Below, in pieces: positions 1-64,000 of a stretch of 64,000 bases of DNA. The notes below the pieces were generated by a model, which saw nothing but the letters and a program-made list of their open reading frames with translations, ran no database searches and was not told the origin of the DNA. Each line of letters starts with the position of its first letter. Position 1 is the stretch's first letter. Source of the DNA: Acidobacteriota bacterium (GTDB taxonomy: Bacteria; Acidobacteriota; Thermoanaerobaculia; Gp7-AA8); contig QHVT01000020.1 in the NCBI GenBank assembly GCA_003223645.1, positions 57,895 through 121,894 on the forward strand, written 5' to 3'. The position numbers and the translations under genes are program-made.

Positions 1-1
1 G

Positions 2-1879
2 GATGAATTGCCGCGCGACGTGCAGCGCATTCTGCGCCGCTGTCTGGCGCATGATCCGGAGAGCCGCTATCAGTCGATGAAGGATCTCGCGCTCGACCTC
101 GGCGAGGCATCGCTCGACGAAACCACTCCGCGCAAGCCGCGCTACTTCGTCTGGGCCGCGGCGATCGCGGCCCTCGTCGCCATCGTGTTCGCGTTCCGCG
201 CAAACAAGAATGCGGAGGCGACCCCCGTGCCGCCGCAGCGCGATGAAACGCTGATGACGCGCGTGACGAACAGCGGCAGGATCATGACCGCTGCGATCTC
301 GCCGGACGGCAAGTATCTCGTGCACGCGGTGCGCGAAGGGGATCAACAGGCGCTGTGGGTCAGGCAGATCGCGACCGGCACGCTGACGCGCATCGCGCCG
401 CCCGAGCCGCGCTACTACTTCCGTCTCAGCGTCTCGCCGGACGGCAACTACGTCTATTACATCTCCGTGACGCGCGCGGAGCCGAATGTCGCCGATCTCT
501 TCCAGGTATCGCTCCTCGGCGGAACGCCGCGCCGCATTGCCAGCGACGTCGAGTTCACGTACGGACTCTCGCACGACGGCACGCGCGTCGCCTTCCGGCG
601 CTTCAACGCGTTCGACCGCGAGCATCGGCTGACCGTCGCGGACGTCGACAGCGGCGAAGAAGAGGTCGTGCTGCGCCGCGCATATCCGTACTACTGCGAC
701 CTGCCGGCGTGGTCGCCGGACGGAAAAACGATCGCGTTCATCGGCGGAGAGAGCGGAAAGAATCCCGGCATCTACACGCTCGATCTCAAGACCCGCAACA
801 TCATGCGGATGCCGTCGCCGGAGTGGCCGGGCTTCGTCAACATGACCTGGATGCCGGACGACAGCGGCCTGCTCCTGACGGTCTACGACCGCGAGTCGCC
901 GCCGCAGATCTGGCTGCTCGCGCGCGGTGGTGTGGCGCGCAAGATCACGTCGGACATCAACGCCTACACCGGCATCAGCGTCACCGCGGATGCGTCGACG
1001 ATCGGCGCGGTGCGCGACGAGAGCGACTCGAACATCTGGACGCTCGATCTCGGCGAAGCCGCGCGTCCCGGCACGGCCGCGCTGCGTCCGGTGACGACGG
1101 GACTCGGCAACTACTACGGAACGGGCGGAGTGCGCTGGCTGAGCGACTCCGAGGTGATGTACACGGCGATTACGTCCAAGATGCCGACGTTCTTCGCCGC
1201 GCCGCTGAACGGCAGCGGATCTCCGCGGCGCGTCGTGCACAGCATCACCGCGTGGAACCCCGCCGTCTCGCCCGATGGAAGGCGCGTGGCATTCGTCTCC
1301 GACAAATCGGGCCGGCAGGAGATTTGGATCAGCGACGTCGATGGGCAGAATGCGCGGCAAGTCACGAACGTCGAACGCGCCGGCTCGCCGTCCTTCACTC
1401 CCGACGGAAAGTCGATCGTCTTCCTCTCCCTCGGCCAGACTCAGTTCGCGTGGCGCATCGGAGTGGACGGCGGCCCACCGGAGCAGATCACGCGCACGCC
1501 CACGAGCCGCGTCAGCATGTCGCCGGATGGACGCTGGCTGTTGTGCCGCTTGCGCTCCACGGAATCGAAAACGCCGCTGTGGCGCACCGCGCTCGTCCCG
1601 CTCGACGGCGCCGCGCCGCGCTTCTTCGGCGTGCCCGCGTACGGCGGCGAGCCAGTCTTGCAGTGGCATCCCGGCGGGAAGGCCTTTTCCTATCTCGACG
1701 CGAAGGACGGCATTGCCAACATCTGGCTGCAGGACATCGACGGCGGCCCGCCGCGCCAGGTGACGTTCTTCGAGAGCGGCGAGATTTTCTCGTTCGACTG
1801 GTCGCGGGATGGGCGAAAGCTGGTGCTCTCGCGCGGAGAACCGACCAGCGACGCCGTGATCATCAGGAACTTTCGTTAG
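2..1879 (+). CDS. Ser/Thr protein kinase with C-terminal TolB/PD40 beta-propeller (5' truncated by window edge)
   Basis: The first ~35 residues (VQRILRRCLAHDPESRYQSM) are the end of a eukaryotic-like Ser/Thr kinase domain. A transmembrane helix follows (about residues 46-65, WAAAIAALVAIVFAF). The rest is an extracytoplasmic propeller with repeated SPDG or TPDG turns (ISPDGKYLV, VSPDGNYVYY, VSPDGRRVAF, FTPDGKSIVF, MSPDGRWLL, WSRDGRKLVL). The catalytic part of the kinase lies outside the window. This architecture (kinase, membrane anchor, PD40 sensor) is abundant in Acidobacteriota, where the propeller is assumed to sense an external ligand; the ligand is unknown. Reading frame is open from base 2. 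The gene is followed by two palindromic repeats rather than a linked gene. Confidence 0.9.
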   Translation, partial: DELPRDVQRILRRCLAHDPESRYQSMKDLALDLGEASLDETTPRKPRYFVWAAAIAALVAIVFAFRANKNAEATPVPPQRDETLMTRVTNSGRIMTAAISPDGKYLVHAVREGDQQALWVRQIATGTLTRIAPPEPRYYFRLSVSPDGNYVYYISVTRAEPNVADLFQVSLLGGTPRRIASDVEFTYGLSHDGTRVAFRRFNAFDREHRLTVADVDSGEEEVVLRRAYPYYCDLPAWSPDGKTIAFIGGESGKNPGIYTLDLKTRNIMRMPSPEWPGFVNMTWMPDDSGLLLTVYDRESPPQIWLLARGGVARKITSDINAYTGISVTADASTIGAVRDESDSNIWTLDLGEAARPGTAALRPVTTGLGNYYGTGGVRWLSDSEVMYTAITSKMPTFFAAPLNGSGSPRRVVHSITAWNPAVSPDGRRVAFVSDKSGRQEIWISDVDGQNARQVTNVERAGSPSFTPDGKSIVFLSLGQTQFAWRIGVDGGPPEQITRTPTSRVSMSPDGRWLLCRLRSTESKTPLWRTALVPLDGAAPRFFGVPAYGGEPVLQWHPGGKAFSYLDAKDGIANIWLQDIDGGPPRQVTFFESGEIFSFDWSRDGRKLVLSRGEPTSDAVIIRNFR

Positions 1880-1899
1880 TCTGCATTTCTCACACCTTC

Positions 1900-1983
1900 G
1901 TCATCTTGAGCCGCGTAGACGGCGAAAGATCTCAATCTACGTAACTTGAGATCCTTCGCCGCGCTTCGCCGGCTCAGGATGAC
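1900..1983. repeat. Palindromic repeat, family A copy 1
   Basis: Imperfect palindrome: one arm reads gtcatcttgagccgcg and the other ends ggctcaggatgac, with gacggcgaaagatct facing agatccttcgccg. Related copies lie at 34762-34859 and 37769-37870, and a half copy near 21826. It looks like a REP/MITE-type element; it may also act as a terminator for the upstream gene. Confidence 0.8.
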
Positions 1984-2033
1984 GTTTGACACTTGCTCCA
2001 CGCCTTTTCAGATGCTGTGAGAAATGCAGGTTA

Positions 2034-2089
2034 GGAGAGCGGGCGTCCCCGCCCGCCCCCGGGGAGGCGGGCAAGATTCCCGCTCTCCT
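2034..2089. repeat. Palindromic repeat, family B copy 1
   Basis: Hairpin with arms ggagagcgggcgtcccc and cgggcaagattcccgctctcc. Related copies lie at 16146-16232 and 29692-29746, where they run into the 3' ends of genes. Here it is intergenic, next to the stop of the FHA regulator. Confidence 0.8.
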
Positions 2090-2096
2090 CGGCATC

Positions 2097-2717
2097 CTAG
2101 AGCGCGGTCTTCGTCGTGGCGAGCTGCTGCACGCGGCGCAGGCGAATGGGATTGCGTCCGATCATGATCTCATCGGTGTCGTGCACCTCGACGACCTTCG
2201 TGACCGGCGTCGTGCCGATGAACGTGCCGTTCTTGCTGCCGAGGTCCTCGAGCGTGAGGACGTCGCCCTCGACGAGGAGGCGCGCATGTTGACGCGAGAC
2301 GTCGGGCGCGTTGATGACGATCTCGCAGACGGAGTCGCGGCCGATCGTGTTCGCTCCTTCGTGCAGCGGAATCTGCTCGTTGCCGGCGACGATCACGAAC
2401 GCGCTGGGATCCGCGGTCATCGTGCGCGCGGCCGCGAATGCGTAGCCGAAGCGATGCACGGTGCGGACGATTTCGCGATCGTCGTCGCCGATCGCCGCGC
2501 GGATTTCAGAAACGAGATTGTGCAGGTTGCCTTGCTCGACGTACGTGTCGGGCCAGAGGCGTCCGTAGAGCGCATCCTTCGAGACCGCGGCGGGACTCGC
2601 TTCGATCAGCAGCTCGAGCAACGCGAACGCCTTCGGCGAGAGCGGCACCGGCTCACCGCCGCGCGAGAGCGTGCGCGTTGCGGAATCGAAGACACAGGAG
2701 CCGAAGCGCACGCGCAT
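2097..2717 (-). CDS. Winged-helix (OmpR-type) DNA-binding protein with C-terminal FHA domain
   Basis: 206 residues. Residues 1-95 resemble the trans_reg_C winged helix (LSPKAFALLELLIEASPAAV, then VRTVHRFGYAF at its end). Residues ~110-195 are an FHA domain with the phosphopeptide-binding signature GR...SRQHARL...DLGSKNGTF. There is no receiver domain. FHA domains bind phosphothreonine, so the protein could be a transcription factor controlled by Ser/Thr kinases such as those at 2-1879 and 13347-14543; that link is inference. Start placed at the ATG at 2717 because the winged-helix fold begins there; an upstream in-frame extension has no family support. Divergent from the JAMM-like gene, with an 85-bp gap between the starts. 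Confidence 0.85.
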   Translation of the reverse strand: MRVRFGSCVFDSATRTLSRGGEPVPLSPKAFALLELLIEASPAAVSKDALYGRLWPDTYVEQGNLHNLVSEIRAAIGDDDREIVRTVHRFGYAFAAARTMTADPSAFVIVAGNEQIPLHEGANTIGRDSVCEIVINAPDVSRQHARLLVEGDVLTLEDLGSKNGTFIGTTPVTKVVEVHDTDEIMIGRNPIRLRRVQQLATTKTAL

Positions 2718-2802
2718 GCCTGATTGTAGGCCGCGCGGACACTGAGAACTTTCTGAGAAAACGCACAGGACGCGGACGCATTGCCCGGCCGATCCTCGCC
2801 GC

Positions 2803-3213
2803 ATGGGTGCGTTCCTGTTGGTCCTGCTCCTCAGTTTCGGATGCGGAGATCTTTGCCGCGACCAGGCCGTCGCGCATTATGCGTGGCTCTTCGCTGACGC
2901 GGGATACGGCCACCTCCCTCGCGAGCGCGCAGGGTTCCTGATTCGCGAGAAGGACGGCACGCTCACGTTCGCACCGTGGAAGGTCAGCGACTTCGCCAGC
3001 GCTCACTATCGCGGCGGCGTTCCGGCGAACACGATCGCATTGGTGCACACGCATCCCGACTTCGCCTCACCGTGGCCGTCTGCACGCGATGCAAGCGTGG
3101 CGAGACGGCTGGCGTTGCCGGTGATCGTGGTGTCGAAAGATGCAGTGACCGTTGCAATGTCCGACGGAACGCGCCGCGAATTGTTCGGCCGCGGCTGGCG
3201 GCGTCTGAGATGA
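2803..3213 (+). CDS. Secreted JAMM/MPN-like metalloprotease domain protein
   Basis: 136 residues. The N-terminus is hydrophobic (FLLVLLLSFGC), suggesting a signal peptide or a poorly matching lipobox. Residues 82-96 carry HTHP followed by PSARD, so H82, H84, S93 and D96 match the HxH...SxxD zinc-binding pattern of JAB/JAMM domains, with E41 a possible catalytic Glu. The spacing between the second His and the Ser is 8 residues rather than the more usual 7. Whether it is an active isopeptidase or a DUF4329-like relative cannot be decided here. Divergent from the FHA regulator. Confidence 0.6.
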   Translation: MGAFLLVLLLSFGCGDLCRDQAVAHYAWLFADAGYGHLPRERAGFLIREKDGTLTFAPWKVSDFASAHYRGGVPANTIALVHTHPDFASPWPSARDASVARRLALPVIVVSKDAVTVAMSDGTRRELFGRGWRRLR

Positions 3214-3270
3214 ACGTTGCGTGTCCTGTGTTGAGAACGTGAGACCTCATCGAACGTCATCCCACCGTTC

Positions 3271-3645
3271 TCACGCATGGCGAAGCCGCGCGAAGCGGCC
3301 GTAGGCCACGAACGCGCAGAGGACGCCCGCGACGAACGGGAAGAGAGCGCCGAGACCGCTGCTGAACGTGAGTGCCGTCGCGCCGCTCATGATGAGCACG
3401 AGTCCCGTCGCGGCGAGCGGCGTGAGGCGCGGCTGAATGCGCGTCAGTCCGGGCAGGATGAGGCCGAGGGCGCCGGCGATCTCCGCGACGCCGATGAAGC
3501 GGATGAAGCCGGCGGAGAACGGCGACTGCGCCGTCAGCTGAGCGGCCGGGATGATGAACTTCATGGCGCCGGCGAAGAGGAAGAGCGCGGCGAGAAGGAT
3601 CTGAATCGTCCAGAGCAGCATGTTGGTTTTCTTCGAGTTACGCAT
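3271..3645 (-). CDS. DoxX-like family membrane protein
   Basis: 124 residues with four hydrophobic segments (LLWTIQILLAALFLFAGAMK, FIGVAEIAGALGLILPG, ATGLVLIMSGATALTF, LFPFVAGVLCAFVAYG). The GAMKF and GVAEIAGALGLILPG segments are typical of the DoxX/DoxX_2 family of small integral membrane proteins of largely unknown role. Start at the ATG at 3645, preceded by AAAAGGAGATTG; the longer in-frame extension lies in front of this ribosome binding site and is rejected. Confidence 0.85.
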   Translation of the reverse strand: MRNSKKTNMLLWTIQILLAALFLFAGAMKFIIPAAQLTAQSPFSAGFIRFIGVAEIAGALGLILPGLTRIQPRLTPLAATGLVLIMSGATALTFSSGLGALFPFVAGVLCAFVAYGRFARLRHA

Positions 3646-3756
3646 TGTCGTCAATCTCCTTTTGTAGAGACGTCGAACGAGCCGACCCGAAATCGACATG
3701 CCGCTGATTTTTTTTGGGAGGCTGGTGGCTCGTCAATAATCCTGAAGCGTTGGTTT

Positions 3757-3856
3757 ATGTGGTGACCGCTGCCCTCAGCGGTCACTGCGCCGCCGATGGC
3801 GGCGCCAGCGGCGCGCTTCGCGCCGCTGCGACCGCTGAGGGCAGCGGTCGCCACAT
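3757..3856. repeat. Palindromic repeat, family C copy 1
   Basis: A 100-bp palindrome: outer arms atgtggtgaccgctgccctc and gagggcagcggtcgccacat, with an inner GC-rich palindrome ggcgccagcggcgcgcttcg. A close copy lies at 26972-27068. It sits between the DoxX and M24 peptidase genes. Confidence 0.85.
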
Positions 3857-3870
3857 AGTGGACCCCGGAG

Positions 3871-5160
3871 TCAGAACGGCTTCTCCAGCGACTCCGATTG
3901 CGGCGTGAACAGTTTCGCGCCGTCCGCGGTGATCACCATGTCATCCTCGAGGCGGACGCCGAATTCACCGCGGATGTAGATGCCGGGCTCGTTGCTGAAG
4001 GTCATTCCCGGCTGCGCTCGCAGGTCGCGGATCCAGCCGAACATGTTGTTCTTTACCAGGTACGGCCACTCGTGGCCTTCCATGCCGATGCCGTGTCCGA
4101 GGCGATGCGTGAAGAACTTGAAGCCGGGGCCGTAGCCGGCGTCGGTGATGACCTTGCGTGCGGCGGCGTCGATCGACTCCAGCGGCGCGTCCGGTTTGGC
4201 GGCGGCCAGCGCCGCGTTCTGTGCGTGGCGGACGATGCCGAAGACGCGGTTCATCTTCTCCGTCGCTTTGCCGAGGACGAACGTGCGCGTGATGTCGGAC
4301 TGATATTCCTCCACCGTGCAGCCGTCGTCGACCATGATGATCGTTCCCTCGCGGATCACCTGCGGCTCGATCGAGCCGTGAGGAAGCGCGGTGTACGCGG
4401 CCGTCTGCACGCTCGCTTCGCCCGGAAATCCGACGCGGCGATAGGCGACGTCAATCAGGTCGGAGACCTGCTTCTGCGTCATGCCGGGTTGCAGCGCCTG
4501 GTACACGGCGCGGTAGACCATCCACGTGGCCGTATTCGCGAGCTGCATCAACTCCAGCTCGTGCGCGTCCTTGATCATCCGGCAGCCGGCGGTGATCGGG
4601 GTCCCGAGCACGATGCGCGCGTTTGACGCGGCGCGGGCGATCCCTTCGCTCCAGACGAACTTCGCGGTTTCTTCGATGCCAACCGTCGCCGTCGACAGCT
4701 TGCGATCGGCGAGGCCGCGCGCCACCAGCGCGTACGGACTCTCGTCTTCCTGCCACGTTCGGATGTCGGCGTGGCCGCCGCCGAACGGACCCCGCGCGAT
4801 TTGTTCCATCGCGCGCTCTTCCTCGAAGGCGGGGCAGACGAAGAACGGCTCACCTTTGACCGGGATCACACACGCGAACAGGCGCTCGCCGCCCGACCAG
4901 CGGAGGCTCGTGAAGTAGGTGAGCGAGGCGCTGCCGGTGAGCACCAGCGCGCCGAAGTTTTTTTCGGACATGATGCGCCGCGCCTTCTCGATGCGGGCGT
5001 GCCGCTCGTCGTTCGTGATCGGCTTTGCCTGATCGCGCATCGACGTGAGCGCGGCGATCGACGGCGCCAGCGCAGTCTCCTTCTCTTGCGCGGAGAGCGA
5101 CGGCACGCGCGAAGCGGCGCCGAGGATGGCCGAGGTGCGTAGGAATTTGCGTCGGTTCAT
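3871..5160 (-). CDS. Exported M24 family metallopeptidase (Xaa-Pro aminopeptidase-like)
   Basis: 429 residues. The N-terminus MNRRKFLRTSAILGAAS is a twin-arginine signal, so the enzyme is probably exported folded. The pita-bread fold residues are present: two Asp ligands in VDDGCTVEEYQSDITRTFV, His in HRLGHGIGMEGHE, Glu in SNEPGIY and Glu in RLEDDMVIT. The family removes N-terminal residues next to proline using two metal ions. Start is the ATG at 5160, directly before the Tat motif; upstream in-frame sequence is non-coding in character. Flanked downstream by a family C palindrome. Confidence 0.9.
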   Translation of the reverse strand: MNRRKFLRTSAILGAASRVPSLSAQEKETALAPSIAALTSMRDQAKPITNDERHARIEKARRIMSEKNFGALVLTGSASLTYFTSLRWSGGERLFACVIPVKGEPFFVCPAFEEERAMEQIARGPFGGGHADIRTWQEDESPYALVARGLADRKLSTATVGIEETAKFVWSEGIARAASNARIVLGTPITAGCRMIKDAHELELMQLANTATWMVYRAVYQALQPGMTQKQVSDLIDVAYRRVGFPGEASVQTAAYTALPHGSIEPQVIREGTIIMVDDGCTVEEYQSDITRTFVLGKATEKMNRVFGIVRHAQNAALAAAKPDAPLESIDAAARKVITDAGYGPGFKFFTHRLGHGIGMEGHEWPYLVKNNMFGWIRDLRAQPGMTFSNEPGIYIRGEFGVRLEDDMVITADGAKLFTPQSESLEKPF

Positions 5161-5305
5161 GCCAGTGGGGATTCTAGTCGCCACGGGCGACTGCGTGGAT
5201 TGCTCCGCCTTGCGGCATGCTTGTCGCCACGTCACGAATGCGGCTTCGAGCGGCGCAACGCGCCTGAGATCGTCGTTTCTGCTGCGCAAGCACCTAGTCG
5301 CCCTC

Positions 5306-7156
5306 TCACTTCACCCCCGCCCGCACCTCCTGCAAATGAACCGCGCGAATCGCCGTCGTGCCGGGTGTAAGCGTGGGGTTTGTGAACGAGAGCATCCCGA
5401 GTCCCAGCGCAGCGCGCGCGGGTGTCAAGGCGTCGCGCAGTTCCTGAATGTGAATGGCCTTGACCGGCACCCCCGCCGAGGCGGCGTCGGTGAAGGAGAC
5501 GTTGCCGAGGGCGGCGACGGCGCGGAGAGCGTTGACGGCTTGGCGTAATTCGGCGAGGTGGACGGCTTTCATCGGCGTCACGCCGGACATGAGCGGGTCG
5601 TCGGTGAAGAGCATTGCGATGGCGGGGTCGGGTGCGCTGAATGGAGATGGACGCGAGGCGGCGTCGAGCGCGCGCACTTTGTAGACGTACGCGCTGCCGC
5701 CGGCGACGGTGTTGTCGTTGAATGTCGTCGCCGCGGTCGTGATGAGAGTCGCGTATGAATTCGACGCCGAACTGCGCTGGATCTCGTACTGCGTTGCGCC
5801 GGCGACGGCGTTCCACGAGAGACTGATCTGCGACGTCGATGTGGCGGTCGCGAAGAATCCGGTCGGAGTCGCCGGGCCGACGATGACGCCGCGCGATCCG
5901 GTGATGGTTGGCTGCAACGTGTCGGTTGCGGTGACGACGTGATTGCCGGCGGACGGAAACGTGAACGCGTTCGTGAAGGTGTGCGTGCCGGCATCCGCGG
6001 GAGTGAACGTGTAGTCGGCGGGGAGCACGGTCGAGGCGTTGGTGGCGGTGAAGTGAATCGTGCCGGTGTAGCTCGTGGCGACGTTGTCGTTGGGATCGTA
6101 GGCGGTGACGGTTGCTGTCGCCGGCTCGTTCGCGCCGGCGCCGGCGGGAAACGTGATCACCAGCGAGACGGACGGCTTCCAGCCGCGCTCGATCACCTCG
6201 AAGTCGCTGACCTTCAGCGCGCTGAACGCGGGATTGAGCACGTCATTGTTCCAGCGCGTGTCGTACGTGCCGCTGACGTACATGTCCGTCCCGTTGTCCG
6301 CGACGATCAGTCCGTACTTTTTCATCGCTCGGAAAATCTTCTGCACGTCCGCGGGAAAGCCGGAGATGTTCGTCGTCGACTTCAATCGCAGTCGAAGGCC
6401 CATCGGCGGCGCGCCGGAAGTCGAACCTGCCTCGTGCGAAGCGGGATACACGTAGCCGTTCGTCGAGCGTACGGTGAAGCGAAAGGCGTGACGGATCTCG
6501 TCCGGTCCCGCGACTTCGTCGTAGCGCACGAGGCCCGGCAGAATCGCGAGTCCCGCGGCGTCGGCGGACGTCCAGGTGTCGGGCCGCCGGTTGTTCGTCT
6601 TCATGTCGAAGAACGCGCCCGATGCCGCTTCCCACCCCGTGCCGTTGTACCAGACGTTGTACAACTCGTAGAGTGTGTTGTTGGTCTTGTCGACCATGAG
6701 GACGTGCCGGTCCTCGTCGCCGCGCTGATCGACGGTGCCGGGTTGTCCGCCTTCGACCCAGCCGTTCTGCGTGATGCATTCCGGCGGCACGGGATAGAAC
6801 GGAAATGACGTGGCGGTCGTGTGATCGACGCCGTCGCTCTGATCGGAAAAGTCGACGAACGTGACGGTGAGCTTCGGCTGATTGCCGTCGACGACGATGA
6901 AGGGAAAGCCGTAGACGTTGCCGCCGCCCGCGTCGCCGCCGAAGTCGGGATGCATTCCTTTGGTCTTGCCGATGTAGGTGAGAAACCCGTCGGCGTTCGA
7001 GTCGGTCGGCGCGTTGCTGACGTCCGTGTTCCACCAGTTGTTCGGCGGGAACAGCGGCAGCGGCAGCGGAATCGCGCCGCCCTGCACCGGCGGGTCGGCG
7101 GCGAGCGGCATCGAGAACAACATCAGGAGGAGCGTGGCGACGGCACGGCGGGACAT
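5306..7156 (-). CDS. Secreted protein with fibronectin type III domain and C-terminal ELR repeats
   Basis: 616 residues. Signal peptide at residues 1-20 (VATLLLMLFSMPLAADP). The N-terminal ~320 residues are an uncharacterised secreted domain starting at NNWWNTDVSNAPTDSNADG. An Ig-like segment follows, then an FN3 domain (ATPTGFFATATSTSQISLSW through YVYKVRALDA). The last ~85 residues contain three copies of a short motif (MKAVHLAELRQAVNALR, VKAIHIQELRDALTPAR, IRAVHLQEVRAGVK). This C-terminal repeat is often seen on secreted acidobacterial proteins; its function is unknown to me. Probably a surface or extracellular binding or hydrolytic protein. Confidence 0.75.
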   Translation of the reverse strand: MSRRAVATLLLMLFSMPLAADPPVQGGAIPLPLPLFPPNNWWNTDVSNAPTDSNADGFLTYIGKTKGMHPDFGGDAGGGNVYGFPFIVVDGNQPKLTVTFVDFSDQSDGVDHTTATSFPFYPVPPECITQNGWVEGGQPGTVDQRGDEDRHVLMVDKTNNTLYELYNVWYNGTGWEAASGAFFDMKTNNRRPDTWTSADAAGLAILPGLVRYDEVAGPDEIRHAFRFTVRSTNGYVYPASHEAGSTSGAPPMGLRLRLKSTTNISGFPADVQKIFRAMKKYGLIVADNGTDMYVSGTYDTRWNNDVLNPAFSALKVSDFEVIERGWKPSVSLVITFPAGAGANEPATATVTAYDPNDNVATSYTGTIHFTATNASTVLPADYTFTPADAGTHTFTNAFTFPSAGNHVVTATDTLQPTITGSRGVIVGPATPTGFFATATSTSQISLSWNAVAGATQYEIQRSSASNSYATLITTAATTFNDNTVAGGSAYVYKVRALDAASRPSPFSAPDPAIAMLFTDDPLMSGVTPMKAVHLAELRQAVNALRAVAALGNVSFTDAASAGVPVKAIHIQELRDALTPARAALGLGMLSFTNPTLTPGTTAIRAVHLQEVRAGVK

Positions 7157-7285
7157 CGCCGCGATTGTTTCAGCGCCGGCGAAAAGCGATCGTGCGATCC
7201 GTCACAATCCTCCGCCCGGCCCTCCTTCCGCCCTTCCCCCGAATCTTGACACTCTCTCCTCGCGCGACGACCATACCCGCCGTCC

Positions 7286-8323
7286 GTGCTCACCGCAATT
7301 CGCAGGATCGCACTCGGCATCGCCGTCGTGGCCGTTGCGTCGGCCATCCTGCTGCTGTCCGATCTGCAGCATCGCGAGCGCGCCGCGCGCCGCGCGCTGA
7401 CGAAGAAGAAGACGTGGAAGATCTACTTCGTGCAATACAACGACGTCATCGACGTCAAGGATGCGGAGCGCGGCGTGCTCGACGGACTGCGCGAGTCGGG
7501 CCTCGAGGATGGACGCGACTACGAGGTGCAGATCCTCAACGCGCAGGGGGACATGGCAACGGTGTCGGCGCTGATCGACTCCGCGATCACCGGCGGCGCG
7601 GACATGCTGATCACGTTCTCGACGCCGACGCTGCAGGCGGCGTTGCGCCGCGCGCAAAACGTTCCCGTCGTCTACAACTACGTCGCATCGGGATTGAAGG
7701 CCGGCGCGGGAAAGAGCAACACCGATCACGCGCCGAACGTCACCGGCGTCAGTCTCCTGCCGGCGAACGACGAAGCGCTCACGCTCATCAAGACGCACTT
7801 CCCCAACATTCGCAAACTCGGCACTCTGTACTGCCCCGCGGAAACGAACATGGTCAACGCGAAGATCGCGCTCGATGAAGCAGCGAAGCGCTTAGGCTTC
7901 GAAGTCGTTTACGTTCCCGCGGAGACGGCGACGGATGTGCCGGACGCCTCGGCCGCACTGATGTCGCGCGACATCGACGCGGTGCTGCAGATTCCCGGAA
8001 ATCTCACGGCGTCGGCATTCGGCAGCATCGGCGAGGCCGCGCGCCGCGCGCATCTGCCGGTGTTCGCGTTTCAGAAATCGCAGGCCATCGGCGGCGCGAT
8101 GGTCGTCGTCGCGCGCGACTACAATGACAGCGGCCGGCACGCCGCGCATCTCGCCGCGCGGATCATGCGCGGCGAGAATCCGAAGAAGATTCCGCTCGAG
8201 GATTTCGCGAAGACGAGTCTCATCGTGAATCTCGACGCCGCGCGCGCCCTCGACATCACGCTTCCGCCCGCGCTCGTCCAGTCGGCGAAGGACGTCATCG
8301 GAGACGCGAATGGAAATCGTTAA
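7286..8323 (+). CDS. ABC transporter substrate-binding protein (ABC_sub_bind / TrpX-like)
   Basis: 345 residues starting with GTG. An N-terminal membrane anchor or uncleaved signal (IALGIAVVAVASAILLLSDL) is followed by a periplasmic-binding fold of the ABC_sub_bind family (GADMLITFSTPTLQAALRRA, PVVYNYVASG, NVTGVSLLP, KLGTLYCPAETN). Relatives bind aromatic amino acids or other small solutes; the ligand here is not readable. First gene of an operon: it overlaps the STAS gene by 14 bp, followed by a permease and an ATPase. Confidence 0.9.
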   Translation: MLTAIRRIALGIAVVAVASAILLLSDLQHRERAARRALTKKKTWKIYFVQYNDVIDVKDAERGVLDGLRESGLEDGRDYEVQILNAQGDMATVSALIDSAITGGADMLITFSTPTLQAALRRAQNVPVVYNYVASGLKAGAGKSNTDHAPNVTGVSLLPANDEALTLIKTHFPNIRKLGTLYCPAETNMVNAKIALDEAAKRLGFEVVYVPAETATDVPDASAALMSRDIDAVLQIPGNLTASAFGSIGEAARRAHLPVFAFQKSQAIGGAMVVVARDYNDSGRHAAHLAARIMRGENPKKIPLEDFAKTSLIVNLDAARALDITLPPALVQSAKDVIGDANGNR

Positions 8324-9512
8324 AGAGCGCTCCGGCAGCGTCGTGCACCTCCGGCTCTTCGGCCGTCTGGACAATCACTGGTCGCAGTCGCTCGATGAGA
8401 CGCTGCACGAGGTCGCGCGCGAAGGCGCGCGCCACGTGAAGCTCGATTTTTCCGGCGTGACCTATCTCAGCTCGGCCGGCGCCGCCATTCTCCTGAAGCA
8501 CTATCGCGACGCCACCGCCCTCCACGGCTCTCTCGAGATCTCCGCGGCCTCGGAGCGCGCGCGCAGCACGCTCCGGCTCATGGGCTTCGTGGAGCTGCTC
8601 ATCGCCGGCGCGAGCACGGACGCGTCGCGGCGCAAGACGCTGTCGATTCCGCTGCCGGTCGAATCGGAGCGCGCGACGTACGAGAGCCGCGTGCTCGACG
8701 GACGCAAGTCCGAGTTGTCGCTGACCGGCAATCCGGATCTGCACGGACCCTCGTCTCCGCTCTCGGTCTATCGCGACGTGTTCTCCCTCGGCGTCGGCGC
8801 GCTCGGCGCGAATCACGAGGAGTGCCGCGACTTGTTCGGCGAATTCGTCGCGGCGGCCGGCGGCGCGGCGTACATGCCGACCGACGGCACGGCGACGCCC
8901 GACTACATGCTCAGCGCCGTCGGACTCGTTCCGACCGTGCAGGCGTTGTACGCGATCACGTTCAAAGGCTCGCCCGGGTTTCAGCTGCGCTTCGAGTCGA
9001 ACACTCCGGATGCCGGCGTTCCGCTGAGCGACATCGTGCGCGCGTGCGCTTCGCTCGCGGAGACGCCGACCGTCGGCCTCGTGATGGCCGCGGACATCAC
9101 CGGCCTCGTTTGCGCGCGCCTGCGGCGCTCGCCGGCGCGCGACAACGCCGTGCAGTTCGATTTCCCCGCGGTGCGCGATTGGCTGTCGTTCACGCCCGAG
9201 CGCGAGTTCGCGCGCTTCAGCGGTCTGGTCGTCGGAGTCGCATCGGCATCGCCGTCCGCATCGCTCGCTCCGTTTCTGCGGCCGATCGGCGACGACTATC
9301 ACGGACACTTCCACACGGTCGTCACCGCGTTCCGTTCGCTGCCACGCGGAAAGCTGCCGGTCGGCGACATCATTTCCGCATGGCTGCAACCGCGCAGCGT
9401 CGTCTCGGTCGTGCACCTCCTGCGCGACCCGAGGCCGATCGAAGGCGCGGGCGAGAGCGAGTTCCAGCGCGGCGCATGCTGGATTTTTCCGATTGCGGGA
9501 GGCAACGCATGA
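8310..9512 (+). CDS. STAS-domain protein inside an ABC transporter operon
   Basis: 400 residues. Residues 1-98 are a STAS domain of the anti-sigma-factor-antagonist type (VHLRLFGRLDNHWSQSLDET, then DFSGVTYLSSAGAAILLKHY with the conserved Ser of the phosphorylation loop). The remaining ~300 residues are not recognisable and contain no clear membrane segment. STAS proteins usually act in partner-switching with kinases, so its place between a binding-protein gene and a permease gene is unusual. It overlaps the upstream gene by 14 bp and the downstream permease by an ATGA overlap, implying co-expression. It could regulate transport or expression of the transporter; that is inference. Confidence 0.8.
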   Translation: MEIVKERSGSVVHLRLFGRLDNHWSQSLDETLHEVAREGARHVKLDFSGVTYLSSAGAAILLKHYRDATALHGSLEISAASERARSTLRLMGFVELLIAGASTDASRRKTLSIPLPVESERATYESRVLDGRKSELSLTGNPDLHGPSSPLSVYRDVFSLGVGALGANHEECRDLFGEFVAAAGGAAYMPTDGTATPDYMLSAVGLVPTVQALYAITFKGSPGFQLRFESNTPDAGVPLSDIVRACASLAETPTVGLVMAADITGLVCARLRRSPARDNAVQFDFPAVRDWLSFTPEREFARFSGLVVGVASASPSASLAPFLRPIGDDYHGHFHTVVTAFRSLPRGKLPVGDIISAWLQPRSVVSVVHLLRDPRPIEGAGESEFQRGACWIFPIAGGNA

Positions 9513-10435
9513 CGCTCTTGCTCTCCGCCTGGACGATCGGCTTGATCCTCGCGCTCCTCGCCCTCGGCGTCTACATCAGCTATCGCGTGTTCAAGTTCGC
9601 CGACATCACCGCCGACGGCTCGATCACATTCGGCGCGGCGGTGGCGGCGTCGATGCTCACGCGCGGCGTGAATCCCGTGACGGCGAGCGTCGCGGCCTTT
9701 CTCGCCGGCTGCGTCGCCGGACTCTGCACCGGCATCCTGCACACGCGCTTCAAGATCAATCAACTGCTCTCCGGCATCCTCGTGATGACGGCGCTCTACT
9801 CGATCAATCTGCACGTGATGGGATCGAGCAACGTGCCGCTGCTCTCCGTCACGACGATCACGACTTACGCGCAGAGTCTCGGCCGCTGGCTGACCGGCCA
9901 CGACTCGGCCACGCTCCTCGGATGGCCGGTGAGCGCGCGCGACGTCGGCTCGCTGATTCTCGTCTTCGCGATCGTCCTCGTCATCACGCTCATCGCCTGG
10001 CTCTTCTTCAACACGAACCTCGGCAGCGCGATGCGCGCGTCGGGCGACAACGAGCAAATGATCCGCGCCCTCGGCGTCAGCGTCGAGAACATGATCGTCC
10101 TCGGCCTCTGCATCGCCAACGGACTCGTCGCCTTCGCCGGCGCGCTGCTCGCGCAATATCAGGGATTCGCCGACGTGCAGATGGGCATCGGCATGATCGT
10201 GTGGGGACTGGCGAGCGTGATCATCGGCCGCGCGCTGATCGGAACCGACAGCGTCGGTGCCGCGCTGATCGGGACGATCATCGGCTCGGTGCTTTTCCGA
10301 TTGATCATCGCACTCGCGCTGCGATGGGGACTGAATCCGAACGATCTCAAGCTCGTGACCGCGATCTTCGTCTTCGGCGCGCTGGTGCTGCCGATGCTGA
10401 TGCAGAAAGTGAAACGGCATGCTGCAGCTTCGTGA
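9509..10435 (+). CDS. ABC transporter permease (branched-chain amino acid / TrpY-like)
   Basis: 308 residues, about 8-9 hydrophobic helices. Family features include the N-terminal ALGVYISYRVFKFADITADG and the loop SGILVMTALYSINLHVMGSS, as in BPD_transp_2 permeases encoded beside ABC_sub_bind proteins. Start is the ATG at 9509 in an ATGA overlap with the STAS gene; the longer open frame upstream (from 8822) only shadows the STAS gene. The stop overlaps the ATPase start by 17 bp. Confidence 0.9.
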   Translation: MTLLLSAWTIGLILALLALGVYISYRVFKFADITADGSITFGAAVAASMLTRGVNPVTASVAAFLAGCVAGLCTGILHTRFKINQLLSGILVMTALYSINLHVMGSSNVPLLSVTTITTYAQSLGRWLTGHDSATLLGWPVSARDVGSLILVFAIVLVITLIAWLFFNTNLGSAMRASGDNEQMIRALGVSVENMIVLGLCIANGLVAFAGALLAQYQGFADVQMGIGMIVWGLASVIIGRALIGTDSVGAALIGTIIGSVLFRLIIALALRWGLNPNDLKLVTAIFVFGALVLPMLMQKVKRHAAAS

Positions 10436-11231
10436 GTTGCAGAAAACATTCTTCGCCGGCACGCCGAACCAAGTGCGTGCGCTGCGCGGCGTGTCGCTGC
10501 AGATCGAGGACGGATCGTTCGTCATCGTCATCGGCACGAACGGCTCGGGGAAGTCGACGCTCTTGAACGCCGTCGCCGGCAGCTTCTTGGTCGATCGCGG
10601 CGCGATCACGATCGCGAGCAAAGACGTCACGCGCTGGCCCGAGCACCGGCGCGCGTCGATGATCGGACGCGTCTTTCAGAATCCATTCAGCGGCACCGCG
10701 CCGACGATGACCGTCGCGGAGAATCTCGCGCTCGCCGCGCGCCGCGGCACGAAGCGCGGACTCGGACGCCTGCTTCCCGCGCGCATGCAGAAAACGCTGC
10801 GCGATCGCGTCGCGACGTTGAACATGGGACTCGAGACGCGCATGCACAATCCGATCGGCACGCTCTCCGGCGGACAGCGGCAGGCGCTCACGTTGTTGAT
10901 GGCAACCTGGCGCCGCCCCGATCTGTTGCTGCTCGACGAGCACACCGCCGCTCTCGATCCGAAGAGCGCCGACCAGATCGTGCGACTCACCGAGCGCATC
11001 GTTTCGGAGCACAAGCTGACGACGCTGATGGTCACGCACTCGATGCAACAGGCCGCGACCCTCGGCGACCGCATCGTGATGATGAACCAGGGCAGCGTCC
11101 ACGCCGACTACGCCGGCGCGCACCGCCGCCACATCCGCGCCGAAGACCTCATCCGCCGCTTCGACGAGATCCGCCGCGACGAACGGCTCGACCTCTCCGC
11201 CGCCGAGCTGCTGCGCGACGCGTACGTGTAA
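10419..11231 (+). CDS. ABC transporter ATP-binding protein (TrpZ-like)
   Basis: 270 residues. Walker A GTNGSGKST, ABC signature LSGGQRQALTL, Walker B LLLLDEHTAAL and switch His in VTHSMQQA are all intact. Last gene of the four-gene operon; it supplies energy for uptake with the permease and the anchored binding protein. Family members transport amino acids or related solutes; the substrate is not determined. Confidence 0.92.
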   Translation: MLQLRELQKTFFAGTPNQVRALRGVSLQIEDGSFVIVIGTNGSGKSTLLNAVAGSFLVDRGAITIASKDVTRWPEHRRASMIGRVFQNPFSGTAPTMTVAENLALAARRGTKRGLGRLLPARMQKTLRDRVATLNMGLETRMHNPIGTLSGGQRQALTLLMATWRRPDLLLLDEHTAALDPKSADQIVRLTERIVSEHKLTTLMVTHSMQQAATLGDRIVMMNQGSVHADYAGAHRRHIRAEDLIRRFDEIRRDERLDLSAAELLRDAYV

Positions 11232-11290
11232 GCGCCCCGTTCGTTATGGTTCCTCTTTTGCGAACAGAGCGGTCGGTGTTCAAACGTTCC

Positions 11291-11297
11291 GGGGAGG
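11291..11297 (+). promoter_or_regulatory. Ribosome binding site (ggggagg) that decides the start at 11306
   Basis: The ggggagg sequence is 8 nt before GTG 11306 and 5 nt before TTG 11303, favouring a start here rather than at the ATG 11246, which would put non-signal residues ahead of the signal peptide. Confidence 0.6.
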
Positions 11298-11305
11298 CTA
11301 ACTTG

Positions 11306-12307
11306 GTGAAGAAAATAGAGTTGTTGTCACGTATCGGGGTGGCATTGGCAGTGACAACGTTGGTGGGAGCGTCCGTTTTTGCGGAATCTCGTCCCTCAAA
11401 TGAGACGCGCGGGCATCGCCGCGAGGGCGGACGCATCGAGCGGGAATCGTCCGGCGAGCGCTCGAGCGCGTGGCACCGTGACAATTCGTCAAACGGTTCG
11501 CGTCAGAGCGAAGCCAACAGCGAGCGCCGCTCGCAGCGGGGCGAGTGGGATCGCGGCGGCTCGCGCACCGAGGTGCGCGGCGAGCGCGATCGTTCCTCGC
11601 GCGAGAGCGACGGTTCGTATCGCAACAGCGACCGCTCCACCGTGCGATCGGAGCGCAACAACAATGACCGGTCGAACAGAGAGTGGCGCGATCGCAACGG
11701 CTCCAATCGCGGCAGCTACGACCGGAACGACCGCTCTCGCGGTAACGACCGCTCTCGCGGTAACGACCGTTCGCGCGGTAATGACCGCTCGCGCGGTTAC
11801 GATCGCTCCGGCTCCTATGACCGCAACCGCTCCTATGGCCATTCGTCGTCCTATGGCTATCGCGAGCCGTACTACTCGCATGGACGGATCTCGCAAGTTC
11901 TGCGCTATGGCGGCGGCTATCGCATCTGGATCGTCGGCGCGTCGTATCCGTTCTACATTCCGCTGGCGTACTACCGTCACGACCGGTTCCGCGTCGGCCT
12001 GTCGATCAACCTCGGCGGTTACTACAATCCCGGCGGCTACTACGACTATTACGACGGGCGCAGCGGCTACAACGACGGCCGCAGCGACGGAGCGATCCGC
12101 GGAGTCATCGAGAGCGTCGACTATCGCGACGACTCGTTCGTCGTCCGCAATGAGGCGACCGGCAGTTTCGTGACCGTCCTCTCGCGCGATCGCCGTTTCG
12201 ATGACGTGCGGGCCGGCGACTACGTCGAGCTCACCGGCGAGTGGACCCGCTCCGGCGTGTTCACCGCGTGGGACGTCAACTTCCTCGACGACGGATATCG
12301 CCGCTGA
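11306..12307 (+). CDS. Secreted Ser/Arg/Asp-rich low-complexity protein with C-terminal OB-like domain
   Basis: 333 residues from GTG. Signal peptide KKIELLSRIGVALAVTTL ending VFA. Residues ~30-190 are very rich in Arg, Ser, Asp, Asn and Gly and contain a tandem NDRSRG unit (four or five copies), then a Tyr/Gly-rich segment. The final ~75 residues (GAIRGVIESVDYRDDSFVV through DYVELTGEW) look like a small beta-barrel of the DUF5666/OB type. Low-complexity charged exported proteins of this kind are often surface or periplasmic; no enzymatic motif is visible. A GC-rich hairpin follows the stop. Confidence 0.7.
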   Translation: MKKIELLSRIGVALAVTTLVGASVFAESRPSNETRGHRREGGRIERESSGERSSAWHRDNSSNGSRQSEANSERRSQRGEWDRGGSRTEVRGERDRSSRESDGSYRNSDRSTVRSERNNNDRSNREWRDRNGSNRGSYDRNDRSRGNDRSRGNDRSRGNDRSRGYDRSGSYDRNRSYGHSSSYGYREPYYSHGRISQVLRYGGGYRIWIVGASYPFYIPLAYYRHDRFRVGLSINLGGYYNPGGYYDYYDGRSGYNDGRSDGAIRGVIESVDYRDDSFVVRNEATGSFVTVLSRDRRFDDVRAGDYVELTGEWTRSGVFTAWDVNFLDDGYRR

Positions 12308-12323
12308 ATCGCAGTCAGCTCGT

Positions 12324-12347
12324 GCGGCGGCTCGAAAGGGCCGCCGC
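12324..12347. terminator. GC-rich hairpin between convergent genes
   Basis: gcggcggc, a 7-8 base loop, then gccgccgc. It lies between the stops at 12307 (+) and 12352 (-), so it may terminate both transcripts, although there is no T-run. Confidence 0.5.
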
Positions 12348-12351
12348 CGAC

Positions 12352-13281
12352 TCACTGCTTCTTCCGCAACTCCTCCAATCGCGCGCGTTCGTCCGCGAGT
12401 TCCGGATGATGCGGCGACTGCGCGGCCAACCGCTCGAGCGCGAGCGCTGCCTCGTTCCACTTCTGCTGCTCTTCGTTGCGATAGAGGACGGAGAACCACG
12501 CCATGTCGGGAACGGAAACGCGATAGCCGTACTCGCGCGACAGCGTCTCGTAATGCGCGTCCACCTCGCGCACGGTCGCCGCGTCGATCGCGTAGTCCGC
12601 GAACAACAACTTCAGCGCTTCGTACATCCCGCGATAGGGGAGGCTGCCGTGCGATTCGTCGGGCAGGACGAGATTCGTGAACGGAAAATCTCCGCGCCGT
12701 CTTTGCGACTCGCCGCTGCGGATCATCACGAAGTGACGGATGTCTTTTCGCGCGTTGAGCTCCTTCAGCACCGCGCCGTCGTTCCACCACAGTGAAGGGT
12801 CGAGCGCGATCCAGCCGAAGAACGCATCGGGCTTCCGGGTCATCGCCCACACCGTGAACAGCGCGGTGAGCGAGTGGCCGGCGAGAACGCGCATCGGGCG
12901 CGTGCGGTAGCGCTGCTCGATCCGCGGCGCGAGCTCGGTCGTGAGGAACTGCAGAAACTTCGGTGCGCCGTCGTTCGGCGTGAAGTCGCGCGTGCGATTC
13001 GTATTCGGAATCGCGACCACGATCAGCTCGGGAATCGTTCCGTAGACACCGAGGAAGGATGTGGCGGCGGCGGCGATCCGATGATTGGTGCCGCCGTCGA
13101 GCATGTACAGCACGGGATACGCGGCCGTCTTCGACTGCGCGTACGCGTCCGGCAGGTGGACGATTGCCGTCCGTGTCTCGTTCAGCACGCGTGAACGAAT
13201 CTGCATCGTTTCCTGCGCGAGGAGCGGCAGCGGAAAGAGGGCCACGACGAGAAGAACGCGGATCGTGCGCATGCGCTGCAT
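12352..13281 (-). CDS. Secreted alpha/beta-hydrolase, putative esterase family (enterochelin esterase-like)
   Basis: 309 residues with a signal peptide (TIRVLLVVALFPLPLLAQ). The fold is that of the Esterase family (PF00756): YPVLYMLDGG, ELIVVAIPNTNRTRDFTP, nucleophile elbow AGHSLTALFT (Ser), DPSLWWND, and a His in PDESHGSLPYRGM. A C-terminal helical extension (RLAAQSPHHPELADERARL) resembles a TPR-like tail. Substrate unknown. Start could also be the ATG three codons downstream. Confidence 0.88.
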   Translation of the reverse strand: MQRMRTIRVLLVVALFPLPLLAQETMQIRSRVLNETRTAIVHLPDAYAQSKTAAYPVLYMLDGGTNHRIAAAATSFLGVYGTIPELIVVAIPNTNRTRDFTPNDGAPKFLQFLTTELAPRIEQRYRTRPMRVLAGHSLTALFTVWAMTRKPDAFFGWIALDPSLWWNDGAVLKELNARKDIRHFVMIRSGESQRRRGDFPFTNLVLPDESHGSLPYRGMYEALKLLFADYAIDAATVREVDAHYETLSREYGYRVSVPDMAWFSVLYRNEEQQKWNEAALALERLAAQSPHHPELADERARLEELRKKQ

Positions 13282-13346
13282 GCTATGGCGGCAACGGTGC
13301 GAGGGAAGAAACCTTTCATTAACCTTCCGCCTCTACTCTTCGCACT

Positions 13347-14543
13347 GTGAAGATCGGGCAGTACGAGTTGCTCTCGCAGTTGGGCGCGGGCGGGATGGGG
13401 CAGGTGTGGCGCGCGATGGATCCGCGGCTCGCGCGCGAGGTCGCGATCAAGATTCTGCCCGAGGCGCTGGCCGCGGACTCGGAATTTCGCGCGCGCTTTC
13501 TGCGCGAGGCGCGCGTCGCCGCGCGCCTCAACCATCCGCACATCGCGACGATCTACTCCGTGGAGGAGCAGGACGACGCGATGTTTCTGGTGATGGAGGT
13601 CGTGGACGGAGCTCCGCTGACGAACGCCATCGCCGCGGGGCCGATGGGGGAGGCGCGGGCCATCGAGATCGTGCGGCAGGTCGCATCGGCGATCCAGGAG
13701 GCGCACGCCGCCGGCATCGTGCATCGCGACATCAAGCCGGACAACATCATGCTCTCGTCGCGCGGCGTGAAGGTCCTCGACTTCGGCATCGCGCGCGACC
13801 TCGCGCCGCATGCGGAACCGCGGATGACCCAGGCGGGAATGATTCTCGGAACGCCCGCCTACATGTCGCCGGAGCAGGCACAGGGCCGCGCCATTGCCGC
13901 CTCGAGCGACATCTTTTCCCTCGGCGTGGTTTTCTACGAGATGCTTGCGGGCCGCCAGCCGTTCGGCGGCGATACGGCGATCGCCGTCATGGTGCAGCTG
14001 ATGTCGATTGCGCATCCGCCGCTCCGCGGCGTCACGCCGGCGCTGTCCGCAATCGTCGATCGATGTCTGGAGAAGCAGCCGGCCGCGCGTTTTCAAAGCG
14101 CGCGCGAGCTGGACGCGGCATTGGCGATTGTGTACGCCACGGCGGCTGCGCGCGCGACGGTCGTCTTGCCGCCGGCGCAGGGGAGGGCGCTCGTCGCCGA
14201 CGACGATCCGACGTCGCGTCTCCTGTTTCGCGCGGCGCTCGAAGAGCTCGGGTATCAGGTCGACGAAGCGGTGGACGGCGCGGAAGCGGTGCGCCATCTC
14301 AAGACCCGGCACTACGCGGCGATGATTACCGATCTCCTCATGCCGCGGCTGGACGGATGGGAAGTGCTCGACTTCGTGCGAACCGCCCACAAGCATCGGC
14401 CTGAGCACGTGTTCGTCGCCACGACGATCCGCAATCTGCGGCTGAGCGAAGCGGACCAGGGAGTCGTCGACGGAATCGTCTCGAAGCCGATCCGCATCGA
14501 AGAGTTGCGCGAATTTCTCGATTCCGCCACCGCCACATCCTGA
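13347..14543 (+). CDS. Ser/Thr protein kinase fused to a C-terminal receiver domain
   Basis: 398 residues from GTG. Residues ~4-265 form a complete Hanks-type kinase: GAGGMGQVWRA (P-loop), VAIKIL (catalytic Lys), HRDIKPDNIML (catalytic loop), DFGIARDL, SPEQAQG. Residues ~278-395 are a receiver domain with DDD near the start, phospho-acceptor Asp in MITDLLMPRLDG and Lys in IVSKPI. No membrane segment. The fusion links a soluble Ser/Thr kinase to two-component phosphorelay input. An OmpR-type regulator follows 42 bp downstream. Confidence 0.92.
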   Translation: MKIGQYELLSQLGAGGMGQVWRAMDPRLAREVAIKILPEALAADSEFRARFLREARVAARLNHPHIATIYSVEEQDDAMFLVMEVVDGAPLTNAIAAGPMGEARAIEIVRQVASAIQEAHAAGIVHRDIKPDNIMLSSRGVKVLDFGIARDLAPHAEPRMTQAGMILGTPAYMSPEQAQGRAIAASSDIFSLGVVFYEMLAGRQPFGGDTAIAVMVQLMSIAHPPLRGVTPALSAIVDRCLEKQPAARFQSARELDAALAIVYATAAARATVVLPPAQGRALVADDDPTSRLLFRAALEELGYQVDEAVDGAEAVRHLKTRHYAAMITDLLMPRLDGWEVLDFVRTAHKHRPEHVFVATTIRNLRLSEADQGVVDGIVSKPIRIEELREFLDSATATS

Positions 14544-14585
14544 TTTCCCGATGCACGGAACGGAGGAAGGGCCGATAATCGCCCC

Positions 14586-15284
14586 GTGGAACCCGTCGAT
14601 GCGCGGCCACGCATTCTCGTGCTCGACGACGACAGCATGTCACGGCGCCTTCTCGAAGCGTCGCTGACGGCCGAAGGAATGGTGGTCGAAACGTTCGGAA
14701 CGTTCGCTCACGCGAGTGCGGCCGCGCTGCGCCAACCCTACGACCTCTATCTCCTGGACATCGTCCTGCCGGACGGCGACGGACTCGATCTCTGCAAGCA
14801 GATACGCCAGCGCTCGCAGAGTCCGATCATCGTGCTGACGGTGAAGGGCGATCTGCAGGACGTGGTGAAAGGACTGGAGCTCGGCGCCGACGACTACATC
14901 GTCAAGCCGTTCCGGATGCCGGAAGTGGTCGCGCGCGTCCGCGCGCAGCTGCGCCGCACGCAGGAGCGGAGCGCCGCGCGCGAGACCGCGATCCGCGTCG
15001 GCGACGTCGTCATCGACCGCGACCTGCGCGACGCCTCCGTTCGCGGTGTGGCGGCGGGACTGAGCCCGCGCGAATTCGAGATCCTCGACTTTCTCGCGCA
15101 GAGCGCCGGCCGCAGCGTCTCGCGCGACGTGTTGATCGACCACGTCTGGAGCGAACGCGACGATCTCTCCGAAAAGATCCTCGCCGTCTACGTGCGCCGC
15201 CTCCGCATCAAGATCGAGCGCGATCCCGACAACCCGGAGTACCTGCACACGGTGCGCGGGTACGGCTACCGGTTGGGGAAGTGA
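14586..15284 (+). CDS. OmpR/PhoB-family response regulator
   Basis: 232 residues from GTG. Receiver domain with DDD at the start, phospho-acceptor Asp in YLLDIVLPDGDGLDL, Thr in IVLTVKG and Lys in YIVKPFRMPE; then a winged helix (LSPREFEILDFLAQSAGRSV, VYVRRLRIKIERD, VRGYGYRLG). No histidine kinase is directly adjacent; the nearest signalling genes are the kinase-receiver fusion upstream and the hybrid kinase at 16203-20447. Confidence 0.93.
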   Translation: MEPVDARPRILVLDDDSMSRRLLEASLTAEGMVVETFGTFAHASAAALRQPYDLYLLDIVLPDGDGLDLCKQIRQRSQSPIIVLTVKGDLQDVVKGLELGADDYIVKPFRMPEVVARVRAQLRRTQERSAARETAIRVGDVVIDRDLRDASVRGVAAGLSPREFEILDFLAQSAGRSVSRDVLIDHVWSERDDLSEKILAVYVRRLRIKIERDPDNPEYLHTVRGYGYRLGK

Positions 15285-15291
15285 GAAGCAG

Positions 15292-15357
15292 TGGAGCGGT
15301 GGCTGCCCTCGGCCGCCGAGTCATCAGCGTCCGGCGGCCAAGGCGGCCGCCGCTCCA
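15292..15357. repeat. Palindromic repeat, family D copy 1
   Basis: Arms tggagcggtggctgccctcg and ggcggccgccgctcca around gtcatcagcgtcc. A close copy lies at 34274-34342. Confidence 0.8.
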
Positions 15358-15417
15358 CCGTCGTACGATTCCCGCAGCGCGGTCAGCGCTTCGTCAGCTG
15401 CGGTAAGCTAGGCGGCG

Positions 15418-15915
15418 GTGGCAAAACCGAGTGTCTACCTTGAGACGACGATCATCAGCTACTTGGTCGGGTGGCTGAATCGCAACGACCTCCAGGTTGC
15501 CGCTCATCAAGAGATTACGCGTCGCTGGTGGTCAAATCGTCGCAGTGAATTCGAACTCTTTGCTTCTACGGTGGTATTCGACGAAGCGTCAGAAGGCGAT
15601 CCGGCGTTAGCTGCGGAACGCCTCCAGTTCTTGCAAGAAGTGCAGCTCTTGCGAGTACCCAAGGAAGCGCATGCCTTGAAAGCAGTACTACTTCGACGAA
15701 CGCAGATTCCATCCAAGGCCGAGAACGATGCTCTCCATATCGCGATCGCAGCTGTACACGGGATCGAAATCCTTGCTACCTGGAACTGCAAACACATCGC
15801 GAATGGACTGATCCTGCCGACGGTTTACGATGTCTGTCGTTTGGGTGGCTATGAACCGCCTCTCGTGTGTACACCGTATGAACTGCTCGGAGAGAGCAAT
15901 GAAAATGAACTTTAG
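15418..15915 (+). CDS. PIN-domain protein, probable toxin of a type II toxin-antitoxin pair
   Basis: 165 residues from GTG. PIN-fold acidic residues: N-terminal VYLETTIISYL (E), a middle FDEASEGD, and a later KAENDALHIAIA with Asp, followed by TWNCKHIAN. PIN toxins cleave RNA. The next gene overlaps by 17 bp and encodes a 64-residue acidic/basic helical protein, as expected for an antitoxin. The order toxin-then-antitoxin is the reverse of classic vapBC, but is seen in this PIN subgroup. Confidence 0.8.
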   Translation: MAKPSVYLETTIISYLVGWLNRNDLQVAAHQEITRRWWSNRRSEFELFASTVVFDEASEGDPALAAERLQFLQEVQLLRVPKEAHALKAVLLRRTQIPSKAENDALHIAIAAVHGIEILATWNCKHIANGLILPTVYDVCRLGGYEPPLVCTPYELLGESNENEL

Positions 15916-16093
15916 AGACCCCATCGTCGCCGAAGTACATGAATTGCGGGCACGACTCCTCGAAAGGTATGGTGGTTCTGAAGGGTACGCCGAGCATCTC
16001 CGCGAGCTCGAAATACAGCTAAAAGACCGTTTGGTGGAGAGAGAACCGCGCCCTCCGGTAAAGACGCTTAAATCCAGCCTCAAAGCGTCGTAG
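15899..16093 (+). CDS. Small protein, probable antitoxin partner of the PIN protein
   Basis: 64 residues. Start ATG at 15899, 5 nt after ggagag, inside the last codons of the PIN gene. The sequence (FRDPIVAEVHELRARLLERY, then HLRELEIQLKDRL) is helical and charged with a basic tail; I recognise no DNA-binding domain. Assigned as antitoxin from position and overlap. Confidence 0.6.
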   Translation: MKMNFRDPIVAEVHELRARLLERYGGSEGYAEHLRELEIQLKDRLVEREPRPPVKTLKSSLKAS

Positions 16094-16145
16094 TTCAGTC
16101 TAACGGCCGCGTGCTCAGAGCGTGTAGAGATTGTGAGTCGAGACC

Positions 16146-16232
16146 GGGGAGAGCGGCCGTCCCGGCGCGTATCTCCGGGACGGCTGATGGGCAAGATGCC
16201 CGTCAGCTGCGGGCGGGACGCCCGCACTCCTC
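16146..16232. repeat. Palindromic repeat, family B copy 2, running into the 3' end of the histidine kinase gene
   Basis: Two nested hairpins: gagagcggccgtcccgg facing ccgggacggct, and gatgggcaagatgcccgtc followed by gcgggcgggacgcccgc. The last part (16203-16232) is read as the C-terminal codons and stop of the minus-strand kinase gene (residues ECGRPARS). Confidence 0.75.
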
Positions 16233-19200
16233 CGATTCCAGCAGCGCGGTCAGCTCCGGGTACTCCGACTCCAGCGTCGCGAACAGCGGCCGCGTCGATT
16301 CGACTTCGCCGCTGCGGCCGTGTCTCTCGATCGCGTCGCAGAGGGCGACGAGGCGCAGCGCGCCGATGTTCGCGCAGCCGCTCTTGAACGCGTGCGCGGC
16401 GCGCCAGGCCGCGACCGGATCGCGCACGGCGATCGCATCGCGCAGCGTGTCTATCCGCGCCGGCGCTTCCTCGAGGAAGATCGCGATCAGCTCGCGGACG
16501 AAGCCGGGATTCGACGGGCTCATCGCGCCGACCGCGGCGAGAACGGAGGAGTCGAGAATCACCGGCTCAGGCTCGGGAAGCGGCTCGCGCGATTCGATGC
16601 CCGCGAGCGCCTCGGCGAGCTGCGCGAGTCCGAACGGCTTGGTCAGATAGTCGTCCATCCCGGCGAGCAGACATCGTTCGCGGTCGCCGGACATGGCGCT
16701 CGCCGTCATCGCCACGATCGGAAGGTTCTTGCACTGCTTCCGTCCGCGGATGACTTTCGTCGCCTCGTAGCCGTCCATCTCCGGCATCTGGCAGTCCATC
16801 AGCACCGCGTCGTACTCGATCTCGTCGAGCGCGGCGAGGGCTTCGAATCCGTTGCCGACCGCCACCGCGTTGTGCCCGAGCTCGGCGAGCTGCGCGAGGA
16901 CGACCCGCTGGTTCACGCGATTGTCCTCGGCGACGAGGATACGCATCCGCCGCGTGAGCGGCCGCTCCGGCGCTTCGATGTGCGGCAGCGCGCTCGTCGA
17001 CGGAACGCCGAGGAGGCTGATGAGACAGTTCAGAAGATGCGAGTGGCGGACGGGCTTCATCAGCACGCGCGCAAAGCCGGCGGCATGATACGTCTCGAGG
17101 TCTTCGCGCCGCCGCCCGCACGACGTGACGAGAATCAGCGGCAATCCGAATCCTTCGGCGCGCGCGTGGTACGCGAACGCGGATCCATCGACGTTCAAAT
17201 CGACGATTGCGACCGCGAACTCGTCGTTCTCATCGCGCGCGCGGCGAAGCAGCGACAGCGCTTCGTCCATCGTTTGCGCGACGTCCGCGCATAGGCCCGC
17301 CGCTTCGACCTGATGCCGGAACACGCGGCGATGGATCGCGTGCCCGTCGACGATCAGCACGCGCGCCGCGGCGTCGAATGACGAAATCGCCGGCTGCGGC
17401 TCGTGCTTCTCGAGCTCCGCGGTGAACCAGAACGTCGAGCCCTTGCCGGGGTCGCTCTCGACGCCAATCTCGCCGTTCATCATCTCCACGAGCTGCCGGC
17501 AGATCGCGAGCCCGAGTCCCGTTCCGCCGAAGCGGCGCGTCGTCGATCCGTCGGCCTGCACGAAGGGCATGAACAGCCGCTCGATGAGATCGGACTCGAT
17601 TCCGATGCCGCTGTCGGTGACGGCGAAGCGAAGGATCGCCGTCGACTCGGATTCGCTCTCGACCGTCGCGCTCATGAGAATCTCGCCGGCATCGGTGAAC
17701 TTGACGGCGTTGCCGATCAGGTTCGTGAGGATCTGCCGCAGGCGTCCCGCGTCGCCGCGCAGTCTCCTCGGCACATCGTTCTCCACGATCGCCGCGATCT
17801 CGACGTTCTTCGCGCGCGCCTGCGATGCGAAGAGCTCGACCGATCCGTCGATGACGTCGGCCAGATCGAATTCGTTGCGCTCGAACGACAGCTTGCCGGC
17901 TTCGATCTTCGAGAAATCGAGGATGTCGTTGATGATCGTGAGCAGCGAGTCGGCGCTCATCTGCACCGTCAGCGCGATCTCGCGCTGCTCCGGCGTCAGG
18001 TCCGTCTCCAGCATCAGTCCGACCATTCCGATCACGCCGTTCATCGGCGTCCGGATCTCGTGGCTCATCGTCGCGAGGAATTGCGATTTGAGACGCGCCG
18101 ACTCCAGCGCCGCGTCGCGCGTCAGCGCCAGCTCGCTCTCCAGCTGCTTGCGCTCCGTGACGTCGCGGGCGACGCCCTGATAGCCGATGACGACGCCGTT
18201 CTCGACGACCGGCTGCACTTTCTGCTCGAGCCAGATCTCGCGTCCGTCGGCGGTCGTGAGAGGGAACTCGAGATATGTATTCGGCAGCCGATCGCCGTGC
18301 TGCCGTTCGTAGAACTCGCGCGCGATGCCGCGCATGTCGGGCCGCACGAGGTGGAGATACGACATGCCGACGAGCTCGTGGATCTGGTAGCCGGTGAGGC
18401 GCGTGGCGGTCGAGTTCATGAACGTGAAGCGGCCGCGCGCATCGCAGCGATAGATGACGTCGTCCGCGTTCTCGATCAGCTGCCCGAGCTGTTCCTGGCT
18501 CGTGCGGTACCGCTCCTCGCTGGCCTGCAATTCCTGATGCGCCGCGAGACGCTGCGAGATGTCACGAACGATTGCGACGGTGAGCTGGCGATGATCGTCC
18601 GGCACCGGCTGGACCGCGAGCTCGACGGCGATCTCGCTTCCGTCCGCGCGGCGCGCGATCGTCTGCATCGTGCGTCCGTCCGTCGGCGCACTGCGAATCG
18701 ACGGCAAGATCGTTTCGACATTGCGGCCGACGATCGACGACGGCGGAATGCCGAACAGCCGCTCCGCCGCGGGATTGAACGCCTCCAGCGTGCCGTCGGC
18801 GGGAAACGCGATCACCGCGTCGGCGATGTGCTCGACGATCGAGCGGAGCCGCGACTCGCTTTCGCGAAGCACGCTGGTGATGTTCGCGGCAATCCGCAGC
18901 GCGCGCCTGCGCGTCGTGTTCAACGCGACGACGACCGCGGAGAAGAGCAGCGTCACCAGGACGCCGGCAAGGAGTGCGATCTCCATCTCGCGCCGCACGA
19001 CGCGCGCGTCGGGCGACCCTTCGATCCGTGAGGTCCAGCTGCGTCCCGGCAGTGCGATTCTTCGCTTCGACTGGAACGGCAACGCTCCCGGCGACGCGTT
19101 GTTCGCATAAAAACGCGTTGTGCCGTCGGACAGCGTCAGGCGCATTCCCACGTTCAGCGGCAGCTGGTCCATGAGATCGGGCGCGCGGACCAGCGCATAG

Positions 19201-20447
19201 ACCCAGCCGATGTGCGCGGCACGCCGCGCGGCGATGCCGTCAGGCACACGGCCGCCGCGGAACACCGGCCTGTAGACGAAGAAGCCTTGCGACTTTCCAT
19301 CGAACGAGAACGGCGACGTCACGACCGCGTGCCCTTCGTCGCGCGCTTGTTCCGCCGTGGCCCGGCGTCGTGGCACGGCGGCCATGTTGAAGCCGATCGT
19401 GACCCGATCGATCTCGACCGGCTCGATCAGGCGAACCACGTAGGCCACGTCTCCGGACGAGGCGGGACGCACGGCCGCCCACGTTCCGTATTCGGCCTGC
19501 AGGCGCTCGTTGAATTCCTGAAAACCGGACCGCGGCACGACTTCGATGAAGCCGACACCCGAGAGCCCGGAAGAGCCGTCGCCGATCGGATGCCGTTTGA
19601 AGTAGTCTCGCCAGTCGCTCTTGGCCGGGTCTTTCTGTGACGACCATAGCGCGGCCGCGCCATCCAGCACGCGAACGCCGTCCTGCACTCTCCGCGCGAT
19701 GGCGGCGTCGATCTGCTCCGCGTTCCAGAGAAATCGCTCCTCTTCGCCGCGCATGGCCACGCTGTGGGCGATGCGCACGGCGAGTGCGGTCAGGAGCAAG
19801 CCGCCGAGGAGAAAGAGGATGGCGGGCCAGAACCGCCAGCGATCGGGCGGCTTCTGCGGCGCCGTCGTGGAGCGCGAGATCGACGCGGTATCGCGCAGCA
19901 CCGCCTCCGCTTTCTCGCGCTCGGCGGTGACGCGATGAAAGTCCTCCATCGTGCGGCGGAACTCCAGCAGCGGAATCACCTGCCGCGCCAGGCGCCGCAA
20001 CGCCTCGAGCTGTTCGCTCGTGAGCCGGCGCGGCTTGCGGTCGATGACGCACAGCGTGCCGATGTGACGTCCGTCCGGCGTGACCAGCGGCGCACCCGCG
20101 TAAAAGCGGATGTGCGGAGGGCCGATGACCAGCGGGTTGTCGTTGAACCGCTCATCGAGCGCGGCGTCCTCCACGACGAAGACGTCGTCCTGCAGAATCG
20201 CGTGCGGACAGAATCCGACTTCGCGCGACGTCGCCGGGATGTCGAGACCGACGCAGGCCTTGAACCACTGCCGGTCCGCGTCGACGAGGCTCACCAGCGA
20301 GATCGGCACCTCGCAGACGTACGACGCGAGGCGCGTGATCTCGTCGAACTCCACTTCCGCCCCGGTGTCGAGGATCCGATACTCTCGCAGCGCGGCGAGG
20401 CGTTCCTGTTCGTCGGGCGGAATCGGCGCGGATTTCATGGCAGCCAT
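16203..20447 (-). CDS. Large hybrid sensor histidine kinase (GAF-CHASE-PAS-PAS-HisKA-HATPase-REC-REC-HPt)
   Basis: 1414 residues. In order: GAF domain (~20-160), a transmembrane helix ([19 protein letters not shown]), a periplasmic CHASE domain (~235-470), a second helix ([20 protein letters not shown]), two PAS domains, HisKA with H-box [17 protein letters not shown], HATPase with [13 protein letters not shown], a first receiver with Asp in AIVDLNVDG, a second receiver ([28 protein letters not shown]), and an HPt domain with His in [13 protein letters not shown]. The phosphorelay is therefore complete within one chain. The start overlaps the upstream cyclase gene by 13 bp, so the two are probably co-expressed. 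An N-terminal GAF ahead of CHASE is less common. The C-terminal tail comes from a repeat. Start could be Met1 or Met4. Confidence 0.92.
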
Positions 20448-21775
20448 CCTTCACCGAACGCGTCCCCGTCGAAGGGATTGGTCATCCACTTCATGGACGC
20501 GGCCGGATCGGATGCGGACACACGATTCTTGCCTGATCTCTTCGCGCGGTAAAGGGCTCGGTCGGCGCGGGCGATCGCGCTCTCCACGCCTTCCCCATCG
20601 CGCATGGCCGCGACGCCGGCGCTGAACGTCGCGGAAATCGTCGTCGCCGGCGTCACCCGATGCTCGACGAGGCGGAACTGGCGGAGGATCTGTTCGAGCC
20701 GGATCACGGCGACCGCTTCGCTGACGTTCTCCAGCAGCAGCACGAACTCTTCGCCGCCGTAACGCCCGGCGAGATCGTGCGCGCGTACGCTGCGATGCAG
20801 CGTCTCGCTGAGACTGAGCAGCACGCGGTCGCCGGCGGCGTGGCCGTAGCGATCGTTCACTCCCTTGAACTCGTCGATGTCGATCATCGCGAAGCAGAGG
20901 CGCTTGCGGCGCTCCGGCTTCGCGGCTGCCGCGACGGCCGCGGCCTGATCGAGAAACGTGCGCCGCGTGAGCGCGCCCGTCTGCGCGTCGCGCTCGACGA
21001 GCGCGCGCAGCCGTCGGAAGTGATGCAGTCTCGAGCCGACGGCCGCGAGCAACACTTCCGGAGGGATGGGCTTGCGCAGCACCTGCTCGCCGCCGACCAG
21101 CGTCGTCAGCAGCGAGTCGTCGAGATCGTCGCGCGAGGTGACGTAGATGACGGGGATGGTATCGAAACGGGAGTCCTGCCGCAGAAAGCGCGTGAGCTCG
21201 ACTCCGTCGACGTACGGCAGATGCACGTCCATCAGCACGAGATCGGGAGGCGCGTCGACGAGCGCCGCCTCGAACTTTCGCCCGTCCGCGCAAATCCTCG
21301 GCGCGTATCCGCCGGCGCGCAGCGTCCCCGCGAGCGCCGCCGCCGACACGGCGTCGTCTTCCACCACCAGCACGCGCGCGGCCGTTCTCGCGCCGATGAG
21401 CATCAGCACCTGCGACGCGAGCGCGCGCCAGTCGCCGTTCTTCTCGCAGAGCGCGCTCGCCCCCGCCCGCAGCGCGGCGATCTTCGCGGCGAAATCGTGC
21501 GTCGCGCTCAGAGCGATGATCGGCATCCGGTGGTCGCTGGCGCGGATTTCCTGCACGATCTCCAATCCGCAGTCGCCGGGGAACTGCAGGTCGACGATCG
21601 CCGCGGACCACGGGTGGAGCGAGAGCGCCGTCCGTGCCGCGACGCACGTCGCCGCGCCGAATGCGTCGACCCGGATCTGCGCGAGCGCCGTATGAATGTG
21701 CGTCCGCATCGACGCGTCCTGCCCGACCACGAGCACCCGCGGCTGACTTGCTTCTTCTCCATACAACTTCTGCAT
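20435..21775 (-). CDS. Diguanylate cyclase with two receiver domains (PleD-like)
   Basis: 446 residues. Receiver 1 ([30 protein letters not shown]) is degenerate at its first acidic site. Receiver 2 is complete ([37 protein letters not shown]). The GGDEF domain has active site GGEEF preceded by an RAHD inhibitory I-site five residues upstream, so it should make c-di-GMP and be product-inhibited. It overlaps the histidine kinase gene by 13 bp, so the HPt output of that kinase plausibly feeds these receivers (inference). Confidence 0.92.
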
Positions 21776-21865
21776 CCGAGGGAGGGTGCCAGCGCAAGGT
21801 TACAGTTTTACTAACGGAGCCCCTGATCCTGAGCCGCAAAGACGGCGCATCGCGAGAGCAGCTAA

Positions 21866-21935
21866 CGATGAAGGATGAAGGATGAAGGATGAAGGATGAA
21901 CGATCCCAATTCCGTTCATCCTTCATCCTTCATCG
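21866..21935. repeat. Inverted repeat built from tandem gatgaag heptamers
   Basis: Four tandem copies of gatgaag on the left face ttcatccttcatccttcat on the right, giving a long stem ahead of the pirin gene. A half copy of the family A palindrome lies just upstream (from ~21826). Confidence 0.8.
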
Positions 21936-21993
21936 CTCATCGTCGCGAACGGCCCGGTCCTCGATGGAATGCACCATTGTTATCAACAATGCC

Positions 21994-22842
21994 ATGACCA
22001 TACGCACCACCGCCGGCCTCCTCCACGCCACGCCGCAACTCGAAGGCGAGGGGATGCTCGTGACACGTCCGTTCCCCACTGCCCGCCTCGATCAACTCGA
22101 TCCGTTTCTTCTCCTCGATCGCATGGGTCCGGCGACGCATGGGCCGGGCGAGGCCAAAGGCGCGCCCGATCATCCGCATCGCGGGTTCGAGACGGTCACG
22201 TATGTGCTCGAAGGCGCGATCGAGCATGGCGACTCGCAAGGCAATCGCGGACGCATCGGCGCGGGTGACGTGCAGTGGATGACGGCCGGGTCAGGCGTCA
22301 TTCATTCGGAAATGCCGTCCGAAGAGATTCGACGCGACGGCGGTCGAATGCACGGCTTTCAGCTGTGGGTGAATCTGCCGCGGCGCGACAAGATGATGAA
22401 GCCGCGCTATCAGGAGCTGCGCGCGTCGGAGATTCCGACCGCGAAAAGTGCGGACGGAAAAGTCGCCGTCACCGTCATCGCCGGCGACTCCCTCGGCGCA
22501 CGCGCGACGATCGACACCCGCACGCCGATCATCTACCTGCACGTCCGTCTCACCGCCGGCGCGCGCTTCACGCAGCCGATTCCCGCGACGTACAACGCGT
22601 TCGCATTCGTCCTCGGCGGCGAAGCGAACTTCGGCAATGAGATCGCGCGCGAAAACGACATGGTGGTGTTCGAACGCGACGGCGACGAAGTATCGATCGC
22701 ATCGGACAACGGCGCCGAGCTCCTGCTCATCGCCGGCGTTCCGCTCCATGAGCCGGTCGCGCGTTATGGACCGTTCGTGATGAACACGCCGGGCGAGATC
22801 CGTCAGGCGATGATCGACTATCAGACCGGCCGGTTCGGATAG
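21994..22842 (+). CDS. Pirin family protein
   Basis: 282 residues from ATG 21994 (ATG 21964 is an alternative). The N-terminal cupin carries the pirin signature HPHRGFETVTYVLEG, then HGDSQGNRGRIGAGDVQWMT and AGSGVIHSEMPS, which supply the metal-binding His residues and Glu. The C-terminal half has the conserved pirin_C segment (AFVLGGEANFG and LLLIAGVPLHEPVARYGPFV). Bacterial pirins are reported as quercetinase-like dioxygenases or redox-sensing regulators. No partner gene is adjacent. Confidence 0.9.
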   Translation: MTIRTTAGLLHATPQLEGEGMLVTRPFPTARLDQLDPFLLLDRMGPATHGPGEAKGAPDHPHRGFETVTYVLEGAIEHGDSQGNRGRIGAGDVQWMTAGSGVIHSEMPSEEIRRDGGRMHGFQLWVNLPRRDKMMKPRYQELRASEIPTAKSADGKVAVTVIAGDSLGARATIDTRTPIIYLHVRLTAGARFTQPIPATYNAFAFVLGGEANFGNEIARENDMVVFERDGDEVSIASDNGAELLLIAGVPLHEPVARYGPFVMNTPGEIRQAMIDYQTGRFG

Positions 22843-23002
22843 ATCCGTTTCACGGGACATTCCGCGATCTGCCATCGTGCTGTCCTGAAACGCGAACACG
22901 ATGACCTCTCGCCAGATCAGACGTGATGCGATTTCTTCCACGTCCTCAGGCTCAGCAGTGGCAGAGCGATTGCGAAGAGGACGCATCCGAGGAGATCAGG
23001 TC

Positions 23003-23641
23003 ATGAATCGTTGGCTCGCGTTGGTTGCTGTCGTGCTGCTCGTTGGTTGTGCATCTTCGAAGCCCGCCGCGCAGGCGGAAATCGATCCCGTCACCGATCC
23101 GACAGTCGTCGGCGCGGTGAACGCCGCCGCGGTCGAAGGCTCCGCGGAAGCGGAAGAAGCAGCGCGACAGGGACGAAAGATCGGGCGTGTCGTCGGCGTG
23201 CTCGCCGCGGTCCTCGGCGGCCCGCAAAGTGAATCGCTCGATGACACGATCAATCGGTATCGCAACACGCGCGACGCAATCACGGCGACGAGCGCCGCGA
23301 TCGGTGCGACGAAGGGTGCGGTGAACGGAGCGAAGCGCGGGTTCGTGTTCGACCAGCAATTCGCGGAGTTGCACGACATCAGCGGCATCGAAGCGACGCG
23401 TCCCTTCCCCGATCAGATCGATGTGCGGATCGCGAAGATGCCGAACAGCGACATGCTCGCGACGATCGCGCTGGTATTCATCGGACGCGAGGAGCGGATC
23501 ATTCACATTGAAGCCGCCGGCTCCGCTGCGTCAGACATTCGCGACTCTTTGATCGCCCTCGGGATGAATCCTTCGTCGCTTCACAGCCATCAGAACGACG
23601 AAGAGAGAGGGGTCGTTCTTCACGTGGGATACGTGTACTGA
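23003..23641 (+). CDS. Putative lipoprotein, function unknown
   Basis: 212 residues. Lipoprotein signal LALVAVVLLVGCASS (lipobox LVGC). Start at ATG 23003, 8 nt after gaggag. A Gly/Ala-rich central region (VVGVLAAVLGG and TSAAIGATKGAVNGAKRGF) resembles glycine-zipper stretches; the C-terminal half is a mixed alpha/beta domain I do not recognise. Followed by a family E palindrome. Confidence 0.75.
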   Translation: MNRWLALVAVVLLVGCASSKPAAQAEIDPVTDPTVVGAVNAAAVEGSAEAEEAARQGRKIGRVVGVLAAVLGGPQSESLDDTINRYRNTRDAITATSAAIGATKGAVNGAKRGFVFDQQFAELHDISGIEATRPFPDQIDVRIAKMPNSDMLATIALVFIGREERIIHIEAAGSAASDIRDSLIALGMNPSSLHSHQNDEERGVVLHVGYVY

Positions 23642-23645
23642 GGAT

Positions 23646-23722
23646 CTTTGGACTGCGGCAGCTAACGCTGCCGCTTTTTACACCGTGTAGAAAAGCGGTG
23701 GCGTAGCCGCCGCAGTCCAAAG
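23646..23722. repeat. Palindromic repeat, family E copy 1
   Basis: Arms ctttggactgcggcagctaa and gcgtagccgccgcagtccaaag around a ctttttacaccgtgtagaaaag hairpin. Copies or half copies lie inside coding regions at 28576-28608 and 37419-37482. Confidence 0.85.
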
Positions 23723-23779
23723 CAGCGGCGCCGCCGAAACCACCCGCTCACCGCACGCCCGCATCAACGAACGTTAGCT

Positions 23780-24022
23780 TCACTCACTGCGGCGCAAGGC
23801 AACTTCGTCCTCGATCTCATCCCAACCGAGCGGAGTGACACCCGATCGCATGATCTCGGAGCGAAGCTCGCGCAGGCGGCGGCCCATTGGTGTTTTGGCT
23901 TCGGTGCTCGTTTGAATCGTCACATGCACCTCAGCGTTGTCAGGCAAGTCGACCGGCTCTTTGAGGCGGAGTACGCCGTTCTCGTAAATCGCATCGACAT
24001 CGATCGTCGTCGTGTTCGCCAC
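23780..24022 (-). CDS. AF2212/DUF104-like antitoxin-family protein, orphan
   Basis: 80 residues from GTG. The N-terminal ~35 residues (VDAIYENGVLRLKEPVDLPD, then EVHVTIQ) match the AF2212-like antitoxin family (DUF104). The C-terminal half (MGRRLRELRSEIM) is helical. The usual partner is a PIN toxin directly downstream, but 23642-23780 holds only a family E palindrome, so the pair is incomplete here. Confidence 0.75.
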   Translation of the reverse strand: MANTTTIDVDAIYENGVLRLKEPVDLPDNAEVHVTIQTSTEAKTPMGRRLRELRSEIMRSGVTPLGWDEIEDEVALRRSE

Positions 24023-24025
24023 GAT

Positions 24026-25186
24026 CTAAGTGTACCGATTCGCGAACAGTTTGGGAGAGCGCCTGATCTTCGATACGAACAGCACCACCGCCCCCACCAC
24101 CCCGCTCACCCCACACGCCATCCACAGCAACGCCTCGCTTCGCTCGTACAGCGTCGCGCCGAGGATCGGGCCGGCGAGCATGCCGATGGAGTACGTCAGC
24201 ATGTGCAGGCCGTGGTAGCGGCCGCGCGCGTGTTCGGGGGCGAGCTCGGTGATGTACGCGCTCGCCATCGGCGCGAAGATCATCTCCGCGATCGTCCAGA
24301 TCGCGACGGTGATCGCGAACGCGAGGAGCGTGTGCGCGAAGCCGGTGAGGGCCCAGCCGATGCCCATCAAGGCGTAGCCGATGGCGATGACGGGAACGTG
24401 CGCGAAGCGCTGCAGCCGGAGCGTCAGTGCGATCTCGAACAAGACGACGAACAGGCCGTTGATCGACATCAGCATTCCGTACTGCGACGGCGTGAAGCCG
24501 TGGCGCGCGAGATGGATCGGCAGCGTCGAGGACATCTGAAAGTAGATCCACGTCATCGAGATGCTCGCGAGGAGAAAGATGACGAGTCTGCGATCGGCGA
24601 AGGCGGTGCGAAAGCTCTCGCGATCTTCGGATTGATGAATGCCGTGCGGCAGCGCGACGAGCGCGATGATGCCGAACGCGAACGAACTGACGGCGTCGCC
24701 GAGGAAGACCCAGAAGAAGGAACGTTCGGCGAGGAAGCCGGCGATGGCGGGACCGATGGCGAAGCCGAGGTTGATCGCGAAGCGGTAGAAGCCGAATGCG
24801 AGGACGCGCTGGTCGGGCGCGACGACGTCGGAGAGGAGCGCGCTCGATGCGGGGCGATAGAGCTCGGTCGACAGGCCGGCGGTGAAGACGAGCGCGACGA
24901 TCGAGGCGAAGCCGTGAACCTGCGAGAGCGTGAGCATCGTGGCGCCCGACGCGAACATCGACAGCGCGATCGTGTTGCGCCGGCCGATGCGGTCGGCCAG
25001 ATGTCCGCCGAGCATCGACGTCGCGAAGTGTCCCGCGCCGTACGCGCTGATCGCGAGGCCGCTTTGTGCGATCGAGAATCCGCTGCGCGTCAGATAGAGC
25101 GCGAGCATCGGCATCACGAACGTGCCGAAGCGATTGATGAACGTGCCGGCGAAGAGAATCCATGCGGAGCGGGGAAGTTTGTTCAC
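24026..25186 (-). CDS. MFS transporter (drug efflux type)
   Basis: 386 residues, 12 predicted helices, with motif A GGHLADRIGRRNTIALS between helices 2 and 3. Start placed at GTG 25186 because the same leader sequence precedes the ATG of the gene at 26900 and both starts fall 34-35 bp after the operator; the open frame runs upstream to TTG 25222 inside the operator. Divergent from an XRE regulator across the ATTACCTGACAGGTAAT palindrome, so expression is probably controlled by that regulator. Substrate unknown. Confidence 0.9.
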   Translation of the reverse strand: MNKLPRSAWILFAGTFINRFGTFVMPMLALYLTRSGFSIAQSGLAISAYGAGHFATSMLGGHLADRIGRRNTIALSMFASGATMLTLSQVHGFASIVALVFTAGLSTELYRPASSALLSDVVAPDQRVLAFGFYRFAINLGFAIGPAIAGFLAERSFFWVFLGDAVSSFAFGIIALVALPHGIHQSEDRESFRTAFADRRLVIFLLASISMTWIYFQMSSTLPIHLARHGFTPSQYGMLMSINGLFVVLFEIALTLRLQRFAHVPVIAIGYALMGIGWALTGFAHTLLAFAITVAIWTIAEMIFAPMASAYITELAPEHARGRYHGLHMLTYSIGMLAGPILGATLYERSEALLWMACGVSGVVGAVVLFVSKIRRSPKLFANRYT

Positions 25187-25221
25187 GCGCTGCACGATCG
25201 GTCCGGCGGCGCGGCGATTCA

Positions 25222-25238
25222 ATTACCTGACAGGTAAT
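25222..25238. promoter_or_regulatory. Operator palindrome, copy 1 (ATTACCTG-A-CAGGTAAT)
   Basis: A 17-bp palindrome with 8-bp perfect arms in the gap between the divergent MFS exporter and XRE regulator genes. It is part of a 46-bp segment (25193-25238) that recurs at 26906-26951 with 40 of 46 bases identical. Predicted binding site of the adjacent XRE regulator. Confidence 0.8.
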
Positions 25239-25273
25239 GGCCCACGCGCGGCGCGCGATGTAGATTGCTGCGC

Positions 25274-26089
25274 ATGACAGAGCGCTCGATGGAAGCGGAC
25301 AGCGGATTCGGAACGTTGCTGCGCGAGTGGCGGTCGCGCCGCCGTGTGAGCCAGCTCGACCTCGCCGTCGAGGCGGGCGTGTCGTCGCGGCACGTGAGCT
25401 TCATCGAGACCGGCCGCGCGCAGCCGAGCCGCGAGATGGTGCTGATGCTCGCGCGGGTCCTCGACGTCCCGCTGCGCGATCGCAACGAGCTGCTGATGGC
25501 GGCCGGCTACGCGGCGATGTATCGCGCGACCGATCTCGGCGCGCCCGCGCTCGAGCAGGCGCGCCGCGCGCTCGATTTCATGCTGCGCCAGCAGGAGCCG
25601 TATCCCGCGATCGTCGTCGATCGCGCGTGGAACCTGCTGAAGGCGAACAACGGCGCGGTGCGTCTCGTCGAGACGTTCACCGATCCGTCGGCCGCGAGCG
25701 AGTGGAACGGCAACGCGATGCGTCTCATGTTCCACCCGCGCGGCTTCCGTCCGCACATCGTCAACTGGGAAGCGATGGCCGCCGCGCTGATTCAATGGCT
25801 GCATCGCGATGTGCTGAGCGGAATCGGCGGCGCTGAAACGCGTCGACTGCTCGACGAGTTGCTTTCCTATCCCGGCGTTCCGCCGCGATGGCGGACGCTC
25901 GACCTCGACGTCTCGACCGCGCCCTTCCTCGCGATCGACTTCCGCAAAAACGATCTCCACCTCCGCTTCTTTTCCACGCTCACCTCCCTCGGCACTCCGC
26001 ACGACATCACCCTGCAGGAGCTGCGCGTCGAGGCGTTCTTTCCGGCGGATGCGGAGACCGAGGCGTCGCCCTACTGGCGCGCCTCATGA
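25274..26089 (+). CDS. XRE-family regulator with MmyB-like (MLTR) ligand-binding domain
   Basis: 271 residues from ATG 25274. N-terminal helix-turn-helix (SQLDLAVEAGVSSRHVSFIE, TGRAQPSREMVLMLARVLDV), then the MmyB/MLTR ligand-binding domain (LLMAAGYAAMY, QEPYPAIVVDRAWNLLKANN, RLMFHPRGFRPHIVNWE, HDITLQELRVEAFFPAD). Members usually repress a neighbouring gene and are released by a small hydrophobic ligand. The palindrome 36 bp before the start suggests autoregulation and control of the MFS exporter. Confidence 0.9.
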   Translation: MTERSMEADSGFGTLLREWRSRRRVSQLDLAVEAGVSSRHVSFIETGRAQPSREMVLMLARVLDVPLRDRNELLMAAGYAAMYRATDLGAPALEQARRALDFMLRQQEPYPAIVVDRAWNLLKANNGAVRLVETFTDPSAASEWNGNAMRLMFHPRGFRPHIVNWEAMAAALIQWLHRDVLSGIGGAETRRLLDELLSYPGVPPRWRTLDLDVSTAPFLAIDFRKNDLHLRFFSTLTSLGTPHDITLQELRVEAFFPADAETEASPYWRAS

Positions 26090-26092
26090 CCC

Positions 26093-26192
26093 GCGCCCGA
26101 GCCCGAGCCCGCTTCCGAGCCCCGGGGCGGGGGATGCAGTCGCTTCGCTAGCCGCCCACCCCGGGCGCGGAAGCCGGCTCGGGCTCGGGCGC
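26093..26192. repeat. Large GC-rich palindrome between convergent genes
   Basis: Arms gcgcccgagcccgagcccgc and ggctcgggctcgggcgc, with inner cttccgagccccgggg facing ccccgggcgcggaag. It separates the stops at 26089 (+) and 26208 (-) and could serve as a bidirectional terminator or be another REP-like element. Confidence 0.75.
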
Positions 26193-26207
26193 GTCCAAGC
26201 GCATGAT

Positions 26208-26900
26208 TCAAGGCACCGCCTGAACATTCACCAGCATGTTCGGCCGGAGGTTCAGCGTCTCGAGTGTGACCTTCGAAATCAGCGCGTTCACTTTGTCCGG
26301 AAGCTCGGCGCGCTCTTCGAGAATCGCACCGAGCGTTGCGCGCGGACGCAGCCGTACGTAGCGCGGCATGTCGCCACCCGCAACCATGCGGTACCAAAGC
26401 GTCTCACCCTGCAGCTTCGATTGCTCCGCGGCGACCGCAGCCTCGAACGCCTTACCCGCGCCCTGGTGCAACTCGATGGTCATGTACTCCGCGCGCAACA
26501 CCGGCGTCGGCACACCATTGCCGCGCGAAAGGGAGGGCAGAAATTCGTAGACGCCGTTGCCGACAAACTGCGCGTGCGGCAGCACATTGATGATGTTGTC
26601 CCGCTCATCCTCGGCCGGCGACACCGGATTGCTCAAGCTCGCGGCCGTGTGACCGAACGTGGCGTAGATCAGCCAGCGCTGACGCTCCGTCGACGCCCAC
26701 ACCGTCCAGCTGTACCACCGAAAGGTATCCTTCGCCTGCCGGTGCCATTCGAGATGTCGGACGTACCCCGCCTCGAGATCGACCGTCTGACCGTCGTTCG
26801 CGCGAAGAACTGCGATGCGCGCAAACGGCCCGGGCTCCGATTCCGTTTGCGCGAGGAGCGGCGTAGCCAAGAGCAGCGCGAGAATGCAGAGTCGTTTCAT
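26208..26900 (-). CDS. Secreted protein of unknown function under the second operator copy
   Basis: 230 residues. Signal peptide MKRLCILALLLATPLLAQ. The mature part (EAGYVRHLEWHRQAKDTFRW, RWLIYATFGHTAASL) resembles no family I can name with certainty. Start at ATG 26900, directly after the duplicated leader. Because the leader is shared with the MFS gene, this protein is predicted to belong to the same regulon. Confidence 0.7.
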   Translation of the reverse strand: MKRLCILALLLATPLLAQTESEPGPFARIAVLRANDGQTVDLEAGYVRHLEWHRQAKDTFRWYSWTVWASTERQRWLIYATFGHTAASLSNPVSPAEDERDNIINVLPHAQFVGNGVYEFLPSLSRGNGVPTPVLRAEYMTIELHQGAGKAFEAAVAAEQSKLQGETLWYRMVAGGDMPRYVRLRPRATLGAILEERAELPDKVNALISKVTLETLNLRPNMLVNVQAVP

Positions 26901-26934
26901 GCGCACACGATCGGTCCGGCGGCGCGGACGATCA

Positions 26935-26951
26935 ATTACCCGCCAGGTAAT
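26935..26951. promoter_or_regulatory. Operator palindrome, copy 2 (ATTACC-CGCCA-GGTAAT)
   Basis: Second copy of the 17-bp site, with 6-bp outer arms intact, 34 bp upstream of ATG 26900. The flank on the gene side (CACGATCGGTCCGGCGGCGC on the plus strand) is identical to that of copy 1. Confidence 0.75.
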
Positions 26952-26971
26952 CGAAGCCGGAGCGAACGTAG

Positions 26972-27068
26972 TTGTGGTGACCGCTGCCTCAGCGGTCACA
27001 GCGCCGCCCATGGCGGCGCCAGCGGCGCTTCGCGCCGCCGCGACCGCTGAGGGCAGCGGTCGCCACAT
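26972..27068. repeat. Palindromic repeat, family C copy 2
   Basis: Arms tgtggtgaccgctgcctcag and gctgagggcagcggtcgccaca, inner ggcgccagcggcgcttcg. Very similar to 3757-3856. Confidence 0.85.
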
Positions 27069-27083
27069 GAAGCAGCGCATGGA

Positions 27084-29207
27084 TCATCGCATCCAGAACT
27101 CCGCTCCGTTTTCACTGAACGCGGGGCGGAAGTGTTCCTGGATGTAGCGCCACACGAGCGGCGCGCGTGCGGAGTTGGGGATGTTGTCGACGTGGGTGAT
27201 GCCGCCGGGGAAGAGGATGAGCACCGCGCGTACGCGGCGATTGTGCTCGAGCGCGGCGATGATCTCCCGCTGCGTCGACTCGCGCTCGCTCATCGCGACT
27301 TCGATCATGCGCGACGGTGAGTCGCGGTCGAAGATGTAGTGGAGCGAGCCGGCGCCGGCGAAGTCGTAGAACGTTTCGTTGGGACGCAGCTGCGTGGTGA
27401 GAAAGCGTTGCGCGGATGCGAGCGCCTTCGCGGTTGCGGGGTTCATGACGGCACCGCGTGCTCGCGGGGTTCCGCGGTATTCGACGAAGCCGGAGGCGAC
27501 AATGCCGTGTGCGCGGCGCAGCGGCGTGGCGACGTCGAAGAGATGGGTCGTCGGTTTCGCGATGAGCGCGACGATGATCGAGAGTGCAATCGCCAACGCT
27601 CGCGAGTGGCGTCGCGCCGCGACGATCGCGCCGATGAGGAACGGCGCGATTGCGAATGCGAAGTAGTCGTGCTGGCGGACGACGTACGTCGCGCCGGCGA
27701 GGGCGATCCATGCGGCGACGAGCCAGACGGCGTCGCTGCGCCGCGCGCGCAGCGGCGAGAGCGTGAGCGCGACGGTCGCGCCGATGAGCGCGACGAACCA
27801 GAACAGGCCGGCGAGTGTGTTCGCGTCGCCGACGTACGCGATGATGCCGCCGAGGGTGTGCAGTCCGTGCGGGATGTCGATCGGGCCTGTCACGTACACG
27901 CTGCTCGCACCGAGCACTTCGGCGAAGGTCGCGTGGAAGAAGTCGTCGAGGATTCCGAAGAGCGCGAAGATCGCGACGATCGGAAGCGCGGCGATGCCGA
28001 CGCCGATGAGAAACGGACGAATGGCGCGCGCGCGGATCGCGGCAAACGTTGCGACGCATGCGCTGAAGATGGCGAAGTCGACGCTCGTGATCGCGGCGAC
28101 GACGAGCAGGATTCCGGCGACGAGAAACCAGCGCCGCGCGCGGAGGCGCGTACCGGCGACGGCGCACGCAAGCGCGAGCAGCGCGGGGACGATGCGGAAG
28201 AAGATCGCGTTGAACGGAAAGAGCGCGAGCGAGAGAAAGACCGAGAGCAGCGCGAGCTCCGCGCTCGTCGTCGCGGCGAGCGCGACGAAGTAGACGGCCA
28301 TGATCGAGAGCGCGCCGAGGACCTGGCGGGTCTTGAGGATTTCGCCGAGGTCGTCGCCGAGCGTCTTCATCACCGCGACATCGAGCAAGCCGTCGGCGAG
28401 CAGGCCGTGCATCGGGACGATGTCGCGATACGGGCGCTCGCCGCGATTCATCTCCGAGGCGGGGAGGAGGGAATGCGCGTCTTCGAAAACGTCGAGGATT
28501 GGTGGGTTCCAGCCGACGAGCGCCATCGTGTATGCGGCGGCGGCGATGGGAAAGAAGACGTAGGTTTTGATTTTTGAAAGCGGCAGCGTGGCTGCCGCAG
28601 TCCAAAGGAGGATCCACAGCACCGCGAGAATGCCGGCCCAGCGCGGTTCGAAGAATCCGATTTGAAAGATGAACGCGAGCGGCGCGGCGGCGAAGGCGCG
28701 TGCCGGTCGCAGGAGGCGCAGCGCGAAGAGGATGATGGCGGCGCGAAGGAACGTCGCGGCCGCGGTGCCTCCGAAGTTCAGGTCGAGGAACGCGAAGTAG
28801 AGCGCGAAGAGCGTTGGAATCAGCACGACGTCCGCGCGCGTGAAATGCGGATCGAGGCGGCGCAGGAACACGATCGCGGTCGCGACGACTCCGTGCAGCA
28901 ACACGTGACGGACGTTGCCGAACGTCATCAGCGTCAGCGGCGCGCTCGCCAGCGCGATCGCGCACGACCACGCCACCCAGCGGCGCTCAGCGATGACGGG
29001 CGCGAATCGCCCGAAGATGAGCGTGATGATCGCCGGGACGAGAATGATCAACAGAAGCTGCGCGGCATTGATCGACGCGCTCAAGCCGATCGCCTTCATC
29101 GCGCCCGGCAAATCATCCGGCGACGCAGGTCGCACGACGCGCGGCATCATCCCGATCGCCAGCGCGAGTCCCCAAATCGCGATCGATGTGCGAACGACCG
29201 ATTTCAC
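27084..29207 (-). CDS. Polytopic membrane protein, possible glycosyltransferase-like (function unknown)
   Basis: 707 residues from GTG with about 13 hydrophobic segments and a ~130-residue soluble C-terminal domain (RFLTTQLRPNETFYDFAGAG, then VLILFPGGITHVDN). The layout (many helices, conserved RPYRDIVPMHG loop, C-terminal periplasmic domain) resembles GT-C or ArnT/PMT-like membrane proteins, but the catalytic motif is not certain. A family E repeat (28576-28608) lies inside the frame and encodes WTAAATLPLSK within a transmembrane loop. Confidence 0.65.
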   Translation of the reverse strand: MKSVVRTSIAIWGLALAIGMMPRVVRPASPDDLPGAMKAIGLSASINAAQLLLIILVPAIITLIFGRFAPVIAERRWVAWSCAIALASAPLTLMTFGNVRHVLLHGVVATAIVFLRRLDPHFTRADVVLIPTLFALYFAFLDLNFGGTAAATFLRAAIILFALRLLRPARAFAAAPLAFIFQIGFFEPRWAGILAVLWILLWTAAATLPLSKIKTYVFFPIAAAAYTMALVGWNPPILDVFEDAHSLLPASEMNRGERPYRDIVPMHGLLADGLLDVAVMKTLGDDLGEILKTRQVLGALSIMAVYFVALAATTSAELALLSVFLSLALFPFNAIFFRIVPALLALACAVAGTRLRARRWFLVAGILLVVAAITSVDFAIFSACVATFAAIRARAIRPFLIGVGIAALPIVAIFALFGILDDFFHATFAEVLGASSVYVTGPIDIPHGLHTLGGIIAYVGDANTLAGLFWFVALIGATVALTLSPLRARRSDAVWLVAAWIALAGATYVVRQHDYFAFAIAPFLIGAIVAARRHSRALAIALSIIVALIAKPTTHLFDVATPLRRAHGIVASGFVEYRGTPRARGAVMNPATAKALASAQRFLTTQLRPNETFYDFAGAGSLHYIFDRDSPSRMIEVAMSERESTQREIIAALEHNRRVRAVLILFPGGITHVDNIPNSARAPLVWRYIQEHFRPAFSENGAEFWMR
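28576..28608. repeat. Half copy of palindromic repeat family E inside a coding region
   Basis: gaaagcggcagcgtggctgc then cgcagtccaaag, matching the right arm of family E at 23646-23722. Translated in frame as part of the membrane protein at 27084-29207. Confidence 0.75.
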
Positions 29208-29351
29208 GCGCGCGGATTGTACGAGACGTTAGCGGAACGCCGCCGGTTCCGCGAGCGGCAAAAAGCGTGATAACCCGTTCGCTGCATCGGGCGCACCATT
29301 CGCTGCATCGTTGATGTCGGATCGTCAGCTCGTCACTACGCTCCTCATCGC

Positions 29352-29765
29352 GTGAAAGCTGTTCTCGTTTTTCTCCTGATGATGGCGGCGGGCTGCGGCG
29401 AGTCGCCGCGGCCCGTCGTCAGCAACGGCGCCGCGCTGTTTCGCGAAAACGGCTGCGCGACCTGCCACGGCGCGCGAGGACGCGGCGACGGCCCGTCGGC
29501 GCGCGGAACGGCGATCCATCCGCGCAATCTCTCCGACCGCAATTCGTATCGCAACGGCGCGTCCGCCGAAGCCATCGCCAGGACGATCGCGGGCGGCATT
29601 CGCAACGCGGACGGCAGCGGCATGCCGGCGTTCGCGCACATTCCGGCAGACGAGCGCCGCGCGATCGCGGAGTTCATCGTCACCCTGCAAAGGAGAGCGG
29701 GCGTCCCGCCCGCCCTACGGGAGGCGGGCGAGACGCCCGCACTCCTACGAAAGGACAAATCATGA
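29352..29765 (+). CDS. Class I cytochrome c, lipoprotein-type
   Basis: 137 residues from GTG. Lipobox MAAGC (Cys15) gives a membrane-anchored periplasmic protein. Haem-binding CATCH (C35, C38, H39); Met in GSGMPAFA is the likely sixth ligand. The last ~26 residues (after FIVTLQ: RRAGVPPALREAGETPALL) are encoded by a family B palindrome and are not part of the cytochrome fold. First gene of a copper-linked operon; its stop overlaps the next start (ATGA). Confidence 0.88.
   Translation: MKAVLVFLLMMAAGCGESPRPVVSNGAALFRENGCATCHGARGRGDGPSARGTAIHPRNLSDRNSYRNGASAEAIARTIAGGIRNADGSGMPAFAHIPADERRAIAEFIVTLQRRAGVPPALREAGETPALLRKDKS
29692..29746. repeat. Palindromic repeat, family B copy 3, encoding the cytochrome c C-terminus
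   Basis: ggagagcgggcgtcccgccc facing gggcgagacgcccgcactcc. It lies wholly in frame at the 3' end of the cytochrome c gene. Confidence 0.8.
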
Positions 29766-30175
29766 TTCTCGGACTCGTACTCGCCTTCCTGATGGCCGCG
29801 CCAAGCGCATCGAAGATCACAGTCAGCGATGCGTGGGTGATGGCGCCGATCGGCAAGCAGCCGATGACCGCGGGCTTTCTCACGCTGCACAACAGCGGCG
29901 CGGACAGCGCGCTCACCGGCGCGAGCTGCGACGCGATCAAGGATCTCGAGCTGCACAAGATGGAAGAGTCGGGCGGGAAGATGCGCATGACCATGGTCGA
30001 GCGCATCGCGCTGCCGTCGGGCGAAGACGTGCGGCTGCACCCCGGCGGACTGCATTTGATGATGATCGGCTTCACGCGTCCGATCAAAGAAGGCGACGTG
30101 CTGGTTGTGCGGCTGCGCTTCGCCGACGGATCGACCGCCGACGTGAAGATGCCGGTGCGAAAGAGGGAGGCATGA
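29762..30175 (+). CDS. Periplasmic copper chaperone PCu(A)C
   Basis: 137 residues with a hydrophobic signal (ILGLVLAFLMAAPSA). The copper site pattern H(M)x10Mx21HxM is visible: ELHKME (H65), M76, then GLHLMMIG (H98, M100). PCu(A)C delivers Cu(I) to the CuA or CuB site of cytochrome oxidases together with Sco. It overlaps the Sco gene by 4 bp. Confidence 0.92.
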   Translation: MILGLVLAFLMAAPSASKITVSDAWVMAPIGKQPMTAGFLTLHNSGADSALTGASCDAIKDLELHKMEESGGKMRMTMVERIALPSGEDVRLHPGGLHLMMIGFTRPIKEGDVLVVRLRFADGSTADVKMPVRKREA

Positions 30176-30723
30176 TGCGCAGAGCTCTCGCCGCAACGCT
30201 GCTCAGTCTCGCCGCGTGGTCGTGCGCAAACGCGCCCGTTCCGAATCGCGGCGGCGACTTCACGCTCATCAACCAGGACGGACAGCGGATGTCGCTGCAC
30301 GACCTGAAAGGAAAAAGCGTGCTGCTCTTCTTCGGCTACACGCATTGTCCCGACGCGTGCCCGACGATGCTCTCGAAGCTGACGCGCGTCTACCGCCTCC
30401 TGGGCGATCAGAAGAAGCTCGTGCAGACCGTGTTCGTGAGCGTCGATCCCGACCGAGACTCGCCGTCCTCGCTGAAAGAGTACCTGTCGAATTTCTCGAT
30501 TCCCGTCATCGGCATGACCGGACCGAAAGCGAGGATCGACCAGGCGATCAGCGCATACGGCGGCAGCTACGAGATCACGCCGTCGAAGTCGGCCGCGGGG
30601 CCGGCGGTCGCGCACACGACGTGGCTGTATCTCATCGACAAAGAGGGACAGCTGCGAGCGCAATTCGAGCCGGGCGAAGACGCGGAGAAGATCGCGGGCT
30701 TCGTGCGGCAGGTCACGGATTGA
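30172..30723 (+). CDS. Sco1/SenC family copper-delivery protein
   Basis: 183 residues. Signal or lipoprotein-like N-terminus (LAATLLSLAAWSCANA). Thioredoxin-like fold with CPDACP (C59, C63) and a distal His in VAHTTWLYLID, the three Cu ligands of Sco proteins; SVDPDRDSP is another family hallmark. Acts with PCu(A)C in cytochrome oxidase CuA assembly. Confidence 0.93.
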   Translation: MMRRALAATLLSLAAWSCANAPVPNRGGDFTLINQDGQRMSLHDLKGKSVLLFFGYTHCPDACPTMLSKLTRVYRLLGDQKKLVQTVFVSVDPDRDSPSSLKEYLSNFSIPVIGMTGPKARIDQAISAYGGSYEITPSKSAAGPAVAHTTWLYLIDKEGQLRAQFEPGEDAEKIAGFVRQVTD

Positions 30724-30725
30724 CC

Positions 30726-31379
30726 ATGGACCGGCGCGTCTTCTTCGGCACGCTGACCGGTGCAACTGCGTTGGGAGCAATCATGCTGGCGAGCAAACGA
30801 GAGATCACCGGACCGGTCAACGTCGCGGTCGTGATGACCGAAGGCGCGACAGTGATCGATTTCGCGGGACCGTGGGAAGTGTTTCAGGACGTCGATCACT
30901 CACCCGGCTTTCATCTCTACACGGTCGGCGATTCGACGGAGATGATTCGTGCAACCGCGGGGTTGCAGATCGTGCCGTCGTACACGTATGCGACGGCGCC
31001 GCCGCCGCGGATCGTCGTCGCCGGTGCGCAGTCGGGGCGCTCGCCGGAGCTGCTGGAGTGGCTGCGCCGCGTGTCGAAGACGGCTGACCTCATGATGTCG
31101 GTCTGCACCGGCGCGTTTTTGTACGGAGCGGCGGGACTGCTCGACGGCCTCAGCGCGACGACGCATCACGACTTCTACGATGAATTCGCGCGGCGATTTC
31201 CGAAGGTGAAGCTCGTGCGCAACCGCCGCTTCGTGGAGAGCGAGCGCGTGATCACCGCGGGCGGACTCACGTCCGGAATCGACTGCGCGCTTCACGTCGT
31301 CGCGCGCTACTTCGGCGACGACGTCGCCGCGCGGACGGCCGAGTACATGGAGTACCAGTCGACCGCCTGGCGCACGTGA
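30726..31379 (+). CDS. DJ-1/PfpI family protein with Tat-like N-terminus
   Basis: 217 residues. The N-terminus MDRRVFFGTLTGATALG looks like a Tat or hydrophobic anchor, so it may be periplasmic, which is unusual for the family. The DJ-1/PfpI fold is seen as VAVVMTEGATVIDFAGPWEV, RIVVAGAQSG and nucleophile elbow MSVCTGAFLYGAAGLL (Cys), with GGLTSGIDCALHVV. Resembles the N-terminal domain of GlxA/FtrA regulators and isonitrile hydratases. It starts 3 bp after sco. Confidence 0.85.
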   Translation: MDRRVFFGTLTGATALGAIMLASKREITGPVNVAVVMTEGATVIDFAGPWEVFQDVDHSPGFHLYTVGDSTEMIRATAGLQIVPSYTYATAPPPRIVVAGAQSGRSPELLEWLRRVSKTADLMMSVCTGAFLYGAAGLLDGLSATTHHDFYDEFARRFPKVKLVRNRRFVESERVITAGGLTSGIDCALHVVARYFGDDVAARTAEYMEYQSTAWRT

Positions 31380-31783
31380 TGCGGCGCGCGTCGACATCGC
31401 TCCTCGCGGCGCTCGCGGGAGTCTTCGCGCTTGCGGCTTTTCTCGATCGCGTTCCCGTAGCGCGGAGGGCAACGCCTCCCGCGCTTTGCAAACCGGCGAT
31501 GACGGAGCACGAGCATGCGGCGTCGCATCGAGGCGTCCACCAACACGGTGCGCATGCGGCGTCGCATCGAGGCGTCCATCAACACGCTGCGCATGCGGCC
31601 GAGCATCACGCGATGCATGCGGAGCATCAGCATTCGCAGCAGCATGAGCATCACGTACACGACCAGCTATTGCCGATGGAATTCGAATCGTTAGCGATCG
31701 ACATTCCTCATTCGCCCGCGGAGATTCTCAAACAGGATGCGTTTGATTCGCCGGTCGCTTATGCCGAGGTCACGAACCACTGA
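31379..31783 (+). CDS. Histidine-rich exported protein of the copper operon
   Basis: 134 residues from ATG 31379 (TGATG overlap with the upstream stop). Hydrophobic N-terminus, then ~60 residues very rich in His, including two 13-residue tandem units (AASHRGVHQHGAH, AASHRGVHQHAAH). The tail (EFESLAIDIPHSPAEILKQD) is conserved-looking. Likely a metal buffer in the periplasm; inferred from composition and its place after the Sco, PCu(A)C and DJ-1 genes. Confidence 0.65.
   Translation: MRRASTSLLAALAGVFALAAFLDRVPVARRATPPALCKPAMTEHEHAASHRGVHQHGAHAASHRGVHQHAAHAAEHHAMHAEHQHSQQHEHHVHDQLLPMEFESLAIDIPHSPAEILKQDAFDSPVAYAEVTNH
31514..31591 (+). repeat. Two tandem 39-bp units in the His-rich gene
   Basis: Each unit begins catgcggcgtcgcatcgagg and the two differ at 2 of 39 positions. 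A shorter diverged remnant follows. Copy-number change would stay in frame. Confidence 0.85.
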
Positions 31784-32526
31784 AGCGCATCCGCCCGAAT
31801 AATCTCCGGCACTTCGTGATCGCCTTCGAAGATCTTGAATTTCACGTCGTAGCCGGCGTTCATCAGGATCTTCGCAATGCGGCGGCCGCATTTGTCGATC
31901 GGCAGAATCGTGTCGTTCAATCCGTGGGAGAGGAAGATGCGCGGCATTCCGATGGGGCGGCCGGCGAGGTGGAGAAACCCCGGGGAAAATGCGGCGACGG
32001 AGGAGAACAAGTCGCCGTTCATCAGTCCCCACGATAATGCGGCGGACGCGCCGTCGGAGAATCCGGTCGCGGCAATCCGCTTCGCGTCGATCGAATAGTG
32101 GGCGAAGATTTTGTTCAATGCGCGGTCGATGAACGCGAGGTCGTCGGTCTCGTCGCCGAAGACGACGCCCCACGTCTGCTCGCGCGAGTCGGGCGCGAGC
32201 ACGATGACGCCGGCTTTGTCGGCGTGCGTGAGCCAGCGTTGAATGCCGCGCTGTCCGTTTCCGGTTGCGCCGTGCAGATACAGCATCAGCGGTGCATTCG
32301 GCTTCGCGGACGGAGGGACGTAGTAATAGCCGTCGCGATCGTTGGCGAGTCCGAGGCGTTCGAGTTTTTGGGAGGGGACCGTGGGTGGGGGCGGGGTGTG
32401 AGGGCGGGCGTGGAGGTAATCGTCCGAGTCGCCGTCGGCCGTCAATACGGGCTCGGGCTTTTGTGCGCAGACCGCCAACAGGAGCGGCGTCGCCGCGAGG
32501 AACGACCGGCGGGTGAAGTCAGGCAT
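31759..32526 (-). CDS. Tat-exported alpha/beta-hydrolase (PHB depolymerase/esterase-like)
   Basis: 255 residues. The N-terminus DFTRRSFLAATPLLLAV is a Tat signal, possibly with a lipobox Cys. LMLYLHGATGNG forms the oxyanion loop; GFSDGASAAL is the nucleophile elbow; SHGLNDTILPI (Asp) and EGDHEVPE (His) complete the triad. Convergent with the His-rich gene, overlapping it by 25 bp. Confidence 0.85.
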   Translation of the reverse strand: MPDFTRRSFLAATPLLLAVCAQKPEPVLTADGDSDDYLHARPHTPPPPTVPSQKLERLGLANDRDGYYYVPPSAKPNAPLMLYLHGATGNGQRGIQRWLTHADKAGVIVLAPDSREQTWGVVFGDETDDLAFIDRALNKIFAHYSIDAKRIAATGFSDGASAALSWGLMNGDLFSSVAAFSPGFLHLAGRPIGMPRIFLSHGLNDTILPIDKCGRRIAKILMNAGYDVKFKIFEGDHEVPEIIRADALQWFVTSA

Positions 32527-33406
32527 GCCGCTCTAATGCCGCGCGGTCCCAATTCCCACAATCAGCGGCGGCATTGTAGGTGTCTTCACAGAACATCCGC
32601 AGCGTGGCTTCGGGATCGCTCGCATTGCCCACCGCGTCATAAGGCAGATAAAAACCGCCTAAGGGCTCGTTATAAAAAGCCTCGTTCGGTCGGATTTTCG
32701 CTGCACGAAATCCCTGCGGCTCGGGCGCCGCGTAGCTGTAATAGCTCGCTTCGCTGCGATCATCGCCCGGCCACCAGCCGACGCTGCTCACCTCGTGCGA
32801 GTACGCCTCGCGCGTCATTGCATCCACTTCCGCCCTCTCCGGCGCGGGACGTCCCGAAAATCGCGTGACGGCCAGATCGAAACTCCCCCAGAAAAAATGG
32901 ACGGGACTGCATTTGCCGATGAATGCGGACCGGAATTTCGTGAAAACGTCCGCACTGAGCGCAAGCGCGCGCCAAAAGCGCTCGACGAATTCCCGGTCAT
33001 AAGAGCGATGCACGTCATCGCGCTCGAACGGAATCGGTTCGGCGACCTCAGAAGGTGTGGTGTAGATCCTGACCGGTACATGGAGCTCATCGAGCGCCTG
33101 CATGGTCTCGCCATAAAACTGCGCGACCGTCTTCGGCTCCAATGAGATCACTTTCTCCGCGCCGTCGCTGACACGAATGCGCAACACGTGCGCGACAAAA
33201 TCGAAATCGATCGCCAGCCAGCGGTCGCCGTGATACATCGTCGACGTCGTCAGTCCGCGGGCCGTGACGTACAGCGTCACGTTCCACCAGTGATTGATGA
33301 GTGGCGTCAATTTCAAGCGGATCTTGCCGACGACTTGTGTCCACATGTGCAGCGTGTCGCGGGTGTCGCGCCATGCGGAGAGCGGCAAGTCCGGCCAGTT
33401 CGTCAT
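32519..33406 (-). CDS. DUF5996 family protein
   Basis: 295 residues. Segments WPDLPLSAWRDTRDTLHMWT, LINHWWNVTLYVTARGL, FFWGSFDLAVTRFSGR and SVGWWPGDDR are those of the DUF5996 family of soluble proteins with no known function. The stop overlaps the start of the hydrolase at 32526 by 8 bp, suggesting co-transcription. Confidence 0.75.
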   Translation of the reverse strand: MTNWPDLPLSAWRDTRDTLHMWTQVVGKIRLKLTPLINHWWNVTLYVTARGLTTSTMYHGDRWLAIDFDFVAHVLRIRVSDGAEKVISLEPKTVAQFYGETMQALDELHVPVRIYTTPSEVAEPIPFERDDVHRSYDREFVERFWRALALSADVFTKFRSAFIGKCSPVHFFWGSFDLAVTRFSGRPAPERAEVDAMTREAYSHEVSSVGWWPGDDRSEASYYSYAAPEPQGFRAAKIRPNEAFYNEPLGGFYLPYDAVGNASDPEATLRMFCEDTYNAAADCGNWDRAALERHA

Positions 33407-33410
33407 CGGG

Positions 33411-33890
33411 TCATCCTACTCTCCACGGACTCGTGCCGCGCGGCTGCCGGTACCAGCCCGGATCCTTGTTGTAATCGATGTCGTCGCGAATCTTCAGGAC
33501 GGTGAACATGCCGCCCATTTCGATCTCGCCGTACGGTCCGCTCGCGCCCTTCATCGGAATGCTGTTGCGCGGCACGCCCATCATGGGCAAGTGCGCCGAC
33601 ATGCCGCCCATGCCGCTCGTGCCCATCACCATCGTTCCGGGCGTGAGCTCATTGAGGCGCTGTTGCGTCGACGCCGGATCGATGCCGATCAAGTTCGGCA
33701 GGTCGTGTCCCATCTGATTCATCACGTGATGGGTCTTGTGGCAGTGCAGCGCCCAATCGCCGGGATTGTCGGCGACGAACTCGATGTCGCGCGCGGTTCC
33801 GACCGGCACGTTGACCGTATTGATGCCCCACCACGCCGACGCCGGCAGCGGCCCGGCCTCGGTGCCGGTGATGTAGAACTTGCGCGGCGT
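33411..33890 (-). pseudogene. Multicopper oxidase (CopA-type), C-terminal remnant
   Basis: About 160 residues match the last cupredoxin domain: KFYITGTEAGPLPASAWW, VPVGTARDIEFVADNPGDWA, then LHCHKTHHVMNQMGHDLP with the HCHxxxH...M copper ligands, and a family-like tail (MFTVLKIRDDIDY). Everything upstream, including the other copper sites, is missing. At about 33882-33893 the sequence switches to a TolC-like gene in a different frame, so there is no intact start. Confidence 0.85.
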
Positions 33891-34251
33891 CGAAGGCGAT
33901 GCGTCCGATCGTGCGGCGCCGTGAGAGTCGCAGAAGATCGACGAGCGACTGCGCAACGCGGACTTCGAACGGGCGATACGGCCGCGCGGGGAAACGCAGT
34001 TCGGTCTCGAGCAGCGGATTCGCGATCGTGCTCGCCTCGATGAGATCGGCGCGCGCGATGCCGAGGCCCGCGAGCGCGACCTGCACGCGCGGATTGTTCG
34101 TCATCGCGAACGCGACCGCCTGGTCGGCGGTGAGCTCGTGTGTGAGATCGACGCTCGCGTGCGTGTCGATTCCGGGGATCTGCACGTCGCGCGGCACGCT
34201 CACGCACGACGCGATGAGCGCCAGCGCGGCGAGGAATGGGTAGTTTTTCAT
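33891..34251 (-). pseudogene. Outer membrane efflux protein (TolC/CusC-like), N-terminal remnant
   Basis: Start ATG 34251, 7 nt after GGAGT, and lipoprotein signal FLAALALIASC. About 120 residues match the TolC family N-terminus (LTADQAVAFAMTNNPRVQVA, NPLLETELRFPARPYRPFEV, AQSLVDLLRLSRRRTIGRIA). The family sequence stops at FDA and continues out of frame into the multicopper oxidase remnant. The junction has GC-rich microhomology (gacgccgcgc), consistent with a deletion between two genes of the same copper operon, or with an assembly join. Confidence 0.8.
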
Positions 34252-34273
34252 TGTGGGTACTCCGTTGGTTCTA

Positions 34274-34342
34274 TGGAGCGGCGGCCGCTTCGGCCGCCGA
34301 GTCATCGCGAGGATCCGGCGGCCGAAGCGGCCGCCGCTCCAC
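34274..34342. repeat. Palindromic repeat, family D copy 2
   Basis: Arms tggagcggcggccgcttcgg and cgaagcggccgccgctcca around gtcatcgcgaggatc; close to the copy at 15292-15357. Confidence 0.85.
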
Positions 34343-34369
34343 CGGACGGGAGCAGGTGGGGAGATTCGA

Positions 34370-34750
34370 TCAGATGCGGAAGGTTTCGACGAGGAGGTGC
34401 AGTCCCACGTCGCGATCGCAACGCAACGCGCCCTGCGAGATGAAACTGCGATACGCGGCGGGCGTGACGATCGGATCGGTGGGTTGTGCAGTGATCGATG
34501 CGAGGCTCGTCGTTGACGGCGAGACGCCGGTGATTCGCTTCACCGGCGCCGGTTTCATCGTCGGATTTGCCGGGGCTTCGCGATGTTCGTCGCCGGCCAT
34601 CGCGTTCATCGCGGCGTGGCAGAGCGGCATCAGCTTGTGCGCCATCTGGTGAAACGGCAGCGCGCAGCAGCCGAAGTGCATCACAATCGCCACCACCGTC
34701 GGAACGCCGGCTGCGGCGAGCGCGGCGGCGGCGAAGAAGGCTTTCTTCAT
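34370..34750 (-). CDS. Small exported Cys/His/Met-containing protein of the copper region
   Basis: 126 residues from ATG 34750 (MKKAFFAAAALAAAGVPTVV). The segment HFGCCALPFHQMAHKLMPLC, followed by HAAM, holds closely spaced Cys, His and Met residues suited to binding copper. No family recognised. It lies between the TolC remnant and the copper ATPase gene on the same strand. Confidence 0.6.
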   Translation of the reverse strand: MKKAFFAAAALAAAGVPTVVAIVMHFGCCALPFHQMAHKLMPLCHAAMNAMAGDEHREAPANPTMKPAPVKRITGVSPSTTSLASITAQPTDPIVTPAAYRSFISQGALRCDRDVGLHLLVETFRI

Positions 34751-34761
34751 CTCACGGGAAA

Positions 34762-34858
34762 CCGTCATCCTGAGCCGCGGAGACGGCGAAGGATCTCGAA
34801 ATGCGCAACGTCTCCGTAACTAGAGATCCTTCGGCGTCTCCGCGCCTCAGGATGACGG

Positions 34859-34859
<1 letters not shown>
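34762..34859. repeat. Palindromic repeat, family A copy 2
   Basis: ccgtcatcctgagccgcgga facing ccgcgcctcaggatgacgg, with gacggcgaaggatctc facing gagatccttcggcgtc. It fills the gap between the copper ATPase stop and the small exported protein gene. Confidence 0.85.
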
Positions 34860-36793
<1,934 letters not shown>

Positions 36794-36850
36794 CGGGTCT
36801 CCTTTTACAACAGGAAGACGCAATGCCCGTTCAGACATTACAGTGATGCG
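36794..36850. promoter_or_regulatory. Divergent promoter region between the copper ATPase and CorE-like sigma genes
   Basis: 57 bp containing the ATPase ribosome binding site and the start region of the sigma factor. A shared control region for copper response is inferred from the gene pair; no defined -35/-10 pair could be assigned. Confidence 0.4.
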
Positions 36851-37366
36851 ATGGACGTCACGGCCCGGCTTGTCGACAGTCACCGCGATTTCCTCGGCTT
36901 CCTCGAACGCCGCCTCGGCGATCGCGCGCTGGCCGAGGACATCCTGCAGGACGCGTTCGTCAAGAGCATCGAGAAAGGCGCGGATTTGCGCGACGATGAG
37001 GCCGCGATCGCGTGGTTCTATCGGATGTTGCGCAATGCGGTGATCGATCATCATCGGCGCGCGGGTGTGCAGAACCGGCGACTGGAAGAGCTCGCGCGCG
37101 AGACGTCGCCGTCACCGGAAATCGAACGCGCGATCTGCGCGTGCGTCGGACACCTCGCTTCGACGCTGAAGCCGGAGTATGCGGACGCGATCCAGCGGAT
37201 CGAAGTCGAAGGCGCACCGTTGCAGACGTTCGCGGCCGAGGCGGGGATCACGGCGAACAACGCGGCGGTGCGCGTGCATCGCGCGCGCGAAGCGCTGCGC
37301 AAACAGGTGCACGCATCGTGCGGCACGTGCGCGGAGCACGGCTGCGTGGATTGCACATGCGCATGA
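36851..37366 (+). CDS. ECF sigma factor with C-terminal cysteine-rich domain (CorE-like, ECF44 type)
   Basis: 171 residues. Sigma region 2 ([46 protein letters not shown]) and region 4 ([38 protein letters not shown]) are complete. The tail ([18 protein letters not shown]) carries five Cys. In Myxococcus the CorE sigma factors use such a tail to sense copper directly without an anti-sigma factor and drive multicopper oxidase and P1B ATPase genes. The divergent copper ATPase here fits that model. The stop overlaps the next gene (ATGA). Confidence 0.88.
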
Positions 37367-37743
37367 GAATCTTGCTGGTTGCGGAGGCGGCGATCTTTTT
37401 GATCGCAGCGCGGTTTTTCTTTGGACTGGGCCAGCTGCGCTGGCGCTTTCCAAAGCGGCGGCGTAGCCGCCGCAGTCCAAAAGAGATCGCGCAGGCGATG
37501 CAATCCGCCGCACGCCACCTCCCGCTGCGCACCACGTGTCTCGATCGCTCGCGCGCTCTCTTCTGGATGCTGCGCGCGCACGGCTGTCCCGCGGAACTGC
37601 GCATCGGCGCGCGCCATGAAGATGGAACGCTCACTGCGCACGCATGGGTCGAACTTGACGGCGTGCCGCTGCTCGATGATGAAGCGCAGCGATTCACGGT
37701 CCTACGCGGAGCCTCCAAGCCTCCCAGCCTCCCGGCCTCCTAG
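37363..37743 (+). CDS. Lasso peptide B2-type leader peptidase (transglutaminase-like fold)
   Basis: 126 residues from ATG 37363, overlapping the sigma factor stop. The core matches the Transglut_core3/lasso B2 family: TTCLDRSRALFWMLRAHGC with nucleophile Cys59, LRIGARHEDGTLTAHAWVEL with His93, then Asp99 or Asp105. B2 proteases cut the leader from lasso precursors when guided by the PqqD-like B1 protein. The rest of the cluster lies 2 kb away on the other strand. Residues ~19-40 (LGQLRWRFPKRRRSRRSPKE) come from a family E palindrome and the last residues (SKPPSLPAS) from another palindrome, so activity is uncertain. Confidence 0.8.
   Translation: MRILLVAEAAIFLIAARFFFGLGQLRWRFPKRRRSRRSPKEIAQAMQSAARHLPLRTTCLDRSRALFWMLRAHGCPAELRIGARHEDGTLTAHAWVELDGVPLLDDEAQRFTVLRGASKPPSLPAS
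37419..37482. repeat. Palindromic repeat, family E copy 3, inside the lasso B2 gene
   Basis: ctttggactgggccagctgc facing gcggcgtagccgccgcagtccaaa, matching 23646-23722. It is read in frame as an Arg-rich stretch. Confidence 0.85.
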
Positions 37744-37914
37744 GGAAGCTCTGCACAATTGTCTCGTGTCATTCCGAGCCGCGAAGACGGCGAGGAATCC
37801 CCCGGCGAAGCACGACCAGCGCTCCGTCGGCGGGAGATCCTTCACCGTCTTCGCGGCTCAGGATGACACTTTGCAGAGTCTGCCTAGGTGCCTCGGAGGC
37901 CGGGAGGCCTAACG
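37718..37914. repeat. Nested palindrome with family A copy 3 in the centre
   Basis: The outer arms (cctcccagcctcccggcctc and ggtgcctcggaggccgggag) enclose a family A palindrome (37769-37870: gtcattccgagccgcgaaga facing tcttcgcggctcaggatgac). The left outer arm supplies the last codons of the B2 gene. The rest fills the gap to the 2OG oxygenase gene. Confidence 0.8.
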
Positions 37915-37936
37915 CAGTAGCCGGTATCATCGGCGC

Positions 37937-38482
37937 ATGCGGCGCGAGATCGAGATCGATGGACGGCGGATCGTCGTCGTGGACGACGTGCTCACCGGCG
38001 CGCGCCTGACGAACCTCGCGGCGTGGCTGGAGCTCGCGCCCGCGCAACGCGTCGAAGGCGATAGCGGTTCGTCCGAGGCGCGCTCGTGGAGCATTTCATT
38101 CGATCAGGATTCAGTCGCGAGCCAGCCGTATTACGACGCGATGATGCGCGAAGTCGGCGGCGTGTTTCCGGATGAGAAGTTCACGCTCAAACGCGCTTAC
38201 TGCAACGTCGTCAGCTTCGGCGACATCCTCGTTCCGCATCGCGACTCGCGCGCGGAGCGCGACGTCACCGCGCTGCTCTACGTCGCCGAAACGTGGGAAA
38301 GGAGTTGGGGAGGGGAGACGATTTTCTTCGACGACTCCGGCGACGCGAGGCATGTCGTCTCGCCCCGTCCTGGCCGTCTCGTGATGTTCCACTCGATCAT
38401 CGAGCACTGCGGCACGGCGCCGTCGCGGTTGTGCACGCGCGCGCGCATGACGCTCGCGCTCAAACTCCGAGCGGCCTCGTGA
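37937..38482 (+). CDS. 2OG-Fe(II) oxygenase (prolyl 4-hydroxylase-like)
   Basis: 181 residues. Iron ligands: H101 and D103 in VPHRDS, H157 in IIEHCGTAP; the 2-oxoglutarate-binding Arg is R168 or R170 in CTRARMTLAL. The family hydroxylates peptide side chains or small molecules. It overlaps the following PRMT-like gene by TGATG, so the two form one operon. Its position next to the B2 gene and the convergent lasso operon suggests a tailoring role on the lasso peptide; this is inferred from context only. Confidence 0.85.
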   Translation: MRREIEIDGRRIVVVDDVLTGARLTNLAAWLELAPAQRVEGDSGSSEARSWSISFDQDSVASQPYYDAMMREVGGVFPDEKFTLKRAYCNVVSFGDILVPHRDSRAERDVTALLYVAETWERSWGGETIFFDDSGDARHVVSPRPGRLVMFHSIIEHCGTAPSRLCTRARMTLALKLRAAS

Positions 38483-39381
38483 TGCAGCGCAAGCTCTCCA
38501 ACTCCGCGGCGATCCAGACGTTCAACTTTCATCGCTCGCTTCTCGAAGACTCCGCGCGCACGAACGCGTATCGCGCGGCGATCGAAGATGTCGTCCGCGA
38601 AGGCGACGTCGTCGCCGACATCGGCTGCGGCACCGGGATCCTGGCGATGTTCGCCTGCCGCGCCGGCGCGCGACGCGTGTACGCGATCGAAGAAGAGGCG
38701 GTGATCGAGATCGCGCGCGAGCTCGCGCACGCGAACGGCTTCGACGATCGCATCACGTTCATCGCCGGATCGTCGCTCAACGCGGCGCTGCCGGAGCGCG
38801 TCGACGTCGTCGTGACGGAGACGATGGGGAACAACGGCCTCGACGAGCAGATCGCCGGCACGATCGCGCACGCGCGCGACGCGTTTCTCAAAGAAGGGGG
38901 AACGATCATTCCGCGCGCGCTGGAAATGATCGCGGCGCCCGTGGAGCGGTCGTCATTTCACGAACGATGGCCCTCGTCGTACGGTCTCGATTTTTCGCCA
39001 GTGCGTGAACATGTCGTGAATCTCTTTCATCCGCTCGCGATCGCTCGCTCCGAGTTGCTCGCGACTCCTGCGACGATGGCGCGCGTCGATGCTCCCGCAG
39101 CGCGCGGCTCCGCGGCGTGGACGATCACGCGCGACGCAATGCTGAGTGGAATCGCGGTCTGGTTTCGCGCCGAGCTCACGCCGAGCATCGCGATCGCGAA
39201 CGAGCCCGAGTCGGAGCTCCGCTGCTGGAAGCAATCGTTCTTCCCGATCGCAGCGCCGCGCGCAGTGCGCGCGGGCGAAGTCGTGCGCGCGGAACTGCAG
39301 ACGTTTGACGGGATCGAGTGGGTGTGGCGCGTCGATGAGGAAACGCGGACGACGTTGAAGGGCTGGCCGATTTCGGTGTAG
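38482..39381 (+). CDS. PRMT-like class I SAM-dependent methyltransferase
   Basis: 299 residues. SAM-binding motif I DIGCGTGILAMFACRAGARR (residues 46-65), VYAIEEE for the ribose Glu, and the PRMT double-E loop ETMGNNGLDE (E113, E122), which in arginine methyltransferases binds the guanidinium group. C-terminal beta-barrel segment GIAVWFRAELTP. Start ATG 38482 overlaps the oxygenase stop. The predicted lasso core peptide contains three Arg, a possible substrate; inference. Confidence 0.85.
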   Translation: MQRKLSNSAAIQTFNFHRSLLEDSARTNAYRAAIEDVVREGDVVADIGCGTGILAMFACRAGARRVYAIEEEAVIEIARELAHANGFDDRITFIAGSSLNAALPERVDVVVTETMGNNGLDEQIAGTIAHARDAFLKEGGTIIPRALEMIAAPVERSSFHERWPSSYGLDFSPVREHVVNLFHPLAIARSELLATPATMARVDAPAARGSAAWTITRDAMLSGIAVWFRAELTPSIAIANEPESELRCWKQSFFPIAAPRAVRAGEVVRAELQTFDGIEWVWRVDEETRTTLKGWPISV

Positions 39382-39428
39382 GACAAGCTTTCCAGCCTGT
39401 CCCCCGGGAGGGGGCTGAAAAACCCCCC
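39382..39428. terminator. GC-rich hairpin between convergent operons
   Basis: cccccgggaggggg lies within a larger cagcc...ggctg arrangement, followed on the plus strand by gaaaaa. It separates the PRMT gene (stop 39381) from the PqqD-like gene (stop 39429) and can serve both directions. Confidence 0.55.
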
Positions 39429-39701
39429 TTACACGGCGCGAATCAAGTTGTTCTTCTCCAGCTCTCCGATGAACTGATCGAGATCGCTCTCGAGATCCGT
39501 GCGCGAGACTTCGTATTCTTCGAGCATCGTCTCGACGGCGTCGCCGACGGTGCGGTCGGCGGCGATCAGTTCCCAGAAGCGGCTGGCGACGGCGTCGAGG
39601 CCGAGGTACGTGCCGGCGTCGAGATCGAGCAGGACGATCTCGTCGCCGACGCGGTTGAACATCACGCCGTCGCGGATCGTGTAGTGCGCGTCGCGGTTCA
39701 T
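39429..39701 (-). CDS. PqqD-like RiPP recognition element protein (lasso B1)
   Basis: 90 residues. PqqD fold: YTIRDGVMFNRVGDEIVLLD, LDAGTYLGLDAVASRFWELI, then two helices. In lasso clusters this B1 protein binds the precursor leader at its YxxPxL motif and presents it to the B2 protease. Last gene of the minus-strand operon; its ATG overlaps the methyltransferase stop (ATGA). Confidence 0.9.
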   Translation of the reverse strand: MNRDAHYTIRDGVMFNRVGDEIVLLDLDAGTYLGLDAVASRFWELIAADRTVGDAVETMLEEYEVSRTDLESDLDQFIGELEKNNLIRAV

Positions 39702-40906
39702 CGTGCCGATGTTAAACGCATTACGAAGAGATGGCGGAACAGGCCGGGTTGCTGTTGTTCGATTTTGTCCCAGACGCGGAGATCGAGCTCGTCGCCGAGG
39801 CCGACGAAGCCGGCGAAGCGGAGTCCGGCGTCGCGGATCATCGCGTCGAGGTCGAGGGGCGTGAACTCGATCTCATGCGCGTGATAGAGCGTGTCGCGGA
39901 AGTGGCCGAGCTCGAAGAAGTCGAGGTCTTCGACTTCGGCGAGCTCGCGTTCGTCGAGCGCTGACAACATGCGCTCGCGTGCGCGGCGAATGTCGTCTCC
40001 CGGACCTCCGAGCTCGCGCAACCGCGCCAGCGAAGCGCGCGCGCGTTTGCTGTAGACGCCGATCACCATCTCGCCGTCATGCGCGAGCTGTTCGCGCAGT
40101 GCGCGCAACCCCTCGGTCGGATTCGCGAGGTGATGCAGCACGCCGACGGATTCGATGCGGTCGTAAGTCTCGCTCACGTCGCGGAGGTCGGCATGCAGGA
40201 AGCGGATGTTGTGCACGCCCATTTCGTTGGCCTTGCGCATCGCGTAGCCGAGGCTGGGGAGGCTGATGTCGATGGCATCGATGGACCAGGTGGGGTGGTG
40301 GAGGGCGAGGCGGATGGCGCTGCGGCCGGTGCCGCAGCCGGCGACGAGCGCGCGGCGCGGAGTGGCGTCGGGACTCGGTTCGGGGCGATGCATCGACAAC
40401 CATCGCGGATAGGGATGCCGTTCGTACTGCGCGCGCACGGCCGCGGTGACGGGATCATTCGCGATGCGCGGATTCGCGATGGTCGCGGCGAGGCGGCGCT
40501 CTTCGCGCGGCTCGTCGAACACGATGCGCACGAGGTCCGCGTATTCGGGATCGTCGCGGAGTCCGTCGCCGGACGTGAGCGGCTCGCCCCACGCGTAGCC
40601 GTTGAGGAACGACTGGATTGCGAGCGAGACCGCGAGTCTCTTCGACGGCGGGTTTTGCTGCAGGGCGATGAGGCGCTGCTCGAGTGCGTACGAGATGTTG
40701 ATGCAGTTGCGCAGATACGCGTGCAGCAGTTCGTCGACGTCGTCATCGTCGGCGTGCAGAAGAATGGATGCGACGGGGCGCGCGAGGTCCTGCAGGTCGA
40801 TCGAGTCGTCAGCGAACAGCGTCAGGAGCTGCCGCCGCACTTCCGGCGTCGCGCTCGTGAACTCGAGCGACGCGAGGCGCCGGACGAATTCCTGACGCGA
40901 GCTCAT
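39698..40906 (-). CDS. Class I SAM-dependent methyltransferase of the lasso operon
   Basis: 402 residues from ATG 40906. The N-terminal ~170 residues are helical and unrecognised. The methyltransferase core has motif I ALVAGCGTGRSAIRLA, acidic IDAIDISLPSLGYA, and RIESVGVLHHLANPTEGLRA. The C-terminal region (ELGHFRDTLYHAHEIEFTPL) is typical of methyltransferases that carry such helical N-termini. It overlaps the HPr-kinase-like gene by 98 bp. Possible roles are peptide tailoring or methylation of a carboxylate; undetermined. Confidence 0.85.
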   Translation of the reverse strand: MSSRQEFVRRLASLEFTSATPEVRRQLLTLFADDSIDLQDLARPVASILLHADDDDVDELLHAYLRNCINISYALEQRLIALQQNPPSKRLAVSLAIQSFLNGYAWGEPLTSGDGLRDDPEYADLVRIVFDEPREERRLAATIANPRIANDPVTAAVRAQYERHPYPRWLSMHRPEPSPDATPRRALVAGCGTGRSAIRLALHHPTWSIDAIDISLPSLGYAMRKANEMGVHNIRFLHADLRDVSETYDRIESVGVLHHLANPTEGLRALREQLAHDGEMVIGVYSKRARASLARLRELGGPGDDIRRARERMLSALDERELAEVEDLDFFELGHFRDTLYHAHEIEFTPLDLDAMIRDAGLRFAGFVGLGDELDLRVWDKIEQQQPGLFRHLFVMRLTSAR

Positions 40907-41801
40907 GACGCAAGTTTCGCACGTCGTCGACGATCGCATCCGCGAGATCGAAGACGGAGTCGAGACGCACGTTCGGAACGGCGAGGCGCAGCGGGACGCT
41001 CGCGGTGATGCGGCCAAGGCGTTCGAAATTCGTGGGGAGCAGCGACGCGTCGCGGACGCTGTGGTAGGTGTTGGCGATAAGATCGATGAGGCCGTCGCGC
41101 GGGGAGAGCGACTCGACGTGCGGCGCGGCGTCGCGACGATCGTCGATGCTGTAGATGGCCGCGAGCTCGAGGCGTTTGTCGGGCGTGTCCGGCAGCTCGG
41201 TGAAGTGCTTCCAGTCGGTCCCGGCGAGCCAGGGAAGTGCATGCGCGTCGCCGTAGATCAGCGCCGCGGCGTCACTCCACAGACGAAGGCGGCGATGCGA
41301 CGGGAGCACTTCGAAGCGATCGCCGTGATCGACCAGTGCGGTGACATCCTCGCTCACGATCGAGAAGCCGCGCTGCGCGAGGCACGCGGCGAGCGTCGAT
41401 TTTCCCGAACCGCCCGGGCCGGCAAAGGCGACTGCGACACCGTCGATGTTCGCGCAGCTCGCGTGCAGCACTTCGTGGCCGCGCAGGCGGAGGACGAAGG
41501 CCATGACGGTGTTGACGAGATAGATCGCGGCGAGCTCGGGCGGTCCGCTCGCGCGGATCGATGTTCCGTCGCGGTCGATGACGAACTGCGTGCCGTCGGG
41601 AAAATCGAAACGATAGCCGTCTCGTTTGCGAAAAACGGTGAACAGCGGACCGTCAATGAGTCGCTTCTGCAATGCGTGCGTCTCGCGAGCGACGTCGAGT
41701 GTGACATGGAGATCGATGTCGCCGGCTTCGGCGCCCGGCACCCCTGCGATCGGCACATTCGATGCGATCACGAGGTCATGGAGACGATGGAGGGAGGTCA
41801 C
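40809..41801 (-). CDS. HPr kinase/phosphorylase-like protein of the lasso operon
   Basis: 330 residues from GTG 41801, which overlaps the precursor stop (GTGA). P-loop GPGGSGKS at residues 128-135, preceded by HEVLHASCANIDGVAVAFAG and followed by GFSIVSEDVTALVD, the HprK-type catalytic core. In lasso clusters such as paeninodin a kinase of this type phosphorylates the C-terminal Ser of the precursor. The precursor here ends in Thr. The open frame extends upstream of 41801, but that part shadows the precursor gene. Confidence 0.85.
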   Translation of the reverse strand: MTSLHRLHDLVIASNVPIAGVPGAEAGDIDLHVTLDVARETHALQKRLIDGPLFTVFRKRDGYRFDFPDGTQFVIDRDGTSIRASGPPELAAIYLVNTVMAFVLRLRGHEVLHASCANIDGVAVAFAGPGGSGKSTLAACLAQRGFSIVSEDVTALVDHGDRFEVLPSHRRLRLWSDAAALIYGDAHALPWLAGTDWKHFTELPDTPDKRLELAAIYSIDDRRDAAPHVESLSPRDGLIDLIANTYHSVRDASLLPTNFERLGRITASVPLRLAVPNVRLDSVFDLADAIVDDVRNLRHELASGIRPAPRVARVHERDAGSAAAAPDAVR

Positions 41802-41941
41802 GTCCGCAGGTTGTTGGCGCCGCCGTCGCGGGTCGCGTTGCGGTTGGCGTTCTGGGTGAGCTGGCGGATGTCGCCGTAGACTTTGAGACGCGGCGGCGCG
41901 TACGGTTTCTTGGGCGGTTTCTGTGAAGGCTCGGTAGTCAT
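41798..41941 (-). CDS. Lasso peptide precursor (47 residues)
   Basis: Starts with ATG 41941 in an ATGA overlap with the cyclase stop and ends with TGA 41798-41800 overlapping the kinase GTG, so it is translationally coupled on both sides. Leader residues 14-29 read YAAPRLKVYGDIRQLT: the YxxPxL motif bound by PqqD-like proteins, the conserved Gly, and Thr at the penultimate leader position. Cleavage after Gln30 gives the 17-residue core NANRNATRDGGANNLRT. Asp39 is core position 9, matching the Asp/Glu at 7-9 that closes the macrolactam ring with residue 1. Asn as residue 1 is unusual (Gly, Ala, Ser or Cys are commoner). The C-terminal Thr could be phosphorylated. No second precursor was seen. 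Confidence 0.88.
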   Translation of the reverse strand: MTTEPSQKPPKKPYAPPRLKVYGDIRQLTQNANRNATRDGGANNLRT

Positions 41942-43644
41942 CGCCGTGCACGCAGCCAGTGCGCGAGGCAGAGTGGCAGCGTGAGCAGGAAAGAATCATA
42001 CAGCGATCGCGTTGGCGATCGAAGAACCTCGCCTAATACGCGGCGGTCGACCCATCGATCCAGTTCGGGCGTCATGTCGATCAGGCTCTGCAATTCGTCA
42101 CGCTGGCGATCGATCAGTAAGTGAGCAGGGTCCATGCCGATCGGCGTTTTTCTCCGCAGCCGCGCCAGTTCCGGGAGCCGCCCGCGCATCGCCTCGCGCG
42201 GCAATTCTTTTTCCGCGAACCACGGCATCGGCGGCACGCGCAGGAGAAAGCGCACGAGCGGCACGTCGAGAAGCGGATTGCGATATTCGATGCGCGCGCC
42301 CATCGCCGCGGGATCGGTGTACTCATTGAGCCGCTGCCAGCCGGCGCCGAGGAGGAGACCGTGGGCCTGTGGGCGCGTGGGATGAAGCTCGGGAAGATCG
42401 TTCCAGTAATCGTCCCAGCGCTCGCGCAGATCGTAGTGAATCCAGGCCGGGTACGGATCGCGCGGCGCGCGAATGCCGCGCGCCTTGCGCAGACTCGAGC
42501 GCAAACCGAGCGGAGGGAGTCGCCGTTTGCGAATCAGATGCGCGCCGACTTCGGTGAAGAAGCGGATGAAGCGCGCCCGACGGAGGAGTTGCCAGAAATA
42601 CGAATGCGACGCGTAGAACACGGCGTCGCCGCCCTGGCCGGCGAGCATGACCGGAGCATGATTCGCGGCGTCGCGAAACTGGTCCGTCGTGATCGCGGAG
42701 AAGGGATCATTCGACGGCTCGTCTTTGATGTACGAGGAGTCGTCCCACTTCTCGAACATCCGGTGGCGATCGGCGCGGATGATCCGCAGGTCGATCGCGA
42801 GCCGCTCCGCGACCGCGCGCGCGAAGCGCTCTTCGTCGTCGGGCACGAGCGGGTCCCACACGATCGTGTACGCGGTGATGTTTGGCGAGGCGTGACGCGC
42901 GCGAAGCACTTCGGCAGCGACGGTGGTAATCGTCGTCGAGTCGAGTCCTCCGCTCATCGATGCAGTGATCGACGAGCTGCCGATGCGACTCGCAACCGCG
43001 CGAGTCAGATGTTCGTTGAAGGCATCGATCACCTCGCGTCGATCGCGGAACACGATCGGCTCCTCGACCGGCAGGTCGAACCAGCGCTTGATCTCGATGT
43101 CGCTGCCGCGAACGAACATCGAGTGACCGGCAGGAAGCGTGCGGATTTGCGCGAACGTCGTCGCCGACGGATCGAGGCCGATGCTGAAGAGCAGAAACTC
43201 CGCGATCGCGTTGTTGTCGAGATCATTCGCAACCTGCGATCGCACCGCGGCGAGCGCGGAGGAAAAGACGAACGTGTCGCCGCGATGCGCGTAATAGAAC
43301 GGCTTGACGCCGAAGGCGTCGCGCGCGGCGAAGAGCGAGCGGGCTTCCGCATCCCAGATCGCGAACGCGAAATCGCCGAAGAGATGCGATGCGGCGTCCG
43401 CTCCCCAGCGGCGATACGCATCGAGAACCGTGGCAGCGTCGCAATCACCGACGATCCAGCGAACGCCGTCGATCGTCATCGGCATCATCGGACGCGGGCG
43501 TTCCGGATCGGAGTCGAAGTGCGCATACGCGAGTGAAGCGTCGTCCGCATTCCTCGTGTGCGTTCCGTGCGGAGCGGTTCGCTCGAGAACGGCGATCATG
43601 TCCGCAAGCCGGCCGCGACCGATGATTCCGGCGAAGCCACTCAT
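41938..43644 (-). CDS. Asparagine-synthetase-like lasso cyclase (C protein)
   Basis: 568 residues from ATG 43644. The N-terminal glutaminase-like domain starts MSGFAGIIGRG, with Ser where true asparagine synthetases have catalytic Cys2, so glutamine hydrolysis is not expected. The ATP-pyrophosphatase domain has SGGLDSTTI (about 231-239). In lasso clusters this enzyme adenylates the Asp/Glu side chain and closes the macrolactam. Start chosen at 43644 because it overlaps the oxygenase stop (ATGA) and aligns with the family N-terminus; its stop overlaps the precursor start. Confidence 0.92.
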   Translation of the reverse strand: MSGFAGIIGRGRLADMIAVLERTAPHGTHTRNADDASLAYAHFDSDPERPRPMMPMTIDGVRWIVGDCDAATVLDAYRRWGADAASHLFGDFAFAIWDAEARSLFAARDAFGVKPFYYAHRGDTFVFSSALAAVRSQVANDLDNNAIAEFLLFSIGLDPSATTFAQIRTLPAGHSMFVRGSDIEIKRWFDLPVEEPIVFRDRREVIDAFNEHLTRAVASRIGSSSITASMSGGLDSTTITTVAAEVLRARHASPNITAYTIVWDPLVPDDEERFARAVAERLAIDLRIIRADRHRMFEKWDDSSYIKDEPSNDPFSAITTDQFRDAANHAPVMLAGQGGDAVFYASHSYFWQLLRRARFIRFFTEVGAHLIRKRRLPPLGLRSSLRKARGIRAPRDPYPAWIHYDLRERWDDYWNDLPELHPTRPQAHGLLLGAGWQRLNEYTDPAAMGARIEYRNPLLDVPLVRFLLRVPPMPWFAEKELPREAMRGRLPELARLRRKTPIGMDPAHLLIDRQRDELQSLIDMTPELDRWVDRRVLGEVLRSPTRSLYDSFLLTLPLCLAHWLRARR

Positions 43645-44267
43645 GCGAGCGCGGACCAGTAGTCCGTTTCCGCGGCGACGAACCATCCCGCGAACGCGGT
43701 CTTCGGCGTCACTCCGTGCACCGGCCGGACGCGATGCTCGAATTCGGCGCCGATCGCGAAGAGGATCGCGTCGCCCGCGCCGGTGTTGGCGATCGTGACG
43801 ATGCGATCGTCCTGTTTTCGACGAATCTGAAACTCGCCGCCCGCGAATGGAGCGCCGAGGTTGATGCTGAAGCCGATGAGACGCGTGCCGGCGGCGTTGT
43901 CGTCATGCCACGAGTCGTGATGCGGCACCTGCGGATCGAAACGATAAACGCGCCCGCTCGTGATCGTCGTCTGGGCGTTGCCTGTGATCAGCGCGACCGC
44001 ATCGCGCACCTGCGGCGCGTTCATGACGAACGTGAGCAGATCGAGCGCGCGACTCGCATCGAGACAAAGCTCGACTGCGATTCCGGCGTCCTCGCGGGTT
44101 GAAAACGTACTTTTCGCGATGAGCGCTTGCACGGTCTCGAGCAGCTGTTGGTCGAGGAATCCGCGAACGCGGACGACGTGATCGCGTTCAAAATCCTCGC
44201 GCAATGCGGCGAGCTCGCCGCGATCGCCTACGGTGACTCCGGCGCGTGTCGCTTCGAGGAGGGGCAT
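43641..44267 (-). CDS. 2OG-Fe(II) oxygenase, first gene of the lasso operon
   Basis: 208 residues. Fe ligands: HHDSWHDD (most likely H121 and D123) and a distal His in FEHRVRPV; R in RPVHGVTPKTAF is a candidate 2-oxoglutarate ligand. The fold is prolyl 4-hydroxylase-like. Directly coupled to the cyclase gene, so beta-hydroxylation or another oxidation of the precursor (Asn- and Asp-rich core) is plausible; some known lasso pathways use such enzymes. The gene upstream, in the same direction, is a broken RelA/SpoT-like gene. Confidence 0.85.
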   Translation of the reverse strand: MPLLEATRAGVTVGDRGELAALREDFERDHVVRVRGFLDQQLLETVQALIAKSTFSTREDAGIAVELCLDASRALDLLTFVMNAPQVRDAVALITGNAQTTITSGRVYRFDPQVPHHDSWHDDNAAGTRLIGFSINLGAPFAGGEFQIRRKQDDRIVTIANTGAGDAILFAIGAEFEHRVRPVHGVTPKTAFAGWFVAAETDYWSALA

Positions 44268-44273
44268 GGGGGA

Positions 44274-44923
44274 TTACGCGTGCGGTTCAGCCGAACCCTG
44301 ATGGATTGCAGACTCGAATTCCAGCTCAAACGCTTTCAATGCCGTCAGAACGTCATTTCTTCGCTGAATGACCGTTTCTGATCGCACCAATCCGTGCAAG
44401 TTGGGATTCGGCTTGTAAATTGCCGAATGTTCTACTTCCCAGAACAGGCCCACGAGAAGGGAAACGATTTGTATCTCGGCGTTTACGCGAGCGCCTGCGT
44501 TCCACTTGCCAAAATATTTGAGCGCCAGCGGCCCTGCGGCTTCGGATATGCCCGGAACTGGATCCGCCGTCCACGATGTCAGCATCGGTAGTAAGGCGAT
44601 TCGCGCATCGTCAAAACGCTGCTGCGGGAACGCCATACCCGAACCGCCGCCAGATCGGGAAGGCTGGTTAGGGAGTAGGTGTCCGTGCGCTGAGGATCGA
44701 ACAGACCCAGCGTCTGTCGGCGGCGCAAAGCATCGACTGCGCTGTCGCATTCCTTGGCGCGCGAAGTGACGAGCAGCCGCTCGTAACGCTGCAGGGCCAA
44801 TGTGTTTTCAAGAAGCTGGCGCCGCACGCGCGTTTCGGTCTCGACTACGGTACGGCGGATTTCCGGCAGAAGATCGAAGTACTCTTCGCGAAGGCGATCT
44901 TCGACGGTTCGTCCGTTACCCAT
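44274..44923 (-). pseudogene. RelA/SpoT-like nucleotidyltransferase, frameshifted
   Basis: Two overlapping frames together cover a RelA/SpoT domain. Frame 1 (44923 to ~44600): YFDLLPEIRRTVVETETRVR, LLVTSRAKECDSAVDALRRR, DTYSLTSLPDLAAVRV. Frame 2 (44636 to 44274): MAFPQQRFDDARIAL, then NAEIQIVSLLVGLFWEVEHS and AIYKPNPNL, the EIQI...WEVEHxAiYK signature. The join at CGGGTATGGCG needs one extra base, so a 1-bp deletion (or sequencing error) splits the gene. The ATG at 44636 is probably an internal codon. It follows a 78-residue gene with 8 bp overlap, an arrangement like bicistronic toxic small alarmone synthetases. Confidence 0.75.
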
Positions 44924-45152
44924 TCACTTCAGCGAGGAATGTATCGATGACTGCCTGTGAGGGCTCTGAATTGAGATACAGCCTCCAGTCGCTGTTACGC
45001 TCGTCGAGCGCCTGTTGCAATTCGTCATCGCTGTGATCTTCGAGCCAATCAACGCTGAACGCCTTCTTCTCCGCGCGGTTGACGTAGACCATCCGATCGA
45101 AGTTATAGACATACGCGCGGGCTTTGAGAACCGGCTCCTTTTGCGTTCGCAT
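44916..45152 (-). CDS. Small protein paired with the RelA/SpoT-like gene (candidate antitoxin)
   Basis: 78 residues: KARAYVYNFDRMVYVNRAEK, then FSVDWLEDHSDDELQQALDE and YLNSEPSQAVIDTFLAEV. Acidic with a helical C-terminal half; no DNA-binding motif. It overlaps the RelA/SpoT-like start by 8 bp. The antitoxin assignment rests only on this pairing and size. Confidence 0.55.
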   Translation of the reverse strand: MRTQKEPVLKARAYVYNFDRMVYVNRAEKKAFSVDWLEDHSDDELQQALDERNSDWRLYLNSEPSQAVIDTFLAEVNG

Positions 45153-45217
45153 ATTGAGATCTTACGTCTTAGCCGTTTGTCAGCCAAACAGAAGCGTGCC
45201 CGTTTTTCCTTGCAGCA

Positions 45218-46687
45218 TCACAACCCTTCGAACACCGCCGCGAACATTTCGATCCCGTCCCACAGATTCTGCAGCCGCAGGTTCTCGTCCGCCGCGTGCT
45301 GGTTGTCGTCGTGGTTGGCGATCGGGAAGCCGATGACGGGCGTGCCGGCGGGTTGCTGGAAGAGGTACATCGGGACGCTGCCGCCGAGGGTGGGGAGGAG
45401 GACGGGATCGTGTCCGGCGGCGGCGAGCGTGGCGGCGACTTTGCGCGATAAAGGAAGATCGAGGCACGTGCGGGCGGGCGGGTAGCCGTTGCCCCAGTTG
45501 ACGCGCACGAGTTTCGGATGGGCGAGACGCGTGGCGGCGTCGGGGGTATCGCGCACGATGAAGTAGCCCTGCGACTCGATGTGGCGCTCGACGAGCGGCT
45601 TGATCGACTCCGGCGTTTCGTTCGGCACCATGCGGAAGTCGATCGATGCTCGCGCCTCGGGTTGGATCGTGTTCGATCCCTGCGGGCCGACGTGTCCCGA
45701 CTCGATGCCGCGCACGTTGAGCGCCGGCAGCATGATCCGTTCGTCGAGTGACTCCGCCTCGGTCGATCCGATCTGGAATTCGCGTTTGAGATCGGCTTCG
45801 ACGGGCGGCACTTTCGACAGCGCTTCGCGCTCGGCAGTGTCGGGCGCGCGGACCTGGTCGTAGAAGCCGGCGATGAGGATGCGTCCGTTCTCGTCGCGCA
45901 TCGAGTCGATCAAGTGCGTGAGCCGCACGATCGGATTCGGCACCCAGTTGCCGTAGTGGCCGTCGTGCAGTCCGCGAATCGGTCCATAGACCGTCAGCTC
46001 GAGATCGACGACGCCGCGCGCGCCGAAGAAGAGTTGCATGCGGCGGCTCTGATGCACGGGGCCGTCGCAGACGAACCAGGCGTCGGGACGCAACACGTCG
46101 GGATACGCGGCGAAGTATGCGCCGAGGTGATCGGAGCCGGCTTCTTCTTCCCCCTCGAAGATGAAGCGGATGTTGACGGACGGCTTCTTGTTCTCCGCGC
46201 GCAACGCGTCGATCGCGGCGAGCATGGCGATGATCGGCGCCTTGTCGTCGCCGGCGGAGCGCGCGTAGATGCGCCACTCAGCGTCGATCGTCTTCGCGTT
46301 TTTCCAGTCGACGTCGTTGCCGCGCGCGTCGCGCATCACCGGCGTCCACGGATCGCTCTTCCACTTCGACTTGTCGACCGGTTGGCCGTCGTAGTGCGCG
46401 TAAAAGGCGATCGTCTGTTTTGCGCCGGGTGAAACGAGATCGGCGACGATGAGCGGCGGCGCTCCGGCGACTCTCAGCAATCGCGCGGGAAGGTTGCGTT
46501 TCGCGAAGAGCGCGACGATCGCCTCGGCGTTGCGTTGGATGTTCGGCGTGTCGGACGCGAGATTCGGGATCGCGAGGAGTTGTTCGAACTCCGCGAGGAT
46601 CTCGCGCTCGTGCTGCGCGCGCCAGGCGCGGACGTCAGCGAGGGTTGTCGATGCCGTGAGAAGCGAGAGGAGCAGCAGCGCGCGCAT
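45218..46687 (-). CDS. Secreted M20 family metallopeptidase
   Basis: 489 residues. Signal peptide MRALLLLSLLTASTTLADV. Metal-binding and catalytic motifs: AFYAHYDGQPVD (His, Asp), RSAGDDKAP (bridging Asp), FIFEGEEEAGSDHLG (catalytic Glu pair), FVCDGPVHQ (Asp), and FPIANHDDNQHAADEN (His near the C-terminus). The family hydrolyses dipeptides or N-acyl amino acids. It overlaps the DedA gene 3' end by 53 bp. Confidence 0.92.
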   Translation of the reverse strand: MRALLLLSLLTASTTLADVRAWRAQHEREILAEFEQLLAIPNLASDTPNIQRNAEAIVALFAKRNLPARLLRVAGAPPLIVADLVSPGAKQTIAFYAHYDGQPVDKSKWKSDPWTPVMRDARGNDVDWKNAKTIDAEWRIYARSAGDDKAPIIAMLAAIDALRAENKKPSVNIRFIFEGEEEAGSDHLGAYFAAYPDVLRPDAWFVCDGPVHQSRRMQLFFGARGVVDLELTVYGPIRGLHDGHYGNWVPNPIVRLTHLIDSMRDENGRILIAGFYDQVRAPDTAEREALSKVPPVEADLKREFQIGSTEAESLDERIMLPALNVRGIESGHVGPQGSNTIQPEARASIDFRMVPNETPESIKPLVERHIESQGYFIVRDTPDAATRLAHPKLVRVNWGNGYPPARTCLDLPLSRKVAATLAAAGHDPVLLPTLGGSVPMYLFQQPAGTPVIGFPIANHDDNQHAADENLRLQNLWDGIEMFAAVFEGL

Positions 46688-47270
46688 TGGCGCTCATTCT
46701 ACCGGCGCGAAGGCGGCGCTTGAGGCGCCACCAGCGGACGGCCATCTTGCGGCGCGAGCGCTGGTCACGGAACAGCATGATGCTGTGCAGGATGACGAAG
46801 AAGAGGATGGCCGCGCTGATCTGGATGCCGAGGCCGTACTTTTGGAGCGAGACGCCGAGGAAGGCGCTGAGGCCGACGAGGATCGGAGTCCAGATGACGG
46901 CTGCGATGAGGAAGTACGTCGAGAAGCGGACGAAGCTCATCCCCAGCGCGCCGGCGGCGGCATACGCGGGCACGCGCATGCCGGGAAGGAAGCGCGCGGT
47001 GAGAACGGCGGTCGTGCCGTGGAGCTCGAACCAGTCCATTCCTTTGCGGATCTGTTTTTCCCAACGCTTGCCGAAGCGGTTGAGGAATTGCGTGCCGATG
47101 AGGCGGCCGACGCCGTAGTACAAGAGGTCGCCCGCGTAGATGCCGATGATGCAGGCGAGCGTAGCCGCAAAAAACGAGTGGCGCCCGCTGGCGATCAGCA
47201 GGCCGGCGGTGATGCAGGCGACGTCCTCGCTGATGAGGGTGCCGAGAGCGAGGGTGATGAGCTCGAACAT
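46635..47270 (-). CDS. DedA/VTT family membrane protein
   Basis: 211 residues with about five hydrophobic segments. DedA landmarks: SEDVACITAGLLIASG, GIYAGDLLYYGVGRLIG, FELHGTTAVLTARFLPGMRV (FxxRF-type Arg motif). DedA proteins are proposed lipid scramblases or transporters needed for membrane integrity. The Arg-rich C-terminus overlaps the start of the peptidase gene by 53 bp. Confidence 0.9.
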   Translation of the reverse strand: MFELITLALGTLISEDVACITAGLLIASGRHSFFAATLACIIGIYAGDLLYYGVGRLIGTQFLNRFGKRWEKQIRKGMDWFELHGTTAVLTARFLPGMRVPAYAAAGALGMSFVRFSTYFLIAAVIWTPILVGLSAFLGVSLQKYGLGIQISAAILFFVILHSIMLFRDQRSRRKMAVRWWRLKRRLRAGRMSANARAAAPLASHGIDNPR

Positions 47271-47662
47271 GCGGGGTTGGCCCTCGAAACAACGGCGTTC
47301 GCGGGGTATTTCCTCAGGCGGTCGAGAAGCGGCGTGGCCATGGCGGTCGTTACCAGCGCCATCAGCAGGGCCATGGTGAAAAGTTCTGCGAGATGACGCC
47401 GATGTCAGGTATTTGAGCAGCAGTTTGAACCAGGCCTGACGCGGATCACGGATGGATTCAGTGCCGCGTCAAAGAGACGATTTCTGATTGCGCGGAATTT
47501 GCGCAGGACTTACGGATCAATCACGGTGTGCGGCCCTATGATCGGCCGTCCAAAATTGACGCGGCCGGCTGAGCGGACGCGTCGTCCAACAATCCAAAAC
47601 CGGTGTTGACCCGCAACGGCAGGGTTGCGGGACTGCCGTCAATCGACGTGTGTGAGGAATCG
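47271..47662. other. 392-bp gap upstream of the giant DUF11 gene
   Basis: No supported gene. It holds the upstream regions of the DedA gene (-) and the giant gene (+). Close to the start is a small inverted repeat, acggcagggttgcgggactgccgt, and gaggaat serves as ribosome binding site for ATG 47663. Nothing else recognised. Confidence 0.5.
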
Positions 47663-50600
47663 ATGCCGCTGACTCGTGCGAAGTTTTATGTAACCGGTTT
47701 CCTGCTGTTGGCTTTCGTTGTCCCCGCCGCGCATGCCGCGCTGACGGTCACGCCGATCACCTGGAACGTCATCGGTCTCGACAGCAACGACGTGAACACC
47801 GGACCGAACAACTTCCCGGTCGGCGCGCGCGTCTGCAGCAACGTCGCGACGACGAACGTCTCGGTCAGCTACGTCTGGGACACGTTCAACGCGTTCATCG
47901 ACCTCCGCGCCGGATCGCTCTCGACCGTCAACGTCCCGTCGATCGGCGCGGGCGCGTGCGCCGATGCCTACTTCGAAGTCACGGTCGTCCGCAACGCCTC
48001 GGCGTACAACAACACGCGCCGCTATCACATCACCGCGACCGATTTCTCCGGCACGGCATCGACTCCGACGCCGCGCGAGGTCTTCATCGAGCACCTCATC
48101 TCGCAGAATCGCAACTCCATCAGCGACGTGAAGTACGGGCCGGTCGGCGGTCCGTATACGTCCGTTCCATCCGGCGGCTCGATGGCGCTCGTCGTCGGCA
48201 ACACCTACGACATCCAGCTCTTCGGCGGCACGGCGACGCAGGGCTACAACCAGTTCGAAGAATTCATCAACTTCCCGAACACGATCTTCCAGATCACCAA
48301 CGTCAACACGACCTACTCCGCCGACAACTCGCCGTACGTTCCCAATCCCAACAACAAGCTCTACGCCGATGCCTGCCAGTGGGAGAACGACCCGAACAGC
48401 CCGAACTACCGCGCGTGTGTGGGCGGCGACTTCAAGGCCGGCGGCAGCAACGTCGTCACGACCTACACGCTGAAGATCATCGGCGGCGGCGGCACGAACC
48501 AGTCCCTCGGCTCGCTGCTCTATGACTTCTCCGGCAGCAGCTACCACTACAACGCCGACTACGGCACCGGCGCGCGCATCGCCAGCATCATCGATCCGTC
48601 GACGGCGAACATCGCGAAGGCGTTCACGCCGAACACCGTCGGCGTCAACGGCGTCGCCGTGCTCACGATCACGCTGACGAATCCGAACGGCGGAGCGCTC
48701 AGCGGCTACAACTTCGTCGACAACCTGCCGGCCAACCTCGTCATCGCGACGCCGAACGGAGCGACGACTTCCGGCTGCGGATCGCCGACGCTGACCGCGA
48801 CCGCGGGATCGAGCACGATCTCGTTCTCCAACGGCACGGTCGCCGCGAACGGCTCGTGCGTCATCAACGTGAACGTGACGCCGACGACGACCGGCGCGAA
48901 GCTCAACACGACGAACAATCTGTTCGTCGGCACGACCGACACGGGACACAACGCCAGCGCGTCGCTGACCGTGAACAACGCGCCGCCTCCCGGCACGGGA
49001 CTCTGCGGCATCACGCTCGCGCTGTGGGAGTTCCCGACCGGCTTCAATGTCACCAATCCCGCTCCGACGACCGCGAGTGTTCCCGCGGGTGCGGCACACG
49101 GCACCGTCAACGCCATCGCGACTTCGCACGACAGCACGATCAATCCTTCCGCCGGCACGACGTCATGGGGAGCGAACGGCGGGATTCCGACCGGTGCGTT
49201 GGTCACCGCGAACGACGATTACTTCGAGTTCGCGATCGACACCACCGGCGTCAGCTCCGTCTCGTTCAGCTTCGACGCCGAGTATCGCGCCGCCAACGGA
49301 CCGCAGGGAGTCAACGTCTTCTACGGCACGACCAACGCGCGGCCGGAGGCGGGCACCCAGATCATCGACCCGAGCCTCGGCTCGAGCGCGCTCACCGCCA
49401 CCGGGCAGAACGCGTGGAAGCATTTCGGCCCCTTCAACCTCAATACCGGTTTGGCTCCCGCCGGCAACACCTACTTCCGCGTCTACTTCTCCGACTCCGG
49501 CAACACGAACTCCGGCTCTGACGGCGAGCTCGATCACGTCCTCCTCACCGGCTGTCTGGCTCCCATCCAGCCGACGATCGCGAAGGCGTTCGCACCGAAC
49601 CCGATCGCGGTGAGCGCCGTCTCCACGCTCACGTTCACGCTCACGAACACGAATACCGCTGCGCTCACCGGCGCCGCATTCACCGACAACCTGCCGGCGG
49701 GCGTGCAGGTCGCGGCGACGCCGGCGGCTTCGACGACGTGCGCCGGCGCCACGTGGGCGCCACTCGCGGGGAACACGACGCTGACGTTCAGCGGCGGAAC
49801 GATTCCGGCGAGCGGCTCCTGCACCGTCAGCGTCAACGTGACCGCGACGACCGCGGGTCCGCACTCGAACGTCAGCGGACCTCTCTCGACGACGGAGGGC
49901 GGCACGAACACGTCGAGTCTTGCGACAGCGACGTTGACGGCGCTCATGCCTCCGTCGATCGCGAAAGTGTTCTCGCCGTCGCCGATCATTCCGAACGGCG
50001 TCTCAACGCTCACGTTCACGATCACCAATCCGAACCAGAACAACTCCCTCGGCGGCATCGCCTTCAACGACACGTTCCCGGTCGCGCCGGGCGCGATGGT
50101 CGTCGCGGCAACACCGAATGCGACGACGAGCGGATGCGGCGCGCCCACGTTTGCGCCGGTCGCCGGCGCGGGATCGATCTCGTTCTCCGGCGGCACGATC
50201 GCAGCGGGAGCGATCTGCACCGTCACCGTCAACGTGACGGCGCCGAACGCCGGCACGTACAACAACACCAGCGGCCCGGTGTCGACGATCATCAACGGCT
50301 CGCCCGTCAACGGCAACACCGCGTCGGGCTCGCTGGTCGTCAATCCTCCGAATCCGTCGATCCACTTGCTCAAGCAGGTCGGGCCGAGCAACACGGGACC
50401 GTGGACGCCCTTCCTGAAGACTCCTGTCGGCGGAAACGTGTTCTACCGGTTCACGGTCGAGAACACGGGCGACGTTCCGCTGCTATCGCCGACCCTCACC
50501 GACAACAACGTCAACGTCTCGGCGTGCAACGCGAGCTGGAGCGGATTGACGCTGCCGGTCGCGGTGCCGGCGAATGACAATCACATCATCACCTGCATCG

Positions 50601-53600
50601 TCGGTCCGATCAGCGCGGCGAGCGGCTCGCATCCCAATACGGCGAGCGTCAGCGCGACGTTCAACGGCAACCCGGTGGCGTCGCCGAATTCGATCGCCAC
50701 GTATGCGACGACCGGCCTCACTCTCGTGAAGAGCGCGACGCAGACGACGTTCACGAACGCCGGCGACACGCTGAACTACTCGTACCTCGTGACCAACAGC
50801 GGCTTCGCGCCGCTGCAGGGTCCGGTCACCGTGAGCGACGACAAAGCGACGGTGACGTGTCCCGCGGTCACGACCGTCGGCGATCTCGACAACTTCCTCG
50901 ATCCCGGCGAGTCGATCACCTGCACCGCGTCGTACATCGTCACGGCAACCGACGTGTCGAACGCGAAAGTGACGAACACGGCCACCGCGACGGTCGACGG
51001 CGTCAACTCGAACCAGAGCAGCAAGACCGTTCCGCTGTCGACGTCCGCCGACGTCAGCGTCACGAAGACGCTCGACACCGCCGCGCCGTATTTCGCGGGC
51101 CAGTCCATCACCTACACGATCACGGTGGCGAACGCCGGTCCGTCGACGGCGACGAACATCAACGTCACCGACACCCCGACGAATCTCACGATCACGAACG
51201 TGAGCGGCGCCTGCACGTCGTTCGCGCCGTGCGTCATCGCCAGCCTCGCCTCGGGCGCGAACACGGTCATCACCGTCACCGCGACGATCAACGCCGCGGG
51301 CGCGTTCGACAACAGCACCACCGTCTCCGCGACGCAGCCCGATCCGAATCCGGGCAACAACACCGACAACACCGGCAACGGCGGTACGGCCACGCTGCTG
51401 GTCGACGTCACGATGAACAAGCAGTTGACGACCGGCGGGCCGTTCACGGCCGGCCAGTCGATCAGCTACACGCTCACCGTCGGCAACAACGGTCCGTCGA
51501 CCGCGACGAGCGTGCAGGTCACGGACACACCGACGAATCTCACGATCACCAATGTCAGTGGCGGCGGCTGCTCGATGCCGTTCCCGCCCTGCACGATCCC
51601 GAGCATCAACTCCGGCGGAAACGTCGTGCTCACCGTGACGGCGACGATCAACGCCGCCGGCGCGTTCGATAACAGCGCAACTGCAACGCCGGCCGAGACC
51701 GATTCGAACAACGGCAACAACACCGACAACAGCGGCAACAACGGCACCGCCGCCGCGTCGGCGGACGTGTCGGTGGTCAAGACGTTGACGACCAGCGGTC
51801 CGTTCAGCGCCGGCCAGACGATCAGCTACACGCTGACCGTCGCGAACGCCGGTCCGTCGACGGCGACGAACATCAACGTCACCGACACGCCGGCGAACCT
51901 CACGATTACGAACGTCAGCGGTGCCTGCACGTCGTTCGCGCCGTGCGTCATCGCCAGCCTCGCCTCCGGTGCGAACACGGTCATCACCGTGACGGCGACG
52001 ATCAACGCCACCGGTGCGTTCGACAACAGCGCGACCGCGACCGGGACGGAGTCTGATCCGAACCCAGGCAACAACACCGACAACAGCGGCAACGGCGGCA
52101 CGGCCGCGGCCTCCGCGGACATCTCGGTGGTCAAGACGTTGACGACGAGCGGACCGTTCACGGCCGGCCAGTCGATCAGCTACACGCTGACCGTCGCCAA
52201 CGCCGGTCCGTCCACCGCGACGAACGTGCAGGTCACCGACACGCCGACGAACCTTACGCTCACGAATTTGACGGGCGGCGGATGCTCGCTGCCGTTCCCC
52301 TGCACGATTCCGAGCATCAACTCCGGCGCGAACGTCGTGCTCACCGTGACGGCGACGATCAACGCCGCCGGCGCATTCGACAACAGCACGACCGTGTCGG
52401 CGACGGAGCCCGATCCGAACAGCGGCAACAACACCGACAACAGCGGCAACGGCGGGACCGCTGCTGCATCCGCGGACGTCACGGTAGTCAAGACGTTGAC
52501 GACCAGCGGACCATTTACTGCGGGCCAGTCGATCAGCTACACGCTGACCGTCGCGAACGCCGGTCCGTCGACGGCGACGAACATCACCGTCACCGACACG
52601 CCGACAAACCTCACGATCACGAACGTGAGCGGCGCCTGCACGTCGTTCTCACCCTGCGTCATCGCCAGCCTCGCCTCCGGTGCGAACACGGTCATCACCG
52701 TGACGGCGACGATCAACGCCGCCGGCGCGTTCGATAACAGCGCGACCGCGACGGGAACGGAGTCCGATCCGAACCCGGGCAACAACACCGACAACAGCGG
52801 CAACGGCGGCACGGCCGCGGCTTCCGCCGACGTGTCGGTCGTCAAGACGTTGACGACGAGCGGACCGTTCAACGCCGGCCAGTCGATCAGCTACACGCTG
52901 ACCGTCGCGAATGGCGGTCCATCGACGGCGACGAACATCACCGTCACCGACACGCCGACGAATCTCACGATCACCAACGTGAGCGGCGCCTGCACGTCGT
53001 TCGCGCCGTGCATCATCGCCAGCCTCGCCTCGGGCGCGAACACGGCCATCAACGTGACCGCGACGATCAACGCCTCCGGCGCGTTCGACAACGTGGCGAC
53101 CGCGAACGGCACGGAGTCCGATCCGAATCAGGGCAACAACACCGACAACAGCGGCAACGGCGGCACCGCCGGCACCTCCGCCGATGTGTCGGTGGTCAAG
53201 ACGTTGACGACCGTCGGACCGTTCATTGCGGGGCAGTCGATCAGCTACACGCTGACCGTCGCGAACGCCGGTCCGTCGACGGCCACGAACATCACCGTCA
53301 CCGACACGCCGACGAACCTCACGATCATGAACGTGAGCGGCGCCTGCACGTCGTTTTCACCCTGCATCATCGCCAGCCTCGCCTCGGGCGCGAACACGGT
53401 CATCAACGTGACGGCGACGATCAACGCCTCCGGCGCCTTCGACAACAGCGCGACCGCCACGGGCACCGAGCCTGACCCGAACCCCGGCAACAACACCGAC
53501 AACACCGGCAACGGCGGCAGCACCAACGCGGCCGACATCTCGGTCGTGAAGACGCTCGTCACGAGCGGACCGTTCACGGCCGGCCAGTCGATCAGCTACA

Positions 53601-55750
53601 CGCTGACCGTGGCCAATGCCGGTCCGGCGACGGCGACGAACATCAACGTGACGGACACGCCGACGAACCTCACGATCACGAACGTGAGCGGTGCCTGCGC
53701 GTCGTTCTCGCCCTGCATCATCGCCAGCCTCGCCTCGGGCGCGAACACGGTCATCAACGTGACGGCGACGATCAACGCCGCCGGCGCGTTCGACAACAGC
53801 ACCACCGTCTCCGGCACGGAAACCGATCCGAACCCCGGCGACAACACCGACAGCACCAACAACGGCGGCACGGCCGCCGCGTCCGCGGATGTGTCCGTGG
53901 TCAAGACGTTGACGACCGCCGGACCGTTCGTGGTCGGCCAGTCGATCGGCTACACACTGACCGTGGCCAACGGCGGCCCGTCGACGGCGACGAACATCAC
54001 CGTCACCGACACGCCCACGAACCTCACCATCACGAATGTCAGCGGTGCCTGCACGTCATTCTCGCCGTGCATCATCGCCAGCCTAGCCTCGGGCGCGAAC
54101 ACGGTCATCACCGTGACGGCCACGATCAACGCCGCCGGCGCGTTCGACAACGTGGCCACCGCGAACGGCACCGAGTCCGATCCGAACCCGGGCAACAACA
54201 CCGACAGCACTGGCAACGGCGGCACCGCCGCGGCATCCGCGGACGTGTCGGTGGTCAAGACGTTGACGACCGCGGGACCGTACAGCGCCGGCCAGTCGAT
54301 CAGCTACACGCTGACCGTCGCCAACGCCGGTCCGTCGACCGCGACGAACGTGCAGGTCACGGACACGCCGACGAACCTGACGCTCACGAACCTGAGCGGC
54401 GGCGGCTGCTCGCTGCCGTTCCCCTGCACGATTCCGAGCATCAACTCCGGTGCGAACGTCGTGCTCACCGTGACGGCGACGATCAACGCCGCCGGCGCGT
54501 TCGACAACAGCACGACCGTTTCCGCGACCGAGACCGATCCGAATACGAACAACAACTCCGACAGCAGCGGCAACGGCGGCACGGCCGCCGCGTCGGCGGA
54601 CGTCTCGATGGTCAAGACGTTGACGACCGCCGGGCCGTTCATCGCCGGCCAGTCGATCAGCTATACGCTGACCGTCGCCAACGCCGGTCCGTCGACCGCG
54701 ACGAACATCAACGTTACGGATACGCCGGCGAACCTCACCATCACGAACGTGAGCGGCGCCTGCACGTCGTTCTCGCCGTGCATCATCGCCAGCCTCGCCT
54801 CGGGTGCGAACACGGTCATCACCGTGACGGCGACGATCATCGCTCCGGGCGCGTTCGACAACAGCGCCACCGCGACGGCGACGGAGACCGATCCGAACCC
54901 CGGCAACAACACCGACAACACCGGCAACGGCGGCAGCACCAATTCCGCGGACGTGGCAATCGTCAAGACGTTGCTCACCAGCGGTCCGTTCACGGCCGGC
55001 CAGGCGGTGAGCTACACGCTCCAGGTCACGAACAACGGTCCGTCGACGGCGACGAACGTCACCGTGACGGATACGCCGACGAATCTCACGATCACCAACG
55101 TGAGCGGCGCCTGCACATCGTTCTCGCCGTGCGTCATCGCCAGCCTCGCATCCGGCGCGAACACGGTCATCAACGTCACGGCGACCATCAACGCCGGCGG
55201 CGCCTTCGACAACAGCACGACCGTCTCCGCCACCGAGACCGATCCCGTTCCGTCGAACAACACCGACAACACCGGCAACGGCGGCACGGCCGCGGCGTCG
55301 GTGACGGTCGACCTCGCGCTCACCAAGACCGCGAACGTGACACTGGTGCAGATCGGCCAGCCCTTCGACTACACGCTGACGCTCCACAACAACGGCCCCG
55401 GCACCGCCACCGGCGTGGTCATGACCGACTCCCTGCCGGCGAACTTCCAACTGCAGACCGTAACGTCGACACAGGGAACGTGCAGCGGCACGACCACCGT
55501 GACCTGCACGATCGGCACGATGCTGAACGGCGCGACCGTCACGATCACCATCCACGGCACCGCGACGCACGCCGGCACGCTCATGAACACCGCGACCGCC
55601 GCCGCCAACGAGACCGAGACCATCACCGCCAACAACACCTCGAGCGTGGCAGTCGTCGTCAGCGGCGACGGCCCCACCCTCAGCCCCCTCAGCCTGATGC
55701 TCCTCGCACTCATGCTGACTGCGGTGGCCATCGTCGTGATGCGCAGGTAG
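47663..55750 (+). CDS. Giant secreted DUF11-repeat protein with IPTL-like C-terminal sorting signal
   Basis: 2695 residues from ATG 47663 (6 nt after gagg). Signal peptide TRAKFYVTGFLLLAFVVPAA. The N-terminal ~300 residues are unique. Three units beginning IAKAFTPN, IAKAFAPN and IAKVFSPS follow (from ~48600, ~49567, ~49950), separated by a beta-sandwich-like insert. From 51046 there are 12 near-identical ~118-residue DUF11 units (VVKTLTTSGPFTAGQSISYT, NITVTDTPTNLTITNVSGAC) and one diverged unit. The C-terminus GPTLSPLSLMLLALML, a second hydrophobic stretch and MRR match the PTL + helix + Arg layout of IPTL-CTERM signals, implying processing by an exosortase-like enzyme, none of which is in the window. 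Probably a fibrous cell-surface adhesin or matrix protein. Confidence 0.88.
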   Translation: MPLTRAKFYVTGFLLLAFVVPAAHAALTVTPITWNVIGLDSNDVNTGPNNFPVGARVCSNVATTNVSVSYVWDTFNAFIDLRAGSLSTVNVPSIGAGACADAYFEVTVVRNASAYNNTRRYHITATDFSGTASTPTPREVFIEHLISQNRNSISDVKYGPVGGPYTSVPSGGSMALVVGNTYDIQLFGGTATQGYNQFEEFINFPNTIFQITNVNTTYSADNSPYVPNPNNKLYADACQWENDPNSPNYRACVGGDFKAGGSNVVTTYTLKIIGGGGTNQSLGSLLYDFSGSSYHYNADYGTGARIASIIDPSTANIAKAFTPNTVGVNGVAVLTITLTNPNGGALSGYNFVDNLPANLVIATPNGATTSGCGSPTLTATAGSSTISFSNGTVAANGSCVINVNVTPTTTGAKLNTTNNLFVGTTDTGHNASASLTVNNAPPPGTGLCGITLALWEFPTGFNVTNPAPTTASVPAGAAHGTVNAIATSHDSTINPSAGTTSWGANGGIPTGALVTANDDYFEFAIDTTGVSSVSFSFDAEYRAANGPQGVNVFYGTTNARPEAGTQIIDPSLGSSALTATGQNAWKHFGPFNLNTGLAPAGNTYFRVYFSDSGNTNSGSDGELDHVLLTGCLAPIQPTIAKAFAPNPIAVSAVSTLTFTLTNTNTAALTGAAFTDNLPAGVQVAATPAASTTCAGATWAPLAGNTTLTFSGGTIPASGSCTVSVNVTATTAGPHSNVSGPLSTTEGGTNTSSLATATLTALMPPSIAKVFSPSPIIPNGVSTLTFTITNPNQNNSLGGIAFNDTFPVAPGAMVVAATPNATTSGCGAPTFAPVAGAGSISFSGGTIAAGAICTVTVNVTAPNAGTYNNTSGPVSTIINGSPVNGNTASGSLVVNPPNPSIHLLKQVGPSNTGPWTPFLKTPVGGNVFYRFTVENTGDVPLLSPTLTDNNVNVSACNASWSGLTLPVAVPANDNHIITCIVGPISAASGSHPNTASVSATFNGNPVASPNSIATYATTGLTLVKSATQTTFTNAGDTLNYSYLVTNSGFAPLQGPVTVSDDKATVTCPAVTTVGDLDNFLDPGESITCTASYIVTATDVSNAKVTNTATATVDGVNSNQSSKTVPLSTSADVSVTKTLDTAAPYFAGQSITYTITVANAGPSTATNINVTDTPTNLTITNVSGACTSFAPCVIASLASGANTVITVTATINAAGAFDNSTTVSATQPDPNPGNNTDNTGNGGTATLLVDVTMNKQLTTGGPFTAGQSISYTLTVGNNGPSTATSVQVTDTPTNLTITNVSGGGCSMPFPPCTIPSINSGGNVVLTVTATINAAGAFDNSATATPAETDSNNGNNTDNSGNNGTAAASADVSVVKTLTTSGPFSAGQTISYTLTVANAGPSTATNINVTDTPANLTITNVSGACTSFAPCVIASLASGANTVITVTATINATGAFDNSATATGTESDPNPGNNTDNSGNGGTAAASADISVVKTLTTSGPFTAGQSISYTLTVANAGPSTATNVQVTDTPTNLTLTNLTGGGCSLPFPCTIPSINSGANVVLTVTATINAAGAFDNSTTVSATEPDPNSGNNTDNSGNGGTAAASADVTVVKTLTTSGPFTAGQSISYTLTVANAGPSTATNITVTDTPTNLTITNVSGACTSFSPCVIASLASGANTVITVTATINAAGAFDNSATATGTESDPNPGNNTDNSGNGGTAAASADVSVVKTLTTSGPFNAGQSISYTLTVANGGPSTATNITVTDTPTNLTITNVSGACTSFAPCIIASLASGANTAINVTATINASGAFDNVATANGTESDPNQGNNTDNSGNGGTAGTSADVSVVKTLTTVGPFIAGQSISYTLTVANAGPSTATNITVTDTPTNLTIMNVSGACTSFSPCIIASLASGANTVINVTATINASGAFDNSATATGTEPDPNPGNNTDNTGNGGSTNAADISVVKTLVTSGPFTAGQSISYTLTVANAGPATATNINVTDTPTNLTITNVSGACASFSPCIIASLASGANTVINVTATINAAGAFDNSTTVSGTETDPNPGDNTDSTNNGGTAAASADVSVVKTLTTAGPFVVGQSIGYTLTVANGGPSTATNITVTDTPTNLTITNVSGACTSFSPCIIASLASGANTVITVTATINAAGAFDNVATANGTESDPNPGNNTDSTGNGGTAAASADVSVVKTLTTAGPYSAGQSISYTLTVANAGPSTATNVQVTDTPTNLTLTNLSGGGCSLPFPCTIPSINSGANVVLTVTATINAAGAFDNSTTVSATETDPNTNNNSDSSGNGGTAAASADVSMVKTLTTAGPFIAGQSISYTLTVANAGPSTATNINVTDTPANLTITNVSGACTSFSPCIIASLASGANTVITVTATIIAPGAFDNSATATATETDPNPGNNTDNTGNGGSTNSADVAIVKTLLTSGPFTAGQAVSYTLQVTNNGPSTATNVTVTDTPTNLTITNVSGACTSFSPCVIASLASGANTVINVTATINAGGAFDNSTTVSATETDPVPSNNTDNTGNGGTAAASVTVDLALTKTANVTLVQIGQPFDYTLTLHNNGPGTATGVVMTDSLPANFQLQTVTSTQGTCSGTTTVTCTIGTMLNGATVTITIHGTATHAGTLMNTATAAANETETITANNTSSVAVVVSGDGPTLSPLSLMLLALMLTAVAIVVMRR
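51046..55300 (+). repeat. Twelve tandem ~354-bp repeats encoding DUF11 domains
   Basis: Each unit starts near gcggacgtgtcggtggtcaa. Two versions alternate irregularly: most carry a TNVSGACTSFSPC loop, while units 2, 4 and 10 carry a GGGCS loop followed by PFPCTIPSINSG. High DNA identity between units suggests recent duplication or gene conversion. Confidence 0.9.
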
Positions 55751-55767
55751 CGCGCATGCAAAGTGAA

Positions 55768-55797
55768 GCGGCGGGCGAAAGCCCGCCGCTTCAGCAA
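55768..55797 (+). terminator. Hairpin after the giant gene
   Basis: gaagcggcgggcg-aaag-cccgccgcttc, a perfect long stem 17 bp after the stop; likely a terminator although no T-run follows. Confidence 0.65.
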
Positions 55798-56329
55798 CTC
55801 ACAAACGTTCGTCATGCCGTGCTCGATCCCCGCGCGGTCATCGTTCAATGACGCTCAGCAATCGTGCGATCTCTCGCCGTGATCGTTCGTCTCGTGTCGT
55901 GACCGATCTTGCGCCGCGACTGCTCGGTTTCCCGCACTGATCCTCGCAGACGCGTGCAAGCTCAGGCCCACCATCATCTTCCGCCGCGAAGAGGGCCAAA
56001 CCTCCACTACGGCCCCCGGAGATCCTTTCGCTGCACGGAGTTGATCGTTGCCCTTAATGCGGCGCCGGCACGTTGCGAGTCGTCGGACTCGTGGCCCCCC
56101 GAACGACCGCCGCCACCGCGCGAGGACTCGTTGTGATCCTCTCGTGTTCATTAAGGATCGTCACCTGGCCGCTCCATTGCGCGGCCCTGTGCCGGGTGTT
56201 CTCCTTCACATTCGCGCACGATCGTTCAGCACCGTTCCAGCGCTACTCAGCGCTACCGCATCGCTCTGCCTTCGGCAGATCGGACGCCCCTGCGCGCCAA
56301 TGAACACCCATGCGAATGGCGGCGGCTCA
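55798..56329. other. 532-bp stretch without a supported gene, upstream of the first attC
   Basis: Only short frames on either strand, none resembling a protein family. By position it should be a non-coding or degenerate cassette, or the edge of the integron array. No integrase gene or attI could be identified. Confidence 0.4.
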
Positions 56330-56456
56330 GTCCAACTCGGCTCCATCCGCAATCCTGATCTCCGCCCCTCAACACGAACACTTCGGCCGCTCGATCTTCG
56401 CCATCACTATGTGCAGCGCCATCGCCGGATTCCGGATAGAGCTTCTGACGTTAGAC
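56330..56456 (+). other. Integron attC site 0
   Basis: R'' GTCCAAC (56330-56336) and R' GTTAGAC (56450-56456), 127 bp apart. The inner arms CTCCATCCGCAATCC and GGATTCCGGATAGAG pair at 13 of 15 positions. The structure R''-spacer-L''...L'-spacer-R' defines an attC site. Confidence 0.75.
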
Positions 56457-56555
56457 GGACGCAAGAGCATGCCACTAACTTTTGGGGAAATTTGAAGTCG
56501 TGCTCCTCTCACTCTTCGATGTGGAGCGGCAGGTCATGCCGAGGAGGAGAAGTCA

Positions 56556-57698
56556 ATGAGTAGGTTAACGTTTGTTCCGGCTGCTGCTAACACGGGCAAA
56601 GTGGCGAGGATCGTGATGGGAATCCGACTCGTAGCAACTCTTTGCTTCTCGTGTCTAGTTTGGGCCGCAATGGCGCAGAGTGGCAGCGACCGTTGCGATG
56701 CCGCACTTCTTCCGCAAATAACCATCGCGCAACTATCGACAACCGAGCGAGTGGCGTATCTATCCCTGATAACTGAAAGCAATTACGAGCAGGCGCGCTC
56801 AAGCGGAGCGCTAAATATTATTATTGAAGGTCTGCCCGTTGGAGCGAGCTTTCAGCAATTCGACGAACGCAGGCGTCAATTCCTGTCAGAGACACGCCTG
56901 CGAATTGACCGTTCGGAAGCCCGCGCGATGTTTCGCCAGTCATTGACTGACAGCCAGTTGGCGGCTTGGACTTCGTGCATGACGTCCGACGTGCCCGGGG
57001 TGCGCATCGTCATGCGTTCCGACAACGAAGAAGGTGTAACGGCCGAAGTTCACTACGTGGAGGCAGCAGGCCGAAGCAAGCGCTTTCACGCGTCGGTAAC
57101 GGGCGGCCGTGCGGTCGGAGGACGCGGTGCAACTGCCTTTGTGCTCGATCACGGTGGATCGCATGGCATACTACTCATGCGTCAGAATCTAGCGGCGAAA
57201 ATTAGGGTGCTGGTTAATGGCCCGAACATGACTGATACGGCTGTGTCTCTACCGCCGCCCGCGACACCACCTCCACCGCCACCGCCTCCAGCATGCGAGC
57301 AACCCATCTTGCTCTCTCGTAACGCTCCGGTCACTGCAGATAGATTTCCTGATGCCGCGTTTCTAATTACCGACGGTACCGACAGAAATTGGAACTCATT
57401 GGCGAGCGCGCCGCAGAAAATCGAAATCGACTTGGGTGGTCCGCGTCGCGTGCGCCACATTAATTTCAATCCGGAACAAACGCCGGCGGGTTTCACGCAA
57501 CATCGCATTACTGGTCGAAAACCTGATGGCACTTCGCTCCTACTGGGCGAGGCTAACGGCAACACAATCTCAGGTGGCATATTCACGGTGCTAGTGGCAC
57601 CCCCGATGGGGGACGGCGTCAGGTTCATTCGAGTCGAAACTGTTTCGAGTCCAAGCTCGGTCTCTTGGCGTGAAATTGAAATCTTTGGATGCCAGTGA
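56556..57698 (+). CDS. Cassette gene A: secreted protein with F5/8-type C (discoidin-like) domain
   Basis: 380 residues, strong ribosome binding site gaggaggag. Signal region (RLVATLCFSCLVWAAMAQ). Residues ~45-230 are unrecognised; a poly-Pro linker (PPPATPPPPPPPPA) then leads to a ~130-residue C-terminal domain with discoidin/galactose-binding features (FLITDGTDRNWNSLASAPQK, IEIDLGGPRRVRHINFNP, FIRVETV, SWREIEIFGC). Codon use is less GC-biased than in the chromosomal genes before 55 kb, fitting an acquired gene. It ends 31 bp before an attC site, the usual cassette layout. Confidence 0.75.
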   Translation: MSRLTFVPAAANTGKVARIVMGIRLVATLCFSCLVWAAMAQSGSDRCDAALLPQITIAQLSTTERVAYLSLITESNYEQARSSGALNIIIEGLPVGASFQQFDERRRQFLSETRLRIDRSEARAMFRQSLTDSQLAAWTSCMTSDVPGVRIVMRSDNEEGVTAEVHYVEAAGRSKRFHASVTGGRAVGGRGATAFVLDHGGSHGILLMRQNLAAKIRVLVNGPNMTDTAVSLPPPATPPPPPPPPACEQPILLSRNAPVTADRFPDAAFLITDGTDRNWNSLASAPQKIEIDLGGPRRVRHINFNPEQTPAGFTQHRITGRKPDGTSLLLGEANGNTISGGIFTVLVAPPMGDGVRFIRVETVSSPSSVSWREIEIFGCQ

Positions 57699-57728
57699 GC
57701 CGGCGACATGATTCATGCCTCGATCGCC

Positions 57729-57928
57729 GCCTAACTTGAGCCAGAAGCTGTCACGGCCCGGCGCTGGCCCGGCAGCCTAGCTGCCTAGTCAACATACTAG
57801 TGTGAGCGGCGGCACGCCGGCCGCAGTTAGCGGGCTCGTCGACTTCGACTTACTCGCTGCGGCCGTCGTGCCGCGTCGGCTTCGGTACGTGGGCCCTGGC
57901 CGTGCAGCTTAGGCTCAAGCCGTTAGGC
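57729..57928 (+). other. Integron attC site 1 (200 bp)
   Basis: R'' GCCTAAC (57729-57735) and R' GTTAGGC (57922-57928) are perfect complements. L'' AAGCTG pairs with L' CAGCTT, and deeper arms CACGGCC and GGCCGTG extend the stem. Closely related to the interrupted site at 60001-62032. Confidence 0.9.
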
Positions 57929-58032
57929 GCACCCATGGTGGGTCTCTTCGCCTTAACACTTTTCGGCCCAGACGCCGCCGAGGGGTAGGGTTTTCAAAGC
58001 CAGTGTCACTCCTACTAAGGAGACATTCATCC

Positions 58033-58733
58033 ATGACACGACACTCGTGGTTCACGCTTCTCCCAATCATCATGGCCGTGGCGTGCAACAACGAACAGCA
58101 TTCGACCACGTCCGCGGTAGACACCGCCGCACTTAAGCCGACCGAAGCCGAATCACCAGTAGAAGTTCTGACTCACAAGCGAGCACACCTACCACATCCA
58201 GCGGCCTCGACTCTACTTTCACGGCGAATGGAGACGCGACAACATCGGTGTCCGTGGGGCAACCTTCTGACACGAGTCCGTGGCAGCGGCCCGCATACTC
58301 GTTCCCGGCCGATCCAAGCCACCATTCAAAGCCAATGACGGGAGTCTGGCTGAACCACCTAGTAGATGAAGACTTCGGCGGCAAAACTCGTCAACTCCTC
58401 GAAACCGGCGAAATCTCGTTATCAACGTATCACTCCAATACTACTGCACTACTCCCAGCCGTAGTGATCGCAATCGGTCCCGGCGCGAGCCTCGGCGACG
58501 TTAAGCGCGTGGCTGCGGCACTCGGCGATGAGCCCGGTTATTTCGTGACGTTTGTGTCCTCTGAATCCCCTACTGCCTCAGCTGTGTACGTCGGAGCGGA
58601 AGTGTTCGACCCTAAAGAGGTCGTGTCGCTACAGATCGTCGCGCCAAGAATTCAAGAGGCGATGGCTATGCAAGACGTCTACGAAATTATTCAACATAAG
58701 CTGAAGAAACCGGGCGCGCGGCATCAAGAGTGA
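58033..58733 (+). pseudogene. Cassette gene B: putative lipoprotein, apparently frameshifted
   Basis: Ribosome binding site aaggaga, then ATG 58033 with lipoprotein signal HSWFTLLPIIMAVACNNEQ. After ~45 codons the frame loses sense. The protein appears to continue in another frame from ~58137 as a Ser/Thr-rich linker (SSDSQASTPTTSSGLDSTFT) and a domain ending at 58733 (WLNHLVDEDFGGKTRQLLE, VVIAIGPGASLGDVKRVAAA). If they are separate genes, the second has a GTG at 58248 without a clear ribosome binding site. No family recognised. Confidence 0.55.
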
Positions 58734-58735
58734 AC

Positions 58736-59979
58736 TGCAACGCTGACAGTGCAAGAGTGTCTGAAGCGGCGTTCAATGAATAGAAGTAGCCGTGGCGGAG
58801 TTGGTCGGCCGCGCTAACGGGGTGCATTGTGTAGGAAGGCGGCGCTTACGCGGAGCGTCAACACTGGGAGGTCTTTGACGGAGTTGACGGAGTGCTGGTG
58901 TGATTCGCGGCGAATGTTGTTATGAGCGGGGTGAAGAACGGCGAAGCTCCTCGAGTCGTTCGAGCGGCGTTGCATATTGGTGGCCTTTCGCGGCTGGCGA
59001 TTGATGCGCTGAGCGACGGCATTGCATTGTGCCTGGGAGAGAGAGGCCAGGGAGGTGCGCTTCGGCAGGTACTGGCGAATCAGGCCGTTGGTGTTCTCGT
59101 TGGTACCGCGCTCCCAGGAGTGGTAGGGCGTGGCGAAGTAGAACTCGAGACCAGCCTTTCGCTCAATGGTTGCGTAGCTGTGGAACTCGGTTCCGTTGTC
59201 GGCAGTGACGGTCTTGATGAACGGGCGTGCTTCCGTTCGAATCGCCGGATAATCAGGAGCACACGTCTGTTGAGTGCAGCAGCGGAGAGGTTCGGTAATT
59301 TTCCAATCAGGACCACGCCGGTCAGGCGTTCGACCAGAGTCACCACCGAATCACGTCCGGAACCATGGACCGTATCAATCTCCCAGTGTCCAAACTCACG
59401 GCGCTCGTTTGCCGCTGCAGGACGATCGGAGATGTGCCTCTTGCCGGAGACCCGGCCGCGGCGCTCCTTGGTCGCATACCGCTTCCGACGGCGTCTGGTG
59501 TGTTGCCGAAGGCAAAGGTACAGATGGCCGCCTGCGCGCTTATCAGCCCAAATGTATTGGTAGATCGTCTCGTGGCTTACCCGCAACGTCCCATCGCGGT
59601 GGAATCTGCCGCTGATCTGATCTGGGCTGAGGCCCTCGCGCAATAGCCCCCTCCACGAGCATCCACTGCTTGCCCGTGAGCTTGCTCCATCGGCGTGTCC
59701 GTGAGCGCCTGCTGTTCGTGCGTTCCTGCGCGCCGCTCGCCCGATAGCCGCCATCGTGTCGCGATGCGTTGCGGCGCAGCTCGCGACTGATCGTGCTCGC
59801 GTGCCGTTCCATGCGCCGGGCGATTTCTGCGTTCGACAGTCGTGGCTGTTTGCGCTCGATGCGCGGCTAACGTATATCTCTCTTCAGGGGTGATTTGGTG
59901 ATATTGCATTTGACGATCCCTTCTTGCGGAAGTTGTCGTCAGTGTCCCAGATCACTCCGTCTCTTTGTGAGACGTTGCA
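58736..59979 (-). mobile_element. IS30-type insertion sequence, decayed
   Basis: About 1244 bp. The ends carry short matching inverted repeats starting TGCAACG (58736; complement at 59973-59979), partly conserved further in. It encloses an IS30-family transposase gene with several frameshifts. It lies between cassette gene B and its attC site. The exact ends are less certain than the transposase. Confidence 0.65.
58920..59909 (-). pseudogene. IS30 family transposase, multiple frameshifts
   Basis: Pieces in different frames: N-terminus MQYHQITPEERYTLAAHRAQ; HTH STISRELRRNASRHDGGYRA; central GLSPDQISGRFHRDGTLRVS, HETIYQYIWADK; DDE region FGHWEIDTVHGSGRDSVVTL; and the last part (TADNGTEFHSYATIERKAGL then YFATPYHSWERGTNENTNGL), read in a third frame and ending at the TAA at 58920-58922. 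At least three frame changes make it inactive. Confidence 0.85.
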
Positions 59980-60183
59980 CTTAGTTCTTGAATTCGCGCT
60001 GTCTAACTCGAGACAGAAGCCGACACGGCCCGGCGCTGGCCCGGCAGCCTAGCTGCCTTGTCAACACACAAGAATCACGGCGACACGCCGGTTGCAGATC
60101 GCCAGTCGTGGCTCCGCAACTCCTCGGCGGCAACCGCCGCGCCGCGTCGGCTTCGGCACGTGGGCCCTGGCCGTGCAGCTTAG

Positions 60184-62012
60184 GCCTGAAACAAGCGAAG
60201 AAATGAAGTGAGAAAGAGGTAGAGACTCGAAAAGCCCCGTGTTTCAATTGTCTTGTCGAAGAACGAAAGAAACGCGAAAAGAGGCTTTTCGAGTGAAGAA
60301 GATCGTACGTCAAAGAATAGCGCATGAGAAGAGGCAGATCGAACAGCGATTGAAGGCTGCCGTCGTAGTGAACGAAGGTGGGCCGGTGCTTGGTGGTGGC
60401 AACATCGGGTACGAGCTGTCGGCCAGGACGAACGGTGTTGCGCATGGTGGGATGGGATTGGTTCAGCGTGTGGTGCGTAGGATCGGATTGGCCAAAGCGA
60501 TCGACGCGAACGTCGAGGTGTTGAAGATCCACAAGCCGTATCACGAGTCCGACCACGTACTGAACATCGCCTACAACGCGCTGTGTGGCGGTGAGCGCCT
60601 GGACGACATCGAGTTGCGACGCAATGATCGAGTGATGCTCGACGCCCTGGGGACTGCGAGCCTGCCCGATCCGACCACGGCCGGAGACTTCTGCCGGCGC
60701 TTCGACGGCGAATCGATCTTCGGGCTGATGAAGGGGATCAACGAAACGAGACTCGGCGTCTGGAAGCGGCAACCGGACACGTTTCGAGACCAGACGGCCC
60801 GGATCGATGCCGATGGGTCAATCATTCCGACCATGGGTGAGCACAAGGAAGGGATGGACATCTCATACAACGGGATCTGGGGCGACAGCGCACTGGTGGT
60901 GTCGTTGGCCAACACGGGCGAGCCGCTGTTTGTGACGAATCGACCTGGGAACCGTCCCTCGCACGAGGGAGTGATCGGGTTGTTCGATCAGGCTATCGCC
61001 CTGTGCCGCTGCGGAGGGTTCAAGGATGTGCTCCTGCGCGGTGACACCGACTTCTCGCTCACCACAGAGTTGGATCGATGGACAGACGATGGGGTGCGGT
61101 TCGTGTTCGGCTACGACGCGCGAGCGAACATGATTGCCCAAGCCGATCACGTGAATGCGTCGCTGTACCAGGACTTGGTGCGGCGCGCGGATTACGAGGT
61201 TCAGACTCGTGCGCGCACTCGCTCCGAGAACGTCAAAGACAGGATCGTGCGCGAGCGCGAATATAAGGTCATCCGGACCACGAGCGAAGAGGTGTTTGAG
61301 TTCGAGTACCAGCCGATCAAATGCCAGCGACCCTATCGAATCGTGGTCCTGCGAAAGAATCTGTCGGTCGAGAAAGGCGAGGCCGCGCTGTTCGATGATG
61401 TCCGGTACTTCTTCTACATCACGAACGATCGGAACCTGTCATGCAGTGAGGTCGTGCAGGAAGCCCGGCAACGATGCAATCAAGAGAATCTGATCGCGCA
61501 GCTCAAGGGCGGTGTGCGCGCCCTTCACGCGCCGGTCAACTCTCTGCACGCCAACTGGGCATATATGGTCATGGCCGCATTGGCTTGGTCCCTCAAAGCA
61601 TGGATTGCGCTACTCGTGCCGGTCTCCCCGCGCTGGGCAGCGCAGCATCTGGAGCAACGCCGCCGACTTCTGACCATGGACTTCCGTACCTTCGTCGCCG
61701 CGATCATCCACATCCCTTGTCAGATCATTCGAGCAGCCCGGCGAATCCGCTATCGCATCCTGGCTTGGAACGAATGGCAGTCGACATTCTTTCGACTACT
61801 CGACGCCGTCTGACTCCCAAATGAGTCGCGGCCGAGAATGGGCTCCGTCGCGACGGTCCAATCAACACCAACCCCTGAGAATCGGCCAATGACACTGTGA
61901 TGATTGACAAGAAACACCGCACCGCGGTCAAGGGAAGGTTTACCCTTTCGCTGATACTCGATAACTATCCAGCCTCATATTACGGGTGGCGAGATCTTCG
62001 CTTCTTTTAGGC
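60184..62012 (+). mobile_element. IS1380 family insertion sequence, 1829 bp, with 4-bp target duplication
   Basis: Ends GCCTGAAACAAGCGAAGA and, on the other strand, GCCTAAAAGAAGCGAAGA are near-perfect inverted repeats. TTAG at 60180-60183 and at 62013-62016 is the target duplication. One transposase gene. Length and 4-bp duplication fit the IS1380 family. Confidence 0.9.
60293..61813 (+). CDS. IS1380 family transposase
   Basis: 506 residues from GTG 60293 (KKIVRQRIAHEKRQIEQRLK); an upstream GTG at 60239 is possible. DDE-type residues: DADGSIIPT (Asp), LLRGDTDFSLT (Asp), CNQENLIAQLKGGVRALH (Glu), with LHANWAYMVMAALAWSLKAW typical of the family C-terminus. The frame is intact and the ends are well conserved, so the element may still be active. 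Confidence 0.92.
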   Translation: MKKIVRQRIAHEKRQIEQRLKAAVVVNEGGPVLGGGNIGYELSARTNGVAHGGMGLVQRVVRRIGLAKAIDANVEVLKIHKPYHESDHVLNIAYNALCGGERLDDIELRRNDRVMLDALGTASLPDPTTAGDFCRRFDGESIFGLMKGINETRLGVWKRQPDTFRDQTARIDADGSIIPTMGEHKEGMDISYNGIWGDSALVVSLANTGEPLFVTNRPGNRPSHEGVIGLFDQAIALCRCGGFKDVLLRGDTDFSLTTELDRWTDDGVRFVFGYDARANMIAQADHVNASLYQDLVRRADYEVQTRARTRSENVKDRIVREREYKVIRTTSEEVFEFEYQPIKCQRPYRIVVLRKNLSVEKGEAALFDDVRYFFYITNDRNLSCSEVVQEARQRCNQENLIAQLKGGVRALHAPVNSLHANWAYMVMAALAWSLKAWIALLVPVSPRWAAQHLEQRRRLLTMDFRTFVAAIIHIPCQIIRAARRIRYRILAWNEWQSTFFRLLDAV

Positions 62013-62097
62013 TTAGGCTCAAGTCGTTAGGCCGACGAACGAAGACGCAGAAGCCGCGACGGGCCCTGGTTTGTGGCATATACTTCTGGCCGTCGAC

Positions 62098-63054
62098 ATG
62101 GCGCCCGAAGTAATAGTTGCATTGATCAGCGCGTTTGGTGGCCTTATCGCCGCAACCGTCGCAACGTTGCCGGCTTGGTTCATGTATGTGCGCCAAAAGC
62201 AACAACATGAGCTATTCTTGTCGCTCGAAACCGCTGACCGCGAGGAACGGTCTAGTACGTTTGCGCGCTACAAGCGTAGCTTCTTAGTTCTCTTAGCCAT
62301 CGTTGCGGTCTTAGTACTACTGACTGCCAGCGCAATCATTGCTTATGGGCAAATCGTGGCATCACGCTTTGACGCTCAGCGCACAGCCGCAGCGCAATGG
62401 CCTGTCCTCATCAAGGAGGCCCGACGACACAACCGGGCTTTCATAGTGCCGCACGTTACGATGTTAGTGACGCTTGCACGACCGGCGGTAGGCGAGAAGC
62501 AGAAACTGATCGCTCGGACTGTATACTCGATCGAGCCACTTCGCGATATCGACGAACGCGAGAGCGTCTTCATTGAAACATATTCATTTAATCCCGCAGC
62601 GGCGCAGAGCCGATGGTTCGGTTCGAATCGCGAGTATCCTTTCTTTTTGTCAGGGGGCGCGCCGTACGAAGTGCACTTTCAAGGAACGGCAGCACGGCCT
62701 ACAACAGTTGTAACAGGCGTGAATGCTATCGTTAACCCTAAGACACTCGGTGACACTCTACCTCGAATGGTTACCTTGCCAGCCGACGCTGAGATTATCA
62801 GCTACACCAACCCTGCAGGCGCGGCCGGCGATTACATTGGTGAGCTGTTGCTGGTAGTTGATTCCAGTGATTTCACTATCGAGCCTCTGCCGCGACTCGC
62901 GATTCGCTGGAACGGTTCGGACAAAATCACACTCACAGACGAGTTCTTTGGCGCGCCGTTGACCACTGCGAGGGGGCAACGTTCCGTCTCGGCTCGCTGG
63001 CAAAATATTCAGCCGGGTGAGACGCTCGCCGTCGTTGTCCGCGCCAAGTCGTGA
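62098..63054 (+). CDS. Cassette gene C: membrane-anchored protein of unknown function
   Basis: 318 residues from ATG 62098. Two N-terminal transmembrane helices (VIVALISAFGGLIAATVATL and FLVLLAIVAVLVLLTASAII) flank a short charged loop; the remaining ~230 residues are probably extracytoplasmic and mostly beta. No family recognised. It begins 66 bp after attC 2 and ends 18 bp before the next attC R'' box, the standard cassette arrangement. GC content is lower than in the chromosomal genes before 55 kb. Confidence 0.7.
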   Translation: MAPEVIVALISAFGGLIAATVATLPAWFMYVRQKQQHELFLSLETADREERSSTFARYKRSFLVLLAIVAVLVLLTASAIIAYGQIVASRFDAQRTAAAQWPVLIKEARRHNRAFIVPHVTMLVTLARPAVGEKQKLIARTVYSIEPLRDIDERESVFIETYSFNPAAAQSRWFGSNREYPFFLSGGAPYEVHFQGTAARPTTVVTGVNAIVNPKTLGDTLPRMVTLPADAEIISYTNPAGAAGDYIGELLLVVDSSDFTIEPLPRLAIRWNGSDKITLTDEFFGAPLTTARGQRSVSARWQNIQPGETLAVVVRAKS

Positions 63055-63071
63055 CGCCACTGCACGGCGCG

Positions 63072-63078
63072 GCCTAAC
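63072..63078 (+). other. R'' box of integron attC site 3, interrupted
   Basis: GCCTAAC, identical to R'' of attC 1 and directly after cassette gene C. The rest of an attC is not visible; an IS110-type element starts within ~70 bp. This is the position expected for an IS1111-attC type insertion, with the right half of the site presumably beyond the window. Confidence 0.55.
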
Positions 63079-63151
63079 GCATATTGAAAGCACGCTCCCT
63101 CCTGCTACCGTGAAGTCTGCGGACAACAGGAGCAGGAAAGGAGCGGCTGCC

Positions 63152-64000
63152 ATGAAACAACAGGCGATTCAGTATGTGGCTCTCGATGTCCATCAGGCAA
63201 CCCTGGTGGTGAGTGTTCGGGATGAGCAGGGATCGGTGGTGATGAGAGCGACGGTGGCGACCGAGGCCAAAGCTATCGTCGGGCTGGTGCGCGGCCTCGG
63301 ATCGCGGGTACACATTGTCTTCGAAGAGGGGACGCAAGCGCAGTGGCTGCACGAGGTTCTGAAGCCGTACGCCGAGCGCGTCGTGGTGTGCAACACCCGA
63401 GGTCGCGGCGGGCAGGACAACAAGAGCGATCGAATCGACGCCGACCGTCTGTCGGAGCTGTTGCGACTGGGATCGGTCAAGTCCGTGTTTCACGGCGCCA
63501 GCGAACTGCTGACGCTGAAGGAGCTGAGAGCCGAAGCGCTGTTCGCGGAGTTGGACGTGCTGCAGGAACTCCGCCCGAAGGCAAAGGCAGCGATGATCGC
63601 CGAGGCGCGCCGGCAACCCGGCTGGAGGGTGCTGCGGTCGATCCCATTCCTCGGGCCTGTGCGCGTTGCTGAGATCTTGGCGATCATGGCCACGCCGTGG
63701 CGGTTCCGAACGAAGAGACAGGCGTGGCCATACGTAGGACTGGCCGTGGTGACCCGCTCGAGCGCGGACCAGGAGTTCGCCGACGGCAAACTGCGCCGGC
63801 GGAGGCGAGCGCCACTCACCCGAGGGCTGAACCGGAATCATCATCCACTTCTCAAGTCGGTCTTCAAAGGAGCAGCGAATGCAGCAGCGGCGACGGAAGG
63901 CCCGTTGAAGGACTTTTATGACGCGTGCGTCGCTCGTGGCGTTCGCGAGGACATGGCCAAGCTGACCCTGGCGCGCAAGATCGTGGCGATCGCGCTGCGC
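63152..64000 (+). CDS. IS110 family transposase (3' end outside window), internally deleted
   Basis: The frame is open from ATG 63152 (after aaaggag) to the window end, 283 residues. DEDD nuclease residues: VALDVHQ (Asp), VFEEGTQAQWL (Glu), NKSDRIDADRLSELLR (two Asp). The C-terminal transposase_20 part is present (WRVLRSIPFLGPVRVAEILA, PYVGLAVVTRSSADQEF, LTRGLNRNHHPLLKSVFKGA). Between LTLKELR and AEALFAELDVLQ the long helical linker normal for the family is mostly absent, suggesting an in-frame deletion of several tens of residues. Probably part of an IS110/IS1111 element inserted at attC 3. Confidence 0.85.
   Translation, partial: MKQQAIQYVALDVHQATLVVSVRDEQGSVVMRATVATEAKAIVGLVRGLGSRVHIVFEEGTQAQWLHEVLKPYAERVVVCNTRGRGGQDNKSDRIDADRLSELLRLGSVKSVFHGASELLTLKELRAEALFAELDVLQELRPKAKAAMIAEARRQPGWRVLRSIPFLGPVRVAEILAIMATPWRFRTKRQAWPYVGLAVVTRSSADQEFADGKLRRRRRAPLTRGLNRNHHPLLKSVFKGAANAAAATEGPLKDFYDACVARGVREDMAKLTLARKIVAIALR

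Follow-up and report, generated by a model that had tools for sequence, protein, structure and literature searches.

We found that a 47-residue open reading frame on the minus strand of the window (the whole 64-kb stretch of DNA analysed, located in G000:C33; the G000 genome comprises 6.38 Mb in 51 contigs) is, as judged by its sequence, a lasso-type precursor of a strongly conserved core family, and that it lies in a lasso-type pathway. The core family, NxxR[NS]xxRDGGxNxxRT, is new; the lasso kind is already known. It is highly probable that the encoded peptide is cut after Gln30 and closed into an Asn1-Asp9 lasso ring, with Thr17 phosphorylation and core methylation likely coming first. The features concerned are given below; L032 denotes the precursor locus of a related genome, G002, which belongs to a different genus.

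36851..37366, plus strand: ECF-type sigma factor, putative in its role; its stop overlaps the B2 ATG at 37363 (ATGA)
37363..37743, plus strand: gene B2, transglutaminase-like leader peptidase; an alternative start at 37357 is possible
37937..38482, plus strand: FlmC-like 2OG-Fe(II) oxygenase (134 bits, cut-off 240); adjoins the PRMT-like gene in L032 too
38482..39381, plus strand: PRMT-like methyltransferase with an intact Glu pair in the double-Glu loop and Cys in place of the THW-loop His
39429..39701, minus strand: gene B1, leader-binding protein of the PqqD-like kind, with TbiB1 as its nearest solved relative
39698..40906, minus strand: gene M, SAM methyltransferase of class I whose N-terminal part is all-helical; seen with this cluster type
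40809..41801, minus strand: gene K, HprK-like kinase scoring under the model cut-offs; GPGGSGKS as P-loop, His113, Lys134, Ser135 and Glu151-Asp152
41798..41941, minus strand: precursor gene A, 47 aa, ATG start, stop codon included
41852..41941, minus strand: predicted leader, residues 1-30, with YAPPRL, YGDIRQLT, Thr at -2 and Gln at -1; putative cleavage site
41801..41851, minus strand: predicted core NANRNATRDGGANNLRT, with a predicted 9-residue ring between Asn1 and Asp9 and Thr17 as a predicted phosphorylation site; putative chemistry
41938..43644, minus strand: gene C, lasso cyclase of the Asn-synthetase-like type, with SGGLDS as PPi loop and without Cys at position 2
43641..44267, minus strand: 2OG-Fe(II) oxygenase (PF13640), heading the coupled operon and overlapping C by 4 bases; putative role

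The translation of gene A is MTTEPSQKPPKKPYAPPRLKVYGDIRQLTQNANRNATRDGGANNLRT. Its first 4 bases are shared with the stop of C (ATGA, 41938-41941) and its last 4 with K (GTGA, the GTG start of K being at 41801), and the frame, its Gly, its Thr at -2 and both overlaps were found as the first-pass annotation had claimed them. Its leader motif is of the YxxPxL type that had been reported, but the letters are YAPPRL and not YAAPRL. The two marks by which lasso leaders are recognised, YxxPxL and Thr at -2, are thus both present, and an acid, expected at core position 7, 8 or 9 of a lasso peptide, is found as Asp at position 9 in the window and in L032. A strict rule combining leader and ring matched gene A alone in the 64-kb window and had no match in 300 first-order Markov windows. 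The protein fell below the cut-offs of the NCBIfam precursor models NF033528 lasso_cyano (22.1 bits, cut-off 33) and NF033521 lasso leader (17.0 bits, cut-off 19), which are detection thresholds and not a defining property of the lasso class; it shares the leader motif of these models and differs in its RDGG core. A sequence search of the PDB with gene A gave no match.

When 100 related genomes were searched with the precursor, a single strong relative was obtained, in G002 (63% identity, E 1.7e-13), and the next-best match was at 1.3e-4. In L032 the gene order C, A, K, M, B1 is that of the window, and the converging PRMT-like and FlmC-like genes are kept as well; the contig ends inside C, short of the place of the first oxygenase. 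Over the aligned pairs the identity was 55% for the PRMT-like protein, 61% for M and 55% for K. Gene A of L032 may start inside the C stop (ATGA), or at a later ATG as in relatives such as P0003. The leader motif is kept and 10 of 17 core residues are identical, so the expectation that the precursor would be conserved at the same position in related clusters was borne out.

The family was then collected from 5.77 billion proteins. With the two precursors as query, 59 proteins at E<=0.01 were found among 69 candidates; a second search with 36 of the first-round precursors gave 898 matches, the best 120 of which were listed. Both lists together hold 139 different precursors, including those of the window (P0002) and L032 (P0001). 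Thr at -2 was present in all 139. The first acid from position 7 onwards stood at position 9 in 115, and elsewhere in the remaining 24 listed precursors (10 in 14, 7 in 5, 8 in 5). The core NxxR[NS]xxRDGGxNxxRT was shared by 57 of the 139 listed precursors, as counted with the pattern N..R...RDGG.N..RT at the C-terminal end, which by itself fixes Asn1, Asp9 and the length of 17 residues. In all 57 a single residue separates the leader Thr from the start of the pattern, a distance that is not built into it. The fixed positions are in part a product of how the sequences were chosen, since similarity searching yielded the relatives and the core pattern defined the 57. Among the first 36 precursors by E-value (P0001-P0036 all have the C-terminal Thr17 of the window and L032), core positions 1, 4, 8-11, 13, 16 and 17 were invariant, while positions 2, 3, 6, 7, 15 and leader position -1 varied. 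By its sequence, the core family fits a 9-residue Asn1-Asp9 ring.

Beyond the pattern, 27 of the 82 off-pattern precursors listed end in KT or RT; P0066 has Ser1 and P0080 a broken end. Three relatives, P0083-P0085, have Lys at core positions 4, 8 and 16, which suggests that positive charge rather than arginine alone is conserved there. Canonical leaders with the first acid at core position 10 were observed at L090 10812-10985, L051 9037-9267, P0044 and P0046-P0048; such precursors make up 14 of the 139 listed, with Thr counted as -2. Within the class, a two-row profile matched 16 of 148 genomes, at 134 bits in G002, 98 bits in G000 and 19 to 32 bits in the other 14. Across the phylum (396 genomes, evenly drawn), a 36-row profile gave 90 bits for the window and seven more matches at 31 to 37 bits; the match in G080 is L051, and G002 is not among the matching genomes of that search. 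In the lasso leader model check that had been proposed, the window precursor stays under both cut-offs, and 57 of the 59 first-round alignment members, the window's included, match lasso_cyano at E<=0.01, with matches of the relatives reaching 5.4e-09. The description of the gene as unannotated was only partly right; relatives have been called by annotation pipelines, and NCBI already lists P0024 as a lasso leader peptide, the other relatives being hypothetical proteins.

The minus-strand genes form a coupled run of 2OG oxygenase, C, A, K, M and B1. The oxygenase and C share 4 bases, as do M and B1; the K/M overlap measures 98 bases in the window and 4 bases in L032. The earlier proposal that a PqqD-like B1, a B2 protease and an Asn-synthetase-like C define a lasso pathway was upheld, all three proteins matching lasso families. 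C contains a PF00733 Asn_synthase domain (121.7 bits); among the NCBIfam models it matches a lasso cyclase model best, at 241 bits, which is below the cut-off of 525. B1 has a PqqD domain (Pfam, 65.3 bits; NCBIfam 49.9 of 80, below the cut-off), and its nearest solved structures are the lasso B1 proteins TbiB1 (5.7e-14) and TfuB1. B2 reached 75.3 bits against NF033537 (cut-off 33), the only one of A, B1, B2, C and K to pass a curated NCBIfam lasso cut-off. B2 (37363-37743) lies outside the run on the opposite strand, and thus the operon is not complete, contrary to the first-pass annotation; no ABC exporter was found among the proteins scanned, which cover some but not all frames of the window. 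No second B2 was found in G000. A B2 in trans is not odd here, because the only B2 of G002 and the B2 of G080 are on different contigs from their precursors.

Several other observations concern the surroundings of these genes. The ECF-type sigma factor, a possible regulator candidate, has a Cys-rich end. In G002, at L046 5847-7426, the only B2 is followed and overlapped by a nucleotidyltransferase (PF14907) gene. An MFS transporter gene at 24029-25222 is some 12 kb away from B2, and positions 7250-8320 encode an ABC substrate-binding protein. Directly upstream of the operon, at 44277-45152, are three small overlapping minus-strand frames (158, 114 and 78 aa) without a Pfam match, and at 47603-55750 there is an open frame of 2715 residues whose translation is rich in near-identical tandem repeats. 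Rfam and promoter searches of the window found nothing, and 12 terminator-like sites were counted in it versus 6.3 in shuffles.

K scored 36.1 of 200 in NCBIfam and 21.1 of 33.3 with Pfam Hpr_kinase_C, both below the cut-offs, and a PDB sequence search with it gave no match. The spacing of its His...Lys-Ser...Asp residues equals that of BsfK, with Glu-Asp where Asp-Asp is expected. According to the parts of the reports available, BsfK phosphorylates a lasso precursor at Ser3 (PMC10368454) and PadeK phosphorylates the C-terminal Ser of its precursor (PMC9266682). As far as those texts go, the paeninodin-type (PadeK, ThcoK, SyanK) and BsfK peptides likewise have an HprK-like kinase in the operon, and PadeA has a C-terminal hydroxy residue as the window precursor does; in contrast to them, the window has a C-terminal Thr instead of Ser, Glu-Asp instead of Asp-Asp, and a different core. 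Thr17 of the family is predicted to be the natural candidate for phosphorylation.

M was strong in only two of the 148 class genomes (at most 12 candidates being scored per genome), G000 and G002, which are also the two genomes with strong precursor matches; two further class genomes matched at about 61 bits, by the methyltransferase domain alone. In P0144 an M homologue is fused to a B1 domain that is 60% identical to the B1 of the window. Six of the 21 closest M homologues listed (P0141-P0161, the window's own excluded) share their longest-contig size with an RDGG precursor (2960, 8371, 15126, 152073, 386099 and 6379), and the tags QOH21_3430 and QOH21_3432 place a precursor and M two genes apart; both links are circumstantial. 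In the model of M (pLDDT 92.6) the N-terminal part is all-helical, and the PDB structures nearest to its methyltransferase domain are Rv2067c and PKMT1, both protein lysine methyltransferases, with a TM-score of about 0.45. The window core contains no Lys. In the accessible portions of the literature, the methylated lasso peptides of StspM (C-terminal ester) and LihM/TceM (aspartimide) also have a SAM methyltransferase in the cluster; unlike these, M of the window is nearest to lysine methyltransferases, a PRMT-like enzyme is added, and the core has no Asp or Glu besides Asp9.

A profile of the PRMT-like proteins from the window and L032 matches PRMT6 at 4e-43. The double-Glu and THW loops are presumably motifs of protein arginine methyltransferases; the former reads TETMGNNGLDEQ in the window and TETMGNNGFDEQ in L032, with both Glu present, and the THW-loop His is absent (RCW in the window, VSW in L032). 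PRMT-like genes occur in at least 25 places in 17 of the 148 class genomes, a lower bound since at most 15 candidates were scored per genome, and 11 of these 25 places, including the window and L032, adjoin lasso genes. Ten lasso-associated sequences were aligned; L091 (contig end) and L107-L109 (short or weak), four of the 25 places, were left out. Seven of the ten (L051, L052, one of two in L090, L092, L100, L101 and L103) have Asp for the first Glu, and six of these also lack the second, which L052 retains. Where only the altered type occurs and the precursor is readable (five loci), the core is Arg-free in L051, L092, L100 and L103 and has one Arg in L052. Both Glu are kept in three of the ten (window, L032 and L090), with 3, 3 and 1 core Arg, respectively. 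The altered gene, mostly with SDLRG, was observed after the kinase gene in L051, L052, L090, L092, L100 and L103, mostly with Arg-free cores. The idea that the PRMT-like protein serves lasso clusters in general as a core-arginine enzyme was rejected, the loop being altered in 7 of 10 and the cores there mostly Arg-free. Intact loops together with Arg-bearing cores fit Arg methylation here, as read from a small sample of sequences.

The first oxygenase of the operon (43641-44267) gave a poor single-sequence model (pLDDT 42.7) and no match in a PDB sequence search. The CanE-hydroxylated lasso peptide canucin, in the text available on it, likewise has a 2OG-Fe(II) oxygenase with its cluster; the window differs in having two oxygenases and no C-terminal Asp.

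The order of the genes, their overlaps and motifs, their conservation and their family matches are seen directly; from these we infer every chemical step and the threaded shape. B1 would bind the leader at YxxPxL...YGDIR and present the linear precursor to K and M. Before leader removal and cyclisation, K would phosphorylate Thr17 and the core would be methylated, with Arg favoured; the likely source of Arg methylation (Arg4, Arg8, Arg16) is the converging PRMT-like enzyme, and both 2OG oxygenases probably act as hydroxylases. B2 would then cut after the residue following the leader Thr, and C would activate Asp9 by adenylation and link it to the amine of Asn1 during threading of the tail GGANNLRT, Arg16 and phospho-Thr17 being the likely plug.

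That the small frame is a chance, untranslated one in a compact operon is extremely improbable. The frame is short, and the core codon identities between the window and L032 are flat (12, 10 and 11 of 17 at positions 1, 2 and 3), without a third-position excess of change in this one weak pairwise comparison; over 41 codons, dN was 0.32 and dS 0.94 (NG86, also a weak pairwise test). However, position, leader motif and core are conserved in L032, 57 listed precursors have one core, and the Markov windows gave no match. Lack of conservation, which the first-pass annotation had named as evidence against the frame, was thus not what we observed in L032 and in those 57 of 139 listed precursors. A modified but unthreaded peptide, in which the cyclase forms a simple branched macrolactam (or another bond) to give a phospho-methyl peptide without the lasso fold, is also unlikely, if less so. 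The tail is short (8 residues) and without an aromatic plug, and Asn1 as the ring residue was not found in the available part of the lasso literature searched; yet the core lasso functions are all encoded, and the first acid is at position 9 in most (115 of 139) of the listed precursors.

A distinctly possible, though still doubtful, reading is that the lasso precursor is tailored by K and M only, the PRMT-like and FlmC-like genes being neighbours without effect on it. These two genes are on the opposite strand, PRMT-like genes occur without a lasso gene nearby by tblastn (L093-L098), and the double-Glu loop is altered in the majority of the lasso-associated PRMT-like proteins. On the other side, the order and convergence of both genes are kept in two genera, and the 11 of 25 places adjoining lasso genes argue for an association in the class. 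The favoured reading, an Asn1-Asp9 lasso peptide with Thr17 phosphorylated and the core methylated, can be extended to the proposal that this is the first arginine-methylated, phospho-capped lasso family, with an Asn1-Asp9 ring on a nearly invariant scaffold of 17 residues, a PRMT-type enzyme acting on conserved Arg and a dedicated B1-coupled peptide methyltransferase; taken as a whole, this extension is rather unlikely.

Lasso clusters have been reported from acidobacterial soil as BGC 40.1, 482.1 and 44.1 (PMC9064862). In the available text, they share the phylum and B1, B2 and C with the window, and 482.1 has a kinase, annotated as aminoglycoside-phosphotransferase-like and unlike the HprK-like K; the main text of that paper makes no use of the word methyltransferase, whereas the window cluster has M. 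Literature searches for lasso with Thermoanaerobaculia, and for lasso with core position 1 and cyclase, found nothing.

Lasso genes of the group to which the window precursor belongs can escape the curated precursor models. Among the lasso tailoring enzymes named in the portions of the review literature available, the two methyltransferase families found here do not appear, and the conserved core Arg make a test of the PRMT-like enzyme direct. Lasso cores often differ from producer to producer. The near-unchanged core in 57 listed sequences suggests one conserved target or role, because this core recurs while the preceding residue and five core positions vary.
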